From Verrucomicrobiaceae bacterium (GTDB lineage: Bacteria > Verrucomicrobiota > Verrucomicrobiia > Verrucomicrobiales > Verrucomicrobiaceae): a stretch of 64,000 nucleotides of DNA. Position 1 is the stretch's first letter. The number at the start of each line of letters is the position of its first letter. The translations under genes were made by a program, and so were the position numbers. The notes below the pieces were generated by a model. It worked only from the letters and a program-made list of their open reading frames with translations. It did not search any database and was not told the origin of the DNA. The stretch spans positions 186,001 to 250,000 of the forward strand of contig JABTUN010000003.1 in NCBI GenBank assembly GCA_015075365.1. The letters are read 5' to 3'. This document shows, one piece after another, positions 1 through 64,000 of the stretch.

Positions 1-435
1 CACAAGCAGCGCGGTGCCGATGATCTCGCAGATCAGATTGCTGGCCGTGTTGCGGATGGCGGGTCCGGTGCAAAAAACAGCGAGTTTGTCGCCCGTGCTG
101 TCGGTGACGCGCCAGTGCGGCAGGTAGGCGAGCCAGACGAGCACGCCGCCGAGGAAGGCCCCGGCCATTTGCGCGCCGATGTAGCCCGGAACGAGCGCCC
201 AGTCGAATTTGCCGATGGAGGCGAGGCCAATTGTGACCGCCGGGTTCAAATGCGCACCGCTGATCGCGTTTGTGCAATAGACGCCAACCGTGACCGCGAA
301 AGCCCAGCCGGCGGTGATGACGATCCAGCCCGCATTATGGCCTTTGGTCTGCTTGAGCACGACATTGGCGACGACGCCGTCGCCGAGAAGGATGAGGATC
401 ATCGTGCCGAGGAGTTCTGCGAGCGGTGCGGACAT
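1..435 (-). CDS. Aquaporin / glycerol facilitator (MIP family), C-terminus cut by window edge
   Basis: Reading the minus strand from the ATG at 435 gives 145 residues with no stop before the window edge. They show the first MIP helices and the signature SGAHLNPAVTIG around residues 61-72, which contains the first NPA half-helix motif. The family forms tetrameric inner-membrane pores for water or small polyols. The N-terminus MSAPLAELLGTMILILLGDG is a first membrane helix. The second NPA motif and the selectivity-filter residues that would separate water from glycerol channels lie outside the window, so substrate is unassigned. No partner gene is visible; the next gene is transcribed toward it after about 100 bases. 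Confidence 0.88.
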   Translation of the reverse strand, partial: MSAPLAELLGTMILILLGDGVVANVVLKQTKGHNAGWIVITAGWAFAVTVGVYCTNAISGAHLNPAVTIGLASIGKFDWALVPGYIGAQMAGAFLGGVLVWLAYLPHWRVTDSTGDKLAVFCTGPAIRNTASNLICEIIGTALLV

Positions 436-536
436 GGCGTGAGTGTGGTTGGTGGTTGGAATTTCCACGCGCAGGCTATCGGGCCGCGCGAAATCCGGCA
501 AGCATGGAGTTCCACGTCACAAAAGCCCGCCCAGCG

Positions 537-1802
537 TCACGCAAACACGTCCATCACCGGCCTGCCTTTGTCGCCGACGGTGAAGGGACGGTTGGTGGGC
601 GACATGACGACCTCGTCAACGGGCAGGCCGAGGCTCCAGCCGATGGTGGAGAGGAAATCCTGCACGCTGACCTGTTTGTCAGCCACGGAAAAGCCCTCCT
701 TGTCACTGGAGCCATAAACGAAGCCGCCTTTCACGCCACCGCCGGCCAGCATCGTGGAAAACACGCGCGGATGATGGTCTCGGCCCGCGTTGCCATTGAT
801 CTTGGGCCCGCGGCCGAATTCGGAGCAGAGCACGACGAGCGTCGTTTCGAGCAATCCGCGTGATTGGAGGTCCTCCAGCAGCGCGGCGAGCGCCACATCG
901 AGTTCCGTTCCCTTTTCCTCCAGCCCTTCCTCGATGTTGTTGTGCATGTCCCAGCCGCCGCTGGCCACCTCGATGTAGCGGATGCCTTTTTCGACGAGAC
1001 GGCGCGCGAGCAGGCAGCCCTGGCCAAATTTGTTGCGGCCGTATTTCTCCTTCAGCGCGTCCGGCTCCGCATCGAGCCGAAAGGCCTCCAGATCCGTGCT
1101 GGACATGATGGAGACGGTTTTTTCGTAGAACTCGGTGTAGCTCTTCACGCCGGCGGTCTGGAAGCGCTCGCGGAAGCCGGCGTCGAGCTTGTCGAGCATG
1201 GCGAGGCGCTTGCGCATGACCTCGTCGCTCACGTCGCTGCGGGAATACTGCAGTCCGGCATCTGGATCGAGAATCGGCAGCGGCGAGTAGCTGGCGGGGA
1301 AGAAGCCGTTGCCTGCGTTGGGCTGGCGGTTCACGCACACGCTGGAGGGCAGCGTCTTGTGGCTCGCGCCTTTGAAATGCTGCGCCCACGCACCGATGTT
1401 CGGATGCTGGATGGTGCCGCGCTGCTCGTAGCCGCTGCGGATGAGATACTGGCCGCTGGCATGCACGCCGGTTTTGGAGGTCATGCTGCGGATGATCGAA
1501 ATCTTGTCCGCCTGCTTCGCCAGATTTTCCATCGTGCCGCCGAGCTGGAGGTCCGCCTTGGTCTTGATAGGCGCCTTCGGTCCCTGTGTCGGGCCGTCCT
1601 TTGGATCAAGCGTGTCGATGTGCGACATGCCGCCGATCATTTGAAGGAAGATGACGTTTTTGGCTTTGCCGAAGCCCGGGCCATCGGCTGCAAAAGCTCT
1701 GCCGCCGAGTCCATGGAGCACGGTGACTCCGAGCGAGGCTTTCGCCCACTTCTCGCAGAAAGAACGGCGGCTGAGCGAGTCGAGTTGGTTTTCGAGTTTC
1801 AT
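537..1802 (-). CDS. DUF1501 family secreted protein (Tat-type leader)
   Basis: A 421-residue DUF1501 protein, a family related in fold to alkaline phosphatase/sulfatase enzymes and very abundant in Planctomycetes and Verrucomicrobia. The leader contains SRRSF (residues 11-15) followed by a hydrophobic stretch, as in Tat signals. Family landmarks seen are NVIFLQMIGGMSHIDTLDPK, GGWDMHNN and CSEFGRGPKINGNAGRDHHP near the C-terminus. I place the start at the ATG at 1802 rather than the TTG 9 bases upstream. It follows the DUF1549/DUF1553 gene by 24 bases, the standard operon pair in this phylum. The biochemical role is not established; a part in breakdown of complex extracellular polymers is often suggested. 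Confidence 0.9.
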   Translation of the reverse strand: MKLENQLDSLSRRSFCEKWAKASLGVTVLHGLGGRAFAADGPGFGKAKNVIFLQMIGGMSHIDTLDPKDGPTQGPKAPIKTKADLQLGGTMENLAKQADKISIIRSMTSKTGVHASGQYLIRSGYEQRGTIQHPNIGAWAQHFKGASHKTLPSSVCVNRQPNAGNGFFPASYSPLPILDPDAGLQYSRSDVSDEVMRKRLAMLDKLDAGFRERFQTAGVKSYTEFYEKTVSIMSSTDLEAFRLDAEPDALKEKYGRNKFGQGCLLARRLVEKGIRYIEVASGGWDMHNNIEEGLEEKGTELDVALAALLEDLQSRGLLETTLVVLCSEFGRGPKINGNAGRDHHPRVFSTMLAGGGVKGGFVYGSSDKEGFSVADKQVSVQDFLSTIGWSLGLPVDEVVMSPTNRPFTVGDKGRPVMDVFA

Positions 1803-1826
1803 GACGGTCAAATTTGGATGGTGCGC

Positions 1827-3908
1827 TTACTCCACAAAGACAAACTCACGCGTGTTGAACAGCACCCAGCTCAGATCGCGCATCGTGAGGCCGCTACCGA
1901 GGGCGGCGACGGCGTCGGCGAGTTCGTCGGGCTTGGGTTTGCGGCTGAAGAAGCTCAAGTAGAGGCTTTCGACCTGCTGCTCGGGTGATTTTTGTGCGGT
2001 GGCGGTCTGAATGACGAGCGAATCGTTTTGGCCGATTACACGCTGCGCCTCGCCGTTCATGAGCATGAGCACCTGCGGGATGCTGCCTTCGTCGCTGCTG
2101 CTGTCGGCGATCTGGCGGTCGCTTTGGCCGAACATGCGGAGGAAGTGCTGGTCTTTCTCTGGCTGGGGCAGCTCCGAGGCGCGGGCGAGCACGAGGCCGT
2201 TGCGCACAGGCGGGGCGACTTCGATGCTGTCGTCACCGCCGCTGATGAGAGGTTGCATCGGGCGCTTTTTCTTGTTTTTGGCCGCGCCTTTGGTGCCGCC
2301 ATACTGGCGCATGCCACGTGCGGCTTTTTCGATGTCGGCCACGATGCTTTCCTTTGTCGCGCCTTCTCCGAAGTCGATCTTCATCACCTCGGCGTAGGTC
2401 TGGCCACGGTGCGCGTGGAATTTGTCCACTTCCGCGCCGACGACGAGCGTGGCACAACTGTCCCAGGCCTGCTCCGCGCTCATGCGGCGGAGGACGGGAC
2501 CGGGGAAGAGATAGGGGCCGCCATCGGCCAGCTCATGGCTGGTGGCCTCCCGCTGATAGGCCTGCGTGTTGTAGAGCAGGCGCATGAACTGCTTCATGTC
2601 GAATTTCAGGCGCACCATCTCGGTGGCAAGGTGATGCAGCAGCGCCGGGTTCACGCTGGCGTTCGGATCATCGAGATCGGTGACGGGTTCCTTGATGCCG
2701 ACGCCGAAGGCGCGCTTCCACAGGCGGTTCGCGATGGTCATGGCAAAGCGCGGATTGTCCGGCGAGGTCATCCATTTTGCGAACTGCGTGCGCAGGTCCT
2801 CCTCGTTCTTCGTCTGCACGCCCTGGTAGGCTTTTTTCGTCTTGTCATCGGCCCAGGTGACGAGTTTCGGCTTCACGAGATCGCCGGGCTTGCCGTCGGG
2901 GTATTTGTAGTCATCCGGCAGCTTGAGATCGTTCTCGCTGCCGTCCTCGACGGCCATGGCGTTCACGCGCAGGATGTTTTTCGCCTGCTGCTGAATGCGG
3001 CGGTCATCAATGCTGGCGAGCACGCGGCGCATGTTCTGCATGCCGTAGCCTTTGCTGCCGCGCGTGCCATAGGTCTCCGTGGCGCCGAAAAACGCGGCCA
3101 TTTCATAGAACTGCCGCTGCGTCCAGTCCGCGAAAGGGTGATCATGACATTGCGCGCAGGACACATTCGCGCCGAGGAAGGTGCTGAGCGTGAGGGAAAG
3201 GTTGTCGAGACGCATGCCCGCATCGCGCAGCAGGTAACCGGTCGCGCCGTTGTCGAGCAGCTTGCCGTCCGCGGTCATCATGGTGAAGACGAGCTTGTCC
3301 CACGGCGTGTTTTCCGCGATCTGGCCCTTCAACCAGTCCTGATAGGTATAAAAGCGCGCTTTTTGGGCCACATCGGCCACGCGCAGCATGTCGGCGAAGT
3401 AGTTGAAAAGATGGCTCCGGTAGCCTTCGGAGTTCAGCAGCTTGTCGATGACCTTCGCACGCTTCGACACGCTCGTGTCGGTGATGAACTCCAGCGCCTC
3501 CTCGCGTGTCGGGATGCGGCCCGCGATGTCTAGATAGACCCTGCGCACGAATTGCTCGTCGGAGGCCAGTGGATTGGGCTTCTGGCCCGCCTTGGCGAGC
3601 CCGGCGTCCACCAACATGTCAATGCGGGCGGCGGCCTGGGCCAGATTCGGGTCTGCCGGGATGCCGAGACCTTGCGGCTTCAGCGTTCTGGCCGCCTCCT
3701 GGTCCGCTGCGGAGAGTTTGTCGAGCGGCAGGCGGTAAACGTAGCCGTTTCGGATTTGCAAGAACACCTGGCCGTCCTCAATGCCGCGAAACGTGGCCTC
3801 CAGTTTACGCCCCTGTGAGTCGGTCCAGGTGCGATAGACCTCGTTTTCAGCACGGAGGCCGATAGTGAGCAAAACTGAGGCAAAAAAAGCAAAATAGCGC
3901 GTCTTCAT
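1827..3908 (-). CDS. SHD1 / DUF1549 / DUF1553 secreted protein
   Basis: A 693-residue protein with a short Sec signal (MKTRYFAFFASVLLTIGLRA), an SHD1-like domain (about 24-75; YRTWTDSQGRKLEATFRGIE and RLPLDKLSAADQ), a DUF1549 domain (about 90-330; DEQFVRRVYLDIAGRIPTRE, and CAQCHDHPFADWTQRQFYEM) and a DUF1553 domain (about 380-690; FAMTIANRLWKRAFG, VLRRMSAEQAWD). The CxxCH sequence is part of DUF1549; there is no separate N-terminal planctomycete cytochrome domain, which many relatives carry. It is the first gene of the pair with the DUF1501 gene downstream. Divergent from the repeat-protein gene at 4079, with a 170-base AT-richer spacer between them that should hold both promoters. Confidence 0.9.
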   Translation of the reverse strand: MKTRYFAFFASVLLTIGLRAENEVYRTWTDSQGRKLEATFRGIEDGQVFLQIRNGYVYRLPLDKLSAADQEAARTLKPQGLGIPADPNLAQAAARIDMLVDAGLAKAGQKPNPLASDEQFVRRVYLDIAGRIPTREEALEFITDTSVSKRAKVIDKLLNSEGYRSHLFNYFADMLRVADVAQKARFYTYQDWLKGQIAENTPWDKLVFTMMTADGKLLDNGATGYLLRDAGMRLDNLSLTLSTFLGANVSCAQCHDHPFADWTQRQFYEMAAFFGATETYGTRGSKGYGMQNMRRVLASIDDRRIQQQAKNILRVNAMAVEDGSENDLKLPDDYKYPDGKPGDLVKPKLVTWADDKTKKAYQGVQTKNEEDLRTQFAKWMTSPDNPRFAMTIANRLWKRAFGVGIKEPVTDLDDPNASVNPALLHHLATEMVRLKFDMKQFMRLLYNTQAYQREATSHELADGGPYLFPGPVLRRMSAEQAWDSCATLVVGAEVDKFHAHRGQTYAEVMKIDFGEGATKESIVADIEKAARGMRQYGGTKGAAKNKKKRPMQPLISGGDDSIEVAPPVRNGLVLARASELPQPEKDQHFLRMFGQSDRQIADSSSDEGSIPQVLMLMNGEAQRVIGQNDSLVIQTATAQKSPEQQVESLYLSFFSRKPKPDELADAVAALGSGLTMRDLSWVLFNTREFVFVE

Positions 3909-4078
3909 GGCTGGGATAGTTCATCAAACAACTCGGCAGGCATAAAGTTGCGCGGATTGGTTGATTTCACTAGGTTGGCGAAGGATTGGAAAAAACCTTG
4001 TAACAAAGCCTCTCGAACCTGGTATAGGGAAGTTGAATTTGGTCAGATTAACTCTCTTAATGCATTTGCAGTCCCAAT

Positions 4079-7000
4079 ATGAAAAAGAGGTATTTTATTG
4101 TTTTTTGTGTGCTGGTTTTCATCCAAGTTTCTAATTTGTATGCGGTTCCACCTGTAAACGATGCGTTTGCGAACCGGGCCCCCGTCACAGGAAGTCTTCC
4201 ACAGACGCTCAATGGGACGAATGTCGAGGCTACCAAAGAATCAGGTGAACCCAACCATGCCGGCACCACAGGAGGCAAGTCTGTTTGGTGGACATGGACG
4301 GCACCTTCAACCGGCTCCTACATCATCAAGACGATGGGCAGCAATTTCGACACTGTTCTTGCTGTGTACACGGGTGCTGCGGTGAATGCGCTCACACTTC
4401 GAGCATCGGACGATGACTCTGGTGGTGGTGGAACCAGTTTTCTCACTCTGTCGGCCACTGTGGGGACTGTGTATCAAATCGCTGTTGATGGTTGGGCCGG
4501 GGCATCGGGAAACATCACGCTGACTATAGAGCCTCCTCCTCCGCCACCAGCGAACGACGCCTTTGCTGACCGATTGAACATCAGCGGACTCAGTTTGATC
4601 TCGGGCAACAATAACAATGCCACCAAAGAGGCGGGGGAATCAAACCATGCCGGCTATTCCGGGGGGCGTTCCGTATGGTATTCCTGGACAGCTCCAGCCT
4701 CAGGCGAAGTGAGCATGTGGACCACCAACAATGGTTTCAGCACCCTCTTAGGAATCTACACAGGAAGCAGTGTTAATGCACTGACCCAGGTTGGCAGTGT
4801 GGCCTTCGGTGGGCAGGCGGTGTTTCAAGTCACGGGCGGAACAAGTTACCAGATTGCCGTGGATGGCTACAACCCTTCCTCAGGCAGCTTTACGTTAAAC
4901 ATTGGCAGTGTGATTCCGCCGCCTGCCAACGATGCGTTCGGGGCACGGATCGTGCTTCCGAGTGGTGCGACCGCCACTGCGGGTACGAATGCGGGCGCCA
5001 CCAAGGAGCCGGGCGAACCGAATCACGGGGGCAACGCTGGGGGAAAATCTGTCTGGTGGACCTGGATGGCGCCCTCTTCGGGTGAGGTGACCATTGAGGT
5101 CACCAATTCGACTTTTTATCCCCTGATCGGCATTTATACCGGAAGTAGTGTGGCAGCACTTGTGTCGGCGGGTGCGACGTCGGGAGGCAACACGGCCAAT
5201 TTCATGGCGGCATCCGGCGTGACCTATCACATCGCGGTTGATAGCGGAAGCATGCCAAACGGAGGCAACTTTGAGCTCGGTATCAGTGACCCGGTCCCGC
5301 CACCGGCTAATGATCAATTTGCAAACCGCGTATTACTCCCGGGAACCTTTGCCAAAGTGAATGGCTACAATAATGGTGCCAGCAAAGAAGCTGGGGAGCC
5401 GAGCCATGCAGGAAACACGGGTGGCAAGTCGGTCTGGTATCGCTGGGTCGCGCCATCGAATGGCACTTTCAGCGCCTATTTGGTTGGCGATGGCACCTTT
5501 GCCAACAACGCCATGCTCGCTATTTACACCGGTAGTGCTGTGAATGCCCTCACGCCTGTTGGCAGTGCGTCGTGGGGCACACCGCGGACGGTTTCCTTCA
5601 CCGCAACTGCCGGAACGGAATATCAGATCGCAGTTGATGGGGCTAGCTGGACGCCGGGAGTCGTCTTCTCGGGGGCTTTTCTGCTAAGCGTGTCCCAAAC
5701 GGCCGCAAACAACGCTTTTGCAGACGCTATTGATCTGGGGGCGGCAGCAAATGGCTCCTCCACGAGTTGGGTGGACTTCGGTGCGAACACCGAGATGGGT
5801 GAGCCGGGGCATCCCGCGTTCCCATGGAATCCCATGATGCATCGAACGATCTGGTGGAAGTGGACCGCCCCAGTGTCCGGCCTTTTCAGCTTTGACACCC
5901 TCGGGTCAGACTTCGACACGGTGCTGGAGGTTTATACAGGAACCGCAGTGAACGCGCTGAGCCTTGTCGCGGAGAGTCACGACGCGGACGCGGAGGGACG
6001 CAGCAGCATCGCTTTCCAGGCCGCGTTGGGCACAAGTTATTATTTCCGTGTCATGGGGGAGACCGTGAATGACATCGGAAACGTGGCTTTGCAGTTCACT
6101 CAATTAGGTGCGCCAGGCAGTCTTTCAGATCACATCAGGCTCGGACGTGCTTATCTCCAGTTACAGACCACGCCGTCGCTGGCGGCGGCTGATGCCCAGT
6201 TTGCTGCAGCACTGGCGATTGATGCGAACCACCCAGAAGCCAATTTTCTCAAGGCTGCGACCGGTCTTGCCAGACTGGAGCAGGGCGCGGCATTCGAGAG
6301 CGCTCTGGCCGGCCTAGGCATCACCGATGGAGATCTGTATGGTGGTGGTCACACCATCCCTGAAGACGTCAATGGCGACAGAATAGCCACGCCGGGCACT
6401 CACACCTCCAATGGGTTGAATTATTTGGTCAACACGGCCCTTCCTCAACTGACGGTTGTTCGCAACCATCTCGACAAGGTCTCCGCGTCAAGTTTTCACA
6501 CCACGCTCTCAGACGGGGAGAGCGCTCTTCGTTTTGTTCGTGTGGACGCAGGTGATGTGGCCTTGATGCGCGCTTCCACATATATGTTGGAGGCGCTGAT
6601 CCGCCTTCTGCAGACCTATGATGCAGGGGCCTCTATGGCCGATCTGATCAACCAGAGCAACACGCAGGACCTGACCGCGGAATCTCTGGTCGGATCGTTC
6701 TCCAATCTGCTCGAATCCACCGGAAACGACCAGCGCCAGGCGCTCAAGTCGGCACTTCAGAACGCCAACACCCATTATCAAAGCGGCTCCGCGTTCATCC
6801 GTAACAACAGGGTTGATCCGGGTGACGCGGACTTTCTGTTTGCCATTGCGCCTGAGAACACGCAGGTCGAGGCAGACGCGCGGGCTCGTTCACAAGAAGT
6901 TTCTGACTCCTTGAACGGCTCCACTACGGTTGCTGGCGAGACGGTCAATCTTGCTCAAGTCATTCAAGGGCCGGATGTCTCCCTCCGGAATCGCCTGCCC

Positions 7001-7555
7001 GGGTTGATGGGCAACAAGGCAGTCTCCAGCACCACTCCGGACCCGACTTTCAGCGGGGCGGCTCCGCATTTGACCCAAAACCACATCAACAATGAACTTC
7101 GAGTCCATGGCCTGCTTTACGAAACCACCAGTTTTGGAAGTTGGTCCGGTCATTTCTTGAAAAACCTTCCCCTGTCCGATCAGCTCAAAACTGCTGATCC
7201 AGATGGAGACCTGATCAACAATTTCGCGGAATACGCCTTCAACCTCAATCCGAGAGAGAGATCGGCCACTAGCGATTACGCCACCTCGGGGCTGGAAACC
7301 AACCTGATCGATGGCAAGGCGTATCTGAACATCATTTACAACCGCCGTATCAACCGGCCCAACGTCAGCTATGTGGTGGCGGTATCGGACAATTTGACGG
7401 CATGGGATCGCACTCAAGCCCAGTTGGTGCAGGTGGGCCTGCCCGTGCCAAACCCCGACGGCGTCACCGAATCGGTGCAGTTTCGCGTTCTGGCGGATCC
7501 GACCCTCACGGATCGCAAGTTCATTCGCATTGAAGTCACGGACCTAACACCCTGA
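4079..7555 (+). CDS. Large secreted protein with five PPC-like beta-sandwich repeats
   Basis: A 1158-residue protein with a clear Sec signal (MKKRYFIVFCVLVFIQVSNL) followed by five related units of about 125 residues (roughly 24-155, 157-280, 280-400, 402-530, 535-680). Each starts with PPANDAFANR-like sequence, then ATKE(A/S)GEPNHAG, GGKSVWWTWTAP, AVYTGxxVNAL and YQIAVDG. This is the pattern of pre-peptidase C-terminal type beta-sandwiches. Residues 680-1120 are helix-rich and include a TPR-like stretch (AAADAQFAAALAIDANHPEA); DPDGDLINNFAEYAFNLNP near the end is a calcium-binding type-3-like repeat. The N-terminal codons are AT-rich compared with neighbours. No catalytic domain is recognised; an adhesive or surface role is inference. 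Confidence 0.85.
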   Translation: MKKRYFIVFCVLVFIQVSNLYAVPPVNDAFANRAPVTGSLPQTLNGTNVEATKESGEPNHAGTTGGKSVWWTWTAPSTGSYIIKTMGSNFDTVLAVYTGAAVNALTLRASDDDSGGGGTSFLTLSATVGTVYQIAVDGWAGASGNITLTIEPPPPPPANDAFADRLNISGLSLISGNNNNATKEAGESNHAGYSGGRSVWYSWTAPASGEVSMWTTNNGFSTLLGIYTGSSVNALTQVGSVAFGGQAVFQVTGGTSYQIAVDGYNPSSGSFTLNIGSVIPPPANDAFGARIVLPSGATATAGTNAGATKEPGEPNHGGNAGGKSVWWTWMAPSSGEVTIEVTNSTFYPLIGIYTGSSVAALVSAGATSGGNTANFMAASGVTYHIAVDSGSMPNGGNFELGISDPVPPPANDQFANRVLLPGTFAKVNGYNNGASKEAGEPSHAGNTGGKSVWYRWVAPSNGTFSAYLVGDGTFANNAMLAIYTGSAVNALTPVGSASWGTPRTVSFTATAGTEYQIAVDGASWTPGVVFSGAFLLSVSQTAANNAFADAIDLGAAANGSSTSWVDFGANTEMGEPGHPAFPWNPMMHRTIWWKWTAPVSGLFSFDTLGSDFDTVLEVYTGTAVNALSLVAESHDADAEGRSSIAFQAALGTSYYFRVMGETVNDIGNVALQFTQLGAPGSLSDHIRLGRAYLQLQTTPSLAAADAQFAAALAIDANHPEANFLKAATGLARLEQGAAFESALAGLGITDGDLYGGGHTIPEDVNGDRIATPGTHTSNGLNYLVNTALPQLTVVRNHLDKVSASSFHTTLSDGESALRFVRVDAGDVALMRASTYMLEALIRLLQTYDAGASMADLINQSNTQDLTAESLVGSFSNLLESTGNDQRQALKSALQNANTHYQSGSAFIRNNRVDPGDADFLFAIAPENTQVEADARARSQEVSDSLNGSTTVAGETVNLAQVIQGPDVSLRNRLPGLMGNKAVSSTTPDPTFSGAAPHLTQNHINNELRVHGLLYETTSFGSWSGHFLKNLPLSDQLKTADPDGDLINNFAEYAFNLNPRERSATSDYATSGLETNLIDGKAYLNIIYNRRINRPNVSYVVAVSDNLTAWDRTQAQLVQVGLPVPNPDGVTESVQFRVLADPTLTDRKFIRIEVTDLTP

Positions 7556-7567
7556 GCAACATCGGAT

Positions 7568-8413
7568 TCAGAGCAGCTCCTCAACGAACCGCTTCGGATC
7601 AAACGGCTGGAAATCCTCCACACGCTCGCCGAGGCCGATGAAGCGGGTGGGAACGCCGAGTTCCTGCTGGATGGCAACGAGGACGCCTCCCTTGCCGCTG
7701 CCGTCGAGCTTGGTGACGATGACACCGGTGAGCGGGATGGCTTTGTGGAACTCGCGGGCCTGCTGCAGGGCGTTTCCGCCGGTGGTGGCGTCGCAAACGA
7801 GCAAAACCTCGTGCGGGGAGCTGGGATCACGGCGGCCGAGGATGCGGTGAATCTTTTTCAGCTCCTCCATGAGGTTGTGCTTCGTGTGGAGGCGGCCGGC
7901 GGTGTCGCAGATGAGGAAGTCAGCCTTTTCGCGCACGGCTTTTTCATACGCGTCGAAGCAGACGGCGGCAGGATCGCAGTTCGGCGGACCTTTGACGAGC
8001 GGAATGCCCAGACGCTCGCTCCACACAGTGAGCTGCTCGACAGCGGCGGCGCGGAAGGTGTCCGCGGCGGCCAGAACGACCTTGTGGCCGCGATGGTGCA
8101 GCACATGCGCCAGTTTCGCGGTGGAGGTGGTTTTGCCGGTGCCATTCACACCGACGATGAGGAGCACCTTGGGCTTTCCTTCGAGCGTTGTGAGCTGCGG
8201 GACGGCTTCGGGCAAAATCTTCCGCACATGATCGCGGGCCACCTGGACGATGTCCGCGCCGTGGAGCTTCCGCTGCTGCGCTTTGAGGTCGTTGACGATC
8301 TGCACGGCCAGTTTCGGGCCCAGATCGCCGCTGATGAGCGAGGCTTCGAGGTCGTCCCAGTCGATGTCGGGCTTGGTGAAACGCTGGAGGAGGGATTTGA
8401 AGAAGCCGGCCAT
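7568..8413 (-). CDS. ftsY: Signal recognition particle receptor FtsY
   Basis: The bacterial SRP receptor, a GTPase that docks the SRP-ribosome complex at the membrane for co-translational insertion. The 281 residues comprise the NG domain only: helical N domain (1-95), G1 loop GVNGTGKTTSTAKLA, the DTFRAAAVEQL box, DTAGRLHTKHNLMEEL (G3) and VTKLDGSGKGG (G4/G5). The acidic A domain of E. coli FtsY is absent, which is common outside proteobacteria; a short amphipathic N-terminus (MAGFFKSLLQRF) may serve for membrane binding. It ends 12 bases from the convergent repeat-protein gene and begins 2 bases after the nusB stop, so it belongs to the rib-nusB-ftsY run. Confidence 0.97.
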   Translation of the reverse strand: MAGFFKSLLQRFTKPDIDWDDLEASLISGDLGPKLAVQIVNDLKAQQRKLHGADIVQVARDHVRKILPEAVPQLTTLEGKPKVLLIVGVNGTGKTTSTAKLAHVLHHRGHKVVLAAADTFRAAAVEQLTVWSERLGIPLVKGPPNCDPAAVCFDAYEKAVREKADFLICDTAGRLHTKHNLMEELKKIHRILGRRDPSSPHEVLLVCDATTGGNALQQAREFHKAIPLTGVIVTKLDGSGKGGVLVAIQQELGVPTRFIGLGERVEDFQPFDPKRFVEELL

Positions 8414-8415
8414 CG

Positions 8416-8907
8416 TTATTCCCGATTCTGGATTTGATGCGCTTCGCCCGGCTCTGAGTCCTGATTCGGCGCGGGCGCGGGTCTGGAATGCCTGGGCTCG
8501 TTCGGGCGCAGTTTCTTCGCCAGGCGGTCGAGGACGCCGTTGACGAAGGAACCAGATTCGCCAGCGCTGAGGGCCTTGGCGACTTCGATGGCCTCGTTCA
8601 AAACGACGGGCGCGGGAACCTCCGGGCAGTGCAGCAACTCGTGAACAGCCATGCGCAGCACATTACGGTCCACGGTGGAGAGGCGCTCGAAGCTGAAATT
8701 CACCAGGCAGCCGCGGATGTGCTCGTCGATGGCGGTTTGATGCTGCAGCACGCCTTTGATCAGGGTTTCGGCATACTGGCGGGTGCCGGCCTTGGCGGTG
8801 TGGAGCGTCCAAAACGTCTCCAACTGGCTTTCCTGCGCCTCGCTGTGCATGTCACAGGAGAAAAGGTATTGAACGGCGGCTTCGCGGCCTTCGCGGCGTT
8901 TTCCCAT
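8416..8907 (-). CDS. nusB: Transcription antitermination factor NusB
   Basis: An all-helical RNA-binding protein that joins NusE(S10), NusA and NusG in antitermination on rRNA operons. The sequence has the family start GKRREGREAAVQYLFSCDM and the C-terminal VLNEAIEVAKALSAGESGSFVNGVLDRLAKKLR. I start at the ATG at 8907 (MGKRREGREA), 10 bases after the ribH stop, because the ATG at 8937 would add ten residues overlapping ribH. The C-terminal 25 residues are a polar tail not typical of the family. The ribH-nusB order is very common in bacteria. Confidence 0.95.
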   Translation of the reverse strand: MGKRREGREAAVQYLFSCDMHSEAQESQLETFWTLHTAKAGTRQYAETLIKGVLQHQTAIDEHIRGCLVNFSFERLSTVDRNVLRMAVHELLHCPEVPAPVVLNEAIEVAKALSAGESGSFVNGVLDRLAKKLRPNEPRHSRPAPAPNQDSEPGEAHQIQNRE

Positions 8908-8917
8908 GGTGTGTGGT

Positions 8918-9418
8918 TCAGGCGAGTTCAGTTTCACCGGCGAATCCGGCGCGCATTTTGGCGAAGAGATTGATCATCTGCACGCAGACGCGCGCAGCCT
9001 CGGTGCCGCGATTGATGGTGGCGCCCAGGCAGCGCTCCTCGGCCTGCTCCGCATCATCAACGAGCAGCACCTCGTGCACCACGGGCGTGCAATGCCGCAC
9101 CGCCATGTCTTGCAGCGCCTGCGTGACGCTGCTGCCGACGAGATCGGCATGCTGCGTGCTGCCGCGGATGATGACACCGAGCGCGATGACGGCATCCGGA
9201 TTCGCATTGCGCAAAACCAGCTCCGTGGTCACCGGAATCTCAAACGCTCCCGGCACGCGATACACGTCCACCGTGGCCTGCGGTGCCAGATCTTCCAGCT
9301 CCGCCGCCACGGCGTTCACGAGGCCCTGCACGAACTGGTTGTTGTACATGCTCGCCACGACGGCGATGGAAACCGGCGCATCAAGCGGGCGGGGACGGGC
9401 GGGGGCGAATTGGGACAT
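8918..9418 (-). CDS. ribH: 6,7-dimethyl-8-ribityllumazine synthase
   Basis: The penultimate enzyme of riboflavin synthesis, condensing 5-amino-6-ribitylaminouracil with dihydroxybutanone phosphate. The 166 residues show the substrate loop GAFEIPVTTELVL and the conserved ALGVIIRGSTQHADLVGSSVTQALQ segment with the catalytic-site histidine; the family usually has GxxxHxxxxxxxxxxG at this place. RibBA, which supplies the butanone phosphate, is encoded immediately upstream with a 43-base gap that holds a period-7 repeat. The cytosolic 60-mer or pentamer assembly cannot be told from sequence. Confidence 0.96.
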   Translation of the reverse strand: MSQFAPARPRPLDAPVSIAVVASMYNNQFVQGLVNAVAAELEDLAPQATVDVYRVPGAFEIPVTTELVLRNANPDAVIALGVIIRGSTQHADLVGSSVTQALQDMAVRHCTPVVHEVLLVDDAEQAEERCLGATINRGTEAARVCVQMINLFAKMRAGFAGETELA

Positions 9419-9421
9419 AAA

Positions 9422-9456
9422 GCGGAGAGCGAAGGGCTGAGAGCGAAGAGTCCGAG
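9422..9456. repeat. Period-7 intergenic tandem repeat (5 units)
   Basis: Five degenerate 7-base units, GCGGAGA GCGAAGG, then GCTGAGA, GCGAAGA and GTCCGAG, fill the spacer between ribBA and ribH. Similar period-7 arrays occur at 10765, 45775 and 63731, always in spacers. Function unknown. Confidence 0.6.
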
Positions 9457-9461
9457 CAGCT

Positions 9462-10676
9462 TCACAGCTTATGCCCCATCTTCTTCTTCTTGGTTTCGAG
9501 ATAGCGGGCGTTTTCGGGCTTGGGAGGCGATTTGACGGGCACCTGCTCGGTGATGTGGAGATTGTGGCCCTCGAGGCCGATGACTTTGCGCGGGTTGTTG
9601 GTCATGAGGCGGATTTTTCGCACGCCGAGGTCGTAGATGATCTGCGCGCCGAGGCCGTAGTCCCGCAGGTCCATGGGGAAGCCGAGCTTGAGGTTGGCCT
9701 CCACGGTGTCGAGGCCCTGCTCCTGGAGCTTGTAGGCCAGGATTTTGCCATGCAGGCCAATGCCACGTCCTTCGTGGCCGCGCATGTAGATGATGACGCC
9801 TTTACCGGCTTTTTCGATGTGCTCCATCGCGGCGTGGAGCTGGCTGCCGCAGTCGCAGCGGCGTGAGGCGAAGATGTCGCCCGTCAGGCACTCGCTATGC
9901 ACGCGCACCAGCGTGGGCTCGCCGGCCTTGATCTCGCCTTTGACGAGCGCGACATGGTGGATGCCGTCGAGGTGGCTCTTATAGAGATGGAGTTTGAACT
10001 CGCCGTAGTCGGTGGGCATGTCCACGACCTCGATCTTTTCGACGAGCTTCTCGCTCTTGCGGCGATAGGCGATGAGGTCGGCGATGCTGCAAATCTTGAG
10101 CTTGTGCTTCTTCGCGAACTTCAGCAGGTCCGGCAGCCGTGCCATGGTGCCGTCCGGGTTCATGATCTCGATCAAAACACCGGCTTCACGCAGGCCTGCG
10201 AGACGTGCGAGATCGGTGGAAGCCTCCGTGTGGCCGGCACGGCGCAGCACACCGCCCGGTTTGGCGACGAGCGGATTGATATGGCCGGGCTGCACAAAGT
10301 CCTTGGCACTTGATTTCGGGTCGGCGAGCAGGCGGATCGTGCGCGCACGGTCGGCGGCGCTGATGCCGGTGGTGATGCCCTTCGCGGCATCGACGGTGAC
10401 GGTGAAGGCGGTGCTGAAGGCCTCGCGGTTCTGCGGCACCATGCTCTCCAGGCCGAGATTCCGGGCGATTTCCGTCGAAACGGGCACGCAGAGCATGCCC
10501 GCTCCCTCGCGCACCATGAAAGTGACCATCTCCGGCGTGATCTTCTCTGCGGCGCAGATGAGATCGCCCTCGTTTTCGCGGTCCTCGTCGTCGGTCACAA
10601 TCACCATGCGCCCGGCGCGGATGTCAGCGATGACAGCTTCCACGGGGTCACAGACGTGCTTTTTGGAACGGGGCAT
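9462..10676 (-). CDS. ribBA: Bifunctional DHBP synthase / GTP cyclohydrolase II
   Basis: Supplies both starting branches of riboflavin synthesis. Residues 1-205 are 3,4-dihydroxy-2-butanone-4-phosphate synthase (DDEDRENEGDLICAAEKIT, and HTEASTDLARLAGL with catalytic residues). Residues 210-390 are GTP cyclohydrolase II with the zinc cysteines in SECLTGDIFASRRCDCGSQL and the GHEGRGIGL loop. At 404 residues it is a normal-length RibBA with both active sites present, followed by a lysine-rich tail ending KKKKMGHKL. It opens the ribBA-ribH-nusB-ftsY run. The 145-base upstream spacer shows no recognisable FMN riboswitch, only a short period-7 repeat. Confidence 0.97.
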   Translation of the reverse strand: MPRSKKHVCDPVEAVIADIRAGRMVIVTDDEDRENEGDLICAAEKITPEMVTFMVREGAGMLCVPVSTEIARNLGLESMVPQNREAFSTAFTVTVDAAKGITTGISAADRARTIRLLADPKSSAKDFVQPGHINPLVAKPGGVLRRAGHTEASTDLARLAGLREAGVLIEIMNPDGTMARLPDLLKFAKKHKLKICSIADLIAYRRKSEKLVEKIEVVDMPTDYGEFKLHLYKSHLDGIHHVALVKGEIKAGEPTLVRVHSECLTGDIFASRRCDCGSQLHAAMEHIEKAGKGVIIYMRGHEGRGIGLHGKILAYKLQEQGLDTVEANLKLGFPMDLRDYGLGAQIIYDLGVRKIRLMTNNPRKVIGLEGHNLHITEQVPVKSPPKPENARYLETKKKKMGHKL

Positions 10677-10764
10677 GGGGGATGAGAAAGAGCCGCCCGG
10701 GGAGAGCGGGAGGCGTGTTTTAGCCTGTGGAGAGGGGATTTCCAGTGATAATCCAGCCTCGGAG

Positions 10765-10792
10765 AAGTTCAGGTTTCATGTTCCAGGTTTCA
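10765..10792. repeat. Period-7 intergenic tandem repeat (4 units)
   Basis: Units AAGTTCA, GGTTTCA, TGTTCCA, GGTTTCA lie between mpl and ribBA. Read on the minus strand they become TGAAACC-like heptamers, resembling the arrays at 45775 and 63731. Confidence 0.6.
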
Positions 10793-10821
10793 CGATGTCG
10801 GGTGGAAACCAGGACGGCTCC

Positions 10822-12207
10822 TCACAGCGCCTGCAGCAGCTTGTCGTGGATGCCGTCGAAGCCGCCGTTGCTGAAGACGATGATCACATCGCCGGGGCGG
10901 GCTTCGGATTTGAGGCGTTGGACGATGGCGTCGGTGTTGGGCTCGAACCAGCAGGGCTTGCCACGGGCGGTGACGGCGGCGGCGACCTTGGCGGTGTCGA
11001 GGCGTTGATCGGCGGCGACTTTTTCGGGATTCGCTACGGCGGCAATGACGCTGGCATCGGCCTCGGCGAGGGCTTCGATGAGCTCGTTTTGCAGCACGTT
11101 GCGACGGCTGGTGTTGGAGCGCGGTTCAAAGATGGCCCACAGACGGCGGCCGGTGTAGCGCTGGCGCAGGCCGCGGAGCGTCTCGCGGATGGCAGTGGGG
11201 TGATGACCGAAGTCGTCGATGATGGTGATGCCATGCGCGGCGCCGCGTTCCTGCTGGCGACGGCGCACGCCGAGGAAGTTCGAGAGGCCGGCGCGGATCT
11301 CATTGTCGCTCAGGCCGCCGAAGCGGGCGGCGCAGACGCACATGGCGGCGTTGCGGGCATTGAACTCGCCCACCATCGGCACCTCGAAGGGTTCGCCGTT
11401 GAGTGTGAAGGCAGTGCTGTCCGGCGTTGCGGCGGTGATTTGAATGCGAAAGTCATTCGTGGGGCCGAGGCCGACCGTTTTGAGCGGCGCGGGGCATTTC
11501 GCGCGCAGCGTGAGGCAGTTCGGATCGTCGCCGTTGATGAGCACGAGGCCGTTGCGCGGCACGGTGTTGAGGAAGCGCTGGAAGCTCAGCAAAATGGCGT
11601 CGAGATCCGGAAAGATGTCAGCGTGATCAAACTCGATGTTGTTCACGATGGCGCACTCCGGCAGGTAGTGAAGGAACTTGCTGCGCTTGTCGAAGTAGGC
11701 GGTGTCATACTCATCGCCCTCGATGACGAAGATGTCGGAATGCGTGAAGCGGGCACCCGATTCGAAATTCTCCGGCACGCCGCCGATCATGAAGCCGGGG
11801 TTCTTGCCCGCGTGCTCGAAAAGCCATGCCAGCATGGTGGTGGTGGTCGTTTTCCCATGAGTGCCGGTGACGACAAAGCTGCGTTTTCCCTGGATGACCT
11901 GCTGCTTGAGCATCTCCGCCATGGAGACGTAGGGTCGTTTTTTCTCCAGCAGCGTTTCGAGTTCTTCATTGCCGCGCGAGATGGCGTTGCCGACGACATA
12001 CACGTCCGCGTTCAGCGGCAGATTCCCCGGTTTGTAGCCCTCGGTGACGGTGATGCCGGCATTTCGCAACACATCGCTCATGGGAGGATAGACCTGGGAG
12101 TCCGAGCCGCTGATCTGGTGCCCCAGCGCCCGCAGCGCGACTGCCGTCGAGCCCATCGCGGTGCCGCAGATGCCGATGAAGTGAATGTGCTTGGTGGTTG
12201 GTGCCAT
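10822..12207 (-). CDS. mpl: UDP-MurNAc:L-Ala-gamma-D-Glu-meso-DAP ligase
   Basis: A Mur-ligase family enzyme that reattaches the recycled tripeptide to UDP-MurNAc, feeding cell-wall turnover products back into peptidoglycan synthesis. Mpl rather than MurC is indicated by the start HIHFIGICGTAMGSTAVALR and the segment EGDEYDTAYFDKRSKFLHYL. The ATP loop is VTGTHGKTTTTTMLAWLFEH (about 110-125), and the C-terminal domain has IIDDFGHHPTAIRETLRGLR. Length (461) is normal. Its presence implies a meso-DAP peptidoglycan and active recycling. It reads toward ribBA with a 145-base gap; 12208-12412 upstream is a divergent promoter spacer with no gene. Confidence 0.94.
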   Translation of the reverse strand: MAPTTKHIHFIGICGTAMGSTAVALRALGHQISGSDSQVYPPMSDVLRNAGITVTEGYKPGNLPLNADVYVVGNAISRGNEELETLLEKKRPYVSMAEMLKQQVIQGKRSFVVTGTHGKTTTTTMLAWLFEHAGKNPGFMIGGVPENFESGARFTHSDIFVIEGDEYDTAYFDKRSKFLHYLPECAIVNNIEFDHADIFPDLDAILLSFQRFLNTVPRNGLVLINGDDPNCLTLRAKCPAPLKTVGLGPTNDFRIQITAATPDSTAFTLNGEPFEVPMVGEFNARNAAMCVCAARFGGLSDNEIRAGLSNFLGVRRRQQERGAAHGITIIDDFGHHPTAIRETLRGLRQRYTGRRLWAIFEPRSNTSRRNVLQNELIEALAEADASVIAAVANPEKVAADQRLDTAKVAAAVTARGKPCWFEPNTDAIVQRLKSEARPGDVIIVFSNGGFDGIHDKLLQAL

Positions 12208-12412
12208 TGAGAAGGGTCAAAGGGCACATAAACCTGACTTTCCGGCCCTGCTCGGAAAAAGTGGCTAAAAACCTGTCGTGGCTGCCGCCAGCCGCCGTGG
12301 AAATCATCACCGGCGGAACAGGGGGACATCGAAGAAATCATTGGCGTGCGCCCGGGCACGACCTTAAATCCCAACGTGACCGCCCCCGTGGTTGTCACAG
12401 CCCCTGAAAGCC

Positions 12413-13846
12413 ATGCCAAACTCTTCCGCCCTCCGCGACGCCCTCCAACAGTCGCCGAACAACCTGTCGCTGCTGCTCCTCTACGGCCGCGCCTGCCTGG
12501 AAGAGTTGCACCTCGACGAGGCGCGGGAGGTTTTCGCCCGCGCGCTCGACATCGATCCTGACCAGACCGACGCGCATCTAGGCATTGCCAAGGTGCTCTT
12601 CATGGAGGGAAACACCTCCGGTGCCGCCGTGCGCGCGGAGCGGGTGCTCTTTCTCGAACCGGACAATGCCTCCGCCCATCTCCTGCTGAGCCGCGTGCAT
12701 CTCAGCGAGGGTGACCGAGCCAAAGCTGTCGAGCACTTTGACCGCGCCGCGCAGATCGACGGCACCATGAGCGATCCCGCGTTGGAGCGGGAACTCGGCC
12801 GCACCGCGCGTGATGCGCGCAAAACGGCCCCAGCGCCCACGCCGGAGCCGGCCAGCCCGGAGCCCGCTCCGCCGCCAGGAAACGAGGGTGACGAGTTTTT
12901 TGATGACTTTGACGATCCGCCTTATGACTGGCGGCCGGAGACCTTCTACGCGCCCGGCGACCCGGAGCGCAACGCGGTCACCTTCGCTGATGTGGGAGGC
13001 ATGGAGGAACTGAAGGAGGAGATCCGGCTCAAGATCACCTACCCGCTCCAGTTTCCCGACCTTTATAAGGCCTACGGCCGCAAGACCGGCGGGGGCATCC
13101 TCATTTATGGACCACCTGGATGCGGCAAGACGCTCATCCTCCGTGCCGTGGCCGGCGAGGTGCCCTGCAACTACCTTGCCGTGGGCCTGCACGAGATCTT
13201 TGACCCGTATTTTGGCAGCACGGAGCGCAACCTCCATCAGATCTTCGAGACCGCCCGTGCCAACGCGCCCTGCGTGCTCGTTTTTGACGACCTCGACAGC
13301 CTCGCACAGGACCGCCGCCAGATCCGCGAAAGCCAGATGCGCAATCTCGTGAACCAGTTCCTCCACGAGATGGACGGCATCCGCGCGGACAACCAGCGCA
13401 TCCTCGTCATCGGTGCCACGAACCAGCCTTGGGCGCTCGATCCCGCCTTCCGCCGTCCCGGCCGCTTCGACCAGGCCATCTTCGTTCCGCCGCCGGATGC
13501 TCCAGCGCGCGCCCAGATCATCGAACTGCTTGCCAAGGACAAACCCATTGCCGACTTCGACGCCGCCGCGCTCATTGAGGCCACCAACGGCTTCTCCGGC
13601 GCGGATTTGAAGTGGGTCTTTGATCGTGCCGCCGAACTGGCGCTCTCCGCCGCCATCCATACCGGGCAACCGGTGCCCATCACGCTGGAACTGCTGCTCG
13701 CCGTCACCGCCACGCACAAGCCAACCACCGCCGAGTGGTTTGAAGGCGTGCGCACCCACGCCCAGCAGGCAGCCCCGGACGCCTTTTTCAACGAGGTGCG
13801 CAAGTTCCTCGCCGCGCCGTCGCCGAACACAAAGAAGGACCGTTGA
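12413..13846 (+). CDS. TPR-AAA+ ATPase (CDC48/FtsH-like)
   Basis: A 477-residue fusion. Residues 1-125 form tetratricopeptide repeats (YGRACLEELHLDEAREVFAR, LDIDPDQTDAHLGIAKVLF), 135-180 an acidic proline-rich linker, and 185-470 one AAA+ module with Walker A GPPGCGKT (about 233-240), Walker B VLVFDDLDSL, arginine-finger region FRRPGRFDQAIFVPPPDAPA and a C-terminal helical lid. No protease or membrane segment follows. The likely role is protein remodelling on clients recruited by the TPR part, but the client is unknown. The start is taken at the ATG at 12413; a TTG at 12392 would add seven residues. It lies immediately before tRNA-Arg. Confidence 0.85.
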   Translation: MPNSSALRDALQQSPNNLSLLLLYGRACLEELHLDEAREVFARALDIDPDQTDAHLGIAKVLFMEGNTSGAAVRAERVLFLEPDNASAHLLLSRVHLSEGDRAKAVEHFDRAAQIDGTMSDPALERELGRTARDARKTAPAPTPEPASPEPAPPPGNEGDEFFDDFDDPPYDWRPETFYAPGDPERNAVTFADVGGMEELKEEIRLKITYPLQFPDLYKAYGRKTGGGILIYGPPGCGKTLILRAVAGEVPCNYLAVGLHEIFDPYFGSTERNLHQIFETARANAPCVLVFDDLDSLAQDRRQIRESQMRNLVNQFLHEMDGIRADNQRILVIGATNQPWALDPAFRRPGRFDQAIFVPPPDAPARAQIIELLAKDKPIADFDAAALIEATNGFSGADLKWVFDRAAELALSAAIHTGQPVPITLELLLAVTATHKPTTAEWFEGVRTHAQQAAPDAFFNEVRKFLAAPSPNTKKDR

Positions 13847-13915
13847 TTGTTTCACGGGGTGTAAAACGACTTGCCGCCGACTCCGGCCCATGCGACACGA
13901 TGCGCCCCGAAACAA

Positions 13916-13990
13916 GCGCCCGTAGTTCAACGGATAGAATGGTGGTCTCCGAAGCCGCAGATTCAGGTTCGATTCCTGACGGGCGCACCA
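13916..13990 (+). tRNA. tRNA-Arg (anticodon CCG), CCA encoded
   Basis: The cloverleaf folds fully: acceptor GCGCCCG (13916-13922) pairs with CGGGCGC (13980-13986), the anticodon stem GUGGU/GCCGC closes the loop CUCCGAA giving anticodon CCG (reads CGG), and the T stem UCAGG/CCUGA closes UUCGAUU. Discriminator A is followed by genomically encoded CCA. A GCCGG-AAAA-CCGGC hairpin follows at 13991-14004. The 3' half is the attachment core of the adjoining island; integration keeps this tRNA intact. Confidence 0.95.
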
Positions 13991-14000
13991 GCCGGAAAAC
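13944..14000 (+). repeat. attL: left direct repeat of the island (tRNA-Arg 3' end)
   Basis: 57 bases, from the anticodon stem to ten bases past the CCA, are identical to 38744-38800, exactly 24,800 bases downstream. A third copy matches 13951-14008 at 42134-42191. This is the usual core of tyrosine-integrase elements that target tRNA genes. Confidence 0.92.
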
Positions 14001-14077
14001 CGGCTGAATCCCTTGTAAATCAAGGATTTGAGCGTCAAAAACGCCAACGCAGTGATATTTGTTCACATGAACATTGA

Positions 14078-14133
14078 ATTGCGCCAAAATGCACCAAAAT
14101 GTGGTCAAAAACCATTACAAAACCATTACAGCG
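14078..14133 (+). repeat. Att-flanking repeat, copy 1 (putative integrase arm sites)
   Basis: Begins ATTGCGCCAAAATGCACC and ends with two tandem AAAACCATTAC units. Related sequence in the same orientation recurs at 38645-38708 and 38874-38919, each near a tRNA-derived core. The position suggests arm-type binding sites of the integrase. This is inference from layout only. Confidence 0.6.
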
Positions 14134-14213
14134 GTATCCTGGCCGTCTTTGATGCCACGCTGGCCTCTCCGCCGAAAATCCACTTTGGACCACGCCTTAC
14201 TGACTGGCGTGGT

Positions 14214-14918
14214 CTATACATCCATCGCTGCGCCGTTTTTCCTCAGCCACTCCTTTCGATCCCGATAGTCAGACATGATTTTATCCACCTCGTTCCAAAA
14301 TGCGTCCGTGTGATCAAGGTGATGCAAATGGCAGAGCTCGTGGACGATGAGATAGTCGATGACCGAGGCAGGGGCCATCATGCACTTCCAGTGCAAGGCA
14401 ATATTGCCTTTTGAAGAGCACGAGCCCCAGCGGTTGCCGAGTTCACGAACCGTCAGGCGGCGAACTGTCACGCCGACTTTCGGAGCGAAGTAATCTACGC
14501 GCTTCTGAATCCGTTCAAGCCCCCGAGCGGCATAGAAGGCCTGAAATGCCGCTTTCGCTGCTTCGACACCGCCTGAGTCGATGAGTTCCCTTCTCAGGCA
14601 AAAACGACCGCCTTTCAGCAAAAGCGGCGCAGGTTGTTTGGCTTTGAGTTGAAGACGGTAGGACCGTCCGAGGTAGAGAAACCCTTCCCCATTCCGATAC
14701 TCGCGCAGAACACGGGTGGCATTGGCGTCCCGCCACTCCGCCAGCGTCTTGTAGATCCACAGCCGCCGGGATTGGACGATGCCAGCGATGCGCTGTTCGG
14801 TCAGTTGTCTGGGGGCACGCACCAAGACACGTCCATCGCGCTCGACAACAATGTCTGCCGTCGTCCGCCTGGTGCGAACCACTTCATAGGTGAGATCTTT
14901 GTCGTGAGCGATTTTCAT
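14214..14918 (-). CDS. YgjP-type metalloprotease (DUF45, M48-like)
   Basis: A 234-residue DUF45 protein. The zinc site is VHELCHLHHLDHTDAFW (HExxH plus a downstream His), preceded by the family hallmark RELGNRWGSCSSKGNIALHW. The N-terminal 130 residues form the usual beta-rich YgjP region. Its ATG overlaps the hsdR stop by 4 bases, so it is translated as the last gene of the hsdR unit. Genes of this family very often sit beside hsdR in type I restriction loci; a role in processing or turnover of the restriction complex has been proposed but I know of no settled function. It is cytosolic with no signal peptide. Confidence 0.88.
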   Translation of the reverse strand: MKIAHDKDLTYEVVRTRRTTADIVVERDGRVLVRAPRQLTEQRIAGIVQSRRLWIYKTLAEWRDANATRVLREYRNGEGFLYLGRSYRLQLKAKQPAPLLLKGGRFCLRRELIDSGGVEAAKAAFQAFYAARGLERIQKRVDYFAPKVGVTVRRLTVRELGNRWGSCSSKGNIALHWKCMMAPASVIDYLIVHELCHLHHLDHTDAFWNEVDKIMSDYRDRKEWLRKNGAAMDV

Positions 14919-17900
14919 TTAACCAGCTCATCATGGCGTTTTTCGGCCAGCCTGACGATCTCGACGGCGATTCGCTCCTGCATGGCCACGACCTGGGGAA
15001 TGCCGGAGATAAGAATCTCGGTGCCGATGTTGCCCCGCAGTTTTCTCACTTCGATGGGCTTTTTCCAGAAGTCGATGATGTTGATCGTTTCCTGAAGCAT
15101 CTGGACCACTTTCAACATGAGCGCCTTCAAGGGGTCGGCGTGCTCAGGTGGAACGGGTGCATCACCAAACGCGATCTGCACGACGTGATCGTAGAAGGTT
15201 GATGCCTCTTTTGTCATGCCTTGATGAGCCTCCTTGCGCCCCTCGGACGCCTCGACGCGGAGTTTCTCATACTCCTCGGCCAGAACCTTCCAGTTGTCCC
15301 GGTGCTCCTGGATGAGCTTCTCCAGTTTTTCGCTCAGCTTTTTGTAAAAGGCTGGATCTTCATCAAAGTGGACCGTGCAGTGCTTGCGGATAGCATGTTC
15401 CATCTCGCTGGCCTTGGCCTCTGGGTCGCCGCCAGAGTGTTTCTGGACGTTCGCGATGAAGTCGTCCGAGAGCAGCTCAATCGGTGGAATCTTGGGGTTG
15501 ATGCCGAGGTCGATGAGGTGCTCGTTGATGAGATCTTTCACCTTGGCACCAGCGTCTGCAATATCGAGTGACTCGTCCTTGTAGCGCTCTTTGACCATCC
15601 GCAGCAAGTAGCCAAAACGTCTTGCAGGCACCCGATAGGAATGCCCGGCCGCATTGGGCAGAATCAAATTCAAGCTCATGAGAAACTTCTTCAAATACAC
15701 CTCGAAGTCCGCCCTTCGCTTGATGTCCTTCATCGCTGTGACAGCCGAATGAACGACCGCCACTTCGGCTTCCGGGTCTGGAAGCAGACCCTTCACAAAG
15801 TCTTCAATTTTGGAGACGCCGGCAGCGCGAAAATGCTGCAACAAGCGTTGATAGCGCTCTTCCAGAATGGGCAGCTCCGTCAGGAGGTCCTTCAAGCCGC
15901 CTTGAAGATCCTGCGCATCCTCCTCCGCGTAGATGGAAAGAGCCGTGGTGAGGTGGTTGGCCAGTCCAATGTAATCCACGATAAAGCCGCGTTGCTTGCC
16001 GGTCGCCACCCGATTCACGCGGGCAATAGCCTGCAACAGGTTGTGTTCCTTCAGCCGCTTGTCGATATACATCACCTGCTCCACAGGGGCATCGAATCCC
16101 GTCAGGAGCATGTCACAGACGATCAGGAAGGCGATGCCGGTCAGATCCTTGTCGGGATCTTCCAAATCGAAGGGCTTGCAGAAGTTTTCCACCGCGTTCC
16201 AGCGACGCGCTTCCTTCCGGGCCTCAGTCACCACAGCAAGTTCATTGGTGGCGTCGGACGAGACGACCACGACAGCCTTCAGGAAGGCAATCCGGCGGAT
16301 AAGTTCCGCGTCAGGCTTGGGCTTGAGCCTTTCCTGATCAAGCCGCTCAGCCAAAGCGGTTCTGATGGCTTTCTGGTAGCGCACGGCCGCGAGCTTGGAG
16401 TGGCATACCACTTGTGCCTTGAAGCCATCAGGCAGGATGTTGTCGATGTAATGATCGACCAGATCTCGTGAGATGGCCTCAATGCGCTTTTCAGCCTCCA
16501 GGATGTCCCCGCTCGCCCCATACTTGCGTTTGATGGCGGCGATCTCCTCCTCGGTGCGCTGGCGGAAAAGGTCTTCAAACTTGGTGTCAAAGCCATGCTT
16601 GTCCTTGAGGGCTGTCTCCGCTGTCCTCCCATCGTAGAGGATCTGAAGCGTGGCTCCATCATGCACCGCATCCATCAGCTTGTAGGTGTCGATGTATTCG
16701 CCGAAGCGCTTGGTCGTCCGCTTGTTACCGTGCTGTTCGGTGATCAGCGGCGTGCCGGTAAAGGCGATGCGCGTGGCATGGGGAAAGGCCTCGAAGATGT
16801 TGTCGCCGAGATCAGAGCCCTGGGTGCGATGCGCCTCGTCAATCATCAGCAGGATGCGTTCGGAGCGGTTCACCACTCCAAAGGTTTCGGCTGAAGGGGG
16901 CGCACCATAGCTCACCAGAGCTTCAGCCACCACGGCAGGAAGTTCCTCGCTCCGATCCATGAACTTGTGGGTCATCACCATGTTGATGTCGGAAGCGCCG
17001 CCGCTGAGATGGTCGCGGAGCTGCGCCGTGCTTTCGATCACGTTCACCTTGCCGCCGATGAGCTTGGCTGTGGCGGCGAGCTGTTCTTCGAGGTCCACAC
17101 GGTCATTGATGAGCAGAATCTTGATATCGGCGAGGTCCGCCGCTGCACGAATCATGCGTGCCACAAAGACCATCGTTAGCGACTTGCCGGAGCCCTGCGT
17201 ATGCCACACCACGCCCGAGCGCTCCAGCGGGCTCTTCCCCGCCCGCAGACGGTCGATGATCCGGCAGGCAGCGCGGTATTGCTGGTAGCGGCACACCACT
17301 TTCACGCGCTTGCCGCTGTCGGTATCCATGAAGACCGAGCAGGTGCGCAGGAGGTGGAGCAGCGTCTCCGGCGGCAGCATCCCCTGGATCAGGCGTTCCT
17401 GCTCGCGTTCGATGCCCAAGGGCGGCGTGTAGTTCCGATGGCGTTCCGGCCAGATGTCCTTCCAAGCGTAAAAGTGCTCGTAGCCTGAGGTGATGCTCCC
17501 ATAGGTCGCCTTCTCTCCGCAGGTCGAGATGAGCAAGAGATTGGTATGAAAGAGGCGGGGCTCGCCTTCGCGCAGGCCTGCTGCTTTCGTTTCCTTCCGG
17601 CCATCGCGGTAGCGCAGCAGTTGCTCAAAGGCGGCGTGCATTGGGTTAGCCGTGCTGGCGTCGCCGATCTTGGCTTCCACGATCACCAGCGGGATGCCGT
17701 TCAGAAAGAGCACGATGTCCGGGATGATGAACTCCTTCACACAACCGGGCGTGTCGATGCGGAACTGGTTGATGGCGTGAAAAGTGTTTCGCTCCGGGTG
17801 CTCGAAGTCGATCAGCTTCACCACCGGGTCAGGCTCGCCAGTTTCCTCGTTGCGATCCACCTGAGCCTTGAACAGCAGCTTCTGGATCGCTTCATTCGCT

Positions 17901-18151
17901 TCGAGCAGTGTCCGATTGGGCTGCCGCAGAATCTGGCTCCGCAGGTCGTCGAGCTGGCGGTCCGTCAGCCATGGATTGATGGCCCGCACCGCTTGGCGGA
18001 AGACTTCAGGCAGCAACCACTCACGAAAGGTCTTCCGCAGGCTCTTGGCTGGATCACTCGGGATCATGCCATGCCCTTGATCCACCACCGTCCAGCGCAG
18101 AGCCGAGAGCTGGTCGAGGAAAGGCTTTTCGACGTGGAGGTATTCCGACAT
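14915..18151 (-). CDS. hsdR: Type I restriction enzyme R subunit (HsdR)
   Basis: The motor-nuclease subunit that translocates DNA and cleaves it when the HsdMS complex meets unmethylated sites. It has 1078 residues. The N-terminal PD-(D/E)xK nuclease is seen at D145 (IIPDIVLFL) and E159-A-K161 (VIVEAK), the helicase Walker A at 320-324 (HTQGSGKSLTM), the DEAH box in LLMIDEAHRTQGSDLG, then the second RecA domain (LTGFDAPVEQVMYIDK, LLQAIARVNR) and a C-terminal helical region. All key motifs are intact. Unusually it is separated from hsdS and hsdM by nearly 8 kb of other genes on the same strand, which makes those genes candidates for one functional locus. Confidence 0.96.
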   Translation of the reverse strand: MSEYLHVEKPFLDQLSALRWTVVDQGHGMIPSDPAKSLRKTFREWLLPEVFRQAVRAINPWLTDRQLDDLRSQILRQPNRTLLEANEAIQKLLFKAQVDRNEETGEPDPVVKLIDFEHPERNTFHAINQFRIDTPGCVKEFIIPDIVLFLNGIPLVIVEAKIGDASTANPMHAAFEQLLRYRDGRKETKAAGLREGEPRLFHTNLLLISTCGEKATYGSITSGYEHFYAWKDIWPERHRNYTPPLGIEREQERLIQGMLPPETLLHLLRTCSVFMDTDSGKRVKVVCRYQQYRAACRIIDRLRAGKSPLERSGVVWHTQGSGKSLTMVFVARMIRAAADLADIKILLINDRVDLEEQLAATAKLIGGKVNVIESTAQLRDHLSGGASDINMVMTHKFMDRSEELPAVVAEALVSYGAPPSAETFGVVNRSERILLMIDEAHRTQGSDLGDNIFEAFPHATRIAFTGTPLITEQHGNKRTTKRFGEYIDTYKLMDAVHDGATLQILYDGRTAETALKDKHGFDTKFEDLFRQRTEEEIAAIKRKYGASGDILEAEKRIEAISRDLVDHYIDNILPDGFKAQVVCHSKLAAVRYQKAIRTALAERLDQERLKPKPDAELIRRIAFLKAVVVVSSDATNELAVVTEARKEARRWNAVENFCKPFDLEDPDKDLTGIAFLIVCDMLLTGFDAPVEQVMYIDKRLKEHNLLQAIARVNRVATGKQRGFIVDYIGLANHLTTALSIYAEEDAQDLQGGLKDLLTELPILEERYQRLLQHFRAAGVSKIEDFVKGLLPDPEAEVAVVHSAVTAMKDIKRRADFEVYLKKFLMSLNLILPNAAGHSYRVPARRFGYLLRMVKERYKDESLDIADAGAKVKDLINEHLIDLGINPKIPPIELLSDDFIANVQKHSGGDPEAKASEMEHAIRKHCTVHFDEDPAFYKKLSEKLEKLIQEHRDNWKVLAEEYEKLRVEASEGRKEAHQGMTKEASTFYDHVVQIAFGDAPVPPEHADPLKALMLKVVQMLQETINIIDFWKKPIEVRKLRGNIGTEILISGIPQVVAMQERIAVEIVRLAEKRHDELVK

Positions 18152-18158
18152 GAGGTGA

Positions 18159-18983
18159 CTAGGCTAGCAGCGCTTCGGCAAGCGTCACGCATTGCTGGCG
18201 GATTTGCAGCGACTCCGCCGCCAATTCCGGTTTGGTGTGCTGATTGTTCAGGCGAAAGGCGGCACAGGCTAGGCTGCCGTCTGCCTCGGCCGACAAAAAG
18301 CAGGTTTTCAATGCTTCGACGGCTCCTGCCATCCCCCGGTTGACTTCCCGCTCCGCGTGAAAGGCCGCGACTGCGGCACTTGGTCCTTCGGCGTAGTTCG
18401 TCAGCAGGTGCATCACATCATGCGCGTCCTTGGGCGCTTTGCGTCCCGTAGGACCACCAAACGCGTTCAGTTTCAGCACCAGCAGCGGTCCTACACTGGC
18501 GGTTTGCACGAGAACTGTCCTTTGCCCCCCAACCAAAGAGTGTCCGCTCACGGAGATGGCGTGGCGGGACAGCAGAGCCCGCTCGATTCCCGGCATGATC
18601 GACACGCCCAGCCCCGCATCCACCATGGCGGTGCCACGCTTGGATCTGCCGTCATCGGTTAGAAGATCGACATACATCTTCAGGCCTTCGATCACACGAA
18701 TGAAACGACCTTCTTCCCAGCGGAATCCGTGCCCGGCCAGTGTGTCGGTGATGCTCCCATACATGCCTTCTCCCGCCGCGAGACTGACACCGAGATCCAC
18801 GTCCATCGTCACAGCGCCGGGGGTGCCTTCGGCCGCAGGATGGGTCAGTAAATCTACGGCCAGCCCGCCCACGAGCACGAGATCATCATGATAGGCCGCT
18901 AGACTGTCCCAGACAGTGATCAGCGTGCGCCGGGCGAGGTCCAGCCCTTCCGGCGGATAGGCATCAAAGGTGGCGTGTTTCAT
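18159..18983 (-). CDS. AbiEii-like nucleotidyltransferase (putative toxin)
   Basis: About 274 residues with the nucleotidyltransferase signature LVLVGGLAVDLL followed by MDVDLGV, which gives the G-G and the D-x-D metal-binding pair of the Pol-beta superfamily; a further Asp lies in MYVDLL. This is the layout of AbiEii/MenT-type toxins, which modify tRNA or other targets when not restrained. Its ATG (18983) overlaps the upstream AbiEi-like stop by 4 bases, the usual antitoxin-toxin coupling; I prefer it to an upstream ATG at 19001 for this reason. It ends 8 bases before hsdR. Toxicity is inferred from the family and gene order. Confidence 0.75.
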   Translation of the reverse strand: MKHATFDAYPPEGLDLARRTLITVWDSLAAYHDDLVLVGGLAVDLLTHPAAEGTPGAVTMDVDLGVSLAAGEGMYGSITDTLAGHGFRWEEGRFIRVIEGLKMYVDLLTDDGRSKRGTAMVDAGLGVSIMPGIERALLSRHAISVSGHSLVGGQRTVLVQTASVGPLLVLKLNAFGGPTGRKAPKDAHDVMHLLTNYAEGPSAAVAAFHAEREVNRGMAGAVEALKTCFLSAEADGSLACAAFRLNNQHTKPELAAESLQIRQQCVTLAEALLA

Positions 18984-20008
18984 TGGGCAAAGCCCTCCCA
19001 TTGACGAAGTTCTTGAGCAGCCTCGGGACCGCGCAGTCCCTGGCCGATCAGGTCGAGGTAAATCTGCACATCACAGACCAGACGGAATCCTCCCGCTTCC
19101 TGCGTCTCCTGGAACACTCCTTCGTCCTTTGGCACAGCCAGCCAGAGGTTGCCACCGGCGTTCACCTCCCGGCTCAGCGGCAGTTTGAGCGCCACGGGCT
19201 CCCGCACATAAAAACTCGCCACGGGTGGGGTCGTGTGAGGGCGGCGCAGCCATGCAGCCAGCCATTGGGTCAGCAAAACGTTGTTCGCCCCCAGTTGATC
19301 CCGCACCTCGGCAGCCACCTGGAGCAGATCATTCGACAGCACCGAGAACTGGCGCACCAATGTCCGCCGTGACCATGCGTCTTCGGCACGCCAGCGGTCT
19401 AGCAGGCCATCGAAGTCCCGGAGCCGGTAGTGCAGCCGTCCGCGTTTGGAGGTCTTCGGCTCCTCCACTTCCAGGAACCTTTCTCGCACCAGTTGCGCCA
19501 GCACGCGCGAGGTCAGCCCGGTCGCCACTCGGGTCCTCTCCACCAGTTCCGCCTGTGTCCAGGCTGACTTCGTCCGTTGAGCCAGCAGGGTGCGGATCAA
19601 ACGGGCAGTTTTTGGGGCAAAGAGGTCCGGTTCCGCCGCTTGGGCTGCCCGGTAGGTGCTGCGTTTGGGTTCCCGGTCCCAGTGAATACCGTCCGCATGA
19701 AGAAACAGCCTGCCATTGAGGTCCGCATGGTTGATTCCGGCACGGGCGAGATCAGCCGCCAATGGAGCCGGGATGTGAGGACAGAGCAGCAGCGCAGGGG
19801 AACTGCCTGCCAGGTCCGGATCGTCCAGCAGCCGCCGGGATGGATGCAGCACCGGCTTGATCGCAAACTGCGCCTTTCGCCCCGCCGCCTTGACCACCAA
19901 ATCCTCCCCTACTCGCAGTTCAGCCCCCGGCACGGCCACCTCCGCCACGGTCCGGGGGAACTCGTGGATCAGTTGGGAGAGCTGGGTGATGGACTTGAAT
20001 GCACTCAC
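18980..20008 (-). CDS. AbiEi-like winged-helix antitoxin/regulator
   Basis: About 342 residues. The middle contains a winged helix-turn-helix (SAWTQAELVERTRVATGLTS, then RVLAQLVRERFLEVEE), and the C-terminus ends DVQIYLDLIGQGLRGPEAAQ, which resembles AbiEi-type proteins paired with nucleotidyltransferases. It is translationally coupled to the NTase gene. The start is uncertain: the longest frame opens at a TTG (20056), but the GTG at 20008 leaves a perfect 18-base palindrome just upstream as an operator, so I use the GTG. Expected roles are restraint of the NTase and repression of its own promoter. Confidence 0.68.
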   Translation of the reverse strand: MSAFKSITQLSQLIHEFPRTVAEVAVPGAELRVGEDLVVKAAGRKAQFAIKPVLHPSRRLLDDPDLAGSSPALLLCPHIPAPLAADLARAGINHADLNGRLFLHADGIHWDREPKRSTYRAAQAAEPDLFAPKTARLIRTLLAQRTKSAWTQAELVERTRVATGLTSRVLAQLVRERFLEVEEPKTSKRGRLHYRLRDFDGLLDRWRAEDAWSRRTLVRQFSVLSNDLLQVAAEVRDQLGANNVLLTQWLAAWLRRPHTTPPVASFYVREPVALKLPLSREVNAGGNLWLAVPKDEGVFQETQEAGGFRLVCDVQIYLDLIGQGLRGPEAAQELRQWEGFAQ

Positions 20009-20016
20009 TGGATTAA

Positions 20017-20034
20017 TTTCACTAGCTAGTGAAA
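20017..20034. promoter_or_regulatory. Perfect 18-bp palindrome, candidate operator
   Basis: TTTCACTAGCTAGTGAAA is a perfect inverted repeat 9-26 bases upstream of the GTG start of the AbiEi-like gene. Antitoxins of this kind commonly autoregulate by binding such repeats. If translation starts at the upstream TTG, the palindrome would be coding. Confidence 0.55.
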
Positions 20035-20169
20035 CATGTCTTTTAAGTGAAGGCAAGGGTAACTTTGAGTGTGCAAGCTTGCCTCCACAGATCGCGAAAA
20101 CTCGGGAAACAGCCGCTTATTGGTCCAGACCAATGACGGATAGTTGTTCAAACCTGTACAAACTGGTAG

Positions 20170-21051
20170 TCACCCAGCTTCCGCCTCCTGAATGGCTTTC
20201 AACGTCTTACCACCAGCATCTTTCCATTCCATACGGCCATTGGCGGCCCGCCCGAGGAGCACACCGGCGGCGGTGGACGGGCTATCCAGGTCGTAGTCTT
20301 GGGTGAACCGATAGGTGTTTCCATCAGCCACCATCACGCCTTGAGCCAGCAAATCTCGGCGCTTGGCGGCCATGTAGGCGTGAATCGCCTCGGACTCCTG
20401 AATCACGGCCGATGAACCCGCACACACGATGAACCCACCCGGCTGGGCATAGCCCTTGGCGGTGATAGACTTCGATTTGGGCGTTAAAAACAGCATCGTC
20501 CGGGCACTGGCAGCGGTTTTAGACTCTTTCTGCTCAAAGGCCGAAATACCCAGGAGAGGCAGCACTCGGAGCATGGTGCGCAGAAAGCCCTCCGCGTCCG
20601 CCGCATCGGCATCACCGAGGTTCGGGCCAGTTGGTTCGTTGCCATTGTCCAAATGGCAGCGTTTGGCGGTGGACGCTCGCTCGATCAGACGGCTCTCGAT
20701 GTATTGGGCGGCAGCCACATTCAGGGCGTTGTCCTTGCTCACAAAAAACACCGCCCACTCCCAGAAGTCCTTGTTCTTGTGGTGGGCATCCAAGCGCGTC
20801 TGAATGCGGTCACTTTGACCGATGTAGAGACTCGGCAGGGCACTTCCTTCCGGGCCGGGGCCAACCAGAATGTAAACGCCCGTTCGTCCAAACTCGTCTC
20901 TCTGACTCACCTCCCTGTAGGCCGCACGCGGGAAAGCAACGCCCACACCCGACCAGTTCGGCTGGTCGATCACCCGAAGGCCATCGGGATCTCCATGTGG
21001 CATGAAAAGGCGGACCGTGTAGGCGAGTTCGTTGAAGCGTTCTTGTGCCAT
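20170..21051 (-). CDS. GIY-YIG nuclease with DUF4357 domain
   Basis: A 293-residue protein. Residues 55-125 carry a GIY-YIG endonuclease core: GVYILVGP (58-65), LYIGQSDRIQTRL (75-87, with the YIG and catalytic arginine) and YIESRLI with the metal-binding Glu at about 119. Residues 200-290 match the DUF4357 domain (GGFIVCAGSSAV, the variable middle, and STAAGVLLGRAANG), a small domain often appended to nucleases and type I restriction proteins. It is 27 bases downstream of the protease gene and seems to be the last gene of that operon. A DNA- or RNA-cleaving effector role is plausible; the substrate is unknown. Confidence 0.85.
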   Translation of the reverse strand: MAQERFNELAYTVRLFMPHGDPDGLRVIDQPNWSGVGVAFPRAAYREVSQRDEFGRTGVYILVGPGPEGSALPSLYIGQSDRIQTRLDAHHKNKDFWEWAVFFVSKDNALNVAAAQYIESRLIERASTAKRCHLDNGNEPTGPNLGDADAADAEGFLRTMLRVLPLLGISAFEQKESKTAASARTMLFLTPKSKSITAKGYAQPGGFIVCAGSSAVIQESEAIHAYMAAKRRDLLAQGVMVADGNTYRFTQDYDLDSPSTAAGVLLGRAANGRMEWKDAGGKTLKAIQEAEAG

Positions 21052-21078
21052 GGCGTGATGATGGGCAGTGAAAGGGCG

Positions 21079-22119
21079 TTACTCGAAGCCATCGGGCTTG
21101 TCTTTGATCTCCGAAAGATTCAGCGTCAGCACCGTGTCACCGGCATCGCCGATGGCGGCAATCGTAAACCCTTCCGCAGGATAGAACTCGGTGCTGGCGG
21201 TTCCATTTTTGGAAACCGTCTCAAACATTTCATAGGAGTCCTCTTTTTTGCGGCCAAAGCCGGGATAAGTGATGAAGGTCACATATCGTCCACGAGGTTT
21301 CGGAGATCCCGGCAGGCGGCGATAGGTCGCTTCTACCACAAAGCGTTCTTCCTCGTGATCCCAGCTCACCTTGGCAGTCAGGCATCGCTGGCGGTTGTTT
21401 TCGAGAAGTCCGAAAAGGTCGAGATTCGGGTCGTCCACGTCCAGATCATGCACGGTGGGCCGGTCGGACGGCGGGATGCGAAAACGCACGGGCAGATCAT
21501 TATAAAACCGGCAAAGCACCCGGCTCGGGATGCACCAGGACACCCCATGATCAAACAGCTCGCGCACCACGATGCCTACAAATGCTTTTAGATCCTCTGA
21601 CCACACCGGCGCTCCGCTGAAGCCGCCTTTGACGAAAAGAGCACTGTTCCCGTCCATCTGAACCAGCCCAGCAGCATTCGCAGCATGCAGCAGACCACTG
21701 GCGTTGCGTCCCTGCGGGTCACCGTCGGGAAAGCCCAGCACGGAGTAGCGCTTGCCACCATGCCGCAGAGGCGTTGCAAACTCCATCGCAGGGATATTGA
21801 AGCTGCGGCTCAATTTCAGCAAGGCCAGATCGTTCAGCGCAGACTTGCCACGGGCATAGGCACCCAGTTTGATCACTCTCGCCAGCACCACCGGCTGTCC
21901 ATCCATCCCGATGATTTTCACGCGGACAGTCGTTTTGAGGTCGGGCTTCTTGTCGCGGTTCGCAGCCTGGACGACATGGTAGCAGGTCAGGATATGCTCA
22001 CCGTCGATCAAACAGCCCGCGCCGACGAAGCTTCTGTCTAACCCGAGTAATCCCGCCACACGAGCCGTCTCGGGATCAGTCGCTCGCAGTGTCTGCGTTC
22101 TGACTCTTGGTATTTTCAT
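21079..22119 (-). CDS. Trypsin-like serine protease with C-terminal beta-sandwich domain
   Basis: A 346-residue cytosolic protein (no signal peptide). Residues 20-205 are a trypsin-like domain with a full catalytic triad: H48 in ILTCYHVVQAA, D97 in LNDLALLKL and S168 in GGFSGAPVW. Residues 225-340 form a beta-rich domain (VEATYRRLPGSPKPRGRYVT, and FTIAAIGDAGDTVLTLNL) that resembles prokaryotic YEATS-type sandwiches, a tentative match. The whole protein is homologous to the first 330 residues of the KAP fusion at 22663-26073, where the triad is lost. It starts 1 base after the Trypco1 stop. Such intracellular trypsins with Trypco partners are known from predicted conflict systems; the substrate is unknown. 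Confidence 0.88.
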   Translation of the reverse strand: MKIPRVRTQTLRATDPETARVAGLLGLDRSFVGAGCLIDGEHILTCYHVVQAANRDKKPDLKTTVRVKIIGMDGQPVVLARVIKLGAYARGKSALNDLALLKLSRSFNIPAMEFATPLRHGGKRYSVLGFPDGDPQGRNASGLLHAANAAGLVQMDGNSALFVKGGFSGAPVWSEDLKAFVGIVVRELFDHGVSWCIPSRVLCRFYNDLPVRFRIPPSDRPTVHDLDVDDPNLDLFGLLENNRQRCLTAKVSWDHEEERFVVEATYRRLPGSPKPRGRYVTFITYPGFGRKKEDSYEMFETVSKNGTASTEFYPAEGFTIAAIGDAGDTVLTLNLSEIKDKPDGFE

Positions 22120-22120
22120 G

Positions 22121-22450
22121 TCATTCTACTGTTTTGGTGTTTTCCCACTCAAGCGTCACTTTGAAGTTCCCTTTGGCTGAGGCACCGGTGATCAGCGGGA
22201 TGCCTCCCTCGACTCCCAACTCGACACCGAACTCGATGGCGATCTTACCGGGGTTGTTGAGTTCTTGCAGCTTCTTCCGAATCGACTCGGCCAGGGTTGT
22301 GATCGGCTCAATGTGCTGTTCCAGTTCGATGGCGGCTTTTGCCACTACTTTGCGGGAGGCATTGCGTGGCACGTTACCAGGTCCTGTGCTCTCGATTAGC
22401 ACGAGCTTCTGATTCTTACCTTTTCCGACTTTGTAAGCGACGGTTTGCAT
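22121..22450 (-). CDS. Trypco1 (CU044_2847-type) trypsin-associated protein
   Basis: A 109-residue protein with the pattern of trypsin-co-occurring domain 1: an N-terminal beta hairpin (LVLIESTGP), a helix (AESIRKKLQEL) and the hallmark C-terminal IEFGVELGVEGG followed by KGNFKVTLEW. The family is typically encoded beside intracellular trypsin-like proteases in NTP-dependent conflict systems and is thought to be an adaptor or regulator. Here its stop is 1 base from the active protease start, so the two are surely co-translated. The 212 bases upstream, before the KAP fusion gene stop, show no gene and may hold a promoter for the Trypco1-protease-GIY-YIG unit. Confidence 0.78.
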   Translation of the reverse strand: MQTVAYKVGKGKNQKLVLIESTGPGNVPRNASRKVVAKAAIELEQHIEPITTLAESIRKKLQELNNPGKIAIEFGVELGVEGGIPLITGASAKGNFKVTLEWENTKTVE

Positions 22451-22662
22451 GATTGAGCGGTGGTTAGGTTTGTGGGGGGGCTATGTTGATAGGCGACTAG
22501 TCACTAAACTTGCGAATCGGTCCGAAAAACGAGTGAAGATTGATGGAAATGGAGTCTCTAAACATGGCCTTGAGCGTCACCAGATGATGACGACCCAAGC
22601 AGCACTAAACAGTAGCCAAACACATTTTTAATCTGGAAGGCCTAAAACATATACCCGGCACT

Positions 22663-25600
22663 TCAAAAAGAATATCGTTTCACCAGCGGCAGCCAGTATT
22701 GAATCTTCCCTTCATCAAAAGGCGCGAACTTCTCCGCTTCAATCTCTGCGAGGGCCTTCATCAGGGCATCCCAGTCTGGATGAGGGCTGCTAATCTGTGG
22801 AGTCCAGGTTTTCAGTTCGATCACACGCCCGAACCAGTGCTCGCGGGCCAGGGCCGGATACGCGGCGGCGACCGCGAGCATTAGAAGTGGGTAACGATAC
22901 TCGGGAAGGTCATCGGCCCAAGATCCCGCTCCGATGAACATGTCCCAGTAAATCTCTTCCACCCCTGTGCGGATCAAACAGTATGTGTTGGCCAGTCGCT
23001 TAACCGCGCGGGGCGTGCGGAATAGCGGCTGGCATGATTTGAGGTCGCGATGCTCCCGATACTCCAACTTGAGCCGCATTGGGATGACCGGTTTGGGTTC
23101 CGGGGGCTTGGGATCAGCAACAGTGGTTGCCTGGCTCGCTTCATGAACTTCTGATCGGATCTCGGGTTGCTGAGCAGCACCCGCGTTTGACTGGGGTGTA
23201 GTAGCTGCTGTAGCACTGGAAGCCGTGGGGCTCGCCGCCGCACCACCCGATTGCATCGTGGAAGTCGGTGCTGGGTTTGCTAGGGCTGCAACGTTGACTG
23301 AGGCTGGAGCCTCAGCTTTTGGCTTGTGCCAGTCCACTGGCAAAAGTTCGTCCACCAGCCTGTCAAAGCCATCTCGCTCGATGGGTTGCAACTGGAACGG
23401 CACTTGAAAAATCTTCTCCAGATAGTCCAGCGGGCTGGCCAGTTGATCCCGCCCCTCCTCGGTCTTCCCGCCATTTCGGCTTCGACCGCTCGCGAGGAGT
23501 TTAGGGTAGTGCTCCAGCAAGCTTTTGCGCAACCAGCGCGGGTCAACAGCGACAACCACGGCAAAGATTGGGAAGGACAGCAGCAGGTGTACCGCCTCCA
23601 ACACTTCGATCACACGGCTGGATTTGCAGCGGTCCAGATCGTCAATATACAAGACAATGCGGTCAAGCATCGGGCTGTCCCCGTCTTTGAACTCCGCTCC
23701 TTCCTGCAAAAGAGAACTCAACTGCTTGAAGTCTCGTCGAACCAGGCTGACCAGCCCGAGGTGCTGCCGGTAGTCGTTCGCACCGGAGCGTTGTTCGAGA
23801 AATTTCAGGAGCCTCCTGCCGGGTGCGAGTTCTCGCAGTTCCGACTCGATGGCCCGCACTTTGGCTTCTGCGTCATGCAGCGCCTGCTGAGCCTCGGCTT
23901 CCTTTCTGATATGGGCATCGAGCTTTGCCTGCTGCTCGGCCGGTTCCTTGCCGCTGAGCACTTTTTCGCGTGACTTCTTCACGCTTTCATAGGTCGCCTC
24001 CAGCGTGTTCAACAAATCCGTGCCGCGCTTCGTTTGCGCCGACAACCAGGCCGCCATCGCACCCAGCAGTGAAACAGCCGCCGTCACATTTCGCGTAAAT
24101 CCGGCGAGGCCGCCTTCCATGTTCAAAATCCATGGAACGACGGCGGCCAGCACCACAGGCACGGCCAACGCTACGAACAACAGCACCAGCCGCTGCCAAC
24201 GACCATCCGGGCTCAACAAGGTAAGAGCGAGGTTGCGAAATCTGCCCGCCAAGCTCCTTGCCTCCAAGGCGCGGGTTTCCAATTCGGTGTAAGACTGCGA
24301 CAGACGCGTCAGGCCGAATGCGTCAGCCAGCTTCTTTAGTTGCTCCGACAGGCCGGCATCGGTGGCTACCTTGCTCAAGTCGTCGATGAAGGCTGCAACC
24401 GACTTCTCCTGCTCTTCGCGCTTCTTTGCAGCTTGCTTCAGTTCCTCTTCCGCGGTCTCGCGTGCCTTCTTCGCATCGTCTAGCGCCTTTTTGGCTTCGG
24501 CGGCCAGCGCGCTTTCATCAGCCAGTTTCTTCTTCAGCCTCTCCACCTTTTCGTTTGGGGTGTCCTCCCGGTCGGTCAGGGCTTGGAACAGGTTGTCAAA
24601 GATCTCGCAGACCAGATTCGCCCACAGGTTGGTGTCGAGATAGTGCCATGCATTGAAGTGGATCTGGACCACCTTCCGGCAGAACTCATCGTGTGCCTTG
24701 TTGGCGGACAGAGAATCAATCTCCTGATGTAGCAGCCGCATGAAATAGCTCTTGCCCGTGCCCCAGTCCCCGAACAGGCCCAGCGACAGCGGCAGAGGCG
24801 TCTCCCGGGCGGTGATCAACTGGGCGAGGTGACGCGCATGCTCGGCATTACCCAGCGCATCCTTCAGCGGGGTCTTCAGGTTTCGTGGATCGAAGGCCAC
24901 CAGATCCGTTTCAAACCGGGTGTAAGTCAGTTGGTATTCCGGCACCGGTTCGATCGAATCTTTCTGGAGGATTTTCTTCAAAAAGTCGACCTCCGCTGAT
25001 TGCGATGGGAGTGACGACTCTGCCGGTTCCTCCCTCGCTTCCTCGCCTGGTTCAGCGATTTGCTCACTCGTCACCACTGGCGCAGCTTCCGGCTTCACGA
25101 TCTCCATCAGATTCAAGGTCAGCCTTGTCTCGCCGCCGTCGCCAATCGCCGCAATGGTAAAATCCGGCACGAAGGGACTCGCTTCCACCTCGGCCTTCCC
25201 GGAAGAATCAAGCTCAGCGATGAGCTCGTAGTCCTTCATGTCGGGATAGGTGAGGAAGGTCACAAAGCGCCCCGCAGGTGCGGGTGAGTTGGGCAGCACC
25301 TCATACTTCATTCTCACCCGGGAAAATCCATCTGGATGCCTTTCGACGAGCGTGGCCGTCAGCCTCCTCCTGCCGTTGTCTGATACGTTTCCAAACATTT
25401 CCGCATTGGGATCATCTACGGAATAGTTTTTGATCTTGGGTCGGTCGGCTTCGGGGATGCGGGATATCACGCCGATGTCTGGGAACACCTCACAGATGCG
25501 CGCGCTCGTGATACACAGCGTCGGATCACGGTCGTCCACCAAACCGACAAAAGCCCCCAAGTCGGGTGACCAGACCGGCGCGCCCATGTAGGCTCGATCT

Positions 25601-26073
25601 GCATGATATCCAGTCAGTTGCCACCGCCCCCCTGGCCGTTTCCCTTTCCACCCACAGGTGTCCGCGACGCCATTAGGCTGGTCCGGTGAGAAAGTCTGGA
25701 CCACGAACATTTTGTTCTCCAAAATCAACGGCGTGGCAAATTCAGCGGCTGATGCGCCTTCCCAGACTTCTTTGCCAGCGAACTGCAACATGGCCAAACC
25801 GTCGTCGGGTTCCCGCCCTGGCTTTTGATCAAGCAGAACCATGGGTAAAACGACACCGCTCAGATTTCCCACCGGCGAGACAAAAATGTAGTTACGATAG
25901 GAGGTTCTTTCGAGGGCCTGCTGGACCACGGCTCGGCTCGTAAGCACGTGCTGCCGGTCCACGAGGCATCCGACCCCCAACATTCCCCGTTCACCGGCCC
26001 CCAGATGAATAATCACCAGCGAACTGACTGCATGTGGAGGGAGATTGGGTATTCCTTGGGAAGCCGGTTGCAT
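22663..26073 (-). CDS. Pseudo-trypsin fused to membrane-anchored KAP P-loop NTPase
   Basis: A 1136-residue fusion. Residues 30-205 are a trypsin fold in which all three catalytic positions are changed: A48 (VLTSRAVV), G92 (DDGLAMLQ) and M163 (AYMGAPVW). Residues 215-325 repeat the beta-sandwich of the neighbouring protease (AGRFVTFLTYPDM, DFTIAAIGDGGETRLTLNL). From 390 on is a KAP-type STAND-like NTPase: Walker A GDWGTGKS (435-442), NAWHY, long coiled coils (505-570 and 690-750) flanking two membrane helices (about 628-650 and 662-680), and Walker B IVLYIDDLDRC (806-816). A low-complexity Ala/Thr/Pro linker (920-998) precedes the C-terminal helical part. It is 20 bases after hsdS. KAP ATPases act at the membrane in signalling and phage defence. 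Confidence 0.87.
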   Translation of the reverse strand: MQPASQGIPNLPPHAVSSLVIIHLGAGERGMLGVGCLVDRQHVLTSRAVVQQALERTSYRNYIFVSPVGNLSGVVLPMVLLDQKPGREPDDGLAMLQFAGKEVWEGASAAEFATPLILENKMFVVQTFSPDQPNGVADTCGWKGKRPGGRWQLTGYHADRAYMGAPVWSPDLGAFVGLVDDRDPTLCITSARICEVFPDIGVISRIPEADRPKIKNYSVDDPNAEMFGNVSDNGRRRLTATLVERHPDGFSRVRMKYEVLPNSPAPAGRFVTFLTYPDMKDYELIAELDSSGKAEVEASPFVPDFTIAAIGDGGETRLTLNLMEIVKPEAAPVVTSEQIAEPGEEAREEPAESSLPSQSAEVDFLKKILQKDSIEPVPEYQLTYTRFETDLVAFDPRNLKTPLKDALGNAEHARHLAQLITARETPLPLSLGLFGDWGTGKSYFMRLLHQEIDSLSANKAHDEFCRKVVQIHFNAWHYLDTNLWANLVCEIFDNLFQALTDREDTPNEKVERLKKKLADESALAAEAKKALDDAKKARETAEEELKQAAKKREEQEKSVAAFIDDLSKVATDAGLSEQLKKLADAFGLTRLSQSYTELETRALEARSLAGRFRNLALTLLSPDGRWQRLVLLFVALAVPVVLAAVVPWILNMEGGLAGFTRNVTAAVSLLGAMAAWLSAQTKRGTDLLNTLEATYESVKKSREKVLSGKEPAEQQAKLDAHIRKEAEAQQALHDAEAKVRAIESELRELAPGRRLLKFLEQRSGANDYRQHLGLVSLVRRDFKQLSSLLQEGAEFKDGDSPMLDRIVLYIDDLDRCKSSRVIEVLEAVHLLLSFPIFAVVVAVDPRWLRKSLLEHYPKLLASGRSRNGGKTEEGRDQLASPLDYLEKIFQVPFQLQPIERDGFDRLVDELLPVDWHKPKAEAPASVNVAALANPAPTSTMQSGGAAASPTASSATAATTPQSNAGAAQQPEIRSEVHEASQATTVADPKPPEPKPVIPMRLKLEYREHRDLKSCQPLFRTPRAVKRLANTYCLIRTGVEEIYWDMFIGAGSWADDLPEYRYPLLMLAVAAAYPALAREHWFGRVIELKTWTPQISSPHPDWDALMKALAEIEAEKFAPFDEGKIQYWLPLVKRYSF

Positions 26074-26093
26074 GGCGTTGGACTCCTTTACGG

Positions 26094-27431
26094 TTAACTT
26101 TCCTTGGATGAATCAACCCGCACCCGGCCCGTCAGCAGGTCCTGCATCAGGCCTTGTTTTTGCTGGCGGAGTTTGGCGAAGACTTCTTTTTCGAGCACGA
26201 TTTGCTGGTTCATGGCACTCATAATGGACAAGCTCGTGCGCTGCTCACCTCGGGGCGGGCGGGCGATTTGTTTGCTCAAAATTCTTCCCGGTGACGTGTG
26301 GCGGACTGTCGTCCCAGTCGCTTCAACGATGATCTGTCTGCGAAGACTTTCATTGTTCAGCGCATGACACAGGTAATTCCATTCCCAGCCAGTCTTGTTC
26401 TTCAAATTCACTCGACCCACCCGCTGGTTGTGCAGCACAGGAAAGGTCGTTTCAACCAGTGCAAAGCGCCCAAGGATCAATGTTTGAGGCGAAAGGTCGG
26501 TCATCACGGTGACCATTTCGCCGTGTTCCAAAATCGTTTCCTTTGGGATTGGACCCTGGAAATACTTGGTGTTGCCCGCTGTAAAATACAGACCCCCGTC
26601 ACGATGAAAGTTGCCTGGAGTAAGTAATACCGAGCCGGGCGGCACATCTGAAAAGAACTCACCCGAGAATGCGAAACCGTGTCCGATTCCAATTTCGGTC
26701 TGAAGCGATACAATCTCCCACTCCTTCGGGAGCCAGCCGAGAGGGGTTTCGTGGTAGAGGTGGGGGGCTTCTTGGCGGGTGGGGCGGAGGTGGCCGTCGG
26801 GGGTGACGCCGCGCGTGAACAGGTCGTGCATCAGCCCCGCCTTCAACTGCTCCAGCTTCCCCACCAGCGCCTCCGTCTGCTCCATCGCCTCGTCCACCGT
26901 CGTCAGGATTTCGGCGATCCGGCGCTGTTGAGGTGGAGGTGGAATGCGTGTCCGAATAGCAAGATAGGAACCTTGCGAGATATTCTTCATGCTACCGCTG
27001 GTGCCAGTCGCGGCGCGTGAAACACCTGCGCGAAACTCTGGTGATTGGACCACAAAGCTTAGCCACTTCGTCGAGGTCTCAAGGCCACTACGGAGGACCG
27101 TCTGCCATAGTCTGTCAGGCACGAACAGGTTCGGAAAATCTCCTCCCACATAGGCAGTCTCACCGACGAGATCGAACGTGTTCATTCGGCTAATGAGAAC
27201 CGAATCGGCTCGCGGGTTCAGTGCCGCTCGGACTACTTCACTGGCTACGATTACCTTGTTTTGGCTTGGATCGAACTTACCGCCATTGACACAACTGGTT
27301 TTGAGAATGCCGAACTCATCTGGCGCACAGGGTTTATCCTCGGAGTTGACGCTGACACCAGATTCCAGTCTCTCAACCAAGGTCGAAAGCGGTTCATCCT
27401 TCCAGCCTTGTGGCAAAGGGAGGTTACTCAT
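26094..27431 (-). CDS. hsdS: Type I restriction-modification specificity subunit (HsdS)
   Basis: The DNA-recognition subunit of the type I complex. The 445 residues hold two target-recognition domains (about 1-160 and 225-400), each followed by a conserved helical spacer: [20 protein letters not shown] and [18 protein letters not shown], and at the C-terminus [20 protein letters not shown]. The two different domains imply a bipartite asymmetric target that cannot be predicted by eye. It overlaps hsdM by 8 bases, so M and S are coupled, and is followed after 20 bases by the KAP fusion gene rather than hsdR. Confidence 0.94.
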
Positions 27432-29940
27432 ACCCCAGCTCCTCCAAGAACGTCTTCAGCTTCGCCGCTGCGGTGTCGCGTTTGGCTTCGATGGCCTTGG
27501 CGGTGACGGCGTATTTGGCGTGCAGGTTTTCCAGGGCGGCGAGGCAGGCGCGCTGGTCGGCGCGGAGGTAGCTCTCATACGTTTCGAGGAGGATGCGGTG
27601 CAGGCGGTCGAGGATGACGCGCTTGGCCTCGTCGGTGTCGATCTTGGCACGGGCGGCGGTGACGAGTTCCTCCTGCTTCTTCTCTGTGGCTCGGAGCTGG
27701 GCTTTCAGATCGCGGACTTCATCCTCCAAGGCCTTGTGCTTGAGCAGGCGCTTCTCGATCTCGGTGGCCTCGGCGGTGTAGCTGTTCCAGTCGCCCTTGC
27801 GGCCTTCCTTTTTCGCCAGCTTGGCCTGGGCGTTGAGTTCCTTCAGCTCGGCCTTGAGGCGCTTCACCTCGTCGCCGGGGAGCACGCCGGTGTCGTCGCT
27901 GTCTTCGTAGTCCTCCTCATCCGCAGCGGCGAAGAGGGCGGCCAGCTCGGCCAGGCGCAGGCGGTTCTTCTCCATCTCGGCCAGTACCTCGGGGAACTGG
28001 CTTTGCAGGATGTCGTCGTCCGGGATGAGTTCCGGTCCCCAGCCGGAGAAGGCGATGGATTTGAACTCGGGCTTGAAGAACTCGAAGTAACGGGCCAGCG
28101 CGCCGCGAATCTGGTGTGGCGTGAGCAGGGAAAAAGTGGTTGCGGCTTCAGCCGCATCAGAAGCAGCACTTCGGCTAAAGCCGAAGCCACTTTCTACGAT
28201 GCTGCTGAAGAGCAGGCGGCGGAGTTCATAGACGTTGCCCTTGTTTCCATCCACGGGCGCGAGGGCCTCGACATGCGGGAGGTTTTGGCCCCACCAGGTC
28301 TCCAGCGTGCTGCGGAAGGCGGCGTGCGCGGTGGCGATGCCGGGATCGCTTTTCACCAGATCGGCCAGGGCGCGCTTGTCGGCGACGGCGGGGGTGAAAT
28401 CGGCATAGCGGGCATCGGACGGGCGTGGAGCGAAGACACGCTCCCGCAGTCCGGCGTAGTTCGCCCAGTAGCGGCCGAGGGCCTCGACCTCCGCGACGGG
28501 CACGCCGCCATGCAGATGAGCACGGACATCGTGCGGCTCGGGCGGTGGTGCATTGTCCACATAGCGGCGGATGTTGCAGTTCCAGTCCTCGGCCTCGATC
28601 TCGCTGACGGGCACGAGGCGGGCGTAGCCCTCCACGTCCTGTCGCTGGCGATAGACGTGGACGATTTTGCCGATGTCCTCGGGGCGGAGGAAGTTCTGCG
28701 CCTTGCCCTCGCGGTATTCGCGGTCGGCATTGATGAAGAAGACGTGTTTCCGGTCCGCCGCGCCTTTCTTGTTCACCACGAGGATGCAGGCGGGGATGCC
28801 GGTGCCGTAGAACAGCCCGGCGGGCAGGCCGATGACGGCCTCCAGCCAGCCACGCTCGATGAAGTGCTTCCGCGCCTCCTTTTCCTCGCCACCCCGGAAG
28901 AGCACGCCATGCGGCATGACGGTGGCCATTTTCCCGTCTGCCTTCAGCACGGCGATCATGTGCTGCACGAACATGAGGTCGGCCTTTTTCCCCTTTTCCG
29001 GCAGCCAGACGGCGAAGCGGCCGGGATACTCGATGTCTTTCTTGATGTAGTTCTGCGAGAAGGGCGGGTTCGCTGCCACGCGGTCGAAGCGCTTCAACTC
29101 GCCGCCCTCGGCCTTGTGCTGCGGATGGCGCAGGGTGTCCTCCTGCCGGATGTCGGCGTGCGGGATGCCATGCAGGAGCATGTTCATTTTGCAGATGGAC
29201 CAGGTGGTGCCGATGCTCTCCTGCCCGGCGAGCGCGAGGTCGCGCGGATCGCCGCCGCACTCTCGCACGTAGTCGCGGGTCTGGATCAACATGCCGCCGG
29301 AGCCGCAGGTGGGGTCATACATGCTCATGCCCGCCTCCGGGGCCAGAATCTCGATGATGACGCGCACGACCTCCGCCGGGGTGTAGAACTCGCCCGCTTT
29401 CTTGCCTGCGGAGTCGGCGAAGAACTTGATCAGGTATTCATAAGCCGCGCCGAGGAGGTCCGGGAACTCGAAGTTCTCATCCCGCAAAGGGATCTTCTCG
29501 AAGTTCTGCACGAAGTTCGAGAGCGTGTCATCGTCGAGCGTGCGCTGGCCGATCTTGCGGTTGAAGTTGATGTGCTTCAGCACGTCCTCCAGCGTGTCCA
29601 CATTGGCATCCTCGATGGCTTCGAGGGCTTTGTTCAAAGCGGTGCCGACATTGGTCTTCAGATGGCGGACATGCGACCACCGCGCCTCCGGTGGGACGAA
29701 GAAGGTGTATTTGTCGGGATTGGCGAGCTGGGCCTGGATGATCTCCGGCTTCAAGCCGCGCTCCTGGAGTTCCTTCGCCAGCTTTTCCTGCTCTTGGTCG
29801 AAGAGATCGCTCAGGCGCTTCAGGAACAGCATGCCGAAGATGTATTCCTTATACTCCGAGGCATCCATGTTCCCCCGGAGGTCATCGCAGGCGCGGAAGA
29901 GGAGGCTGGAAAGCTGGGAGAGGGTGAGCTTGGCGGGCAT
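27424..29940 (-). CDS. hsdM: Type I restriction-modification methyltransferase (HsdM), long form
   Basis: The N6-adenine methyltransferase subunit. I start at the ATG at 29940 ([20 protein letters not shown]), the usual HsdM opening, not at an upstream codon at 30021. HsdM_N is at 1-140, AdoMet motif I in [14 protein letters not shown] and catalytic motif IV in [11 protein letters not shown]. It is 838 residues, much longer than the ~500 of classic HsdM; the extra C-terminus (about 470-838) includes an acidic segment and a long coiled coil ([20 protein letters not shown]). A palindromic repeat has inserted in frame at 28133-28193. The AdoMet it needs could come from the metK gene upstream in the island. 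Confidence 0.94.
28133..28193. repeat. 61-bp palindromic repeat inserted in frame within hsdM
   Basis: The element begins AAAGTGG and ends CCACTTT, with two internal hairpins, GCGGCTTCAGCCGC and CTTCGGCTAAAGCCGAAG. It encodes a low-complexity [16 protein letters not shown] stretch in the HsdM C-terminal extension. Such palindromes are normally intergenic REP-like elements. Confidence 0.7.
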
Positions 29941-30493
29941 GTGAGGTTGCCATTCAAGAGTGCGCCCCATGGTTTCGCAATGTCGAAGTGGCAGGAGACT
30001 GGTCCAATCCCCCCCTGACAATGGGATGCGCCTCCTGAGTCAGTCGGGTTTGGGGGCCGATCAGGTGGGCGATTTCCCGAAGACAAGGATGTAAAGCACC
30101 TTTGCAGGCGTCACGAGAGTCCTTGGCTCTGCCGTTGGGGCTGGTTGGGCCGGTCGAGTGCTTCCAGGACGACCAGGCATGGATGTGCCCGGCCTGCTAG
30201 CGGCTGGCATCTTGAGCGCTGCGTAAGTTTCCAATGTGCGTGCGCATTACGACTGTGCCCGGAACGCGAGGCACATCAGGCCCTCAAACTCCGGCGAGTT
30301 CATGTGTCAGAGGCTGGCCACATACAGTCCCGAGAGCCCCCTGTGATGAAGAACCACGAGCGGCGCTTGCAAACTTCCACCGGAGATCCACCGCGAATCC
30401 ACCAGTTTTCGCGGCATCCGCGCTCAAGATCCCAGCATGACCAGGGCACTCGCCGTCTGCATCCTGGAGGCACTTTGGGTCCACACTGCACTC
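29941..30493. other. Intergenic spacer upstream of hsdM, no gene seen
   Basis: About 550 bases between hsdM and the unknown membrane gene. The open frames here have no recognisable domain and no consistent coding pattern. It should contain the hsdM promoter and the 3' end of the metK operon; I see no clear terminator. Confidence 0.5.
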
Positions 30494-31291
30494 TCAGTGC
30501 CACCTTCGAAATTTCTGTAGTTCGTCCTCGGCCAAACTGATCCAAAAACCATTTCCATGCACAGTCTCTACTCTGGCCTCGTTCATGTCTTCCTTCGGAA
30601 ACAACTGCTCTTCTTGCCACCGGATCTTGATGCGATTGCCTCTTCCAATAGAAAAGGATTTGAAGATGATCTCAGGTGATCTGTCCCAGAAGATTTCGCG
30701 ATTAATGATCTCAACGGACGCTTCGCCTTGCAGGTATTCACCTCGATAAGATTCAAGGTCACGCCTGACGACAACTTTAACGGTTGTCTGATACCGATTG
30801 CGTTCGAGCCAGTGACCCGGTTCTGGGCGGCCGCGATGTTCGGTGTATGCCGTGCGAGCGAGGCCTGTCAGTCCATAAAAGCACCATATCCACATGATGC
30901 TGATAAACCAAAACCCTCCCCCCATGGATGTCTCGTTCGAATTGTGAATCTCATGTTGGAATCCACGAAACAACAATATGACACTCATGATCAATAAGAC
31001 CCCAACATGGGCAATCCAAATCCATGAGGTCACTTCTGATCCGAGAACCATGAAATCGCGCGATGCAAAAAGCAAGGGCGCTTGAAAAATGAGGCCGAGC
31101 GCGGTGTCGCACGGCTCCTGGAGCACCTTGAAATCATTGAAGATTCGATAACAGATGAAGATCGAGGCAAGGCACACGGGCGCAACCACGAGAGGGTCTG
31201 CGACCAACTCTGAGTTGATCAAGCACAGTCGCAGGAAGATCAAGCCTCCCAGCAACATCCATGGGCTGAAGATCAATGCCAGATTGCGCAT
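30494..31291 (-). CDS. Unknown membrane protein
   Basis: A 265-residue protein I do not recognise. The first 150 residues contain four or five hydrophobic segments (LIFSPWMLLGGLIFLRLCLI, VVAPVCLASIFICYRIF, IWIAHVGVLLIMSVILLFRG, FWFISIMWIWCFYGLTGLA) and the last 110 are soluble and mixed beta (ESYRGEYLQGEASVEIINRE, SIGRGNRIKIRWQEEQLF). It starts 24 bases downstream of the unknown 164-residue gene, so the two are probably co-transcribed with metK. A membrane-anchored sensor or immunity protein is possible, without direct evidence. Confidence 0.6.
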   Translation of the reverse strand: MRNLALIFSPWMLLGGLIFLRLCLINSELVADPLVVAPVCLASIFICYRIFNDFKVLQEPCDTALGLIFQAPLLFASRDFMVLGSEVTSWIWIAHVGVLLIMSVILLFRGFQHEIHNSNETSMGGGFWFISIMWIWCFYGLTGLARTAYTEHRGRPEPGHWLERNRYQTTVKVVVRRDLESYRGEYLQGEASVEIINREIFWDRSPEIIFKSFSIGRGNRIKIRWQEEQLFPKEDMNEARVETVHGNGFWISLAEDELQKFRRWH

Positions 31292-31315
31292 AACATGAAC
31301 AAAAAAGCATGGGTG

Positions 31316-31810
31316 TCAGCCAGGGTCTAATTCCGGACCCGTATCCGCGTCCTCCTGTCCAAATAGAAGTCGGGCTCCTTTGACCCAGATCTCCATTTCC
31401 TCCTCCGACAAGCCGAGTTCATCAACAGAAGCCGGCGGCCATTTTGAAGATGCCGGGTTGACGACATGAGAAGCGGTCCAGACCGGTTCGTCCGGTGAAG
31501 AGTCCGCCGCTGGAACGGGGATACTCTCCTCGGAGGCATTCAAATAATAGATGCCACCTGAGACATCCTCGATCCATAATGTGTTGTCCCCTTCGATGTC
31601 GAAGTGACTCCGAAAGCCGCTGGCATCCATCAGTGTGGCAAATTCGCAGATGTAATGGTTAAACCCTCCCCCATCAAAGTTCTCGAAAAGCTTGATGTGG
31701 ACCTTGTTCTCCCTGCCCCAGGCCAGGGCCGCATCGGGACTGCCACGATAGCGCACGTTGAAACTGCCGGGTTTCACATCAGGTCGTGTGGTGTTGGTTG
31801 AATCGTGCAT
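31316..31810 (-). CDS. Hypothetical acidic soluble protein
   Basis: A 164-residue acidic protein without signal peptide or membrane segment. The N-terminal half looks like an alpha-beta fold (SFNVRYRGSPDAALAWGREN, VHIKLFENFDGGG, FATLMDASGFRSHFDIEGDN), and the C-terminus is a short helical, acidic tail (LGLSEEEMEIWVKGARLLFG). No family is recognised. It begins 17 bases after the metK stop and so is likely the third gene of the unit that starts at 33179. Confidence 0.6.
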   Translation of the reverse strand: MHDSTNTTRPDVKPGSFNVRYRGSPDAALAWGRENKVHIKLFENFDGGGFNHYICEFATLMDASGFRSHFDIEGDNTLWIEDVSGGIYYLNASEESIPVPAADSSPDEPVWTASHVVNPASSKWPPASVDELGLSEEEMEIWVKGARLLFGQEDADTGPELDPG

Positions 31811-31827
31811 GTTTCAAAATGGTTTGG

Positions 31828-32934
31828 TTAAGCCTCCCAAGGCAACCCCGTTTTGCCAAAGTGCCCATAATTGGTTGTCTGGCCGAAAATCGGCTGGCGC
31901 AGGTTCAACGATTCCAAAATGGCTTCGGGTCGGAAATCAAACCCGCGCAAGAAGCGGGCTGCGAGGGCCTCGTCTCCCGTGCCCTGTGTGTCCACGGAGA
32001 TCGACACCGGCCGTGCCACGCCGATGGCGTATGCCACCTGCACCTCGCATCGGCTTGCCAATCCTTCCTTCACCACCTGTTTTGCGGCGTGGCGGGCAAA
32101 GTAGGCACCGCTGCGGTCCACCTTTGTGCCGTCCTTGCCACTGAAGGCTCCGCCACCATGCCGGGCAAAGCCACCGTAGCTGTCCACAATGATTTTTCGC
32201 CCGGTAACCCCGCAGTCCCCCTCAGGCCCGCCTATCGTAAAACTGCCCGAAGGGTTCACGTGTAGCGTGATGTCGTCGTGAGCCCACTGCAGGAGGCAGT
32301 CGGGGATCAGCACAGCCCTCACATAATTCAGGATGGTCGATTGATCGGTGTTCAACGCATGCTGTGTGGAGACCACCACGGCTTTCACTTCCTTGGGCTC
32401 GCCATTCTCATAGGCAACAGTCACTTGAGTCTTCGCATCTGGCCGCGCCCAGGGAATCCTGCCTGTTTTGCGGTCCTGGGCAAGCTGGCGGGAAAGGCGA
32501 TGCGCCAGTGTGATTGGCAACGGCATTGCCTCAGCAGTCTCCGTGCTCGCGTAGCCGAACATCAATCCTTGATCACCCGCGCCCAGTTCGTTCCCCTCGA
32601 CGACGGCCCGAGCGATCTGGCAGCTTTGAGCGCCCAGCAAGTTCTGAATCCGCAGTCCATCGGCGTGGAAGCGTTCGGCCGGATCAACATAGCCAATCGA
32701 CCGCACACATTCACGCACGATACGATCCAGTTCATCTTCTGAGAGCGGCCCTTCATGGCTGCCAATCTCACCTGCAAGGATCACATGCTGGTCTTTACAG
32801 AGCACCTCGCATGCGACGCGGGCATGGGGATCACGCCTCAGGCTCGCGTCCAGGATGGCGTCAGCAATGGTGTCACACACCTTGTCTGGATGTCCCTCTG
32901 TGACGGACTCTGAAGTAAACAACCCGGTCTTCAT
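31828..32934 (-). CDS. metK: S-adenosylmethionine synthetase (island-borne MetK)
   Basis: Makes AdoMet from methionine and ATP. From the ATG at 32934 the protein has 368 residues with the family blocks FTSESVTEGHPDKVCDTIAD, ELGAGDQGLMFGYASTET, the ATP-binding GGGAFSGKDGTKVDRSGAY and SISVDTQGTGD. The usual GEITT segment reads GEIGS. The start is fixed by a strong AAGGAGG Shine-Dalgarno sequence 7 bases upstream, rare in this window, and by an ATGA overlap with the small gene before it. It is odd to find metK as island cargo; the host should have its own. The nearest AdoMet user in the island is HsdM. Confidence 0.93.
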   Translation of the reverse strand: MKTGLFTSESVTEGHPDKVCDTIADAILDASLRRDPHARVACEVLCKDQHVILAGEIGSHEGPLSEDELDRIVRECVRSIGYVDPAERFHADGLRIQNLLGAQSCQIARAVVEGNELGAGDQGLMFGYASTETAEAMPLPITLAHRLSRQLAQDRKTGRIPWARPDAKTQVTVAYENGEPKEVKAVVVSTQHALNTDQSTILNYVRAVLIPDCLLQWAHDDITLHVNPSGSFTIGGPEGDCGVTGRKIIVDSYGGFARHGGGAFSGKDGTKVDRSGAYFARHAAKQVVKEGLASRCEVQVAYAIGVARPVSISVDTQGTGDEALAARFLRGFDFRPEAILESLNLRQPIFGQTTNYGHFGKTGLPWEA

Positions 32935-33179
32935 ACCCCCCTCCTTTCCGGCGTGGAAATGGCCGCCTTTTGCAGACGCGACAGCAAGGCATCTCGCCGC
33001 CGGCGCGCCTGGACGAGGTCTCCAGTGCGCAGGGAACGGCGGACCCGCTGTTTGGTTCCGCTTGGGCAGTGGAGTGTGAAATGACACCACCAGGTGCCGT
33101 TGTTGTTCCACAAGTGATGGTCATCGTTGTGCGCACTCTGGCGCAGCGATAGATGAAATGATCGGCGAAGCAGGCTCAT
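32931..33179 (-). CDS. Small integrase-arm-like DNA-binding protein, coupled to metK
   Basis: 82 residues from the ATG at 33179, with a central NNNGTWWCHFTLHCPSGTKQ followed by RVRRSLRTGDLVQARRRRD. This resembles the N-terminal arm-binding beta-sheet domain of tyrosine integrases, but no core-binding or catalytic domain follows. Its TGA overlaps the metK ATG (ATGA), which argues that it is translated and not random. It is either a remnant of an integrase whose rest was replaced by metK, or a stand-alone DNA-binding protein. The family match is by eye. Confidence 0.5.
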   Translation of the reverse strand: MSLLRRSFHLSLRQSAHNDDHHLWNNNGTWWCHFTLHCPSGTKQRVRRSLRTGDLVQARRRRDALLSRLQKAAISTPERRGV

Positions 33180-33533
33180 GATTTTCTAGATGCTGGTGTT
33201 TGGAATCATGCACCAGGAACGAGCCGCCGCTGTCACCCCACCCTCCGCACTTGCATGCCAAAGGTGGATTCACAGGAGAGACTATTTTGATTCAGGCTTT
33301 TGACGGCCCGCACATCGGACTCGGGTCGAAACCCTCCTCCTCGGCACCTTTGCGATCTCTCAACGCCAGGTTGCCTGAGCGTCGTTGCCGACGGCTCAAT
33401 CCTGATGCTGACGATGGGATGATTGTTCACCAATGCCTCCATGACAAATGGCAAATGTGTCATAAACGCATCTGCACAGCATATGACACACCCGGTCCTT
33501 GTTCCGGCTCGCTCGGTGCTCCAGCATCCCGTC
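33180..33533. other. Divergent spacer between metK unit and superoxide dismutase
   Basis: About 350 bases between divergent genes. It must hold both promoters. No SAM riboswitch or other conserved RNA structure is evident by eye, and the short frames inside have no support. Confidence 0.45.
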
Positions 33534-34496
33534 ATGAAACGTCGCCGACTCCTCGCATGCGGACCAGCCGTGCTTGCCGCAGCAACCATCCTGCCTCAAA
33601 ACATGCATGCCTCACTTTCAGCGATTGGCATCTCACAGCCCCCTCTTCCATACGCTTTTGACGCGTTGGAGCCCTTTATCAGTGCATCGCTGCTAAAGCG
33701 TCACCACCTCGTCCACCATCAGACACACGTTGCAGAGATGGATTCACCGCTCATGCCACGTCAGGACCTCATTGAATCCCTCGCATTACGCCTGCATTGG
33801 ATCAACATGCGGCTCATGAATCTGCGCACTGCCACGCAACACAGCGGCGGTGCGCGCATGCTGGCAGCACGACTCTGCATGATTCGCGATCTCGTCAGAA
33901 AGCATGGCGGCGGGCACGTCAATCACAGCCTCTTCTGGCGTTGGCTGGCATCTCCGGGCTCATCTCCAAGAACTCCTGCAGGAGACCTCGCCAATGCCTT
34001 CGAGGCCAGCTTCGGTGGCTTCTCCGGGTTCCAGTCCCGCTTCACTAGCGCAGCGCTGTCCGTCGAGGGAAACGGCTGGGCTTGGCTCGTGCTGAGGAAA
34101 GATCACAGCCCTGCCATAATGACCACCAGGACCGAAGACAATCCTATGATGAGATCTGTTGTGCCTGATGAGCAGTTGGGCATCCCCATTCTTGGCATCG
34201 ACATGGCTTTTCACGCTTACAAGCACCAGTATCAGGACGACTGTCAAGCTTACGTCAAGGCATGGTGGCAGGTGGTGAATTGGAATCAGGTCATGATCGA
34301 CTATCATTCTTTTGCCAGTTACTCACATCTTCTGCAGCCTCCACTCCATGACCCGCTGTGGGGAGGAGCGCTTTCCCAAGATGCCGAGTGTAAAAGCGGC
34401 ACGATGCTGGGAAAGCACGCGGCCAAAGGTATTGACGAGTCGCAAAGCAGACCTGGGCTTCAGCGCCCTCGCCAGCGCTGCGTCCAACGGCAGTAA
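33534..34496 (+). CDS. Divergent exported Fe/Mn superoxide dismutase
   Basis: About 320 residues from the ATG at 33534. The leader MKRRRLLACGPAVLAAATIL suggests export. The SOD fold is plain: PYAFDALEPFIS, the metal histidine in KRHHLVHHQTHV, GGHVNHSLFW and GWAWLVLRKD, then GIDMAFHAYKHQ and WWQVVNWNQV. All four metal ligands (H26, H81, D167 and H171, E. coli MnSOD numbering) are present. Second-shell residues differ: Tyr34 is His, Trp169 is Ala and the interface Glu170 is Phe. A C-terminal 45-residue basic tail is extra. It may dismutate superoxide with altered kinetics or have lost activity. It overlaps the opposite-strand gene at 34460. Confidence 0.8.
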   Translation: MKRRRLLACGPAVLAAATILPQNMHASLSAIGISQPPLPYAFDALEPFISASLLKRHHLVHHQTHVAEMDSPLMPRQDLIESLALRLHWINMRLMNLRTATQHSGGARMLAARLCMIRDLVRKHGGGHVNHSLFWRWLASPGSSPRTPAGDLANAFEASFGGFSGFQSRFTSAALSVEGNGWAWLVLRKDHSPAIMTTRTEDNPMMRSVVPDEQLGIPILGIDMAFHAYKHQYQDDCQAYVKAWWQVVNWNQVMIDYHSFASYSHLLQPPLHDPLWGGALSQDAECKSGTMLGKHAAKGIDESQSRPGLQRPRQRCVQRQ

Positions 34497-34837
34497 AGAA
34501 AGAGTGCCTGCCGGGTAAGCCACGACGTTCGACCGGTTCGATTGAACCGCGCCGCGTCCCATTGAACCCACGCTATTCCTCCGCCTACGACAGCCGTCAC
34601 CCACCGTGTAGCCACACCGTCCGTAAGCCATGCATAGCTGTAAGTCACTGCCACGATGAACGTCCAAACAAGCGCCACCACCATCAATCCGCCCTTGAAC
34701 CCAAACCGATCAAAGCATTTCCTGGCAAATGGATTGCTCTCCCCATTCATCCCGACGTGCTGAATCGTCGTCAAGAAATCGGCCGCCTTGCTGAACAGCA
34801 GCGCGAACAGTGACAGGATCAGCGCGATGAAACTCAT
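34460..34837 (-). CDS. Small membrane protein (DUF5658-like)
   Basis: 125 residues with three hydrophobic segments (FIALILSLFALLFSKAADFL, GGLMVVALVWTFIVAVTYSY, WVTAVVGGGIAWVQW). The pattern DFLTTIQHVGMNGESNPFAR recalls DUF5658 proteins, which share D-x-x-TT and E-x-NP motifs. The C-terminus overlaps the end of the superoxide dismutase gene by 37 bases on the other strand. Function unknown. Confidence 0.55.
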   Translation of the reverse strand: MSFIALILSLFALLFSKAADFLTTIQHVGMNGESNPFARKCFDRFGFKGGLMVVALVWTFIVAVTYSYAWLTDGVATRWVTAVVGGGIAWVQWDAARFNRTGRTSWLTRQALFLYCRWTQRWRGR

Positions 34838-36142
34838 GGCCTCGGGTAAGGACTCCAGATCTGCCTTGCTTGGTGGGTCGTCTTCCAGACTCGTATTCGA
34901 TAATACGATCAGGTTCGCTCATCTGGCAAGCTACACATTGCCAAACAATCGAACAGAACAACGAGCAGGCCTATGCGCGGAACACCAGCTTCGATTTTGG
35001 TGCGCGTGACAGTTAAACCGTGTCGTCTATCCAGTGGCCACTGGGCCCGGCTGGGGGCCATTCTTCATGCGGCAGGGATCAAGTCCGCGAACAAAGGCCT
35101 GTGCTTGGGTGGCCTGCTGGTTGCGGTTCTAGGGCAGAGTTTAGTCGCCTGTGCATACACTGTTCTTGTTGCTTCTGCACTGAGGCCCCCGGCGGCGGCT
35201 GACCCGAGTCTTCCGTCCTGGCCGCTTTGGAGGGTAGCTTTATTTCATGACAAAGCGGCACCTGCAAAGACCTCCAAAGAACGCCCTGAGGTTCCAACTG
35301 CTCAGCATCTCACTCTAGGCCTCGTGGGAACTGCATCTTTTGTTGCTTCCTCATCACAATTTTCTTCCCTGGACTTCTCAAAGGCGTGTTCGGTTGGGTT
35401 CCGTTTTTTGCGGCTAATCTAAAGGGCTGATTGTCGTTGCTTATTCGTTCCAGGAGTGACTTGGGTCGGACATCGGACCCATGCTGTGGGCCTATCCATG
35501 GCATCGGCCATAGGATTATCGGTCACCGCTGGACTTCTGACCGTCCCCAAAACCTCAGCAGCTTGTCTGGAGACGCATTTTGGTGCGGCGTCACCTTCGC
35601 CAAGGCTGCATGTAGGCTTCCGGTGGTGAAGGGGCATGGTGAGCCGTGGAAAGCCGTCCTGTGAAACGTTTAAATCCTCACAGGATGGCCTTCTTCCGTG
35701 ACTTGCTGCTTCCGTGTGGAGCCAGGGTATATGTTTCGTCGCGTAGGCTTTGCGGTGGGATGTCGATCAGCCGGACAAGGCGTCCAGTGACCGCAGGGAG
35801 CCTCAGTGTGCTTTGACAGAAAACCCCCAGTCGTTGGGCTGGGGATCGCGGTGAAGGGAACTCTCGACGGCCACTGTAAGCCGTCTCCTAACCTCTGTGA
35901 AGCACTGCGCCTGGGACGGCAGGTTTGCCGCCACTACGTTTTCTCACCGTTCCCGCAAAGAGCTTATCTGCACGGGTTTGCCTGCAGCCCTACTTGCGAA
36001 TGCTTTCGATGTTGCCGGCAAGATTCAGGTTCGTATGTATTTGTATCGGCGGATCAACCTGGGAATTTCCGCTATATGGACTATGGATGATGAAGATTGA
36101 GTGATTGGGTTGAATGTCCGAAAAAACGCCTTTCAGGCATGC
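34838..36142. other. 1.3-kb stretch with no convincing gene
   Basis: Several short frames exist on both strands (for example 34973-35422 plus) but none has a recognisable motif, plausible start context or consistent composition. It lies between cargo and the integrase module and may be decayed sequence or hold a small RNA. Confidence 0.5.
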
Positions 36143-36424
36143 TCATGCGCGCCTCGCCTTCGCTCTAACATAAAACCGCTCCCGAAAGACCGCTTCGCAC
36201 TCGGCCAGATCATAGCGAACGCTTCGCCCGATCTTGAAATAAGGAAGAACCCCGCTCCGTGTCAGTTCATCGACATACCTGAGAGAAAGCCTCAGGCGTT
36301 GCGCAAGTTCATGACGCGTCACTTTGGTGCAAAGCGCCTCCGCTGCGGAAGTGAGATTAGATGTATCGTGCTCCATGACGATGGAGTGTGTCAGCATGGT
36401 AACTCGCCGCCAGAACCAATGCAT
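36143..36424 (-). CDS. Excisionase-like helix-turn-helix protein
   Basis: Up to 93 residues; the better start may be the ATG at 36376 (MEHDTSNLTS). The core VTRHELAQRLRLSLRYVDEL and SGVLPYFKIGRSVRYDLAEC is the winged helix of excisionase/MerR-like DNA-binding proteins. Such small proteins bend attachment-site DNA and direct the integrase toward excision. It is downstream of the integrase and its coupled gene on the same strand, within 2.3 kb of attR, which supports this role. Confidence 0.75.
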   Translation of the reverse strand: MHWFWRRVTMLTHSIVMEHDTSNLTSAAEALCTKVTRHELAQRLRLSLRYVDELTRSGVLPYFKIGRSVRYDLAECEAVFRERFYVRAKARRA

Positions 36425-36468
36425 GCTCTGATCCGTTTTTGATCAGAAAAGTGATGTCCAGTTTCTGA

Positions 36469-37473
36469 TCACCATCGTCCTGAACAGTCGAAACCAGGTA
36501 GGAAATGGTAAGCCCAGTTCTCTGGATCAGATCTACCCGCGCGGTTCCTCCCGTTGTAGATCAGGCGGATCATGGGAGTGCCGGCGCGATAGAGCCGAAT
36601 GTCATGAACAGCGCTGCTGAACCTGCCGCGCCAGCACCTTTCCTTGGGCTTGATTTTTAGAGCCTTGCTGACATTCTGATTTAGCGGCTCAAGCAATATC
36701 TCCTTGATGGCCGACCGTGTTGGTTCATCGGTCCTTGCAATGATTGATGGAAGTGCAAAAAGGCGCAAACACTCCAGCGCATCTTCAACCGACATTGCCC
36801 AGAGAGCTAGGGCGAGCCAATATTCGAGTAGTGCCGGCGCGAGTTTCAGAACGGTGACGCCCTTCACATCGAGTTTGATTTTATCGTTCTTGCCTTTGCG
36901 TGCTTGTTTAACGGATTCCAACGCCTCACGATAACCAGGCAGGGACTGGCTGCAGTTGAACAAACCTCCCAAACCATGGGACACCGCCACCACCCAGGCA
37001 TGCCCTTCCACATCCAGCACGCCGCGTCCTGCCATGTCTTCGGCCAGTCCCTTTTGAAGCGCGCGCATCAAATCCAGGCATTTCATGCGTTGCGCCGCCA
37101 TCGAAAGCTGCTCCCGCACTCGATGCATCGAAGCAAGAGTCGGGATGTCTAGGTGGCGGGTTCTTCCTGGCAGGATTGCTTCGTAGGTAGCAATGATGAC
37201 CTGCTTGAATGCGTCCGGGCACAGAAGCCCATTGTTCATCAAGATCGTGATTTGCATCCTGATTTCCGAGGGCAGTTTCCCCCACACCTCAGTAGAAACT
37301 GAATTTATCAATTCTAAATCCTTATCAGCCTCCCGAATCTGAAGATCAGTGGGAGAAAGCTTCGCGTGTGCCGATGAGACCTCGCTTTGCCTCATATCGG
37401 ACAAAACCTTCAGCATTCGCATAATCATGTCAGAGTCGGCCTTGGATTCGGAGGCGACGGTCTCTTTATTCAT
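36469..37473 (-). CDS. Unknown protein coupled to the integrase
   Basis: A 334-residue soluble, mainly helical protein with no recognised domain. Landmarks are an N-terminal polar helix, VWGKLPSEIRMQITILMNNG and a basic C-terminal part (ALKIKPKERCWRGRFSSAVH). Its ATG overlaps the integrase stop by 4 bases, so it is translated with the integrase and is likely part of the mobility module. Confidence 0.6.
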   Translation of the reverse strand: MNKETVASESKADSDMIMRMLKVLSDMRQSEVSSAHAKLSPTDLQIREADKDLELINSVSTEVWGKLPSEIRMQITILMNNGLLCPDAFKQVIIATYEAILPGRTRHLDIPTLASMHRVREQLSMAAQRMKCLDLMRALQKGLAEDMAGRGVLDVEGHAWVVAVSHGLGGLFNCSQSLPGYREALESVKQARKGKNDKIKLDVKGVTVLKLAPALLEYWLALALWAMSVEDALECLRLFALPSIIARTDEPTRSAIKEILLEPLNQNVSKALKIKPKERCWRGRFSSAVHDIRLYRAGTPMIRLIYNGRNRAGRSDPENWAYHFLPGFDCSGRW

Positions 37474-38643
37474 GCGGCCTCCTTCATGGAAATGACATTG
37501 GCAGGAACGACAGTCTGCGGCGTGATGGCAAAGAACGCCTTGGCATCCTCGGGCGTGGCAATCTCGCGGTAGTGCTGGAACAAGACGGCGGTGTTGGTAT
37601 GGCCGAGTTGCAGAGCGGTCTTGGCGGCGTCCTGATGCAGGGCAAGGTGATAGCTGGCGAAGCTATGGCGGCAGGCGTTCGCGGGCCATGCGATGCCAGC
37701 GGCTTTCCGGGCGAGGTCGAAGCGGTCCTTGTGCCGCATCTCAGTCAGGCGCACGGGGCCGGAGCGTTGCGCGTGCGGTTCCAGCCATGCTCGGAGGTTG
37801 GCGGTGATCTCTACGAGACGGCGCTGGCTGCTCTTGGCCTTCTCCGCCGTGATCTCGATGAAGCCGCGCCGGAGGTCGATCTCCCGCCAGTCCAGCCGCT
37901 CGATCTCCGCCGTGCGTAGTCCGGCAAAGAAACCGATGGCGAGCGCTGGCACGATCTCGTCTGGGGCGGCGGCAAGCAGCGCGGCGGTATCCGCTGGCGA
38001 GAGGATGCCGGGAGCCTTGCGAATGACCTTCACCTTGGCGGCGCGAGCCACCGGGTTGTCATCGGTGTAGCCACGGCCTGCGCAGTAGCCAAAGAAGTTG
38101 TGAAGCAGGCGGCGGTGCTTGTCCTTGGACTGCGGGGCGTTCTTGAGGCCGAAAATCCAAGCATCTATGTCCTTTGTCGTGATCTCTGCCAACGAGGCGC
38201 TTGGCGTGCTTCTTGGCGAAGCGTTCCAGCCGATAGGTGAAGTCCCGCAGATGAACCGCGCTCACGCCCTCCTTTCGGCGTGTCTCGACAAACTCGTCAT
38301 AAGCCGCGAGCACGTTCACCGAACGGCGGCGCAAGTGCAGGTGGTCGGCGTAGAAGGTCAAGGCGGCGTCCAGGGTGAAACCCTTCACGCCTGCCGCTGC
38401 GAAGCCCTCCGCCAGCTCTCGGCAGCGAATGACGGCCTTGCGCTCGTCGTCGGTGAAGTCGGCGTGCTTCCGGCCTTCGTTCAAAAGCTCCACGCGCTTT
38501 TCCGCCATGAAGGCATCCGCGCCGTCCGGGCCGCTCTTGGCGGTGAAGTATTTCTGGAGGTAGCTTTCCCCTTGCCGGAAGGTCACGCGGAACTTGTAGC
38601 GCGGGTGTTTGACCTTTTTGATGGTGATGATCTCGCGGGCCAT
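37470..38643 (-). pseudogene. Tyrosine integrase broken by a frameshift
   Basis: Two frames together make one integrase. The N-terminal frame runs from MAREIITIKKV (38643) through the arm and core-binding domains; the catalytic frame (37470-38192) has GLRTAEIERL with the first Arg, a Lys in TAEKAKSSQRRLVEI, CRHSFASYHLA with the second Arg, LGHTNTAVL and the nucleophile in QHYRE. The usual H of HxxR is N here, as in some relatives. The frames meet near 38190, where AKRLV continues naturally into AEITTKDIDAW if one base of CTCGTTGGCAGAG is dropped. It is a one-base insertion, a sequencing error or, less likely, a recoding site. Adjacent to attR. Confidence 0.82.
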
Positions 38644-38644
38644 G

Positions 38645-38708
38645 ATTGCGCCACATTGCACCGAATTGCACCAAATGCCAGCCCAAAACCATTACAAAAC
38701 CATTACAC
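38645..38708 (+). repeat. Att-flanking repeat, copy 2 (putative integrase arm sites)
   Basis: Begins ATTGCGCCACATTGCACC and ends with two tandem AAAACCATTAC units, in the 100 bases between the integrase start and attR. Related to 14078-14133 and 38874-38919. It probably also overlaps the integrase promoter. Confidence 0.6.
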
Positions 38709-38743
38709 ACTAAGTTTACCCTGAGCTTTTCAACAAGGTTGAC

Positions 38744-38800
38744 GGTCTCCGAAGCCGCAGATTCAGGTTCGATTCCTGACGGGCGCACCAGCCGGAAAAC
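38744..38800 (+). repeat. attR / junction of the two tandem elements (tRNA-Arg 3' copy)
   Basis: 57 bases identical to 13944-14000, comprising the tRNA-Arg 3' half plus ten bases past CCA. The 5' half of the tRNA is missing, so this copy is not a functional gene. It ends the 24.8-kb island and begins the smaller second element. Confidence 0.92.
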
Positions 38801-38873
38801 GGCTGGAACTGTTGTAAATCAAGGCTTCCACGATCAAAAGCTCACTTCGCCGCTCTGTGCATCTGAACGTATA

Positions 38874-38919
38874 ATTGCGCCAAAATGCACCAAAATGAGG
38901 CCGAAAACCATTACAGCGG
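38874..38919 (+). repeat. Att-flanking repeat, copy 3
   Basis: Starts ATTGCGCCAAAATGCACC exactly like copy 1 at 14078 and ends with one AAAACCATTACAGCGG unit. It lies 74 bases past the core repeat, as copy 1 does past attL (78 bases). Confidence 0.65.
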
Positions 38920-39069
38920 CCCCTCGGTCATCAAAGGTTGCCACGAGGTATCAGGTTTGGCTCAGGGCTAAGCGGAGGCTAAGATTTCCCTCAGTCGGAC
39001 AGTGATTAGGAAGTAAACAAGATGGCCAAGCCGACTTGATCTCAATACGCATGCCCCTATTTTTCAGCC

Positions 39070-39306
39070 ATGAGAACATTATTCATCGGGGGATGCATTC
39101 TCCAGCTACTGCTTGTAGCCAATGCTCAATTCAATACGGTTAAGGAGTTAAGGCCCCTCACTCCGTTTATTATTATTGCCGTCCCGGTCTTTGGTATCCT
39201 GTATGCCATGAGTGCAGAAGGAGACTCATTGTTGGCGCTTTGGATGGAAAGAAAACGTGCTCCGTCCCCCTCTTGGATTGGACAGGTGATAAGCTCTCCG
39301 AACTGA
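39070..39306 (+). CDS. Small secreted/membrane frame, apparently cut by the IS
   Basis: A 78-residue frame with an N-terminal hydrophobic segment (MRTLFIGGCILQLLLVANAQ) and a second one (FIIIAVPVFGILYAMS). The last 15 or so residues run into the left end of the IS3-family element (about 39258), so the natural C-terminus is probably lost. No family recognised. Confidence 0.4.
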   Translation: MRTLFIGGCILQLLLVANAQFNTVKELRPLTPFIIIAVPVFGILYAMSAEGDSLLALWMERKRAPSPSWIGQVISSPN

Positions 39307-39474
39307 TCCAAGATCAGGCATACATCCACCCCGCGCAGAAGCTCTGTGAAGGCGCAGTGCAGGTCTCGTCGAGCGTAGCGAGACGAGGCCGCAGCGTAGC
39401 CGTAACAGAGCTTCGGCGCGGTCGCCGCCCCCTCCCACTTGTCGCTGTTCACCCTCAACCCGGAGCCTTCTGCC

Positions 39475-39843
39475 ATGAGTAAGCCTAAAGCCGCCATCAC
39501 ACCTCCCGCCGTCGAGATCGAAACCGATGCCGACAGTCCGCAACGCTGGACCGCGAAGCGCAAGGCCGCCCTCGTCATCGACATCCTCCAAGGCAAGACC
39601 ACCGCCGCGGAGGCTGCTCGCCAGCACGCGCTGACTCTCGCCGAGGTCGAGCAGTGGAAGGAGGACTTCATCACCCAGGGCACCGAGGCCCTGCGCAGTC
39701 ATCCGCGCGACCTCGCCCAGCAGTTCGAGGCTCGCGAGAAGACCCTGCTGGCCAAGGTCGGCGAGCTCACCCTGCATGTGGACGTTTTAAAAAAAGCTCA
39801 TCGCTACTTGGGCAAGGACTTGCCGGAAGGGATCTCGTGGTAG
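39475..39843 (+). CDS. IS3-family transposase OrfA
   Basis: 122 residues from the ATG at 39475. It has the helix-turn-helix TAKRKAALVIDILQGKTTAA, then EAARQHALTLAEVEQWKEDF, and a coiled-coil leucine-zipper region (LAQQFEAREKTLLAKVGELT) that normally mediates OrfA/OrfAB dimers. OrfA binds the terminal repeats. Its 3' end contains the A7 slip site that leads into OrfB. Confidence 0.88.
   Translation: MSKPKAAITPPAVEIETDADSPQRWTAKRKAALVIDILQGKTTAAEAARQHALTLAEVEQWKEDFITQGTEALRSHPRDLAQQFEAREKTLLAKVGELTLHVDVLKKAHRYLGKDLPEGISW
39789..39795 (+). promoter_or_regulatory. Programmed -1 frameshift heptamer A AAA AAA
   Basis: Seven As in the OrfA frame (TTA AAA AAA G) form a canonical X XXY YYZ slip site; OrfB lies exactly in the -1 frame. 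Slippage here makes the OrfAB transposase, the standard strategy of IS3 elements. Confidence 0.75.
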
Positions 39844-39845
39844 CC

Positions 39846-40706
39846 ATGCAAAACCAACTTCTCCAATCGGGATCCCCGCCGGTGCCTGTGAGCGTGCTGT
39901 GCCGTCTCCTCGGCGTGGCACGCTCCACCACCTATTACCAGCCGCATGGACGCCACCTCGAACCGCGGTGCGATCCCGCGTGCGTCGAGGCCATCCGTGC
40001 GGTGATCGAGGCTCATCCCACCTATGGCGTGCGCATGACTCATGCCCGTCTCACCAAAGGCCAGGGCATGATCGTCAACCGCAAGAAGGTCCACCGCATC
40101 ATGCGCCTGCACCGCTGGACATGCAGGCAGCGCCGCATCGGCCGCCGTCCGCGTGTGCAGCACCTCAAATCCATCGCCGCAGCCCCCAACCAGCGTTGGG
40201 CCACCGACATCGCCACCGTGGACTGCGGGCGCGACGGCTGGTGCGCCTTCGTGCCGGTCGTCGACTGCTGCTCGCGTGAAGTCCTCGGCTGGGATCTGGC
40301 GCACACCGCCCGAGCCAAGACCGCCGAGCGTGCGCTGGAAGAGGCCCTGCTGCACCGCTTCGGCACCACTCGAGGCGCTCCATCAGGACTCACCTTGCGC
40401 CACGATAACGGCCTTGTCTTCGGCTCACGAGCCTACCGCGCCCTCGTGCGCGACTACGGCCTCACGCAGGAATACATCGCTCCCTACACGCCCGAGCAAA
40501 ACGGCCTGTGCGAGCGCTTCATCCGCACCTTCAAAGAGGAATGCGCCTGGCAGCACCGCTTTGACAACCTCACCGCCGCACGCGCGACGGTCGCCAGATA
40601 CATCGAACACTACAACACCCAGCGCACCCACTCCGCCCTCAACTACAACACCCCACGCCAAACCTACCTCACCCTATGCAACCCACCCCATCAACAAGCC
40701 GCCTGA
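39846..40706 (+). CDS. IS3-family transposase OrfB (DDE integrase core)
   Basis: About 286 residues when read from the ATG at 39846, but its frame is open upstream to the A7 slip site and it is probably made as an OrfAB fusion. It contains the HTH_21 region (YGVRMTHARL, VNRKKVHRIM) and an rve/DDE core: first Asp in RWATDIATVDCG, second in LTLRHDNGLVFGS, and the Glu in YTPEQNGLCERFIRTFKEE, ending with HYNTQRTHSALNYNTPRQTY. All catalytic residues are present, so the copy may be active. Confidence 0.92.
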   Translation: MQNQLLQSGSPPVPVSVLCRLLGVARSTTYYQPHGRHLEPRCDPACVEAIRAVIEAHPTYGVRMTHARLTKGQGMIVNRKKVHRIMRLHRWTCRQRRIGRRPRVQHLKSIAAAPNQRWATDIATVDCGRDGWCAFVPVVDCCSREVLGWDLAHTARAKTAERALEEALLHRFGTTRGAPSGLTLRHDNGLVFGSRAYRALVRDYGLTQEYIAPYTPEQNGLCERFIRTFKEECAWQHRFDNLTAARATVARYIEHYNTQRTHSALNYNTPRQTYLTLCNPPHQQAA

Positions 40707-40851
40707 ACAACACTGGCTCTTGTCCAACTTTGAGGGGAGCACTACAGGACGGCGGCGAATCCCGGCACCTACGGCGGGACGACTCAGAAGCGGTTCTTTA
40801 GAACGCGCGTGGTGAAGGTCGCGCCGTAGCAATTGCGTAACCTGCACCGGG

Positions 40852-41271
40852 CTATCTGGAGGCTCGCAGAGACTTTGAGTACTTGTCCAGGCATTCCGCA
40901 TAGGCATGCAAGCCACGCTCTGTGCCGTAGTAGCTGCATCGCTGAATGACTCCCTTTTTATTTGCTCCAATGCTGATTTCGCCAGCGTGGTCTTGTCGTA
41001 TGAAACCGGCTGAGGTGGTTTGCATTTGAAAGGGTGTTGCCCCAACGAGCCCCGTGGTGTTGGCGACTTGAGGAATCGGCATCACACTAGAAAAGGATGT
41101 GTTCCATTTGTAGACAGTATCGTTGCCCAATTCGAGCTTACTGGAAGGATAACCAAGAACATCGAAGGCGGTTTCGATTGGCTTTCCCTTTAGGTCGGCA
41201 AGCCCTTGATCCAAAACCTTGAAGACACAAGACGGCAGAAGTAGGCACAAGGCTGCGAGAAGACATTTCAT
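40852..41271 (-). CDS. Small lipoprotein (SmpA/OmlA-like pattern)
   Basis: 139 residues with a lipoprotein signal ending LLPSC (MKCLLAALCLLLPSC), so the mature form starts at C15 and is membrane-anchored. The segment LKGKPIETAFDVLGYPSSKL followed by TVYKWNTS resembles the small SmpA/OmlA lipoprotein fold, where a short helix is followed by a beta hairpin. It lies between the IS and the HigBA pair. The role is unknown; entry exclusion or envelope modification would be guesses. Confidence 0.65.
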   Translation of the reverse strand: MKCLLAALCLLLPSCVFKVLDQGLADLKGKPIETAFDVLGYPSSKLELGNDTVYKWNTSFSSVMPIPQVANTTGLVGATPFQMQTTSAGFIRQDHAGEISIGANKKGVIQRCSYYGTERGLHAYAECLDKYSKSLRASR

Positions 41272-41465
41272 GTGTGTATCGTTCTAATGAATTGCTGTTC
41301 ATCAAACAGATTTCTCAGATCGATGGTTCATTTCGATTTTCTCCACTCCCACGGAACTGTAGACGCGCCGTCTCGCCAAAGGCCTCGTTTTGAGCGGCTG
41401 GAAGGGGGGCATCCTTGGAATATGCCTCGTAACGCCAAGCCAGCCCCAGACGCACAAGTTCACGT

Positions 41466-41765
41466 TCACGCCGCCAGCGCGGCACAAGGCTTGATGCGTG
41501 CCAGCACGGGACGCATTTCGGCTTCGGTCACTTGGCGGTCATAGTGAGCTTGCAGATTGAGCCAGACCTCGGCAGGCCATTGGAAGTAGCGGGCGAGGCG
41601 CAAGGCGGTGTCTGCCGTGATGGAACGCCTTCCCTTGACGATCTCATTGATGCGGCGCGGAGGCACGCCGATGTCGTTGGCAAGGCGGTATTCGGACAAG
41701 CCAAGAGGCGCGAGGAAATCCTCGCGGAGAATCTCACCGGGATGTATGGGGGCGTGCTTTTTCAT
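41466..41765 (-). CDS. higA: HigA-family antitoxin
   Basis: 99 residues of the HigA XRE type: HPGEILREDFLAPLGLSEYR, LANDIGVPPRRINEIVKGRR and ITADTALRLARYFQWPAEVW. The helix-turn-helix binds the operon promoter and the protein neutralises HigB. It is 12 bases downstream of higB; the toxin-first order is characteristic of higBA. It likely keeps the small element from being lost. Confidence 0.92.
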   Translation of the reverse strand: MKKHAPIHPGEILREDFLAPLGLSEYRLANDIGVPPRRINEIVKGRRSITADTALRLARYFQWPAEVWLNLQAHYDRQVTEAEMRPVLARIKPCAALAA

Positions 41766-41777
41766 GGCGTGGAAGGG

Positions 41778-42059
41778 TCAATGGTAGTCAACTATTTCGA
41801 CCTCATGCGGCCCGTCTGATTCCCAACGGAAACAAACGCGCCATTGATCGTTGATGCGGATGGAGTGCTGGCCTTTGCGGTTGCCTTTGAGCGCTTCCAG
41901 CCGATTGCCGGGAGGAACGCGAAGCTGCAATAATTCCGTGACGGCGTGAAGCTGGGCGAGCTTCCGCAAAGCCGTCCGCTGGATGTCTGGCGGAAAAGCA
42001 CGGACTTTCTCCAGCTCGAACAACCGGGCGGTATCGTTGCAGGCAAAGGAACGGATCAT
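41778..42059 (-). CDS. higB: HigB-family RelE-like mRNA interferase toxin
   Basis: 93 residues from the ATG at 42059 (MIRSFACNDTARLFELEKVR); an earlier ATG (42104) is less likely as it lacks family similarity. The RelE/HigB pattern is RKLAQLHAVTELLQLRVPPG, NRLEALKGNRKGQHSIRIND and QWRVCFRW. HigB cleaves mRNA on the ribosome. It begins 74 bases from the third tRNA-derived repeat, so the pair is right at the element end. Confidence 0.9.
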   Translation of the reverse strand: MIRSFACNDTARLFELEKVRAFPPDIQRTALRKLAQLHAVTELLQLRVPPGNRLEALKGNRKGQHSIRINDQWRVCFRWESDGPHEVEIVDYH

Positions 42060-42133
42060 GCATTGGGATGACTTTATAATAACGGAATGCGTTATGAGCG
42101 GCAAGAGGGAAGTCCACCCTGCCCGATGTGCTG

Positions 42134-42191
42134 GAAGCCGCAGATTCAGGTTCGATTCCTGACGGGCGCACCAGCCGGAAAACCGGCTGAA
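42134..42191 (+). repeat. Third tRNA-Arg 3' copy (outer right att site)
   Basis: 58 bases identical to 13951-14008, including the GCCGGAAAACCGGC hairpin that attR (38744) lacks in perfect form. It therefore may represent the original chromosomal right junction. It ends 46 bases before the end of the PVC-type cytochrome gene. Confidence 0.9.
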
Positions 42192-42237
42192 AAAGACTCG
42201 GCAAAACGCTCCTGTCTGTTGCGCCGGCGGTGTGGAT

Positions 42238-45200
42238 TTATTTCAGCGTTTGAAGCCACGCCACCAGGTCTGCGAGGCCTTGTGGGCCAATCGCTGCCGC
42301 GAGGCCGGGGGGCATGAGCGAGTCCTTCAGTTCCTCCTTTTTGACGATGCTGGCCTTCTCCACTGTTGTCGAAGCACCGCCAGCCATGCGCAGGGTCAAT
42401 TCCGCATCTGTTTCGCTCACCACATACCCCATGATGGCCTGGCCTTGCTTGGTCGTCACGTTTTGGCCGACGAAGCTGTGCTCGATGGCGGCACTGGGGT
42501 AAAGGATGGCGGCGAAGAGGCCGTCCTGGCTGAGTTTTGCGCCGATTTGCGTGAGGTCGGGGCCGAAGTCGATGAACTGGCCTTTGACGCGGTGGCAGGC
42601 CACGCAACCGGCCTGCGTGAACATGGCCTGACCTTTGGTGGCATCGCCCTTCAGCTTCAGGAGTTCGGGCAGTTTGGGGAAATTCGCCAAACCTTGCGCT
42701 GCGGGCAGCGGCAGCTCGCGGGCGGCTTGATCGCGCAGACCGGCATCGGTGCTGCGACTGAGCGCGAGAGCGGCCTGGTCTTTGAATTGGGGCGGCAATT
42801 TGCCTTCCGACTGCCATTTCAGGATGGCGCGACCACCTTCGCCGCTGAGCGAGAGGGCGTCGATGAGCACGCGGCGCACGTCCTCGCGCTTCTCCGGCCA
42901 GAAATGCTGGTTCATGACCGCCACCGCCGCGCGATCACTCACGCGACCGAGCGCCGCGATGAGCGCCTTGGCCGATTTCGCGTCCGCATCCTTCAAAAAG
43001 CGCAACGCGCCATCCCGGTTCGCCGCGATGAGCCGCGCCGCGTTCACCGACTCCGGCGCGTTCGGGTTCGCGCTGATGAATTCGAGCAGTTCCTTCTCAA
43101 AGCCCGTCAGGTTCAGTTTTTCGACCAGCGCCACAAACTCCGGTTTGCCGACCACCGGCTTCAAAAGCGAGTCGAGCCGCGCTTTGGCCTCGGGGTTCGA
43201 GGTGATGGCGTTGCGGTCTAGCAGCGCGGTGGCTGCGAGAGCGGTTTCGGCATCGGCTTTGAGAAAGATGGTCAAAGCGGCTTTCGCGACTTCCTCGCGG
43301 TGGTGGTAGGAGAGGAGTTGGAGGGAGCGGAGGAGGCTGAGCTTGGTCAGCTTAAGGGAGTTGGAATGCTTCAGATTGTCTTTGGTCACCCATTCGCTGA
43401 TTCTTGAAGCTGCTTTTTGGTCACGGTCCCGCCAAGCCAGCAGTTCACCATGTGAGAGAGGCTTTGCTGCGCCCTGATTAACTTTGTCCCAGCCTTCGCG
43501 TCTGGAGTTCCAACTCAAATCATTGGCGATCCCAAGCGCTTCAACCGACCATCGGTCTGTTACATCAAATCCGCCAAAGTTCATGGCTATGAACTGGCTG
43601 GCTTGGGGACTCTTATCGAATCGCAAAGCCAAGGTAACTTCACGACGAACAGATGGAGAAGGATCGCCGACGACCTTCGTGATGACTTCACGCAGCATCT
43701 CAGGATGCGCTTGTTGCACAAGGCGACGAGCGACGCGGATAGCGGTGATGCGGATGTTGGGATCGGTGTCGGTGAGGGCTTTGGTGAGGCACTCGGGCAG
43801 GGTCAGGTCGTGCGGGTTGGGTTTGTCGGCACCGGGGTTGATGCGCTCCCATTCGTGACCGGCGAGCAACCAAAGGGCACGAGCGCGATGCTGGGGGACG
43901 GATTTGGTGTCGTGGAAGAGCTTGTGAAGCTCGGGCTCGGCTTCGGAGCCGATTTCTTCGAGCTTTTTCCAGGCGAGATAGCGTGCTTCTTCATTGGGTG
44001 ATTTCAAAGCAGCCACAGCGCCTTCGACGGTGTCCAACTTGAAACTTGGAGCCTGAAACTTCTCCGCCGCCTTCGTCGTCACCCGAAACAATCTCCCGCG
44101 CGTCACATCACCCATCCCATGCCCTCCGACGCCGGGGTCATACCAGTCGGCGACGATCAAGGAGCCATCGGGGGCGACGGCGACGTCGCTGGGGCGGAAC
44201 CAGCGGTTGTGGGTGCCGTCGAGGACATTGACGATTTCGGCTTTGTAGCCGGCACCGTCGGGCTGGGTGATGTAGCCGCGCACGACGTTCGGGCCGGCGT
44301 CGCAATGGATGGGCTGGCCGTGGAAGATGCTGGGCAGAAGATCGCCTTCATAGACCTGCATGCCGGTGGGGCTGCCTGCGCCGGTGAGAAGCATGTTCGG
44401 GACGACACCGGGATCGTTTTGATGCCAATGACGCTGCGGGATTTCGCTTTCCCAGCCGATGCGCGGCGTCTGCCAGCCTGCGCCGGTCATTTCGTCGGCG
44501 TAGCCGTAATTGCCGAACTCCATGACGTAGTTGATGCGCACGCCTTTGTTGCCGTCGTCGTCGTTGTCGCTCTGCCACATCGTGCCGAAGCTATCGACGG
44601 CGACTTCCCAGTTGTTGCGGAAGTTCCAGGCGAGCACCTCGACGTTGCTGCCATCGAGCTCGCAGCGGAAGACCATGCCCTGCTGATACGGGCGGTTGTT
44701 TTGATTGGTGCACTTCACGCCGTGGATGTCGGTGATGAGGTTGCCGTTTTTGTCGCAGAGCTGCTTGCCGGCGTTGCCGAAATTGAAGTAGAGGCGGCCA
44801 TCGGGACCGAAGTGGAAGGCGTGGATGCCGTGGTCGTGCTGCGCGCCGCCGATTTTCGTGAACATGAGCTCTTTGCGGTCGGCTTTGTCGTCGCCGTTGT
44901 CGTCGATGAGCCAGAACACTTCATCACCGCAGGAGATGAGCGCTTTGTTGCCGAGCACGCAGATGCCGTGGGCGCTGTCCACATCGCGGCCCTGGTGGAA
45001 GACGGTGGATTTGTCGGCCTTCGCGTCGCCATCGGTGTCTTCGAGGATGAGGATGCGGTCGCCCTCGGCGCGTTCGCCGTTGTGCTTGCGGTAGTTCACG
45101 ACCTCGCACACCCAAACGCGGCCGCGATGGTCGATGTCGATGCTGGCGGGCGAAAGCATCATCGGCTCGCTGGCGAAGAGCTGCACGACGCACTCAGGGT

Positions 45201-45765
45201 GCACGTCGAGCTGCTCGGTGGCGGCTTCGGGCTCGTGCGTGGCGGTGTTGTTGTCACTGGCAGCGATGGGGCCTGGATTTTCGGTGTAAACAGCGAAGAT
45301 GACGCTGGTGCTGTTTCCCTGCTTCGTGCCGCCTTCATCGAGAGCGCCACGGGCTTTGAAGCGCTTTACACCGGCAGGCAGGTTGAAGGCGATGACGCTG
45401 TTCGCGTGCGTGCCGATGCCGTATTCGATGATCTTCCCGGCACTGCGCAACTCCCGGCCCTGTGCATTCGCATTCACCCGCACGCCACCCCAGCCGGACT
45501 GCGCGGATTTCCACTCGATCTCGGTGAGTTTTTTCTCGCTACCATCGCCAAGCACGAGCCGAGGCTCCGCCCAGTCGGCCCAATCGGCGGTGAAGCCGTT
45601 CCCAGCGTCGGTGACGACCAAAAACAGCTCTTTCGCGCCTTCGAGCGAAACGTCGATGTCCACGCTGTGATTCGGCGTCTTCGTATCGATGACCGGCGAG
45701 CGGAAAAGCGGCTTCGGCGCGGCAAAAGCGAGCGTGGGCAGGAGAAGTGTGAGGGCGAGGCGCAT
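42238..45765 (-). CDS. PVC-type NPCBM / dehydrogenase propeller / HEAT / cytochrome c protein
   Basis: An 1175-residue exported protein (signal MRLALTLLLPTLAFAA). Residues 20-165 are an NPCBM sugar-binding-like domain (GVRVNANAQGRELRSAGKII, YGIGTHANSVIAFNLP). Residues 195-590 form a PVC membrane-bound dehydrogenase propeller (VQLFASEPMMLSPASIDIDH, FNFGNAGKQLCDKNGN, SLIVADWYDPGVGGHGMGDV). Residues 600-1010 contain HEAT-like repeats. The C-terminus is a heme-binding domain with CVACH (QAGCVACHRVKG) and GPDLTQIGAKLSQDGLF. The family is thought to oxidise sugars or alcohols and pass electrons to the heme; the substrate is unknown. The second half of the gene has been left intact by the two adjoining insertions. 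Confidence 0.9.
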   Translation of the reverse strand: MRLALTLLLPTLAFAAPKPLFRSPVIDTKTPNHSVDIDVSLEGAKELFLVVTDAGNGFTADWADWAEPRLVLGDGSEKKLTEIEWKSAQSGWGGVRVNANAQGRELRSAGKIIEYGIGTHANSVIAFNLPAGVKRFKARGALDEGGTKQGNSTSVIFAVYTENPGPIAASDNNTATHEPEAATEQLDVHPECVVQLFASEPMMLSPASIDIDHRGRVWVCEVVNYRKHNGERAEGDRILILEDTDGDAKADKSTVFHQGRDVDSAHGICVLGNKALISCGDEVFWLIDDNGDDKADRKELMFTKIGGAQHDHGIHAFHFGPDGRLYFNFGNAGKQLCDKNGNLITDIHGVKCTNQNNRPYQQGMVFRCELDGSNVEVLAWNFRNNWEVAVDSFGTMWQSDNDDDGNKGVRINYVMEFGNYGYADEMTGAGWQTPRIGWESEIPQRHWHQNDPGVVPNMLLTGAGSPTGMQVYEGDLLPSIFHGQPIHCDAGPNVVRGYITQPDGAGYKAEIVNVLDGTHNRWFRPSDVAVAPDGSLIVADWYDPGVGGHGMGDVTRGRLFRVTTKAAEKFQAPSFKLDTVEGAVAALKSPNEEARYLAWKKLEEIGSEAEPELHKLFHDTKSVPQHRARALWLLAGHEWERINPGADKPNPHDLTLPECLTKALTDTDPNIRITAIRVARRLVQQAHPEMLREVITKVVGDPSPSVRREVTLALRFDKSPQASQFIAMNFGGFDVTDRWSVEALGIANDLSWNSRREGWDKVNQGAAKPLSHGELLAWRDRDQKAASRISEWVTKDNLKHSNSLKLTKLSLLRSLQLLSYHHREEVAKAALTIFLKADAETALAATALLDRNAITSNPEAKARLDSLLKPVVGKPEFVALVEKLNLTGFEKELLEFISANPNAPESVNAARLIAANRDGALRFLKDADAKSAKALIAALGRVSDRAAVAVMNQHFWPEKREDVRRVLIDALSLSGEGGRAILKWQSEGKLPPQFKDQAALALSRSTDAGLRDQAARELPLPAAQGLANFPKLPELLKLKGDATKGQAMFTQAGCVACHRVKGQFIDFGPDLTQIGAKLSQDGLFAAILYPSAAIEHSFVGQNVTTKQGQAIMGYVVSETDAELTLRMAGGASTTVEKASIVKKEELKDSLMPPGLAAAIGPQGLADLVAWLQTLK

Positions 45766-45774
45766 GGCGATGTG

Positions 45775-45816
45775 ATTGAAAAGTGAGAATTGAAAACTGA
45801 AAACTGAAAAATGAGG
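45775..45816. repeat. Period-7 intergenic tandem repeat (6 units)
   Basis: Six units: ATTGAAA, AGTGAGA, ATTGAAA, ACTGAAA, ACTGAAA, AATGAGG. They fill the spacer between two divergent genes and so overlap their promoters. The clearest of four such arrays in the window. Confidence 0.7.
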
Positions 45817-45839
45817 AGGGACGTGATATGGCTGGCTGA

Positions 45840-46607
45840 ATGACCTGGCTTTCTGATCATACGCTCCTTCCCGCCGACACCTGGCTGCTGCTGCTGGCCA
45901 CTTTTGGCGCGATGTGCATCGGGATGTCGAAGGCCGGGCTGGCGGGGACCTCGACGCTGAATGTCGTGCTGATGGCGCAGATTTTCGGCGCGAAGCCTTC
46001 CGTGGGACTCATCCTGCCGCTGCTGATCGCAGCGGACCTCATGGGCTACATCCTCAATCGCAAAGGTGGAAGCTGGAGGCGCATCGTGCCGATGGTGCCG
46101 CCGGCGATCGCGGGGGTGGTCGTCGGGTGGCTGCTGCTGGGCAAATTCGACAATGCGATGGCGCGAGTCGTCATCGGCTGGCTGATTCTCTTGCTGCTGG
46201 CTTTCAATCTGGTGCTCAACAAGCGAAGGAAGGATTTCATCGCGCTCACGGAGCACAAGGGCTTCACGTGGACGATGGGATTCATGGCCGGCGTGGTGAC
46301 CATGCTGGCGAATGCCGCTGGTCCGGTGATGACGGTCTATCTGCTGGCGCAGCATCTCGAAAAGAAAGAGCATCTGGGCGTCTTCAGCCGCTTCTTTTTG
46401 TTCATCAACCTCTTCAAGGTGCCCTTCAGCGCCGATCTGGGCATCATCAACGCGAAGTCGCTCATGACGAATGTCACGCTGCTGCCCGGTGTGGTGCTGG
46501 GCGTGCTGCTGGGCTGGCAGATTCTGAAACGCCTGCCGCAAAAGCCGTTTGAGCAGGTGCTCTTCTGGCTGACAGCTTTTGCGGCGGTGTGGCTGATCCG
46601 CGGGTGA
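45840..46607 (+). CDS. TauE/SafE-family permease
   Basis: A 255-residue inner-membrane protein with about eight hydrophobic segments; TauE/SafE proteins export sulfite, sulfoacetate or other organosulfur anions. Characteristic features are LATFGAMCIGMSKAGLAG in the first half with its conserved glycines, and the repeat-related second half GVVTMLANAAGPVMTVYLLA. No sulfur-metabolism gene is nearby, so the substrate is open. It stands alone, divergent from the cytochrome gene. Confidence 0.88.
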   Translation: MTWLSDHTLLPADTWLLLLATFGAMCIGMSKAGLAGTSTLNVVLMAQIFGAKPSVGLILPLLIAADLMGYILNRKGGSWRRIVPMVPPAIAGVVVGWLLLGKFDNAMARVVIGWLILLLLAFNLVLNKRRKDFIALTEHKGFTWTMGFMAGVVTMLANAAGPVMTVYLLAQHLEKKEHLGVFSRFFLFINLFKVPFSADLGIINAKSLMTNVTLLPGVVLGVLLGWQILKRLPQKPFEQVLFWLTAFAAVWLIRG

Positions 46608-46618
46608 GGGCGGGCCCG

Positions 46619-47431
46619 TCAATGGGACGTGTCCTCCAGGAGCGGCAGGCCCTGGAGGGTCTTCGCGGCCTCGAACGGGTTCTTCACCGCCGGTTCATCC
46701 GGGAAGATGACGATGATCTCCTTGATGGCCGCGCCGCCGGGATGCTCCTTGAGAATCCATTTCCGCACAAACTGCGCCACGGAGCGGCGGGAGCTGTCCC
46801 GCACCCCGGGGATGAGGATGTGGGCACCCGCGCGCTTCTCAAGGGTAGGTGTGAGGTTCTTTTCGAGCCGTGAGAGATTGTCACTGGCGTTGAAGCGCAG
46901 CCAGCCGGCCTCGGTCTTCTTTTCCATGCCCTCCGTGCGGATGGCCGGTGGCAGCGTGGGGCGCACGGGCGGCGCGGTGACGATGCAGCGGCCGTCGTGG
47001 ACCTCGATTTTCCAGGGATCGGAGAGCTTGATGTGAAAGCGATACACCGCCGGCACGCGGATCTCGCTCTCCGTGGTGCCCAGGTAGATGATGTCGTCAA
47101 ACAGGGTCTTCGTGTCGGATTTCGTGACGGTTTCCACCGTCTCCATGGTGGCGATCTCGAGCACATCGCCCTCGGTGGAGGTGATCCGGGTCACCTCCTG
47201 CCGGAAAGTCTCCGTGATCCGGTGGTTTTGCAGCCGCTCCGGCAGCGTGACGAGCCAGGAGAGGCCGTAGCGGGCGAAATCAAAGCCCATGTCGATCATT
47301 TTCCACACGGCGACACCGCCGGCGGTCATGAGGATGAAGAGGGACAGGCAGGTGAGGGTGAGGCAGCCCGGACGGCGGCGAGGCGCGGGCGGCGGTGCTT
47401 CTGCGGGATTCAAATCGGAGGATTCAGACAT
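46619..47431 (-). CDS. DUF4230-like membrane-anchored protein
   Basis: About 270 residues from the ATG at 47431 (MSESSDLNPAEAPPPAPRRR). The longer frame that runs to 48484 is open by chance across the gene on the other strand. A proline-rich cytosolic N-terminus, one membrane helix (LTLTCLSLFILMTAGGVAVW) and a beta-rich outer domain (SEIRVPAVYRFHIKLSDPW, IVTAPPVRPTLPPAI) fit DUF4230. Function unknown. Convergent with TauE (12 bases). Confidence 0.75.
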   Translation of the reverse strand: MSESSDLNPAEAPPPAPRRRPGCLTLTCLSLFILMTAGGVAVWKMIDMGFDFARYGLSWLVTLPERLQNHRITETFRQEVTRITSTEGDVLEIATMETVETVTKSDTKTLFDDIIYLGTTESEIRVPAVYRFHIKLSDPWKIEVHDGRCIVTAPPVRPTLPPAIRTEGMEKKTEAGWLRFNASDNLSRLEKNLTPTLEKRAGAHILIPGVRDSSRRSVAQFVRKWILKEHPGGAAIKEIIVIFPDEPAVKNPFEAAKTLQGLPLLEDTSH

Positions 47432-47539
47432 GAGATGGCCGGGAAAAATCCTGTCGAGCATGTCGCAGGCCGACGCGCAGGAAAACAGGAAACATCCGAA
47501 ACGTGCCTTGACGGCAGGTGATGACTCCGGCGAGACTCC

Positions 47540-48487
47540 ATGCCTCGCATGAAGCCTTCCTTCCTTCTCCGCACCGTCCTGCTGGCCTTCCTGGCAGTCT
47601 CCTCCGCCGCTTTTGCCCAGCAGCCCGCCGGAAGCGGTCCCGCCGCGAACGCGGAGCCCACGCCGGAGCAGAAGGCGGCCGAGTTGAAAAAGATCAACGA
47701 GGAGATCGAGAAGTTTGGCTGGACGCGCCAGGGCATGGGCAAGATCGGCACCATCGCACAAATCGCCATCCCGCAGGGCTACCGTTTCACGGACGGGAAC
47801 GGCGCCAGCAAGATGCTGCAGTTTTACGGCAACCCTCCCTCCGACCGCTACCTGGGCATGCTGGCGACGGAGAACTTCGAGGAGCACAGCATCATCTTTG
47901 AGTTCGATGACGTGGGCTATGTGAAGGATGACGAAAAGGATGATCTCAAGGCGGACGAGCTGCTGGCATCCATGCAGGAAGCGCAGGAGGCAGGAAACGC
48001 GCGCCGCAAGGAGATGGGGCTGGACGAGCTGGAGATCACCGGCTGGGCCGTGCCGCCGCGTTTCAATGACCAGACAAAAAACCTGGAGTGGGCGCTCAAG
48101 CTCAAGTCCAAGAGCACCGGCGGCATCACCATCAACCACAACACGCGCATCCTCGGCCGCAAGGGCGTCATGGAGGTGACGCTGCTGTGCTCTCCCGAGG
48201 AACTGGAACCTCTGCTCCCGAACTACCAGAAGATCCTGACCGGCTTCTCCTACAGCGAAGGCGAGCGGTATGCGGAATACCGGAGCGGCGACAAGATCGC
48301 GGAATACGGCCTGACGGCGCTCATCGCAGGCGGCGGGGCGTTTGCGCTGGCGAAGTCGGGCCTGCTTGGAAAGCTGGGCGTGTTCTTTGCAAAGCTGGGC
48401 AAGGCGGCGATCCTGCTCGTGATCGGTGTGCTGGTGGCGATCAAGAAGCTCTTTTCGAAGCTCTTCGGTGCACGGCAGCCTCAATAA
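47540..48487 (+). CDS. DUF2167 membrane protein
   Basis: A 315-residue DUF2167 protein. It has a Sec signal (LRTVLLAFLAVSSAAFAQ), a large exported domain with IAQIAIPQGYRFTDGNGASK, YLGMLATENFEEHSIIFEFD and WAVPPRFNDQTKNLEWALKL, and a C-terminal hydrophobic tract (LTALIAGGGAFALAKSGLLG, AAILLVIGVLVAIKKLF) that should anchor it. The family is conserved in sequence but has no assigned role. It is 15 bases upstream of the next unknown membrane gene, likely the same unit. Confidence 0.88.
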   Translation: MPRMKPSFLLRTVLLAFLAVSSAAFAQQPAGSGPAANAEPTPEQKAAELKKINEEIEKFGWTRQGMGKIGTIAQIAIPQGYRFTDGNGASKMLQFYGNPPSDRYLGMLATENFEEHSIIFEFDDVGYVKDDEKDDLKADELLASMQEAQEAGNARRKEMGLDELEITGWAVPPRFNDQTKNLEWALKLKSKSTGGITINHNTRILGRKGVMEVTLLCSPEELEPLLPNYQKILTGFSYSEGERYAEYRSGDKIAEYGLTALIAGGGAFALAKSGLLGKLGVFFAKLGKAAILLVIGVLVAIKKLFSKLFGARQPQ

Positions 48488-48502
48488 GGCACTTCATTGA
48501 TC

Positions 48503-49582
48503 ATGACGGACGGCCAGACGCTGTTGGCAGTCTTTGCCGCATTTTATCTGCTCGAATGCCTGTGGCTGGTGCATCCGCGCGCCTGGACCGCCGCCGGCTC
48601 GAAGGGCTCGGGATGGCGGTTTTTGAAGCCGTTCGACCGCTTCCAGATCGCCGGTGGTGCGCCGGTGCTGCTGAGTCCGCTGCCGCCTTTTCCGACACAT
48701 CTGCACACGCTTCCGTGGCTGCTCGTGCCGCGCGCCGGGGCGTTGGGTGTGGTGCAACCAGACGGCACGGAATCCGCGGTGCCTTGGGAGGCTTTGCAGC
48801 CGCGGGTGGAGGAACACACGCTGTACCTCGATGTGAAAACGAGCGTGCGGATGCCCACGGTGGCCGTGGCGCGGCACTATGAGGCCCTGGTGGGGGAGTG
48901 GAAGGCACTGGGGCCGGACAAGCGCCGCGAGGCGTTTCTGAAGCACGCCCGCGAAACCCTGGAGGCGAAGAGCGTGGAGGCCTTGTGCGATCAAAGCACC
49001 AAACAGACGCGCCGGCTGCGCATGCTGGGTGCTTTTCTCTTCTGGTGGTGCTTTGGCGTCATCGCCGTGATCTACCGCTGGTTTGGCGAGAGTGCGCAGG
49101 CGCTCGTGGTGTTCGCCATGCTGCCGGTTTTCACGATCACTCAGGCCTGGCTGTTCCTGCGGGTGACGCGGCAATATGGTGTGGAGGTGCCGTACCGGCG
49201 ATGGAAGGCGCTGGGGATGGCCTTTCTGCCGCACCAGGCGGCGCGGGCGGCGGATCATGTGAGCCTGGCACAGGAGCGGGTGCCGCATCCGCTGGCGTTT
49301 CACGAGCACCTCGACAAAGACGCATTTCTAGCCGCCGCACGCGGTTTATGGCGCGCTGCGCGTTACGTTCCCGGCTGGAAAGCAGCCGCGGAACTGCCGG
49401 TGGAGGCGGAGGCGCTCGAAAAATTTTTCCGCGACGTGAATCTGGGCGCTGCGGATTACGATCCGGTGCCTGGGCTGGGTGTCAACGCGGTCGCCTGGTG
49501 CCCGCGATGTCACGCGCCGTTTTTGAAGGCGGACACGAGCTGCATGGACTGCGGCGGCGTGGAACTCCAAACGAAGGCCTGA
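48503..49582 (+). CDS. Unknown membrane protein with C-terminal zinc ribbon
   Basis: About 359 residues from the ATG at 48503 (a TTG at 48497 is in frame). It has an N-terminal hydrophobic helix (LLAVFAAFYLLECLWLVHP), a paired hairpin near residue 180-225 (GAFLFWWCFGVIAVIYRW, ALVVFAMLPVFTITQAWLFL), and a C-terminal rubredoxin-like zinc knuckle (WCPRCHAPF and SCMDCGG). The family is not recognised. Zinc ribbons at the end of such proteins commonly serve protein or RNA contact. Confidence 0.7.
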   Translation: MTDGQTLLAVFAAFYLLECLWLVHPRAWTAAGSKGSGWRFLKPFDRFQIAGGAPVLLSPLPPFPTHLHTLPWLLVPRAGALGVVQPDGTESAVPWEALQPRVEEHTLYLDVKTSVRMPTVAVARHYEALVGEWKALGPDKRREAFLKHARETLEAKSVEALCDQSTKQTRRLRMLGAFLFWWCFGVIAVIYRWFGESAQALVVFAMLPVFTITQAWLFLRVTRQYGVEVPYRRWKALGMAFLPHQAARAADHVSLAQERVPHPLAFHEHLDKDAFLAAARGLWRAARYVPGWKAAAELPVEAEALEKFFRDVNLGAADYDPVPGLGVNAVAWCPRCHAPFLKADTSCMDCGGVELQTKA

Positions 49583-49587
49583 TGGCG

Positions 49588-50700
49588 TCAGGGGCGCGGG
49601 AGCGCGGCCAGGAGGCAGTCGATGTCCTCCGGCGTGTTGTAGCCATGCACGGCGATGCGGATGCGCCCCACCTGGTGCATGACGTGGATGTTCTGCGCCA
49701 GGAGGACATCATGGATGGCCCGGGTGTCCGGATGCGTGAAGGCGACGATGCCGCTCGGCGTCTCTGATTGCTCGGGGGCGAGGGTCTGGATGCCCAGATC
49801 ACGCAGACCGGCGTGCAGTCGAGCGATGAGCGGATCGGCGTGGGCCGCGATGGCGGGCAAGCCGAACTGATCCAGGTAGCGCAGCGAGGCATTCAGCGCA
49901 TACAGCGCGGCGAAGGACGGCATGCCGACGGAGAAGCTGGCGGCCCCCGTTTTGACACGCGCGGTCTCGAAGCGGTCGGAATCGAAGGCATTGGCGATGT
50001 GATACCAGCCGCCGGCTTTGGTGGTGAGCCGCGCGGCGGACTTTTTCGGCACGCCGACGATGCCGCCACCGTGGATGCCGAGCGTCCACTTGTGCGTGCT
50101 GGAGATGAGGATGTCCGCGTCCTGGCAGTCGAGCGGCACACGTCCGAGCGCCTGGGTGACATCGACGGAGAGCACGGCATCCGGCGCGAGGCGGCGGACG
50201 AGGTCGCGCAGCGGGGCGAAGGCGACGCGGTGGCCGTTGTAAAAGCTAACGAGGCTGACCTGCACGAGGGCGGTGCGCTCGTTGAGCAGCGGCGCGAGGT
50301 CATCGAGGAGCAACGCGCCACCGCGATGCCGCCACAGGCGTGTGACGGGCTTTTCCGCCGCGGTGAGCCACGGCGTGGCACCGGCGGGAAAATCAAGATC
50401 GGTGACGATGACCTCGTCCCGTGCATGGAGCTGCAGGGCGGAGGCGAGCAGGTTGTAGGCCTCCGAACTGCACGAGCAGAAGCCAACTTCCTCCGGTGCG
50501 AGGCCAAGGTGCCGCGCGGTGATCTCCCGGCAGGCCTCGACTCGCGGGAAATGAAAATCCCGTCCGCGCATGCCCAGCGCCTTGTGCGCCATGTATTCGG
50601 AGACGGCATCGTTCACGCAGGCGGGCGGGATGCTCTCGGCGGCGGTGTTGAGGTAGTGAATGCCAGTCAGGGAGGGGAAATCAGCGCAGGGGAAGAGCAT
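49588..50700 (-). CDS. Class V aminotransferase (cysteine desulfurase-like)
   Basis: A 370-residue PLP enzyme of the fold-type I class V group, started at the ATG at 50700 (MLFPCADFPSLTGIHYLNTA). The PLP lysine is in SSTHKWTLGIHGGG; the cofactor Asp is in LSVDVTQALGRVPLDC and the phosphate region in FCSCSSEAYNLLAS. It resembles SufS/isopenicillin-epimerase-like proteins but lacks a recognised active-site Cys loop, so whether it is a desulfurase, lyase or transaminase is open. It is convergent with the zinc-ribbon gene and divergent from galM. Confidence 0.85.
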   Translation of the reverse strand: MLFPCADFPSLTGIHYLNTAAESIPPACVNDAVSEYMAHKALGMRGRDFHFPRVEACREITARHLGLAPEEVGFCSCSSEAYNLLASALQLHARDEVIVTDLDFPAGATPWLTAAEKPVTRLWRHRGGALLLDDLAPLLNERTALVQVSLVSFYNGHRVAFAPLRDLVRRLAPDAVLSVDVTQALGRVPLDCQDADILISSTHKWTLGIHGGGIVGVPKKSAARLTTKAGGWYHIANAFDSDRFETARVKTGAASFSVGMPSFAALYALNASLRYLDQFGLPAIAAHADPLIARLHAGLRDLGIQTLAPEQSETPSGIVAFTHPDTRAIHDVLLAQNIHVMHQVGRIRIAVHGYNTPEDIDCLLAALPRP

Positions 50701-50801
50701 GGAGGGCAGGGGATGGGAAATGAAGCAGGGTTGGCGAACAACCTTCTTGCACGGCATGTCCAACGCCGCCAGACTTCACATCCTTCGCACCAACCGGCCC
50801 C

Positions 50802-51920
50802 ATGCGTCTGTTTGCCATCCAATTCAGCCTTTTGCTCCTCGGCGCCACCGTGCTGTCGGCTGAAAAACCCATGGTGGATTCCGAGAACTGGGGAAGGACC
50901 GCCGGGGGCGAAAAAGTCCGGTTGTTCACGTTGCGCAACGCCCGCGGCATGGAGGCGCGGATCACGAATTACGGTGGCATCCTGGTGTCCCTGAAGGTGC
51001 CGGACAAAAAAGGCGAGTTCGCGGATGTCGTGCTTGGTTTTGACACGCTGGAACCCTATTTGGGCAAGCACCCGCACTTCGGCTGCATCACGGGCCGCTA
51101 CGCCAACCGCATCGGCGGGGCGAAGTTCAAGCTGAGCGGCCAGGAAGTACGGGTGACGGCCAACTCGGGCAAAAATCACATCCATGGCGGCGTGGAGAAT
51201 TTTGCGCGGAAGGTGTGGGCCGCGTCCGATTTCCGCAAGAGCGACGAGGTGGGCGTGACGCTGACCTACACCAGCCCCGACGGCGAGGAAGGTTTTCCCG
51301 GGACGCTGGCATGCACGGTGATCTACACGCTGAAAGCGGACAACACGCTGGAAATCAAATACCGTGCCACCACGGACAAGGCCACGGTCGTGAACCTGAC
51401 CAACCACTCCTATTTCAATCTGGCCGGGGAGGGCAGCGGAGATGTCCTGGGCCATGAAATGATGATCGCCGCCACGGGTTACACGCTGACGGATGACGCG
51501 CTGATCCCTACGGGCGAGATCGCCCCGGTGGCGGGCACGCCGCTGGATTTCAACACGCCCGCGACGATCGGCGGCCGCATCGGGGCGGATTTCAAGGCGC
51601 TGGTGCAGGGGAAGGGCTACGACCACAATTATGTACTGCGCGGCGGGCCGGGGCTGCGCCTGGCCGCGCGTGTGCGGGAGCCCAAAAGCGGCCGGGTCAT
51701 GACGGTGATGACCACTGAACCCGGCGTGCAACTCTACACCGGCAATCACCTCAAGGGCGTGGCGGGGAAGAGCGGTCATGTCTATGAAAAACGCCATGGG
51801 TTCTGCCTGGAGACGCAGCATTATCCAGACAGCCCGAACCAGCCCGCCTTTCCATCCGTGGTGCTGCATCCCGGGGACGTTTACCAAAGCACCACCTCCT
51901 TCCAGTTCAGCGCCGAGTGA
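50802..51920 (+). CDS. galM: Aldose 1-epimerase (mutarotase), exported
   Basis: Interconverts alpha and beta anomers of aldoses. The 372 residues include an N-terminal signal (MRLFAIQFSLLLLGATVLSA), uncommon for GalM and indicating a periplasmic form. Seen are ITNYGGILVSLKVPDKKG, FGCITGRYANRIGGAKF, NHIHGGVENFARKVW with the catalytic His, VNLTNHSYFNLAG, YDHNYVLRG and TTEPGVQLYTGNHL with the catalytic Glu region. Its TGA overlaps the GTG of the next gene (GTGA). Confidence 0.95.
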   Translation: MRLFAIQFSLLLLGATVLSAEKPMVDSENWGRTAGGEKVRLFTLRNARGMEARITNYGGILVSLKVPDKKGEFADVVLGFDTLEPYLGKHPHFGCITGRYANRIGGAKFKLSGQEVRVTANSGKNHIHGGVENFARKVWAASDFRKSDEVGVTLTYTSPDGEEGFPGTLACTVIYTLKADNTLEIKYRATTDKATVVNLTNHSYFNLAGEGSGDVLGHEMMIAATGYTLTDDALIPTGEIAPVAGTPLDFNTPATIGGRIGADFKALVQGKGYDHNYVLRGGPGLRLAARVREPKSGRVMTVMTTEPGVQLYTGNHLKGVAGKSGHVYEKRHGFCLETQHYPDSPNQPAFPSVVLHPGDVYQSTTSFQFSAE

Positions 51921-52765
51921 TTACTGACGATATCAAGCCCCCCCAGAGCAAGACCGCCCCCGTTTTTGTCTCCGAGTCCGTCACGGACACCGCTTTTGTG
52001 CAGGAGCAGGATTTCGCCGCCCGCCAGTACCGGGGTCGTCGCGAGAATCAGGAAGACTATTATGCGTTTGCCGACGCCGCCGAACTGGGGGAGCGCAGCC
52101 TGGAACGGCTCATGCTCGTCGTCGGGGACGGGCTCGGCGCCCATGCCGGCGGCAGCGTGGCCAGTTACATCGGTGTGAATGCCTTCGTCAGGGCCTATCA
52201 CGAGGTTGAGGGGCACCCGGCTGACAAACTCGACCACGCCCTGCAAACTGCCAACAGCACCCTTGGCTACATCACGGACCGGATGCCTGCCGTGGCACCG
52301 CCGATGGGCACCACGATGATTGGTGTGCTGGTGACCCACCAGTGGATGGAGTGGATCAGCGTCGGGGACTCCCCGTTGTTTCTGTTCCGCGAGGGCACGC
52401 TCTCCCGGGTGAACCAGGATCATTCCCTGGCACCGTTGATCGACGAACGTGCCAAGCGCGGGGAGATCAGCGCGGAGGAGGCCGCGCATCACCCGGACCG
52501 CCATACGCTCCAGTCCGCGCTGCTGGGCATGCCGCTGGCCATGATTGATGCACCACCCCACCCCATCGCCCTGCAAAAGGGGGACATCATCATCGGGGCG
52601 AGTGACGGCATCTTCACCCTGAGCCACAAGGCGCTGGAGGAACTCCTCAGCTTTGGCAAACACACGACCGCGGACAAGATCGCGGACGCCATCATCTTCG
52701 CCATCCGCCGCATCAACTACGAGCGTCAGGACAACACGACCGTGGGAGTGGTTAAGATTTCGTAA
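51917..52765 (+). CDS. PP2C-family protein serine/threonine phosphatase
   Basis: 282 residues starting at a GTG that overlaps the galM stop. It belongs to the PPM/PP2C metal-dependent phosphatases: RGRRENQEDYY, MLVVGDGLGAHAGGSVASY with the metal Asp, TTMIGVLVTHQWMEWISVGD and ASDGIFTLSHKALEE, ending RQDNTTVGVVKIS with the last metal Asp in QDN. It reverses Ser/Thr phosphorylation. The coupling with galM is unusual. No kinase gene is visible nearby. Confidence 0.9.
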   Translation: MITDDIKPPQSKTAPVFVSESVTDTAFVQEQDFAARQYRGRRENQEDYYAFADAAELGERSLERLMLVVGDGLGAHAGGSVASYIGVNAFVRAYHEVEGHPADKLDHALQTANSTLGYITDRMPAVAPPMGTTMIGVLVTHQWMEWISVGDSPLFLFREGTLSRVNQDHSLAPLIDERAKRGEISAEEAAHHPDRHTLQSALLGMPLAMIDAPPHPIALQKGDIIIGASDGIFTLSHKALEELLSFGKHTTADKIADAIIFAIRRINYERQDNTTVGVVKIS

Positions 52766-52969
52766 CCTCGGCGGAGAGCCGGTGCGTCATGCCGTGGCAG
52801 GTGGGACCGCAGGGGGTAAAAGGTAAATCCTTGCCAGAAAGCCTTTCGTGGGTAATAATTCACTCATATTAATTTCTCATCTTTGATAGCTTCTTACCGG
52901 CAAGCGGGTGAAAAGTTATGAAATATATGGAATTAATCTTGCCTCTATGATCGAGGCCGCCTACATTAC

Positions 52970-52975
52970 TATAAT
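52970..52975 (+). promoter_or_regulatory. Candidate -10 box (TATAAT) of the marR gene
   Basis: TATAAT lies 42 bases before the marR ATG in a 252-base AT-rich spacer (52766-53017). No clear -35 hexamer is seen at standard spacing. A CCTC-N7-GAGG inverted repeat at 52942-52956 could be an operator. Confidence 0.45.
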
Positions 52976-53017
52976 TCGAGACATTTCCGAAACCAATAGC
53001 TCTAAGGACTCCTCACC

Positions 53018-53464
53018 ATGACCAACGGCATTAAAAACCCGGCCAAAGACCACGCTAAATTGGCGGACTTCATTTTGTTCAGCCAGCGTGAGTTCTTGCT
53101 GAATCTGTCCCGCGAGCTCAACCGGGACAACATTTCCTTCGCCCAGTTCTTCCTGCTCAGCTACCTCTCCACCTCGCCGGAGCTGACCATGACGGACATC
53201 GCCCGCAAGATGGGACATTCCACTGCGGCCGCCACCGGCCTCGTGGACCGCTTGGAGAAATTGGGATACATGGAGCGCACCCACGCCATTGATGACCGCC
53301 GCAAGGTTCTCGTTCGCATCACGTCCCGCGGGCTGGAGCTGGTGAGCCGCCTGCGTGACGAGCTGCAAAACCAGGTGGCCGCAGCCATGAGCGAAACCTC
53401 CTCCCCGGACGCTGCTTCCTTCATCAGCTCCTACCGGACTTTGGATCCGGCCATGGCGCGCTAA
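53018..53464 (+). CDS. MarR-family transcriptional regulator
   Basis: A 148-residue homodimeric winged-helix regulator. Helices 1-2 are NPAKDHAKLADFILFSQREF; the DNA-binding part is TMTDIARKMGHSTAAATGLV followed by DRLEKLGYMERTHAIDDRRK, where DDRR is the wing. An AAGGA sequence precedes the ATG. It is a single-gene unit with a strong terminator, so autoregulation or control of distant targets is likely; ligand unknown. Confidence 0.92.
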   Translation: MTNGIKNPAKDHAKLADFILFSQREFLLNLSRELNRDNISFAQFFLLSYLSTSPELTMTDIARKMGHSTAAATGLVDRLEKLGYMERTHAIDDRRKVLVRITSRGLELVSRLRDELQNQVAAAMSETSSPDAASFISSYRTLDPAMAR

Positions 53465-53496
53465 AAGGCAAGATTTCCAACCCAACAGCCATATAA

Positions 53497-53532
53497 CCAA
53501 AGGGCACGGCGGATTTTCCCCGTGCCCTTTGG
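53497..53532 (+). terminator. Rho-independent-type hairpin after marR
   Basis: A perfect 13-base stem, CCAAAGGGCACGG (53497-53509) with CCGTGCCCTTTGG (53520-53532), around a 10-base loop, 32 bases past the stop. It is symmetrical at the ends (CCAAAG/CTTTGG) but has no long U tract. Confidence 0.75.
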
Positions 53533-53702
53533 CTTTGCCCTCCTAACCGGCGCGGGCTGGCTGGCCCCGGGACGCGGTGTTCGAGTTGCTGCGGTTCTTC
53601 AGGCCGACACGAGGACATTCCGGGCAAGGCGACGAAGGATGGTGGAGCTGGCATGCTACCAGAGTGGCATTTCGCCCTGTCCTCCCCGTGGCATCGTGCT
53701 GG

Positions 53703-54578
53703 ATGCGTTTTCTGATATCCTGCTTGTTTTTGACCGTGCTGGCGGTTGGGCCCGTTTTGCGTGCGGCAGACAGCACGCTGCCTCCCACAGAGGCCTTGGC
53801 ATGGGGAGCGGGCACGGGCTGGATGAACCTTCATGCCAATGGCGTGCACGGCGTGGTGGTAGGCAGCTGTTTCCTGGCGGGTAAAGCCTGGAGCGGTGGT
53901 CTGGGCTGGATCAATTTTGGAGATGGAGATCCGGCGAACGGCCACCGCTATTCCAACACCGACGGCGGCGATTTTGGCGTGAATCACGACGGCCTGGGGC
54001 GGCTCAGCGGCCTGGCATGGGGCGCGGGCATCGGCTGGGTGAACTTTGGCTGGGCGCAGGCGGATGATCCGAACGCGCCGCGCGTGGATCTGCTCACGGG
54101 CCACTTTGCCGGCCTGGCGTGGAGCGCGTCCACGGGCTGGATACAGCTCGGCACCGGCCAGTTGCGCACCGCGACGATTTTCGATGCGGACAGCGACTTC
54201 GACGGCATCAGCGACGCGTGGGAGCATCAATGGTTCGGCACACTGGCCGCCGCCAATGCCGTCAGTGACGCGGATCACGATGGGGCTGGCGACTGGCACG
54301 AGCACCACGCGCTGACGAATCCGATCCAGCCTGCGAGCAAGCTGCGCACGCTTCACCACGAGCCGGTGTCCGGCGGTGAACGGCTCTCCGTGACGTTCGC
54401 GAGCCAGCCCGGCCGCTTTTACCGCATCCAGATCAGCCTCGACCTCCTCAACTGGCAGGACTCTGACGCGGGCCTCATCCAGCCAGATCCCGGCACCAGC
54501 ACCACACGGCTGATCCGCTCGCTTTCGCCCGCGCAGACCTTTGTCCGCCTTCAACCGGTGAAACCGCTCCAACCCTGA
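53703..54578 (+). CDS. Secreted protein with WG-type repeats and calcium-binding motif
   Basis: About 291 residues from the ATG at 53703, preceded by 40 codons of unlikely leader. The signal is MRFLISCLFLTVLAVGPVLR. There follow four related units: LAWGAGTGWMNLH, AWSGGLGWINFGDGD, LAWGAGIGWVNFG and LAWSASTGWIQLG, spaced 35-55 residues apart, then DADSDFDGISDAWEHQWFG, a type-3-like calcium repeat, and a beta-rich C-terminus (PGRFYRIQISLDLLNWQD) shared with the DUF1800 protein downstream. First gene of a secreted-protein unit. Confidence 0.75.
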   Translation: MRFLISCLFLTVLAVGPVLRAADSTLPPTEALAWGAGTGWMNLHANGVHGVVVGSCFLAGKAWSGGLGWINFGDGDPANGHRYSNTDGGDFGVNHDGLGRLSGLAWGAGIGWVNFGWAQADDPNAPRVDLLTGHFAGLAWSASTGWIQLGTGQLRTATIFDADSDFDGISDAWEHQWFGTLAAANAVSDADHDGAGDWHEHHALTNPIQPASKLRTLHHEPVSGGERLSVTFASQPGRFYRIQISLDLLNWQDSDAGLIQPDPGTSTTRLIRSLSPAQTFVRLQPVKPLQP

Positions 54579-54592
54579 TCTCCCGCATTCTC

Positions 54593-55792
54593 ATGAAACC
54601 ACGCCTCATCCTACTCGCCGCGCTGCTGTCCTCCTCACAGACATTTGCACAAGGTTCTCTGACACCGCCTCCGGGTCCGCCTGTGGCCTCGATGAAGACG
54701 CTCGATCAAATCGAGCCGCGCATCGATCTGGCCACGGTGGCCACGGACGCGAACAACCGCTTCGTCATCAGCCAGCCTGGCTGCTACTACCTGTCCTCCA
54801 ACATCGCGGCCACGGGTAAAAATGGCATCGCCATCCATGTGGACAATGTCAGCATCGACCTCGGCGGTTTCAGCCTGATCGGCGACGGCACGGCAAACCG
54901 GCAGGGCATCTTTTCCTCCGTCGCGGTCAAGAACATCCGCGTCAGTCGCGGTACGATCCGGGGTTTTGCGGGGAGCGGCATCACCCTCAACGGCAGCAGG
55001 GATGTCCGCTTGGATGACCTCACCATCTCTGACAACGGTGTCAACGGGGTTCACTCGGGTGATGAGACGCTCGTTTCGCGCTGCATCATGCGTGACAACG
55101 CGGCCCACGGCATCTGGACGGAGACGAGGTCTGTCATCTCGCACTGCGCAGTCGTGGACAGCGGGCTGGTTGGGATCCGCGTGGCTCAAAAGTCGCAGGT
55201 TCGCAACTGCGTTGCGGACTCCAACGGCAGCATGGGCATCAACATTCTCGCTCACGGCCTGGTCGCCGACACCAGCGTGAGCGGGAATGGCGGGGCGGGG
55301 ATCTTTGGCGGCAATTTCCTCATCTGCCGGGACTGTGTCAGCAATGACAATGGCGGCCATGGCTTTCAACTCAGCAGCCATGTGCTTGTCAGCTCATGCG
55401 TGGCCGCCGGCAACCAGCAACACGGGTTTCAGATTCTCGACGGCGTGCTGACCGGCTGCAGCGCGACTGCCAACTATTACGATGGCATCTCGCTCGCGAC
55501 CGGCATCGTCAAAAACTGCCATTGTGTCGGCAACGGGGCGGGAGCGGGTGTCACAAGCGGCGCAGGCATCTCCACCAACGCCGGTTGCCGCATTGAGGGC
55601 AATGTCTGCTCCGGCAACGACATCGGCATCGCCGCACAAGGGGGGCTTTTCATCTCCAATCTCAGTCACAACAACACCGGGGGCGGCAATCCCTCCGCCA
55701 ACTACCACACGGGCGGCTCTTCCACCAATCTGGGGCCTGTGGTCAATGCCTCGACAGCCACGAACCCTGCGTCTAATTTCTCCCTGCCGTGA
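54593..55792 (+). CDS. Secreted right-handed beta-helix protein
   Basis: A 399-residue exported protein (MKPRLILLAALLSSSQTFAQ) with a NosD/pectate-lyase-like parallel beta helix. Repeated rungs include NGIAIHVDNVSIDLGGFSLI, HNGSRDVRLDDLTISDNGVN-like sequence, HGIWTETRSVISHCAVVDS and GIRVAQKSQVRNCVADSNGS. No catalytic aspartates or charged cleft are obvious, so it may bind rather than cleave polymers. It is coupled to the DUF1800 gene (GTGA overlap). Confidence 0.82.
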   Translation: MKPRLILLAALLSSSQTFAQGSLTPPPGPPVASMKTLDQIEPRIDLATVATDANNRFVISQPGCYYLSSNIAATGKNGIAIHVDNVSIDLGGFSLIGDGTANRQGIFSSVAVKNIRVSRGTIRGFAGSGITLNGSRDVRLDDLTISDNGVNGVHSGDETLVSRCIMRDNAAHGIWTETRSVISHCAVVDSGLVGIRVAQKSQVRNCVADSNGSMGINILAHGLVADTSVSGNGGAGIFGGNFLICRDCVSNDNGGHGFQLSSHVLVSSCVAAGNQQHGFQILDGVLTGCSATANYYDGISLATGIVKNCHCVGNGAGAGVTSGAGISTNAGCRIEGNVCSGNDIGIAAQGGLFISNLSHNNTGGGNPSANYHTGGSSTNLGPVVNASTATNPASNFSLP

Positions 55793-58389
55793 GTTTCCGC
55801 CACCTCCACCTCTTCCTCCTCGCGCACTCATTCGACGCGCTCGCGCTCGACTCGAACACGAACCAGCAGAGCGACATCTGGGAGATCGCGTATGGCGTTT
55901 CCGGTCTCGCGGCGGCGGCGGACGCGGATGGAGATGGCTTCACCAATGCCATTGAGAGCCTCGCGGGCACGAATCCGCTGGATGCGGCGGATTTCCCGAG
56001 ATCGGGCCTCATTCCGGGCCTGCCGGGTGAGATCCAGTTTTCTTGGCCCAGCCAGCCTGGGAAGCGTTATCGGCTTTACGGCAGCCCGGACCTCAATTCG
56101 GCCAATTTCACGCTTTTGGGCACTTTCACGGGCGATGGTGCCGCGATGCTCGAATCGCTGACCACGAACAATCAGAGCCGCTGGTTCTTCCAACTGGCCG
56201 CCGACGACCAGGACAGTGACAGCGACGGCCTCAGCGACTGGGAGGAGCATCAAATCGGCTTCAATCCGCTGCTGAATCACAGCGACCGCCACGACACGGT
56301 GGATCTGACACGAGTGCAAAACACGCTAAACGCCAGCAGCACGATCACCGTGGGCCTCATTGATGGCGACATGCGCGAGGACTGGCCGGACAAAGGCGTC
56401 ATCGCCATCCGTCGCAGCGGCGGGCTGCGGCCGCTCACGATCAACGTCACCCTCACCGGCAGCGCCGCGCGAAACACGGACTATACGACCAACATCGCAG
56501 CCTCGCAGGTGTCGATGCCCTTTGGTGCCCGCGAGGCTTGGGTCGAACTGACGCCGGTGAATGACGCGGATGCGGAAGGCATCGAAAACATCGTCGTAAC
56601 CGTCACCGCGGGCAGTGGATACACCCTGGGGAGCGTGACAAGCGCCACAGCATCGCTGGGTGATGCCTCAACGCTCCCCTGCGCGAAGGAAGCGGCGCGG
56701 TTTCTCATCCAGGCAGCGTTTGGCCCGGATCAGGACAGTGATGCGGACGGAGACGACATCCCGGAAAATGTCGAGGAGATCATGGGCACGGGCATCGCGG
56801 CATGGATCGAGGACCAGTTCACGCGGCCCAAAGGCTATCTCCAGCCCTACACTGACTGGGCGGCGCAGTATGCGAACGGCATGCAGCTCTACGGCAACTA
56901 CAAGCAGCACTCCTGGTGGCGGCGCGCAATGGGATCGCCAAAACTGCGGCCGGAGTCCGCCGACCAGCTCCCTGATCCGCTGCGGCAGCGTGTGGCCTTC
57001 GCGCTGAGCGAAATCCTCGTCACCAGCGACCGTCCGGAGACGCTGGCGGTCGATCAGCGTGGCATGGCGAATTATTACGACATCTTTGTCGAGCACGCCT
57101 TTGGCAACTACCTCGACATCCTCAAGGCGGTGGCCATGCATCCGGTGATGGGCGTGTATTTGAGCCATCTGGGCAACCAGAAGGCGAATCCCGCGCTCAA
57201 CATCCATCCCGATGAAAATTTCGCGCGCGAGATCATGCAGCTCTTCACCATCGGCTTGTGGGAGCTGGAGACGAACGGCATGCGCAAGACCTACCAGGCC
57301 CCGCATCCGTATGCGGGCCAGTTCATCCCGACCTACAGCAATGCGGACATCACGGAGCTCGCCCGCGTCTTCACCGGACTCACCTGGGGAGACAGCCCCA
57401 ACTTCAATCCGAACAACCTGCTCAACGGCGACCGCCTCCAGCCGATGAAAATCTGGGATGCGTTCCACGATTGCGAGCCGAAGACGCTGCTCGGCGGCCT
57501 GGCACTGCCCGCGCGCACGCCGAGTGCTGGAAACACCGGCACTGCCGGCGCGCTCGACATCGACGCGGCGGTGACAAATCTCTTCAATCACCCCAATGTC
57601 GGTCCCTTCATCGGCAGGCTGCTCATCCAGCGCTTTGTCACCTCGAATCCCAGCCACGACTACATCGGTCGCGTGGCCGCTGCGTTCAACGGCACCAGTC
57701 CGGCAGGGCCGCGTGGCGACATGAAGGCCACGATCAGGGCCATCCTGCTCGATCCTGAGGCGCGCGATCCTGCGATGATGGAATCGCCGACTTTTGGCAA
57801 GCTGCGGGAGCCTTTTCTACGCGTGGTGAATCTTGCCCGTGCCTACAACGCCGCCTCCACCTCCGGGCATTACCCGCTCGACCAGTTCGTGCTCGATCAC
57901 ATGCAGGACCCGATGAACTCGCCCAGCGTGTTCAATTTCTTCCTCCCAAATCACAGCCCGCCCGGTCCGGTGACGCAGATGGGTCTCGTGGCGCCGGAGT
58001 TTCAGATCATCAACGCCAGCAGCGCCATCACCGGCGCGAACTACTTCTTCAACGCCATCGGCAACAACGGCCTGCACCGCTGGGGCAACGGCAATCCCGA
58101 CTACGTTGTGAAACTGAATCTCGACACCGACCTCGCGCGCATCGTGCCTGCCGGCTTCATCAACCAGGACACTCCAAGCGTGGCAAACCTCATGGACAGC
58201 GATCCGCTCATCCGCCGCCTCGACATGAGCCTGCTCGGCGGCACCATGAGTCCGCGCCTCTTTCAGATCATCCGCGAATCCATCGACCGCGTGAAACCGC
58301 CCAACACGAGCTGGGAATGGCATCGCGAGCGCCTCCGGCTGCTCATCACCCTCATCGTCACCTCCGCGGAGTTCAACGTGCTGCGCTAA
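55789..58389 (+). CDS. DUF1800 protein with Calx-beta and calcium repeats
   Basis: An 866-residue protein starting with a GTG that overlaps the previous TGA. Residues 25-50 and 140-165 are DxDxDG calcium repeats (ADADGDGFTNAIESLAGTNP, DQDSDSDGLSDWEEHQIGFN). A Calx-beta-like part (about 180-285) follows, then DUF1800 (about 295-860: EAARFLIQAAFGPDQDSDAD, NPALNIHPDENFAREIMQLF, PDPLRQRVAFALSEIL). DUF1800 proteins are regularly partnered with DUF1501 proteins, here at 59060. The N-terminus lacks a strong signal peptide. Enzymatic role unknown. Confidence 0.9.
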   Translation: MSFRHLHLFLLAHSFDALALDSNTNQQSDIWEIAYGVSGLAAAADADGDGFTNAIESLAGTNPLDAADFPRSGLIPGLPGEIQFSWPSQPGKRYRLYGSPDLNSANFTLLGTFTGDGAAMLESLTTNNQSRWFFQLAADDQDSDSDGLSDWEEHQIGFNPLLNHSDRHDTVDLTRVQNTLNASSTITVGLIDGDMREDWPDKGVIAIRRSGGLRPLTINVTLTGSAARNTDYTTNIAASQVSMPFGAREAWVELTPVNDADAEGIENIVVTVTAGSGYTLGSVTSATASLGDASTLPCAKEAARFLIQAAFGPDQDSDADGDDIPENVEEIMGTGIAAWIEDQFTRPKGYLQPYTDWAAQYANGMQLYGNYKQHSWWRRAMGSPKLRPESADQLPDPLRQRVAFALSEILVTSDRPETLAVDQRGMANYYDIFVEHAFGNYLDILKAVAMHPVMGVYLSHLGNQKANPALNIHPDENFAREIMQLFTIGLWELETNGMRKTYQAPHPYAGQFIPTYSNADITELARVFTGLTWGDSPNFNPNNLLNGDRLQPMKIWDAFHDCEPKTLLGGLALPARTPSAGNTGTAGALDIDAAVTNLFNHPNVGPFIGRLLIQRFVTSNPSHDYIGRVAAAFNGTSPAGPRGDMKATIRAILLDPEARDPAMMESPTFGKLREPFLRVVNLARAYNAASTSGHYPLDQFVLDHMQDPMNSPSVFNFFLPNHSPPGPVTQMGLVAPEFQIINASSAITGANYFFNAIGNNGLHRWGNGNPDYVVKLNLDTDLARIVPAGFINQDTPSVANLMDSDPLIRRLDMSLLGGTMSPRLFQIIRESIDRVKPPNTSWEWHRERLRLLITLIVTSAEFNVLR

Positions 58390-58406
58390 ACGCGAACGTC
58401 AGCCTC

Positions 58407-58754
58407 TTATGAACTCTCTTCATCCAACGGCGGCCGGCCTTCGTGGCGGACCTCAAGCACGACCACGGTTTTGGCGGCTTCGTCGATCCAGAACAGCACC
58501 CGCCAGCCACGGCCGGACTTCCACGGGCGGAAGAGCATGCGGCGCAAGACGATTTCAGGATGCCACCGGCCATTCTCAGCAGCCAGGCCATGCCGCTCAG
58601 GATGACGGGACAGTCTTTCGAGCGCCTCATGGAGTTTCGCCCTCCAGCGTTCCGCCAGTTCATCTCCTCCATGCCGCACATGCGTTTCATACCAGATCAT
58701 CTGGTCGTTCATGGACGACAGTGCGTCAGGAGATACTTCCAGATGATAATTCAT
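58407..58754 (-). CDS. ParE/RelE-like toxin
   Basis: 115 residues of the RelE/ParE fold: LEVSPDALSSMNDQMIWYET, RWRAKLHEALERLSRHPERH, and RRMLFRPWKSGRGWRVLFWI, ending VVVLEVRHEGRPPLDEE. The W-R-V-L-F-W core and the C-terminal basic region fit this family. Its ATG overlaps the antitoxin stop by 4 bases. It is in reverse orientation between the DUF1800 and DUF1501 genes. Confidence 0.82.
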   Translation of the reverse strand: MNYHLEVSPDALSSMNDQMIWYETHVRHGGDELAERWRAKLHEALERLSRHPERHGLAAENGRWHPEIVLRRMLFRPWKSGRGWRVLFWIDEAAKTVVVLEVRHEGRPPLDEESS

Positions 58755-58999
58755 CGGGTCCGTGCCGCATGTCTCACAGCGGCCTGCGTCTTGAGCCGCT
58801 GCATCGCCTCTTCGAGCGGAATGCCCCGCTCACCACGCGCGCACGCCATCACCGCCCTCTGCAACCTTTCATCCATCGTCTTCTCGTAAGCATCCCAGTC
58901 CATGCCACGCAATGCCTTCATGGATGCTTCAACCCAGACATCCTCTTCACCCCGACCGGCGCGGTAGGGAGTGGGTTCTTCCTGAAGTTCCATGCTCAT
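58751..58999 (-). CDS. Antitoxin of the ParE-like module
   Basis: 82 residues, charged and mainly helical (VWVEASMKALRGMDWDAYEK, ERGIPLEEAMQRLKTQAAVR). This pattern, a short helical protein ahead of ParE/RelE, is usual for the antitoxins of plasmid-stabilisation type; an obvious DNA-binding domain is not seen. It begins at 58999 and couples to the toxin by an ATGA overlap. Confidence 0.72.
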   Translation of the reverse strand: MSMELQEEPTPYRAGRGEEDVWVEASMKALRGMDWDAYEKTMDERLQRAVMACARGERGIPLEEAMQRLKTQAAVRHAARTR

Positions 59000-59059
59000 G
59001 CGCAGAGCCTAGCATGAGCCACCGTCGTTCCGCAATCCGCATTTCAAACACCCAACGCC

Positions 59060-60490
59060 ATGATCACCTTCTCCCAAAATCGACGCCAGTTCCTCGGGCA
59101 GGCCAGTTGCGCGGCGGTGAGTTCCATCCCGGTGCTCAACACGCTGCTGAATCTCTCTTTCGCCGAAAAGCTCTCCGCCGTGACCGCGCCGGCGAACGGT
59201 GAGTATCGCGCGCTGGTGTGCCTTTTCCTCTCCGGCGGCAACGACAGCTTCAACATGCTCGTGCCGCGCGATCCGGCCGCGTACGCGCAGTATCAGGCCT
59301 CACGGTCAAACCTCGCTCTCGCGCCCGGCTCGCTCATCGACATCCATCCCGCAGGCCTGCCAGATTTTGCCGTGCATTACCGCATGCCGGAGGTCGCGAG
59401 TCTTTTTGAAGCCGGAAACGCGGCTTTCGTGGCCAATGTCGGCACCTTGATCGAGCCGGTGCAGAACCGCACGCAGGTCAATACACTCGCGAAACTGCTC
59501 CCGCTCGGCCTTTTCTCACACTCGGACCAAATCGAGCAGTGGCAGACCAGCATGCCTCATCAGCGTTCCGGCATCGGCTGGGCCGGACGCACGGCGGATC
59601 TGCTTCAAGGGCTGAACGGGAATCAAAAAGTGCCGATGAACATCTCCCTCGACGGCGGCAACACCTGGCAGACGGGCGACACCGTGGCCGAATACGCCAT
59701 CACCACCGATGGCGCGGTGGGGCTGGAGAACTACCGTTTTGGCTGGCAGCAGTATGACGCCGCCGCGCAGGGCTACAGCCAGGGTGTGGACAGCCATCTC
59801 GCGCAGCAATACAGCAACGTGCTCATGCAGACCTTCAACACGCGCAAGAAGGCCGCGCTCGACGCCTACAACGCCTTCACCACCGCCACCTCCGCCGCGT
59901 TGCCTGGAAACATCACCTTTCCAGACACCTATGTGGGCAACCGTCTCGAAATGATCGCCAAGGCGGTGTATGGACACGCGCACGCCGCGCTAGGAGCCAT
60001 GCGGCAGACCTTCTTCATCAACTTCGGTGGATGGGATCATCACAGCGGTGTGCTGAACTACCAGGCAAGCATGCTCCCGCAGGTCAGCGCGGCCATCGGC
60101 GCGTTCTACAACCAGCTTGTCGCCATGGGCATGCAAAACAACGTCACGCTCTTCACCGCGTCCGACTTTGGCCGCACGCTCACCAGCAACGGCCAGGGCA
60201 GCGATCACGCCTGGGGCGGGAACCAGCTTGTCGTGGGCGGCAGCGTGCTCGGCCAGAAGATTTACGGTCAGTATCCCAGCCTCGCGCTCAATCCGCAAAG
60301 CGGCCCGGAGCAAAACCCGCTCGACCTCGGCAGCGGCCGGCTCATCCCCACCACAAGCTGCGACCAATACTTTGCCGAACTCGCCCTCTGGCTCGGTGTC
60401 CCTCCCTCGGATCTTCCGCTCGTGCTGCCCAACCTTGGCAATTTCTGGTCCACCGGCAGTTCTTCGCCTCCGATCGGCTTTCTGGCGTGA
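59060..60490 (+). CDS. DUF1501 family secreted protein
   Basis: 476 residues of DUF1501. N-terminal NRRQFLGQASCAAVSSIPVL is a Tat-like leader with an RR pair. Landmarks are CLFLSGGNDSFNMLVPRDPA, LLPLGLFSHSDQIEQWQTSM, NFGGWDHHSGVLNYQASML and FTASDFGRTLTSNGQGSDHA. It is a different subgroup from the DUF1501 protein at 537 and is the usual partner of the DUF1800 protein upstream, from which it is separated by the opposite-strand toxin-antitoxin pair. Confidence 0.92.
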   Translation: MITFSQNRRQFLGQASCAAVSSIPVLNTLLNLSFAEKLSAVTAPANGEYRALVCLFLSGGNDSFNMLVPRDPAAYAQYQASRSNLALAPGSLIDIHPAGLPDFAVHYRMPEVASLFEAGNAAFVANVGTLIEPVQNRTQVNTLAKLLPLGLFSHSDQIEQWQTSMPHQRSGIGWAGRTADLLQGLNGNQKVPMNISLDGGNTWQTGDTVAEYAITTDGAVGLENYRFGWQQYDAAAQGYSQGVDSHLAQQYSNVLMQTFNTRKKAALDAYNAFTTATSAALPGNITFPDTYVGNRLEMIAKAVYGHAHAALGAMRQTFFINFGGWDHHSGVLNYQASMLPQVSAAIGAFYNQLVAMGMQNNVTLFTASDFGRTLTSNGQGSDHAWGGNQLVVGGSVLGQKIYGQYPSLALNPQSGPEQNPLDLGSGRLIPTTSCDQYFAELALWLGVPPSDLPLVLPNLGNFWSTGSSSPPIGFLA

Positions 60491-60532
60491 AAGGCGGCAT
60501 TGCAGCCGCGTGTGCCTTCGGCATAGAAACGC

Positions 60533-61705
60533 ATGGCCGCGCTGCGTCACCAACTTCGCCTTCTTCCGCGCCCGTTTTGGGTTCTGGTCGGCGCGACGTT
60601 TGTGAACCGCTTCGGTGTGTTCGTCGTGCCGTTCCTGGCGCTCTTCATCACGCGGAATGGCAACACCGCCGCGCAAGCTGGTTATGCGGTGGCCGCGTAT
60701 TCGCTGGGCGGATTTGGCGCGGCATGGCTTGGCGGCTGGCTGGCGGACCGTATCGGGCGGAATGTCACGATGGCTGTTTCATCGCTCGCAGGCGCGTTGT
60801 GCATGCTGGCGATGTCGCAGGCGGTGGACTGGCGTGCGCTGGCCGTGCTGGCCTTCATCACCGGCGCGATCAATGAAGCCGGGCATCCCGCCAGCGCCGC
60901 GCTCGTGCAGGACATCGTGCCACCGGAGCAGCGTGTTGTCGCTTTCGCGGTGCAAAGGTTCGCCGTGAATCTTGCCTGGTCGCTCGGTCCTGCCACGGCG
61001 GGCATTCTGGCCGAGCATGCCTCGTTCTTCTGGCTGTTTGTCGTCGATGCCTTCACCTCGGCCGTCTTTGGCGTCATCGCGTGGCTTTTCCTCCCGCGCG
61101 GGAGGCGCACGGATGCCTCGCAGGCCGGTTGGGGCCATGCATGGGCCTCCATTCGTCAAAACAAGCCCTTCCTCGCCCTCTTTGGTGCCTGTGTCTGCAC
61201 GGCGTGGATTTTCCGGCAGACAAACACGACCTTTCCGCTGCATTTCGAGCGCAATCACCTGCCGCTCGACTGGTGCGGCTATGTGCTGGCGCTCAATGGG
61301 GTGATGATCTGCCTCTTCGAGGTGCCGCTGGCCCATGCGATGCGCCCTTGGCCTGTGCGCGGTGTGCTGGCGCTGGGCTACATTCTCATGGGCGGCAGTT
61401 TCCTCGTCTTCCAGGCGGGGGGGACGATCACGGCGTTTGTCCTGATGATGGTGATTTTCACCGTGGGCGAAATGAGCGCTTTTTCGCGGCAGCAGGCTTA
61501 CGCCGCCAGCATGGCACCGGACGACATGCGCGGGCGCTATGTAGGCTTTTTGAGTTTTGCCTGGTGCGCGGGAAACACGGCCAGCTCCGCGCTGGGCATG
61601 CCGCTGTATGATCGCCATCCCGGCATCCTCTGGGCGATCAACGCGGGCCTCGGCATCGTGGCAGCTCTTCTCATCTTCTCCAGTCGGAAAACACCCGCCG
61701 CATGA
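60533..61705 (+). CDS. Major facilitator superfamily transporter
   Basis: A 390-residue carrier with about 12 hydrophobic segments. The loop 2-3 signature WLGGWLADRIGRN and the central cytosolic loop FLPRGRRTDASQAGWGHA are typical of MFS drug/solute exporters. Substrate unknown. Its stop overlaps the rarD start (ATGA), so the two transporters are co-translated. Confidence 0.9.
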   Translation: MAALRHQLRLLPRPFWVLVGATFVNRFGVFVVPFLALFITRNGNTAAQAGYAVAAYSLGGFGAAWLGGWLADRIGRNVTMAVSSLAGALCMLAMSQAVDWRALAVLAFITGAINEAGHPASAALVQDIVPPEQRVVAFAVQRFAVNLAWSLGPATAGILAEHASFFWLFVVDAFTSAVFGVIAWLFLPRGRRTDASQAGWGHAWASIRQNKPFLALFGACVCTAWIFRQTNTTFPLHFERNHLPLDWCGYVLALNGVMICLFEVPLAHAMRPWPVRGVLALGYILMGGSFLVFQAGGTITAFVLMMVIFTVGEMSAFSRQQAYAASMAPDDMRGRYVGFLSFAWCAGNTASSALGMPLYDRHPGILWAINAGLGIVAALLIFSSRKTPAA

Positions 61706-62607
61706 ATCATTCACGTCCATCCACGGGTGCTGTGCTCAGCGCGGTGCTGGCTTTTGGCCTGTGGGGCGTGCTGCCGGTGTATTGGAAGCAGATCTGCCAC
61801 CTCGGCAGTGATGTGGCGCTGGCCCAGCGTGTCCTGTGGACCATGGCCACCGTGCTGCCGCTGCTCATGCTGCGCGGCGAGTGGCCGGGCTTTCTGAAAG
61901 CGCTGCGCGATGCCACGCTGATCAAAACGCACGGCTGGTCCGCCTTTCTGCTCGCGGTCAACTGGGGTGTCTTCGTCTGGGCTGCGCAGCACGGGCGCAT
62001 CCTCGATTGCAGCCTCGGTTACTTCATCAATCCTCTGCTCAATGTGCTCATCGGCAGTTATTTGCTCGGTGAGCGCCTTTCCGGCCTGCAAAAGCTCAGC
62101 ATCGCCTCCGCGGCCTGCGGCGTGATCACGCAGCTCGTGCTCGTGGGCCGTTTCCCGTGGATCGGATTGCTGCTGGCGGGCAGTTTCGCGCTCTACGGCC
62201 TCGCGCGGCGGCGTTCACCGCTCGGCTCGCTGCCGGGCCTCGGTGTTGAAACGATTGTCGGCCTGCCCGTGGCGGCGTTGTACCTCATCTGGACCATGCA
62301 AAGCGGCATCTCCATTTGGGGAACGGCCTCTGCGCGTGATCTGCTGCTCATCATGGGTCTTGGCATCATCACGACGATCCCGCTGCTCGGTTTCGCGCAC
62401 GGTGCGCGGCAGCTTCCATTCGCCTTGCTCGGCGTTCTGCAGTTCCTTGCGCCCACCGGGCAGTTTCTCATCGGCGCATTCGTCTATGGCGAGCCTGTCA
62501 GCGCCTCCTCGCTGGTATCCTTCGGCCTCATATGGACCGGCGTTGTGCTCTTCTGCGGGAATCTGCTTCTCCAGGGAGCGCGCCGTCCAGCAGCGAGGAC
62601 GGTTTGA
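61702..62607 (+). CDS. rarD: RarD/EamA-family permease
   Basis: A 301-residue DMT-superfamily protein, ten predicted segments in two EamA halves. RarD features are LAFGLWGVLPVYWKQICHLG, EWPGFLKALRDATLI, WAAQHGRILDCSLGYFINPL, NVLIGSYLLGERLSGLQKLS and GARQLPFALLGVLQFLAPTG. RarD proteins are linked to chloramphenicol sensitivity; natural substrates are not established. Its stop abuts the convergent mnmA stop. Confidence 0.92.
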   Translation: MNHSRPSTGAVLSAVLAFGLWGVLPVYWKQICHLGSDVALAQRVLWTMATVLPLLMLRGEWPGFLKALRDATLIKTHGWSAFLLAVNWGVFVWAAQHGRILDCSLGYFINPLLNVLIGSYLLGERLSGLQKLSIASAACGVITQLVLVGRFPWIGLLLAGSFALYGLARRRSPLGSLPGLGVETIVGLPVAALYLIWTMQSGISIWGTASARDLLLIMGLGIITTIPLLGFAHGARQLPFALLGVLQFLAPTGQFLIGAFVYGEPVSASSLVSFGLIWTGVVLFCGNLLLQGARRPAARTV

Positions 62608-63678
62608 TCACGAGTCGTGCCGGATGCTCTCGAAGACCGCGCCACCCAGGAGCCTGTCGCCATCATACAGCGCACAGATCTGGCCGGGAGTCAGCGCGCG
62701 CTGGGGTTCGTGGTATTCGAGCCCGGCGCGGCCGTTGCCGAGCGGTTTGAAGTCGGCGAGGCCGGCGGGGCAGCGATAGCGGGGCTGCGCGTTCAGCACG
62801 CGCGCGGTGTCGAGCGGCTCGCCGGTGCTCGAAATGGAGTGCAGCACGGCTCTGCGCGCCCAGAGCAGCGGCGTGTCCGCGTTTTCGATGGCGACGACGA
62901 GTTCGTTCGTCTCGGGCCGCTTCGCGACGACGACGTAGGCCTGCTTGTGCAGCGGGCTGGCGACGCCGTGGCCCTTGCGCTGGCCGAGCGTGTAAAGATG
63001 CAGGCCACGATGCTCACCACGCACCTTGCCTGCGAGATCGACGATGGGGCCGGGCTTGTCCGGCACGAAGGTGCGCAGGAAGTCCTCCATCTTCACCTGG
63101 CCGATGAAGCAGATGCCCTGGCTGTCCTTTTTCTCCGCTGTTTTGAGCCCTAGTTCGCGGGCGAGATCACGCAGCTCCGGCTTTAAAAGATGTCCGATCG
63201 GAAAGTGCGCGATCCGGACCTGCTCCGGCCGCATCATGGCGAGGAAGTAGGTCTGGTCTTTGTTCGGGTCCGCGCCGCGCAGGATGTGGCCGCCTTCTTT
63301 GCGTGCGTAATGCCCCGTTGCGATGCCTTCAAAGCCGTGTTCGCGGCCCCAGTCCCACAGCACGCCGAATTTCATCTCCCGATTACACATCACATCCGGA
63401 TTCGGCGTGATGCCGGCCTGGTAGCCTTCGAGGAGGTATTTCACGACCTTCTCGCGATATTCGGTCATGAGATTGACGACACGAAACGGGATGCCGAGCT
63501 GCTCCGCGACAGCACGGGCGTCCTCGATGTCCTCCTCCCAAGGGCAGTGGCCGATGATGTTCTCCTCATTGATCCAGTTCTTCATGTACACGCCATGCAC
63601 CTCGTGGCCGGCACGAACGAGGACGGCAGCGGCCACGCTGCTGTCCACGCCTCCGGACATGGCTGCGAGAATTTTCAT
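62608..63678 (-). CDS. mnmA: tRNA-specific 2-thiouridylase MnmA
   Basis: Thiolates U34 of tRNA-Lys/Glu/Gln. From the ATG at 63678 the protein has 356 residues, starting [20 protein letters not shown] with the ATP-pyrophosphatase P-loop. Both catalytic cysteines are present: C in [13 protein letters not shown] and C in [16 protein letters not shown]. The ATG at 63771 in frame would add a leader with no family similarity. The last 40 residues ([20 protein letters not shown]) match the OB-like C-terminus. Diverges from a truncated membrane gene. Confidence 0.95.
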
Positions 63679-63730
63679 GAATCGAGAAAAGGAGGCGCAG
63701 GTTGAAGCCGCGCGGCCAAATTGGCAATTA

Positions 63731-63765
63731 AACCTTGAACTTTGAAGCCTGAACCCTGAACTGCT
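63731..63765. repeat. Period-7 intergenic tandem repeat (5 units)
   Basis: Units AACCTTG, AACTTTG, AAGCCTG, AACCCTG, AACTGCT lie directly upstream of the start at 63770 and between it and mnmA. The CTGAA/TTGAA core matches the array at 45775. Confidence 0.65.
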
Positions 63766-63769
63766 TGCC

Positions 63770-64000
63770 ATGGCAAAAATCGAAAAGGCCCCGACAGGCG
63801 AGTTCCACTCCGGCTACGGCTGCGTGATCATCACGGCGGCGATCGGGGTGTTTGGGTTCATTCTGTGGTGGGGTTGGTATTCGCTGATGACGATGGACCG
63901 GGAGATTGGAGCCATTGCCCAGGACAAGCCGGTCGCCTTGGTGGAAATCGCGCCGGTGGCGGATCTGGAGAAGCGGCTGGCGGATTTCGCGGTGGCGGCG
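63770..64000 (+). CDS. N-terminus of a membrane-anchored protein, cut by window edge
   Basis: From the ATG at 63770 an open frame of 77 codons runs off the window. It has a basic N-terminus ([18 protein letters not shown]), one hydrophobic helix ([20 protein letters not shown]) and an acidic helix starting [15 protein letters not shown]. No family is recognised from so little. Confidence 0.6.

Follow-up and report, generated by a model that had tools for sequence, protein, structure and literature searches.

The locus analysed here raises the question of whether a KAP NTPase with a trypsin-like N-terminus and the Trypco1 and trypsin genes encoded beside it act as a single defence system, or whether they are separate passengers of a type I restriction locus. 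The window, a 64,000-nucleotide stretch of a Verrucomicrobiaceae contig (JABTUN010000003.1) to whose numbering the positions below refer, carries on its minus strand, according to the ORF listing and Pfam and PADLOC scans, the genes hsdM, hsdS, KAP, Trypco1, trypsin, GIY-YIG, AbiEi-like, AbiEii-like, hsdR, and ygjP, in that order. The restriction backbone comprises hsdM (27424 to ~29940; PF02384, 2.1e-98), for which 30021 is the start of the longest ORF but ~29940 is where DNA similarity to relatives sets in, hsdS (26094-27431; identified in the Pfam and PADLOC scans), and hsdR (14915-18151; PF18766, 4.4e-66), followed by a YgjP-like metallopeptidase gene (14214-14918; PF01863, 2e-58). Downstream of hsdS, which forms the upstream edge of a cargo slot, lie the genes for the 1136-residue KAP protein (22663-26073; PF07693, E=1.1e-32), a Trypco1 protein of the CU044_2847 family (22121-22450; PF19493, 1.5e-19; NF041216, 5.4e-17), a trypsin-like protease (21079-22119; PF13365, 2.9e-13), and a GIY-YIG nuclease with DUF4357 (20170-21051; PF14267, 1.6e-20; PADLOC PDC-S14, 3e-96). 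The downstream edge is formed by an AbiEi-like winged-helix protein (18980-20056; assigned by position and a MarR-type match), which is kept in four relatives, and an AbiEii-like nucleotidyltransferase is encoded between it and hsdR (18159-19001; PF08843, 9.4e-5). The four cargo genes named in the original prediction are therefore all present where and on the strand that it gave; its placement of them between hsdS and hsdR was correct but incomplete, as the two AbiE-like genes are located there too. The intergenic gaps, taken from the coordinates, are 20 bases between hsdS and KAP, 212 between KAP and Trypco1, 1 between Trypco1 and trypsin, and 27 between trypsin and GIY-YIG. Given the 212-base gap, KAP and Trypco1 may be on separate transcripts, and a promoter scan of the locus gave a signal no higher than in shuffled sequence.

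The argument that KAP and protease act together begins with the relationship between the two trypsin regions. Along its full length, the standalone trypsin is a paralogue of the N-terminal ~340 residues of the KAP protein, the two sharing 38% identity overall, 34% across the protease portion, and 46% across the C-terminal portion, a similarity that, judged from the alignment, is beyond chance. The standalone protein has the catalytic triad H48/D97/S168, which is intact in 17 of the 17 trypsins compared (itself and 16 from Trypco1-type or related loci) and absent only from the KAP copy, where all three residues are gone (H48 to A, D97 to G, and S168 to M). These replacements bear out the view that the N-terminal trypsin fold of the KAP protein (residues 1-205; 25459-26073, delimited by alignment with the adjacent trypsin and the 16 others) is a pseudoprotease. 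In a tree in which most other forks are unresolved, the KAP copy and the standalone trypsin cluster with support of 93/90, the KAP-side branch being long (4.21 vs 1.55). Both proteins appear to end their shared region in a divergent pYEATS-like beta domain, an assignment that is tentative because neither C-terminal part directly matches PF20305 (pYEATS) in Pfam and the link runs only through the G301 protein, which shares 30% identity with residues 217-325 of the KAP arm (25099-25425) and itself matches PF20305 at 7.1e-6, slightly below the cut-off. Alignment and tree together identify the arm as a duplicated and, by prediction, catalytically dead version of the active trypsin-pYEATS protein, and it is this paralogy that supports the cooperation between KAP and protease that had been proposed for the locus.

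The remainder of the KAP protein has the features of a KAP P-loop NTPase, with PF07693 above the cut-off, intact Walker A (GDWGTGKS) and Walker B (LYIDDLDR) motifs, and membrane-spanning segments inside the domain, where a transmembrane hairpin is predicted between the two motifs from a hydropathy peak and from helices in a low-confidence model (residues ~624-684; 24022-24204). KAP proteins are known to have transmembrane segments inside the domain; one of them, the antiphage NTPase Tmn, has two transmembrane domains (PMC11846954). AlphaFold gave models of low quality (pLDDT 35 and 49), and Foldseek fold searches returned no match at E<=0.001. Relatives of the KAP protein, at ~28-45% identity, carry other N-terminal domains in place of trypsin, and none carries trypsin: the N-terminus is TIR in L005, L009, and L015, PG_binding_1 in L006, WD40 in L018, and has no family assignment in L007, L008, L010, L011, L016, L017, L060, and L061. 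Such exchange is as expected if the N-terminal position behaves as an effector or adaptor slot, a role suggested by these domain assignments. On one plasmid (L015:5153-10100), the gene for the TIR-KAP protein adjoins a DUF4062 gene, with SIR2 and DarT genes close by.

The other half of the trio is a recognizable unit, as Trypco1 and trypsin form a genuine cassette that is combined with one NTPase or another. It is represented here by adjacent genes with a 1-base gap and an intact triad, and Trypco1 is also located directly upstream of active trypsin in the comparison loci. In plasmids of Streptomyces and Rhodococcus, a CU044_2847-family Trypco1 directly precedes a trypsin-headed protein of ~1,400 residues, and the two such proteins that were scanned contain nSTAND1 and/or WD40 domains. 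In the seven genomes with matches in a search of a cyanobacterial phylum, Trypco1 precedes the matches, except for a second trypsin copy in G524, and the NTPase partner is VMAP, iSTAND/MoxR, or nSTAND1-WD40; across all comparison loci, the switches comprise nSTAND1-WD40, VMAP, iSTAND/MoxR, and AAA. Kaur et al. defined Trypco1 and Trypco2 by their co-occurrence with trypsins and reported inactive trypsin domains in a vWA component (PMC7159879); a KAP partner for Trypco1-trypsin was not found in the main text of that paper.

The VMAP/iSTAND ternary and nSTAND systems described there resemble the present locus in placing Trypco1 beside an active intracellular trypsin coupled to an NTPase switch, and inactive trypsin domains were also described, as regulators or peptide binders. 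In contrast, a membrane KAP NTPase takes the partner role here, with no MoxR, vWA, VMAP, or STAND partner, the dead trypsin is on the NTPase while the live trypsin is separate, and pYEATS-like domains are present on both. Assignment to the VMAP/iSTAND ternary system was rejected, as none of the ten locus genes scanned encodes a MoxR AAA, vWA, VMAP, or iSTAND component, and an nSTAND-trypsin fusion was rejected as well, as the trypsin ends in the pYEATS-like domain and the NTPase is KAP. Tmn is similar by description, having a KAP domain with inserted membrane segments, but it is a single gene, whereas the present locus comprises several genes and its KAP protein carries a large pseudoprotease arm at the N-terminus, and there was no Tmn model among the PADLOC matches of the locus. 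The likeness to QatA and PifA is confined to the KAP ATPase domain, where the PADLOC and NCBIfam matches are located, and a Qat system was rejected, with the QatA equivalog scoring 86 of the 600 bits needed and QatB, QatC, and QatD absent among the annotated locus genes.

The insertion between hsdS and hsdR is in itself ordinary. Four relatives have HsdR proteins that are 85-90% identical, and the cargo was compared in the three whose slot lies at least partly on the contig: G037 holds an AbiEi/AbiEii pair between hsdS and the AbiE-like pair, G023 holds a PifA-like KAP gene and a GIY-YIG gene split over two frames, without trypsin, and G056, which matches the DNA of hsdM and of part of hsdS at 96% identity, holds a gene for a GmrSD-like protein and a 176-residue ORF. 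The space after hsdS is thus a cargo slot, with a conserved backbone and contents that differ among these relatives. Insertion into a type I restriction locus is not novel, given this other cargo and the published RRDM island of enteropathogenic E. coli, in which defence genes of foreign origin likewise separate hsdS from hsdR and a metallopeptidase gene comes after hsdR, the cargo there being DarTG2 (PMC12255303).

No second pseudotrypsin-KAP, Trypco1, and trypsin trio was found in ~1,000 sampled genomes, 72,556 plasmid records, and IMG/VR contigs; sensitive profile searches covered a sample of the genomes, the scan of genome contigs for the full KAP protein relied on patterns drawn from a single sequence, which distant relatives can escape, and in IMG/VR 11 weak matches were scored on the KAP domain alone. 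The trio was equally absent from 388 genomes of the same phylum searched with the KAP arm and a KAP profile. A trypsin-plus-arm profile, run on the phylum to which a cyanobacterial locus belongs (244 genomes) and on that of a Burkholderia locus (398 genomes, without a positive control), likewise gave no trio, and neither did the plasmid and phage searches. In the sequences searched, the Trypco1-trypsin cassette recurs with other NTPases, but the trio does not. Half of what the original prediction had named as counting against a system was observed, in that KAP relatives occur without trypsin and Trypco1-trypsin pairs occur with other NTPases. With no second trio, the system view rests on the paralogy and on the logic of the cassette, not on co-inheritance. 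Most likely, known modules have been combined in a new way in the trio; the combination at the locus is real, intact, and unusual, and represents a protease-coupled NTPase conflict system in a new variant.

The strongest competing explanation is that the KAP gene and the Trypco1-trypsin pair are two unrelated items of cargo, made adjacent by the pile-up of defence genes, and that the KAP N-terminus is the decaying leftover of a trypsin fusion. The fast change of slot contents between relatives, the 212-base gap between KAP and Trypco1, and the separation of KAP from Trypco1-trypsin everywhere else searched would all fit such a history. However, the KAP arm and the trypsin are mutually closest among the proteins compared and have in common a pYEATS-like domain that is on no other trypsin in the comparison, and the reading frame of the arm is open at full length, with the non-catalytic part the best conserved. 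On balance, we regard unrelated cargo as unlikely.

It is also conceivable, with a still smaller probability, that the functional pair is protease and nuclease, the trypsin activating the GIY-YIG nuclease as in the metallo-beta-lactamase (MBL)-fold pairs of Hachiman and AVAST, with KAP as the sensor. The 27-base spacing between trypsin and nuclease is tight, proteolytic activation of nucleases has been published (PMC12799240), and in two further type I restriction-modification loci (G316 and G023) a GIY-YIG gene directly follows KAP, the KAP of G316 being of the same family and located between hsdS and another GIY-YIG gene. The Hachiman, AVAST, Lamassu, and DRT nuclease-protease pairs share with the present locus a trypsin-like protease in NTP-dependent defence and an adjacent nuclease gene, but in those pairs the nuclease is of the MBL fold and is encoded upstream of the protease, whereas here a GIY-YIG gene is downstream, the active protease is unfused, and Trypco1 and a pseudoprotease are present (PMC12799240). 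As the genes upstream of the trypsin are Trypco1 and KAP, an MBL nuclease-protease pair was rejected. Furthermore, the same GIY-YIG family occurs elsewhere without a nearby trypsin or KAP match, G023 has no trypsin, and a check of other genomes found no general association of this family with KAP or trypsin. Whether the nuclease is part of the module is uncertain, and the idea that the protease cleaves the nuclease or HsdR finds no support. In L060 (3-10935), a type I restriction-modification locus without trypsin or Trypco1, KAP directly follows hsdS and overlaps a GIY-YIG gene; KAP followed by GIY-YIG is a recurring order in hsd loci. That the protease instead regulates the restriction enzyme, degrading HsdR in restriction alleviation or sensing its failure, is very improbable, for although the genes are located within the hsd operon and ClpXP alleviates type I restriction (discussed in PMC12255303), the relatives with 85-90% identical HsdR and the same restriction-modification system carry unrelated cargo without trypsin.

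Our preferred reading, to which we give about an even chance, is that the pseudotrypsin-KAP protein, Trypco1, and trypsin form a defence module, with NTPase and protease coupled, that is cargo of a tRNA-integrated type I restriction island and in which KAP gates the cassette via its dead arm. Defence systems in which an NTPase or helicase is coupled to a trypsin-type protease are known (PMC12799240, PMC7159879), and the protease-activated nucleases of Hachiman and AVAST are the nearest experimental precedents (PMC12799240). In such a module, Trypco1 would keep the active trypsin latent, by holding or chaperoning it, while the KAP NTPase at the membrane would sense infection and change its oligomeric state. 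The pseudotrypsin-pYEATS arm could then dock the active trypsin, either in a direct pairing of the two paralogues or through a Trypco1 or ligand that both bind, and clustering would turn the protease on, akin to pseudo-caspase/caspase pairing. The activated protease, acting as effector or as initiator, might cleave proteins of the cell or of the module, halting phage growth, probably via growth arrest or cell death. The more specific proposal, that a membrane KAP NTPase uses a fused pseudoprotease, derived from an active protease, to govern that protease, as a prokaryotic counterpart of pseudo-caspases on a mobile restriction island, is one that we put forward tentatively and consider doubtful. 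If the coupling is real, KAP NTPases become a further type of switch for Trypco1-trypsin cassettes, and the locus offers a compact three-protein system in which to probe the role of Trypco1 and the control of a live protease by its dead paralogue. The locus also reveals that the N-terminal domains of a KAP family are exchangeable.

The hsd locus directly adjoins a tRNA-Arg(CCG) gene (13916-13990, plus strand), the 3' 47 bases of which (13944-13990) are perfectly repeated at 38744-38790 on the same strand, a presumed att site; a perfect 40-base repeat of the tRNA 3' end is located at 42134-42173. Adjoining the repeat at 38744-38790 is a split gene resembling tyrosine-recombinase integrases by motif rather than by family search (37470-38661, minus strand; overlapping frames 38059-38661 and 37470-38192). 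The first two repeats likely bound an island of 24.8 kb in which the restriction locus lies, with the third ending a second, short segment. The hsd loci of G037 and G023 adjoin tRNA-Arg(CCT), and that of G056 (L054:142-12840) adjoins tRNA-Leu, the 3' 39 bases of which are repeated just upstream of hsdM, so that the hsd unit itself looks mobile. A tRNA-integrated restriction island with cargo differing among close relatives is a practical hunting ground for new defence genes. By eye, the presumed island also includes an S-adenosylmethionine synthetase-like gene (31828-33111), an IS3-type transposase-like ORF lies between the second and third repeats (39654-40706), and a gene with TPR-like and AAA ATPase regions is located beside the tRNA, outside the island (12392-13846).

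Follow-up and report, generated by a model that had tools for sequence, protein, structure and literature searches.

Ternary systems built around VMAP include modules in which Trypco1 is paired with a trypsin, as well as inactive trypsin domains in the effector position, according to passages of Kaur et al. 2020 (PMC7159879). Under the EAD principle, as set out in portions of Kaur et al. 2021 (PMC8195603), a core NTPase and the product of a neighboring trypsin gene carry the same adaptor, and parts of Tuck et al. 2025 (PMC12799240) report nuclease-protease pairs of Hachiman and AVAST, in which a trypsin-like protease stands beside a nuclease. Here, we analyzed a stretch of 64,000 nucleotides (the window) from a Verrucomicrobiaceae bacterium (GCA_015075365.1, contig JABTUN010000003.1), in which a KAP NTPase carries a catalytically dead, trypsin-like head and a free, active relative of that head is encoded nearby.

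A KAP fusion and a free protease in a type I restriction locus

Trypco1 and the active protease lie side by side, their genes 1 bp apart, within a type I restriction-modification operon, and the active protease is encoded two genes from the KAP fusion (Table 1). The fusion is a single uninterrupted ORF with GGAG 9 nt upstream of its ATG, and a 212-bp gap precedes Trypco1, which leaves open that the KAP and protease genes may be separate units. One Trypco1 gene and one KAP protein were found in the bacterium's own genome, and when 20 genomes from the genus were searched, this hsdR (E ≤ 1e-100) occurred in that genome alone; the island therefore looks acquired, at the strain level.

Table 1. Features of the locus, with positions counted from the first letter of the window
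Feature	Position	Strand	Remarks
hsdM	27424..30021	-	
hsdS	26094..27431	-	
KAP fusion, 1136 aa	22663..26073	-	pseudo-trypsin + pYEATS + acidic/Pro linker + KAP NTPase
Pseudo-trypsin domain, residues 27-206	25456..25995	-	no Pfam match of its own
A48	25930..25932	-	His in three intact relatives
G92	25798..25800	-	aligned to catalytic Asp; D91 one residue before
M163	25585..25587	-	Ser in three intact relatives; A161 in place of oxyanion Gly
pYEATS-like domain of fusion, residues 207-325	25099..25455	-	
Linker, residues 326-390	24904..25098	-	rich in Glu/Pro/Ser
KAP NTPase module	22663..24903	-	coiled coil + hydrophobic segment
Walker A, residues 435-442	24748-24771	-	intact; GDWGTGKS at 435
Walker B/DDxDR, residues 807-815	23629-23655	-	intact; VLYIDDLDR at 807
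Trypco1 (PF19493), 109 aa	22121..22450	-	70.9 bits
Free Trypsin_2 protease, 346 aa	21079..22119	-	H48, D97, S168 intact; with pYEATS-like domain
GIY-YIG-like nuclease with DUF4357	20170..21051	-	by eye and PADLOC PDC-S14
Winged-helix protein, 358 aa	18980..20056	-	weak MarR-like match
AbiEii-like nucleotidyltransferase	18159..19001	-	just over cut-off
hsdR	14915..18151	-	

Residues ~391–1136 of the fusion match the KAP NTPase family (PF07693, 113.9 bits; cut-off 20), with one strong hydrophobic segment at residue 629, and the protein gave partial PADLOC matches to QatA (E 1.7e-18), PDC-S20 (1.2e-16), and PifA (3.7e-14), while the NCBIfam model for QatA scored 86.2 bits against a cut-off of 600. 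The KAP module has relatives in one of 287 other genomes of the phylum at E ≤ 1e-15 (G194), in six plasmid records, and in two viral contigs; a KAP profile gave 0 hits in 170 genomes from the order of the L006 host, a result that carries no weight. The heads of six KAP relatives, including four of the six plasmid matches and one of the two viral loci (L031), were examined: one is TIR_2 (L027), one is WD40 (L029), and the others carry no Pfam-named domain (L026, L028, L030, L031). The protease-pYEATS profile matches both window proteins but none of these six. Judged from these sequences, the KAP module carries exchangeable N-terminal domains. By eye, the head of L026 looks LOG/SLOG-like. The genes at L026 run hsdM, hsdS, KAP, GIY-YIG, so the KAP gene occupies the same slot as in the window; the GIY-YIG-type proteins of the two loci do not match each other.

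Relatives of the protease-pYEATS head were sparse. From 521 pattern hits, a genome-contig scan with a two-sequence alignment yielded two relatives, one from a Burkholderiales MAG (L006) and the other from Granulicella aggregans (L007), both with an intact triad and no KAP fusion. The former lies in a type I restriction-modification operon ordered hsdM, hsdS, Trypco1, protease-pYEATS, hsdR, YgjP, i.e., the window order without the KAP, GIY-YIG, HTH, and AbiEii-like genes, and the latter has a TCAD7-DUF900 hydrolase upstream. Since Trypco1 accompanies protease-pYEATS in L006 and KAP follows hsdS in L026, the window joins two modules seen apart. The head matched in two of 387 phylum genomes (its own and one with a pYEATS-only gene), in six of 384 class genomes (its own, two pYEATS-only, three weak partial trypsin), in one of 300 genomes of the order of L006 (that of L006 itself), and in eight of 297 genomes of the phylum of L007 (its own plus seven weak partial trypsin matches). 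A second KAP fusion did not turn up among the 387 phylum and 384 class genomes, draws that overlap in part with each other and with the 287 used for the KAP module. Likewise, the plasmid search found no fusion head, the phage search no whole fusion, and the viral-contig searches, run with the head or with alignments, no relatives; the free protease had 17 plasmid trypsin matches. With no orthologue from the genome, plasmid, phage, and viral-contig searches, a single fusion is known.

Catalytic residues and divergence of the fusion head

A preliminary description of this DNA, made from the sequence, held that the N-terminus of the KAP fusion is homologous to the free Trypsin_2 protease, and alignments and HMM searches bear this out for a protease part of ~206 of the 1136 residues. 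The two proteins are ~38–40% identical in an alignment that takes in almost all of the free protease, and the fusion matches an HMM made solely of the three intact relatives at E 1.1e-61 (residues 26–326), so the homology is not due to chance; the segments GAPVWSxDLxAFVG and EFATPL, and the domain order, are common to the fusion and the intact proteins. A Pfam scan of the fusion head alone gave no match up to E 10.

The free protease has a complete His-Asp-Ser triad (H48, D97, S168; PF13365, 51.2 bits), an assignment backed by its profile alignment to the S. aureus V8 protease (E 0.0055), and the fusion head lacks one (A48, G92 or D91, M163). The first-described replacements of H48 by A48 and of S168 by M163 recur in pairwise and multiple alignments and in the intact-only HMM, while that of D97 by G92 is less clean: MAFFT and HMMER place D97 on G92, and before LA the fusion reads DDG where the active proteins read ND, and the adjoining D91, one residue before G92, could be a displaced catalytic Asp. 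Such a residue does not rescue catalysis because the head has neither the His nor the Ser. The oxyanion glycine, which we take by homology to be position 193, is also gone, with GFSG replaced by AYMG (A161, two residues before M163), and four columns (VREL) are missing just after the retained FVG strand. In trypsins, the strand at this place lines substrate sites, and the suggestion that the head still binds substrate is weakened by this deletion near the putative substrate-side strand. What stands is that a single gene cluster encodes an intact protease-like domain and a catalytically dead one, the latter on an intact KAP ATPase.

The homology had been placed at 25400–26073, which suits the protease part (25456–25995) but stops short: the homology extends as far as residue ~325 (window 25099), with about 120 residues past the protease domain common to the fusion and the free protease. 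A Pfam scan found no direct match to pYEATS (PF20305) in either protein; a PF20305 search of the bacterium's genome likewise gave no hit, but neither did any control, and this absence carries no weight. Profile A3, made from four proteins, matches a pYEATS-only protein (L018) at E 2.4e-9 and L019 at 5.2e-7, and L018 in turn scores 54.7 bits against PF20305 over the whole model (cut-off 26.9), with L019 (26.2 bits) and L004 (26.3 bits) just below the cut-off; by transitivity through L018, the shared tail is therefore pYEATS-like. The pYEATS comes after a SIR2_2 domain in L019 and, in L004, after a hydrophobic segment and, by eye, a coiled-coil-like stretch, fusions that would be in keeping with an exchangeable adaptor.

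Divergence of the head, for which the three intact proteins (the free protease, L006, and L007) served as the yardstick, differed sharply between its two parts. The fusion keeps 38 of 82 invariant columns in the protease domain (44 lost) versus 35 of 46 in pYEATS (Fisher P 0.0015), and its identity to the intact proteins is 34–39% in the protease domain, against 51–59% among them, and 44–46% in pYEATS, against 44–52%. Excess divergence was 0.207 (95% CI 0.135–0.282, column bootstrap) for the protease domain and 0.027 (−0.033 to 0.089) for pYEATS, with P(diff ≤ 0) of 0.0002 over columns for protease minus pYEATS, and the maximum-likelihood branch of the fusion measured 1.59 (trypsin) and 0.89 (pYEATS). 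Because only the protease domain shows this excess, it alone was under relaxed constraint, a pattern that simple decay would give as well. Catalytic loss had been called selective, and this does not hold: with 44 of 82 invariant columns gone, all three triad columns are among them with P 0.15, and the probability that the triad and oxyanion Gly columns are all lost by domain-wide divergence is 0.078. Selective loss is thus rejected, the triad columns being lost no more often than the rest of the protease domain. A pseudogene is rejected as well, the ORF being intact over 1136 codons with its KAP motifs retained. Recent local duplication of the neighboring gene is unsupported, since over the protease domain the free protease is not the nearest relative of the fusion; quartets pair the two in 69 of 100 bootstraps for pYEATS and 21 of 100 for trypsin, and duplication within this lineage is, as judged from these quartets, weakly supported.

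Retention of the trypsin fold, the remaining part of the preliminary description, is plausible from sequence and finds no backing from the structural model of the head. A trypsin-only HMM matches fusion residues 26–206 at E 6.6e-22, and invariant columns are kept more often when nonpolar (33/62) than when polar (5/20; P 0.039), a weak sign of a retained core. AlphaFold2 (four sequences) modeled the free protease at pLDDT 58.9, and this model matched trypsin-fold chains at E 6e-7; its model of the fusion head, from the same four sequences, had a mean pLDDT of 39 and no PDB match at E ≤ 0.001, a confidence at which fold comparison is meaningless. For the latter model, ENL YEATS chains stand at ranks 34, 40, and 46 (E 0.10–0.13), which we do not take as evidence.

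Possible roles of the inactive head

The reading we favor, with a probability of about 0.4, is that of a pYEATS-matched adaptor pair in a defense gene cluster: with its pseudoprotease-pYEATS head, the KAP ATPase would dock or restrain the active protease. It builds on the observed homology, triad loss, domain-specific relaxation, gene order, and swappable KAP N-termini, and from these we infer docking, oligomerization, an order of events, a substrate, and a possible antiphage role along the following lines. The KAP head would have been drawn from the protease-pYEATS family, its protease part losing catalysis and its pYEATS being kept at the normal rate. That pYEATS is under normal constraint in both proteins suggests that it links the fusion and the free protease, as paired adaptors would in the EAD scheme, and the dead protease could serve as a partner surface or as bait, or be carried along as a passenger. 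The ATPase, NTP-driven and probably membrane-associated and oligomeric, would hold or recruit the active protease via pYEATS, the dead shell offering a partner surface. Once the restriction or the KAP part had sensed an infection, the protease would be freed or clustered and would then cut an effector, for which the adjacent GIY-YIG protein and the KAP linker are candidates. Counting against this reading are a head known from one fusion, a relaxation that simple decay would also give, the lack of a match between the GIY-YIG-type proteins of the window and L026, the 212-bp gap, and the weak support for duplication within this lineage. The complete restriction-linked relay, in which the KAP ATPase would restrain the protease through its dead head until infection and then let it go so that it cuts an effector, would be a bacterial analogue of pseudoprotease-regulated caspase activation on a YEATS-type adaptor, a single claim that we consider unlikely as a whole.

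Other roles can be drawn from the same data. The dead domain might itself dimerize with the active one and restrain or activate it, independent of pYEATS, as the dead partner cFLIP acts on the active protease caspase-8. Such a partnership is in line with the presence of both copies in one gene cluster, with the better keeping of hydrophobic core columns than of polar ones, and with the dominant-negative or peptide-binding roles that passages of Kaur et al. 2020 (PMC7159879) suggest for inactive trypsin domains in the effector position; however, the protease domain diverges fastest, opposite to what a conserved interface would lead one to expect, and the head model is of low confidence, so that we regard this role as improbable. 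Equally doubtful to us is a vestigial protease part, i.e., a decaying passenger on a head of which only pYEATS, or nothing, works. This would account for the lost invariant columns, with triad loss not beyond that expectation, for a head model without a trypsin fold, and for the single known case, but it sits poorly with an ORF open over its full length, a trypsin-only HMM that still matches, and the preferential keeping of nonpolar columns.

The head might instead serve as bait for phage protease inhibitors or phage peptides, with the KAP ATPase as the alarm, a decoy or sensor role that we think quite unlikely. Varied heads on KAP relatives (TIR, WD40) and a fast-evolving head, as bait can be, would suit it, and a decoy reading of inactive enzymes is published in passages of PMC7159879; yet with the substrate-side strand shortened and the oxyanion Gly lost, the fusion head might not be recognized by inhibitors that act on the active protease. 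Very improbable, in our view, is a chimeric origin, with the protease part taken from a distant pseudoprotease rather than having lost catalysis within the family: the two parts of the head do differ in distances and best quartets, but the conserved segments and the domain order are those of the intact proteins.

If the adaptor-pair reading is true, the locus would show how a pseudoenzyme is built into bacterial immunity beside its own active relative, and would point to pYEATS as an adaptor that KAP ATPases have in common with proteases and SIR2 proteins. In addition, type I restriction operons, which can house KAP ATPases with exchangeable heads, are a place to seek accessory defense genes.

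Comparison with described systems

Like the VMAP ternary systems, as far as the cited passages describe them, the window has Trypco next to trypsin, the Trypco1 gene adjoining that of a trypsin-like peptidase, and an inactive trypsin fused to a signaling core; unlike them, its core is a KAP NTPase within a type I restriction-modification gene cluster, and a scan of ten window proteins found no MoxR, vWA, or VMAP. The likeness to EAD pairs, within the portions cited, lies in a domain that an NTPase and a neighboring trypsin-like protease both carry, whereas the shared domain here is a pYEATS-like beta domain, not a death-like/EAD one, and the NTPase copy also bears a dead protease. As in Hachiman and AVAST, a defense system has acquired a trypsin-like protease beside a nuclease, and the parts of Tuck et al. 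cited describe a fused HamA that lost its catalytic motif; in the window, however, it is the protease that is the free partner, a GIY-YIG-like nuclease takes the place of an MBL one (no MBL-fold nuclease matched among the ten window proteins scanned), and the domain that lost catalysis is protease-like. QatA, PifA, and PDC-S20 (PADLOC) share with the locus a KAP NTPase in a defense setting, through partial matches only. Trypco1, inactive trypsin domains in the effector position, catalysis loss in fused defense domains, and duplicated adaptors are already published in the portions of these papers that we cite. The open-licence literature yielded no description of a pseudo-trypsin-pYEATS-KAP protein or of pYEATS in defense, and what appears new here is this arrangement beside an active, Trypco1-associated protease.

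KAP ATPase genes at other loci

A second case of a KAP gene within a type I restriction-modification (RM) gene cluster is found in G194, a genome of the same phylum as the window genome, where the head of the long KAP ATPase is without a named domain and appears LOG/SLOG-like by eye. On a Sinorhizobium plasmid, genes with DarT-type and SIR2 annotation lie near a TIR-KAP gene.

Features and coordinates
Locus	Positions	Feature
L026 (G194)	1498-8935	hsdM, hsdS, long KAP ATPase, GIY-YIG, in this order
L027 (plasmid)	4606-8100	TIR-KAP protein
L019 (pYEATS-bearing locus)	544-1866	pYEATS joined to SIR2_2 in one protein
L007 (Granulicella aggregans)	5706-9229	Adjoining genes: TCAD7-DUF900 hydrolase, protease-pYEATS, gene with TNT-like match below threshold
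Window	18159-20056	Winged-helix gene overlapping AbiEii-like nucleotidyltransferase gene
Window	14214-14918	YgjP-like metallopeptidase
L006 (Burkholderiales)	13400-14104	YgjP-like metallopeptidase

pYEATS in other gene contexts

The prokaryotic YEATS domain (pYEATS) seems to be an exchangeable adaptor, and the Granulicella gene group may be another conflict system using protease-pYEATS.

Companion genes at hsdR

The YgjP-like gene, which overlaps the hsdR end by 4 bp in the window and in L006, is a companion common to both RM operons. Between the window's GIY-YIG gene and hsdR, the winged-helix and nucleotidyltransferase genes look like an AbiE-type pair.
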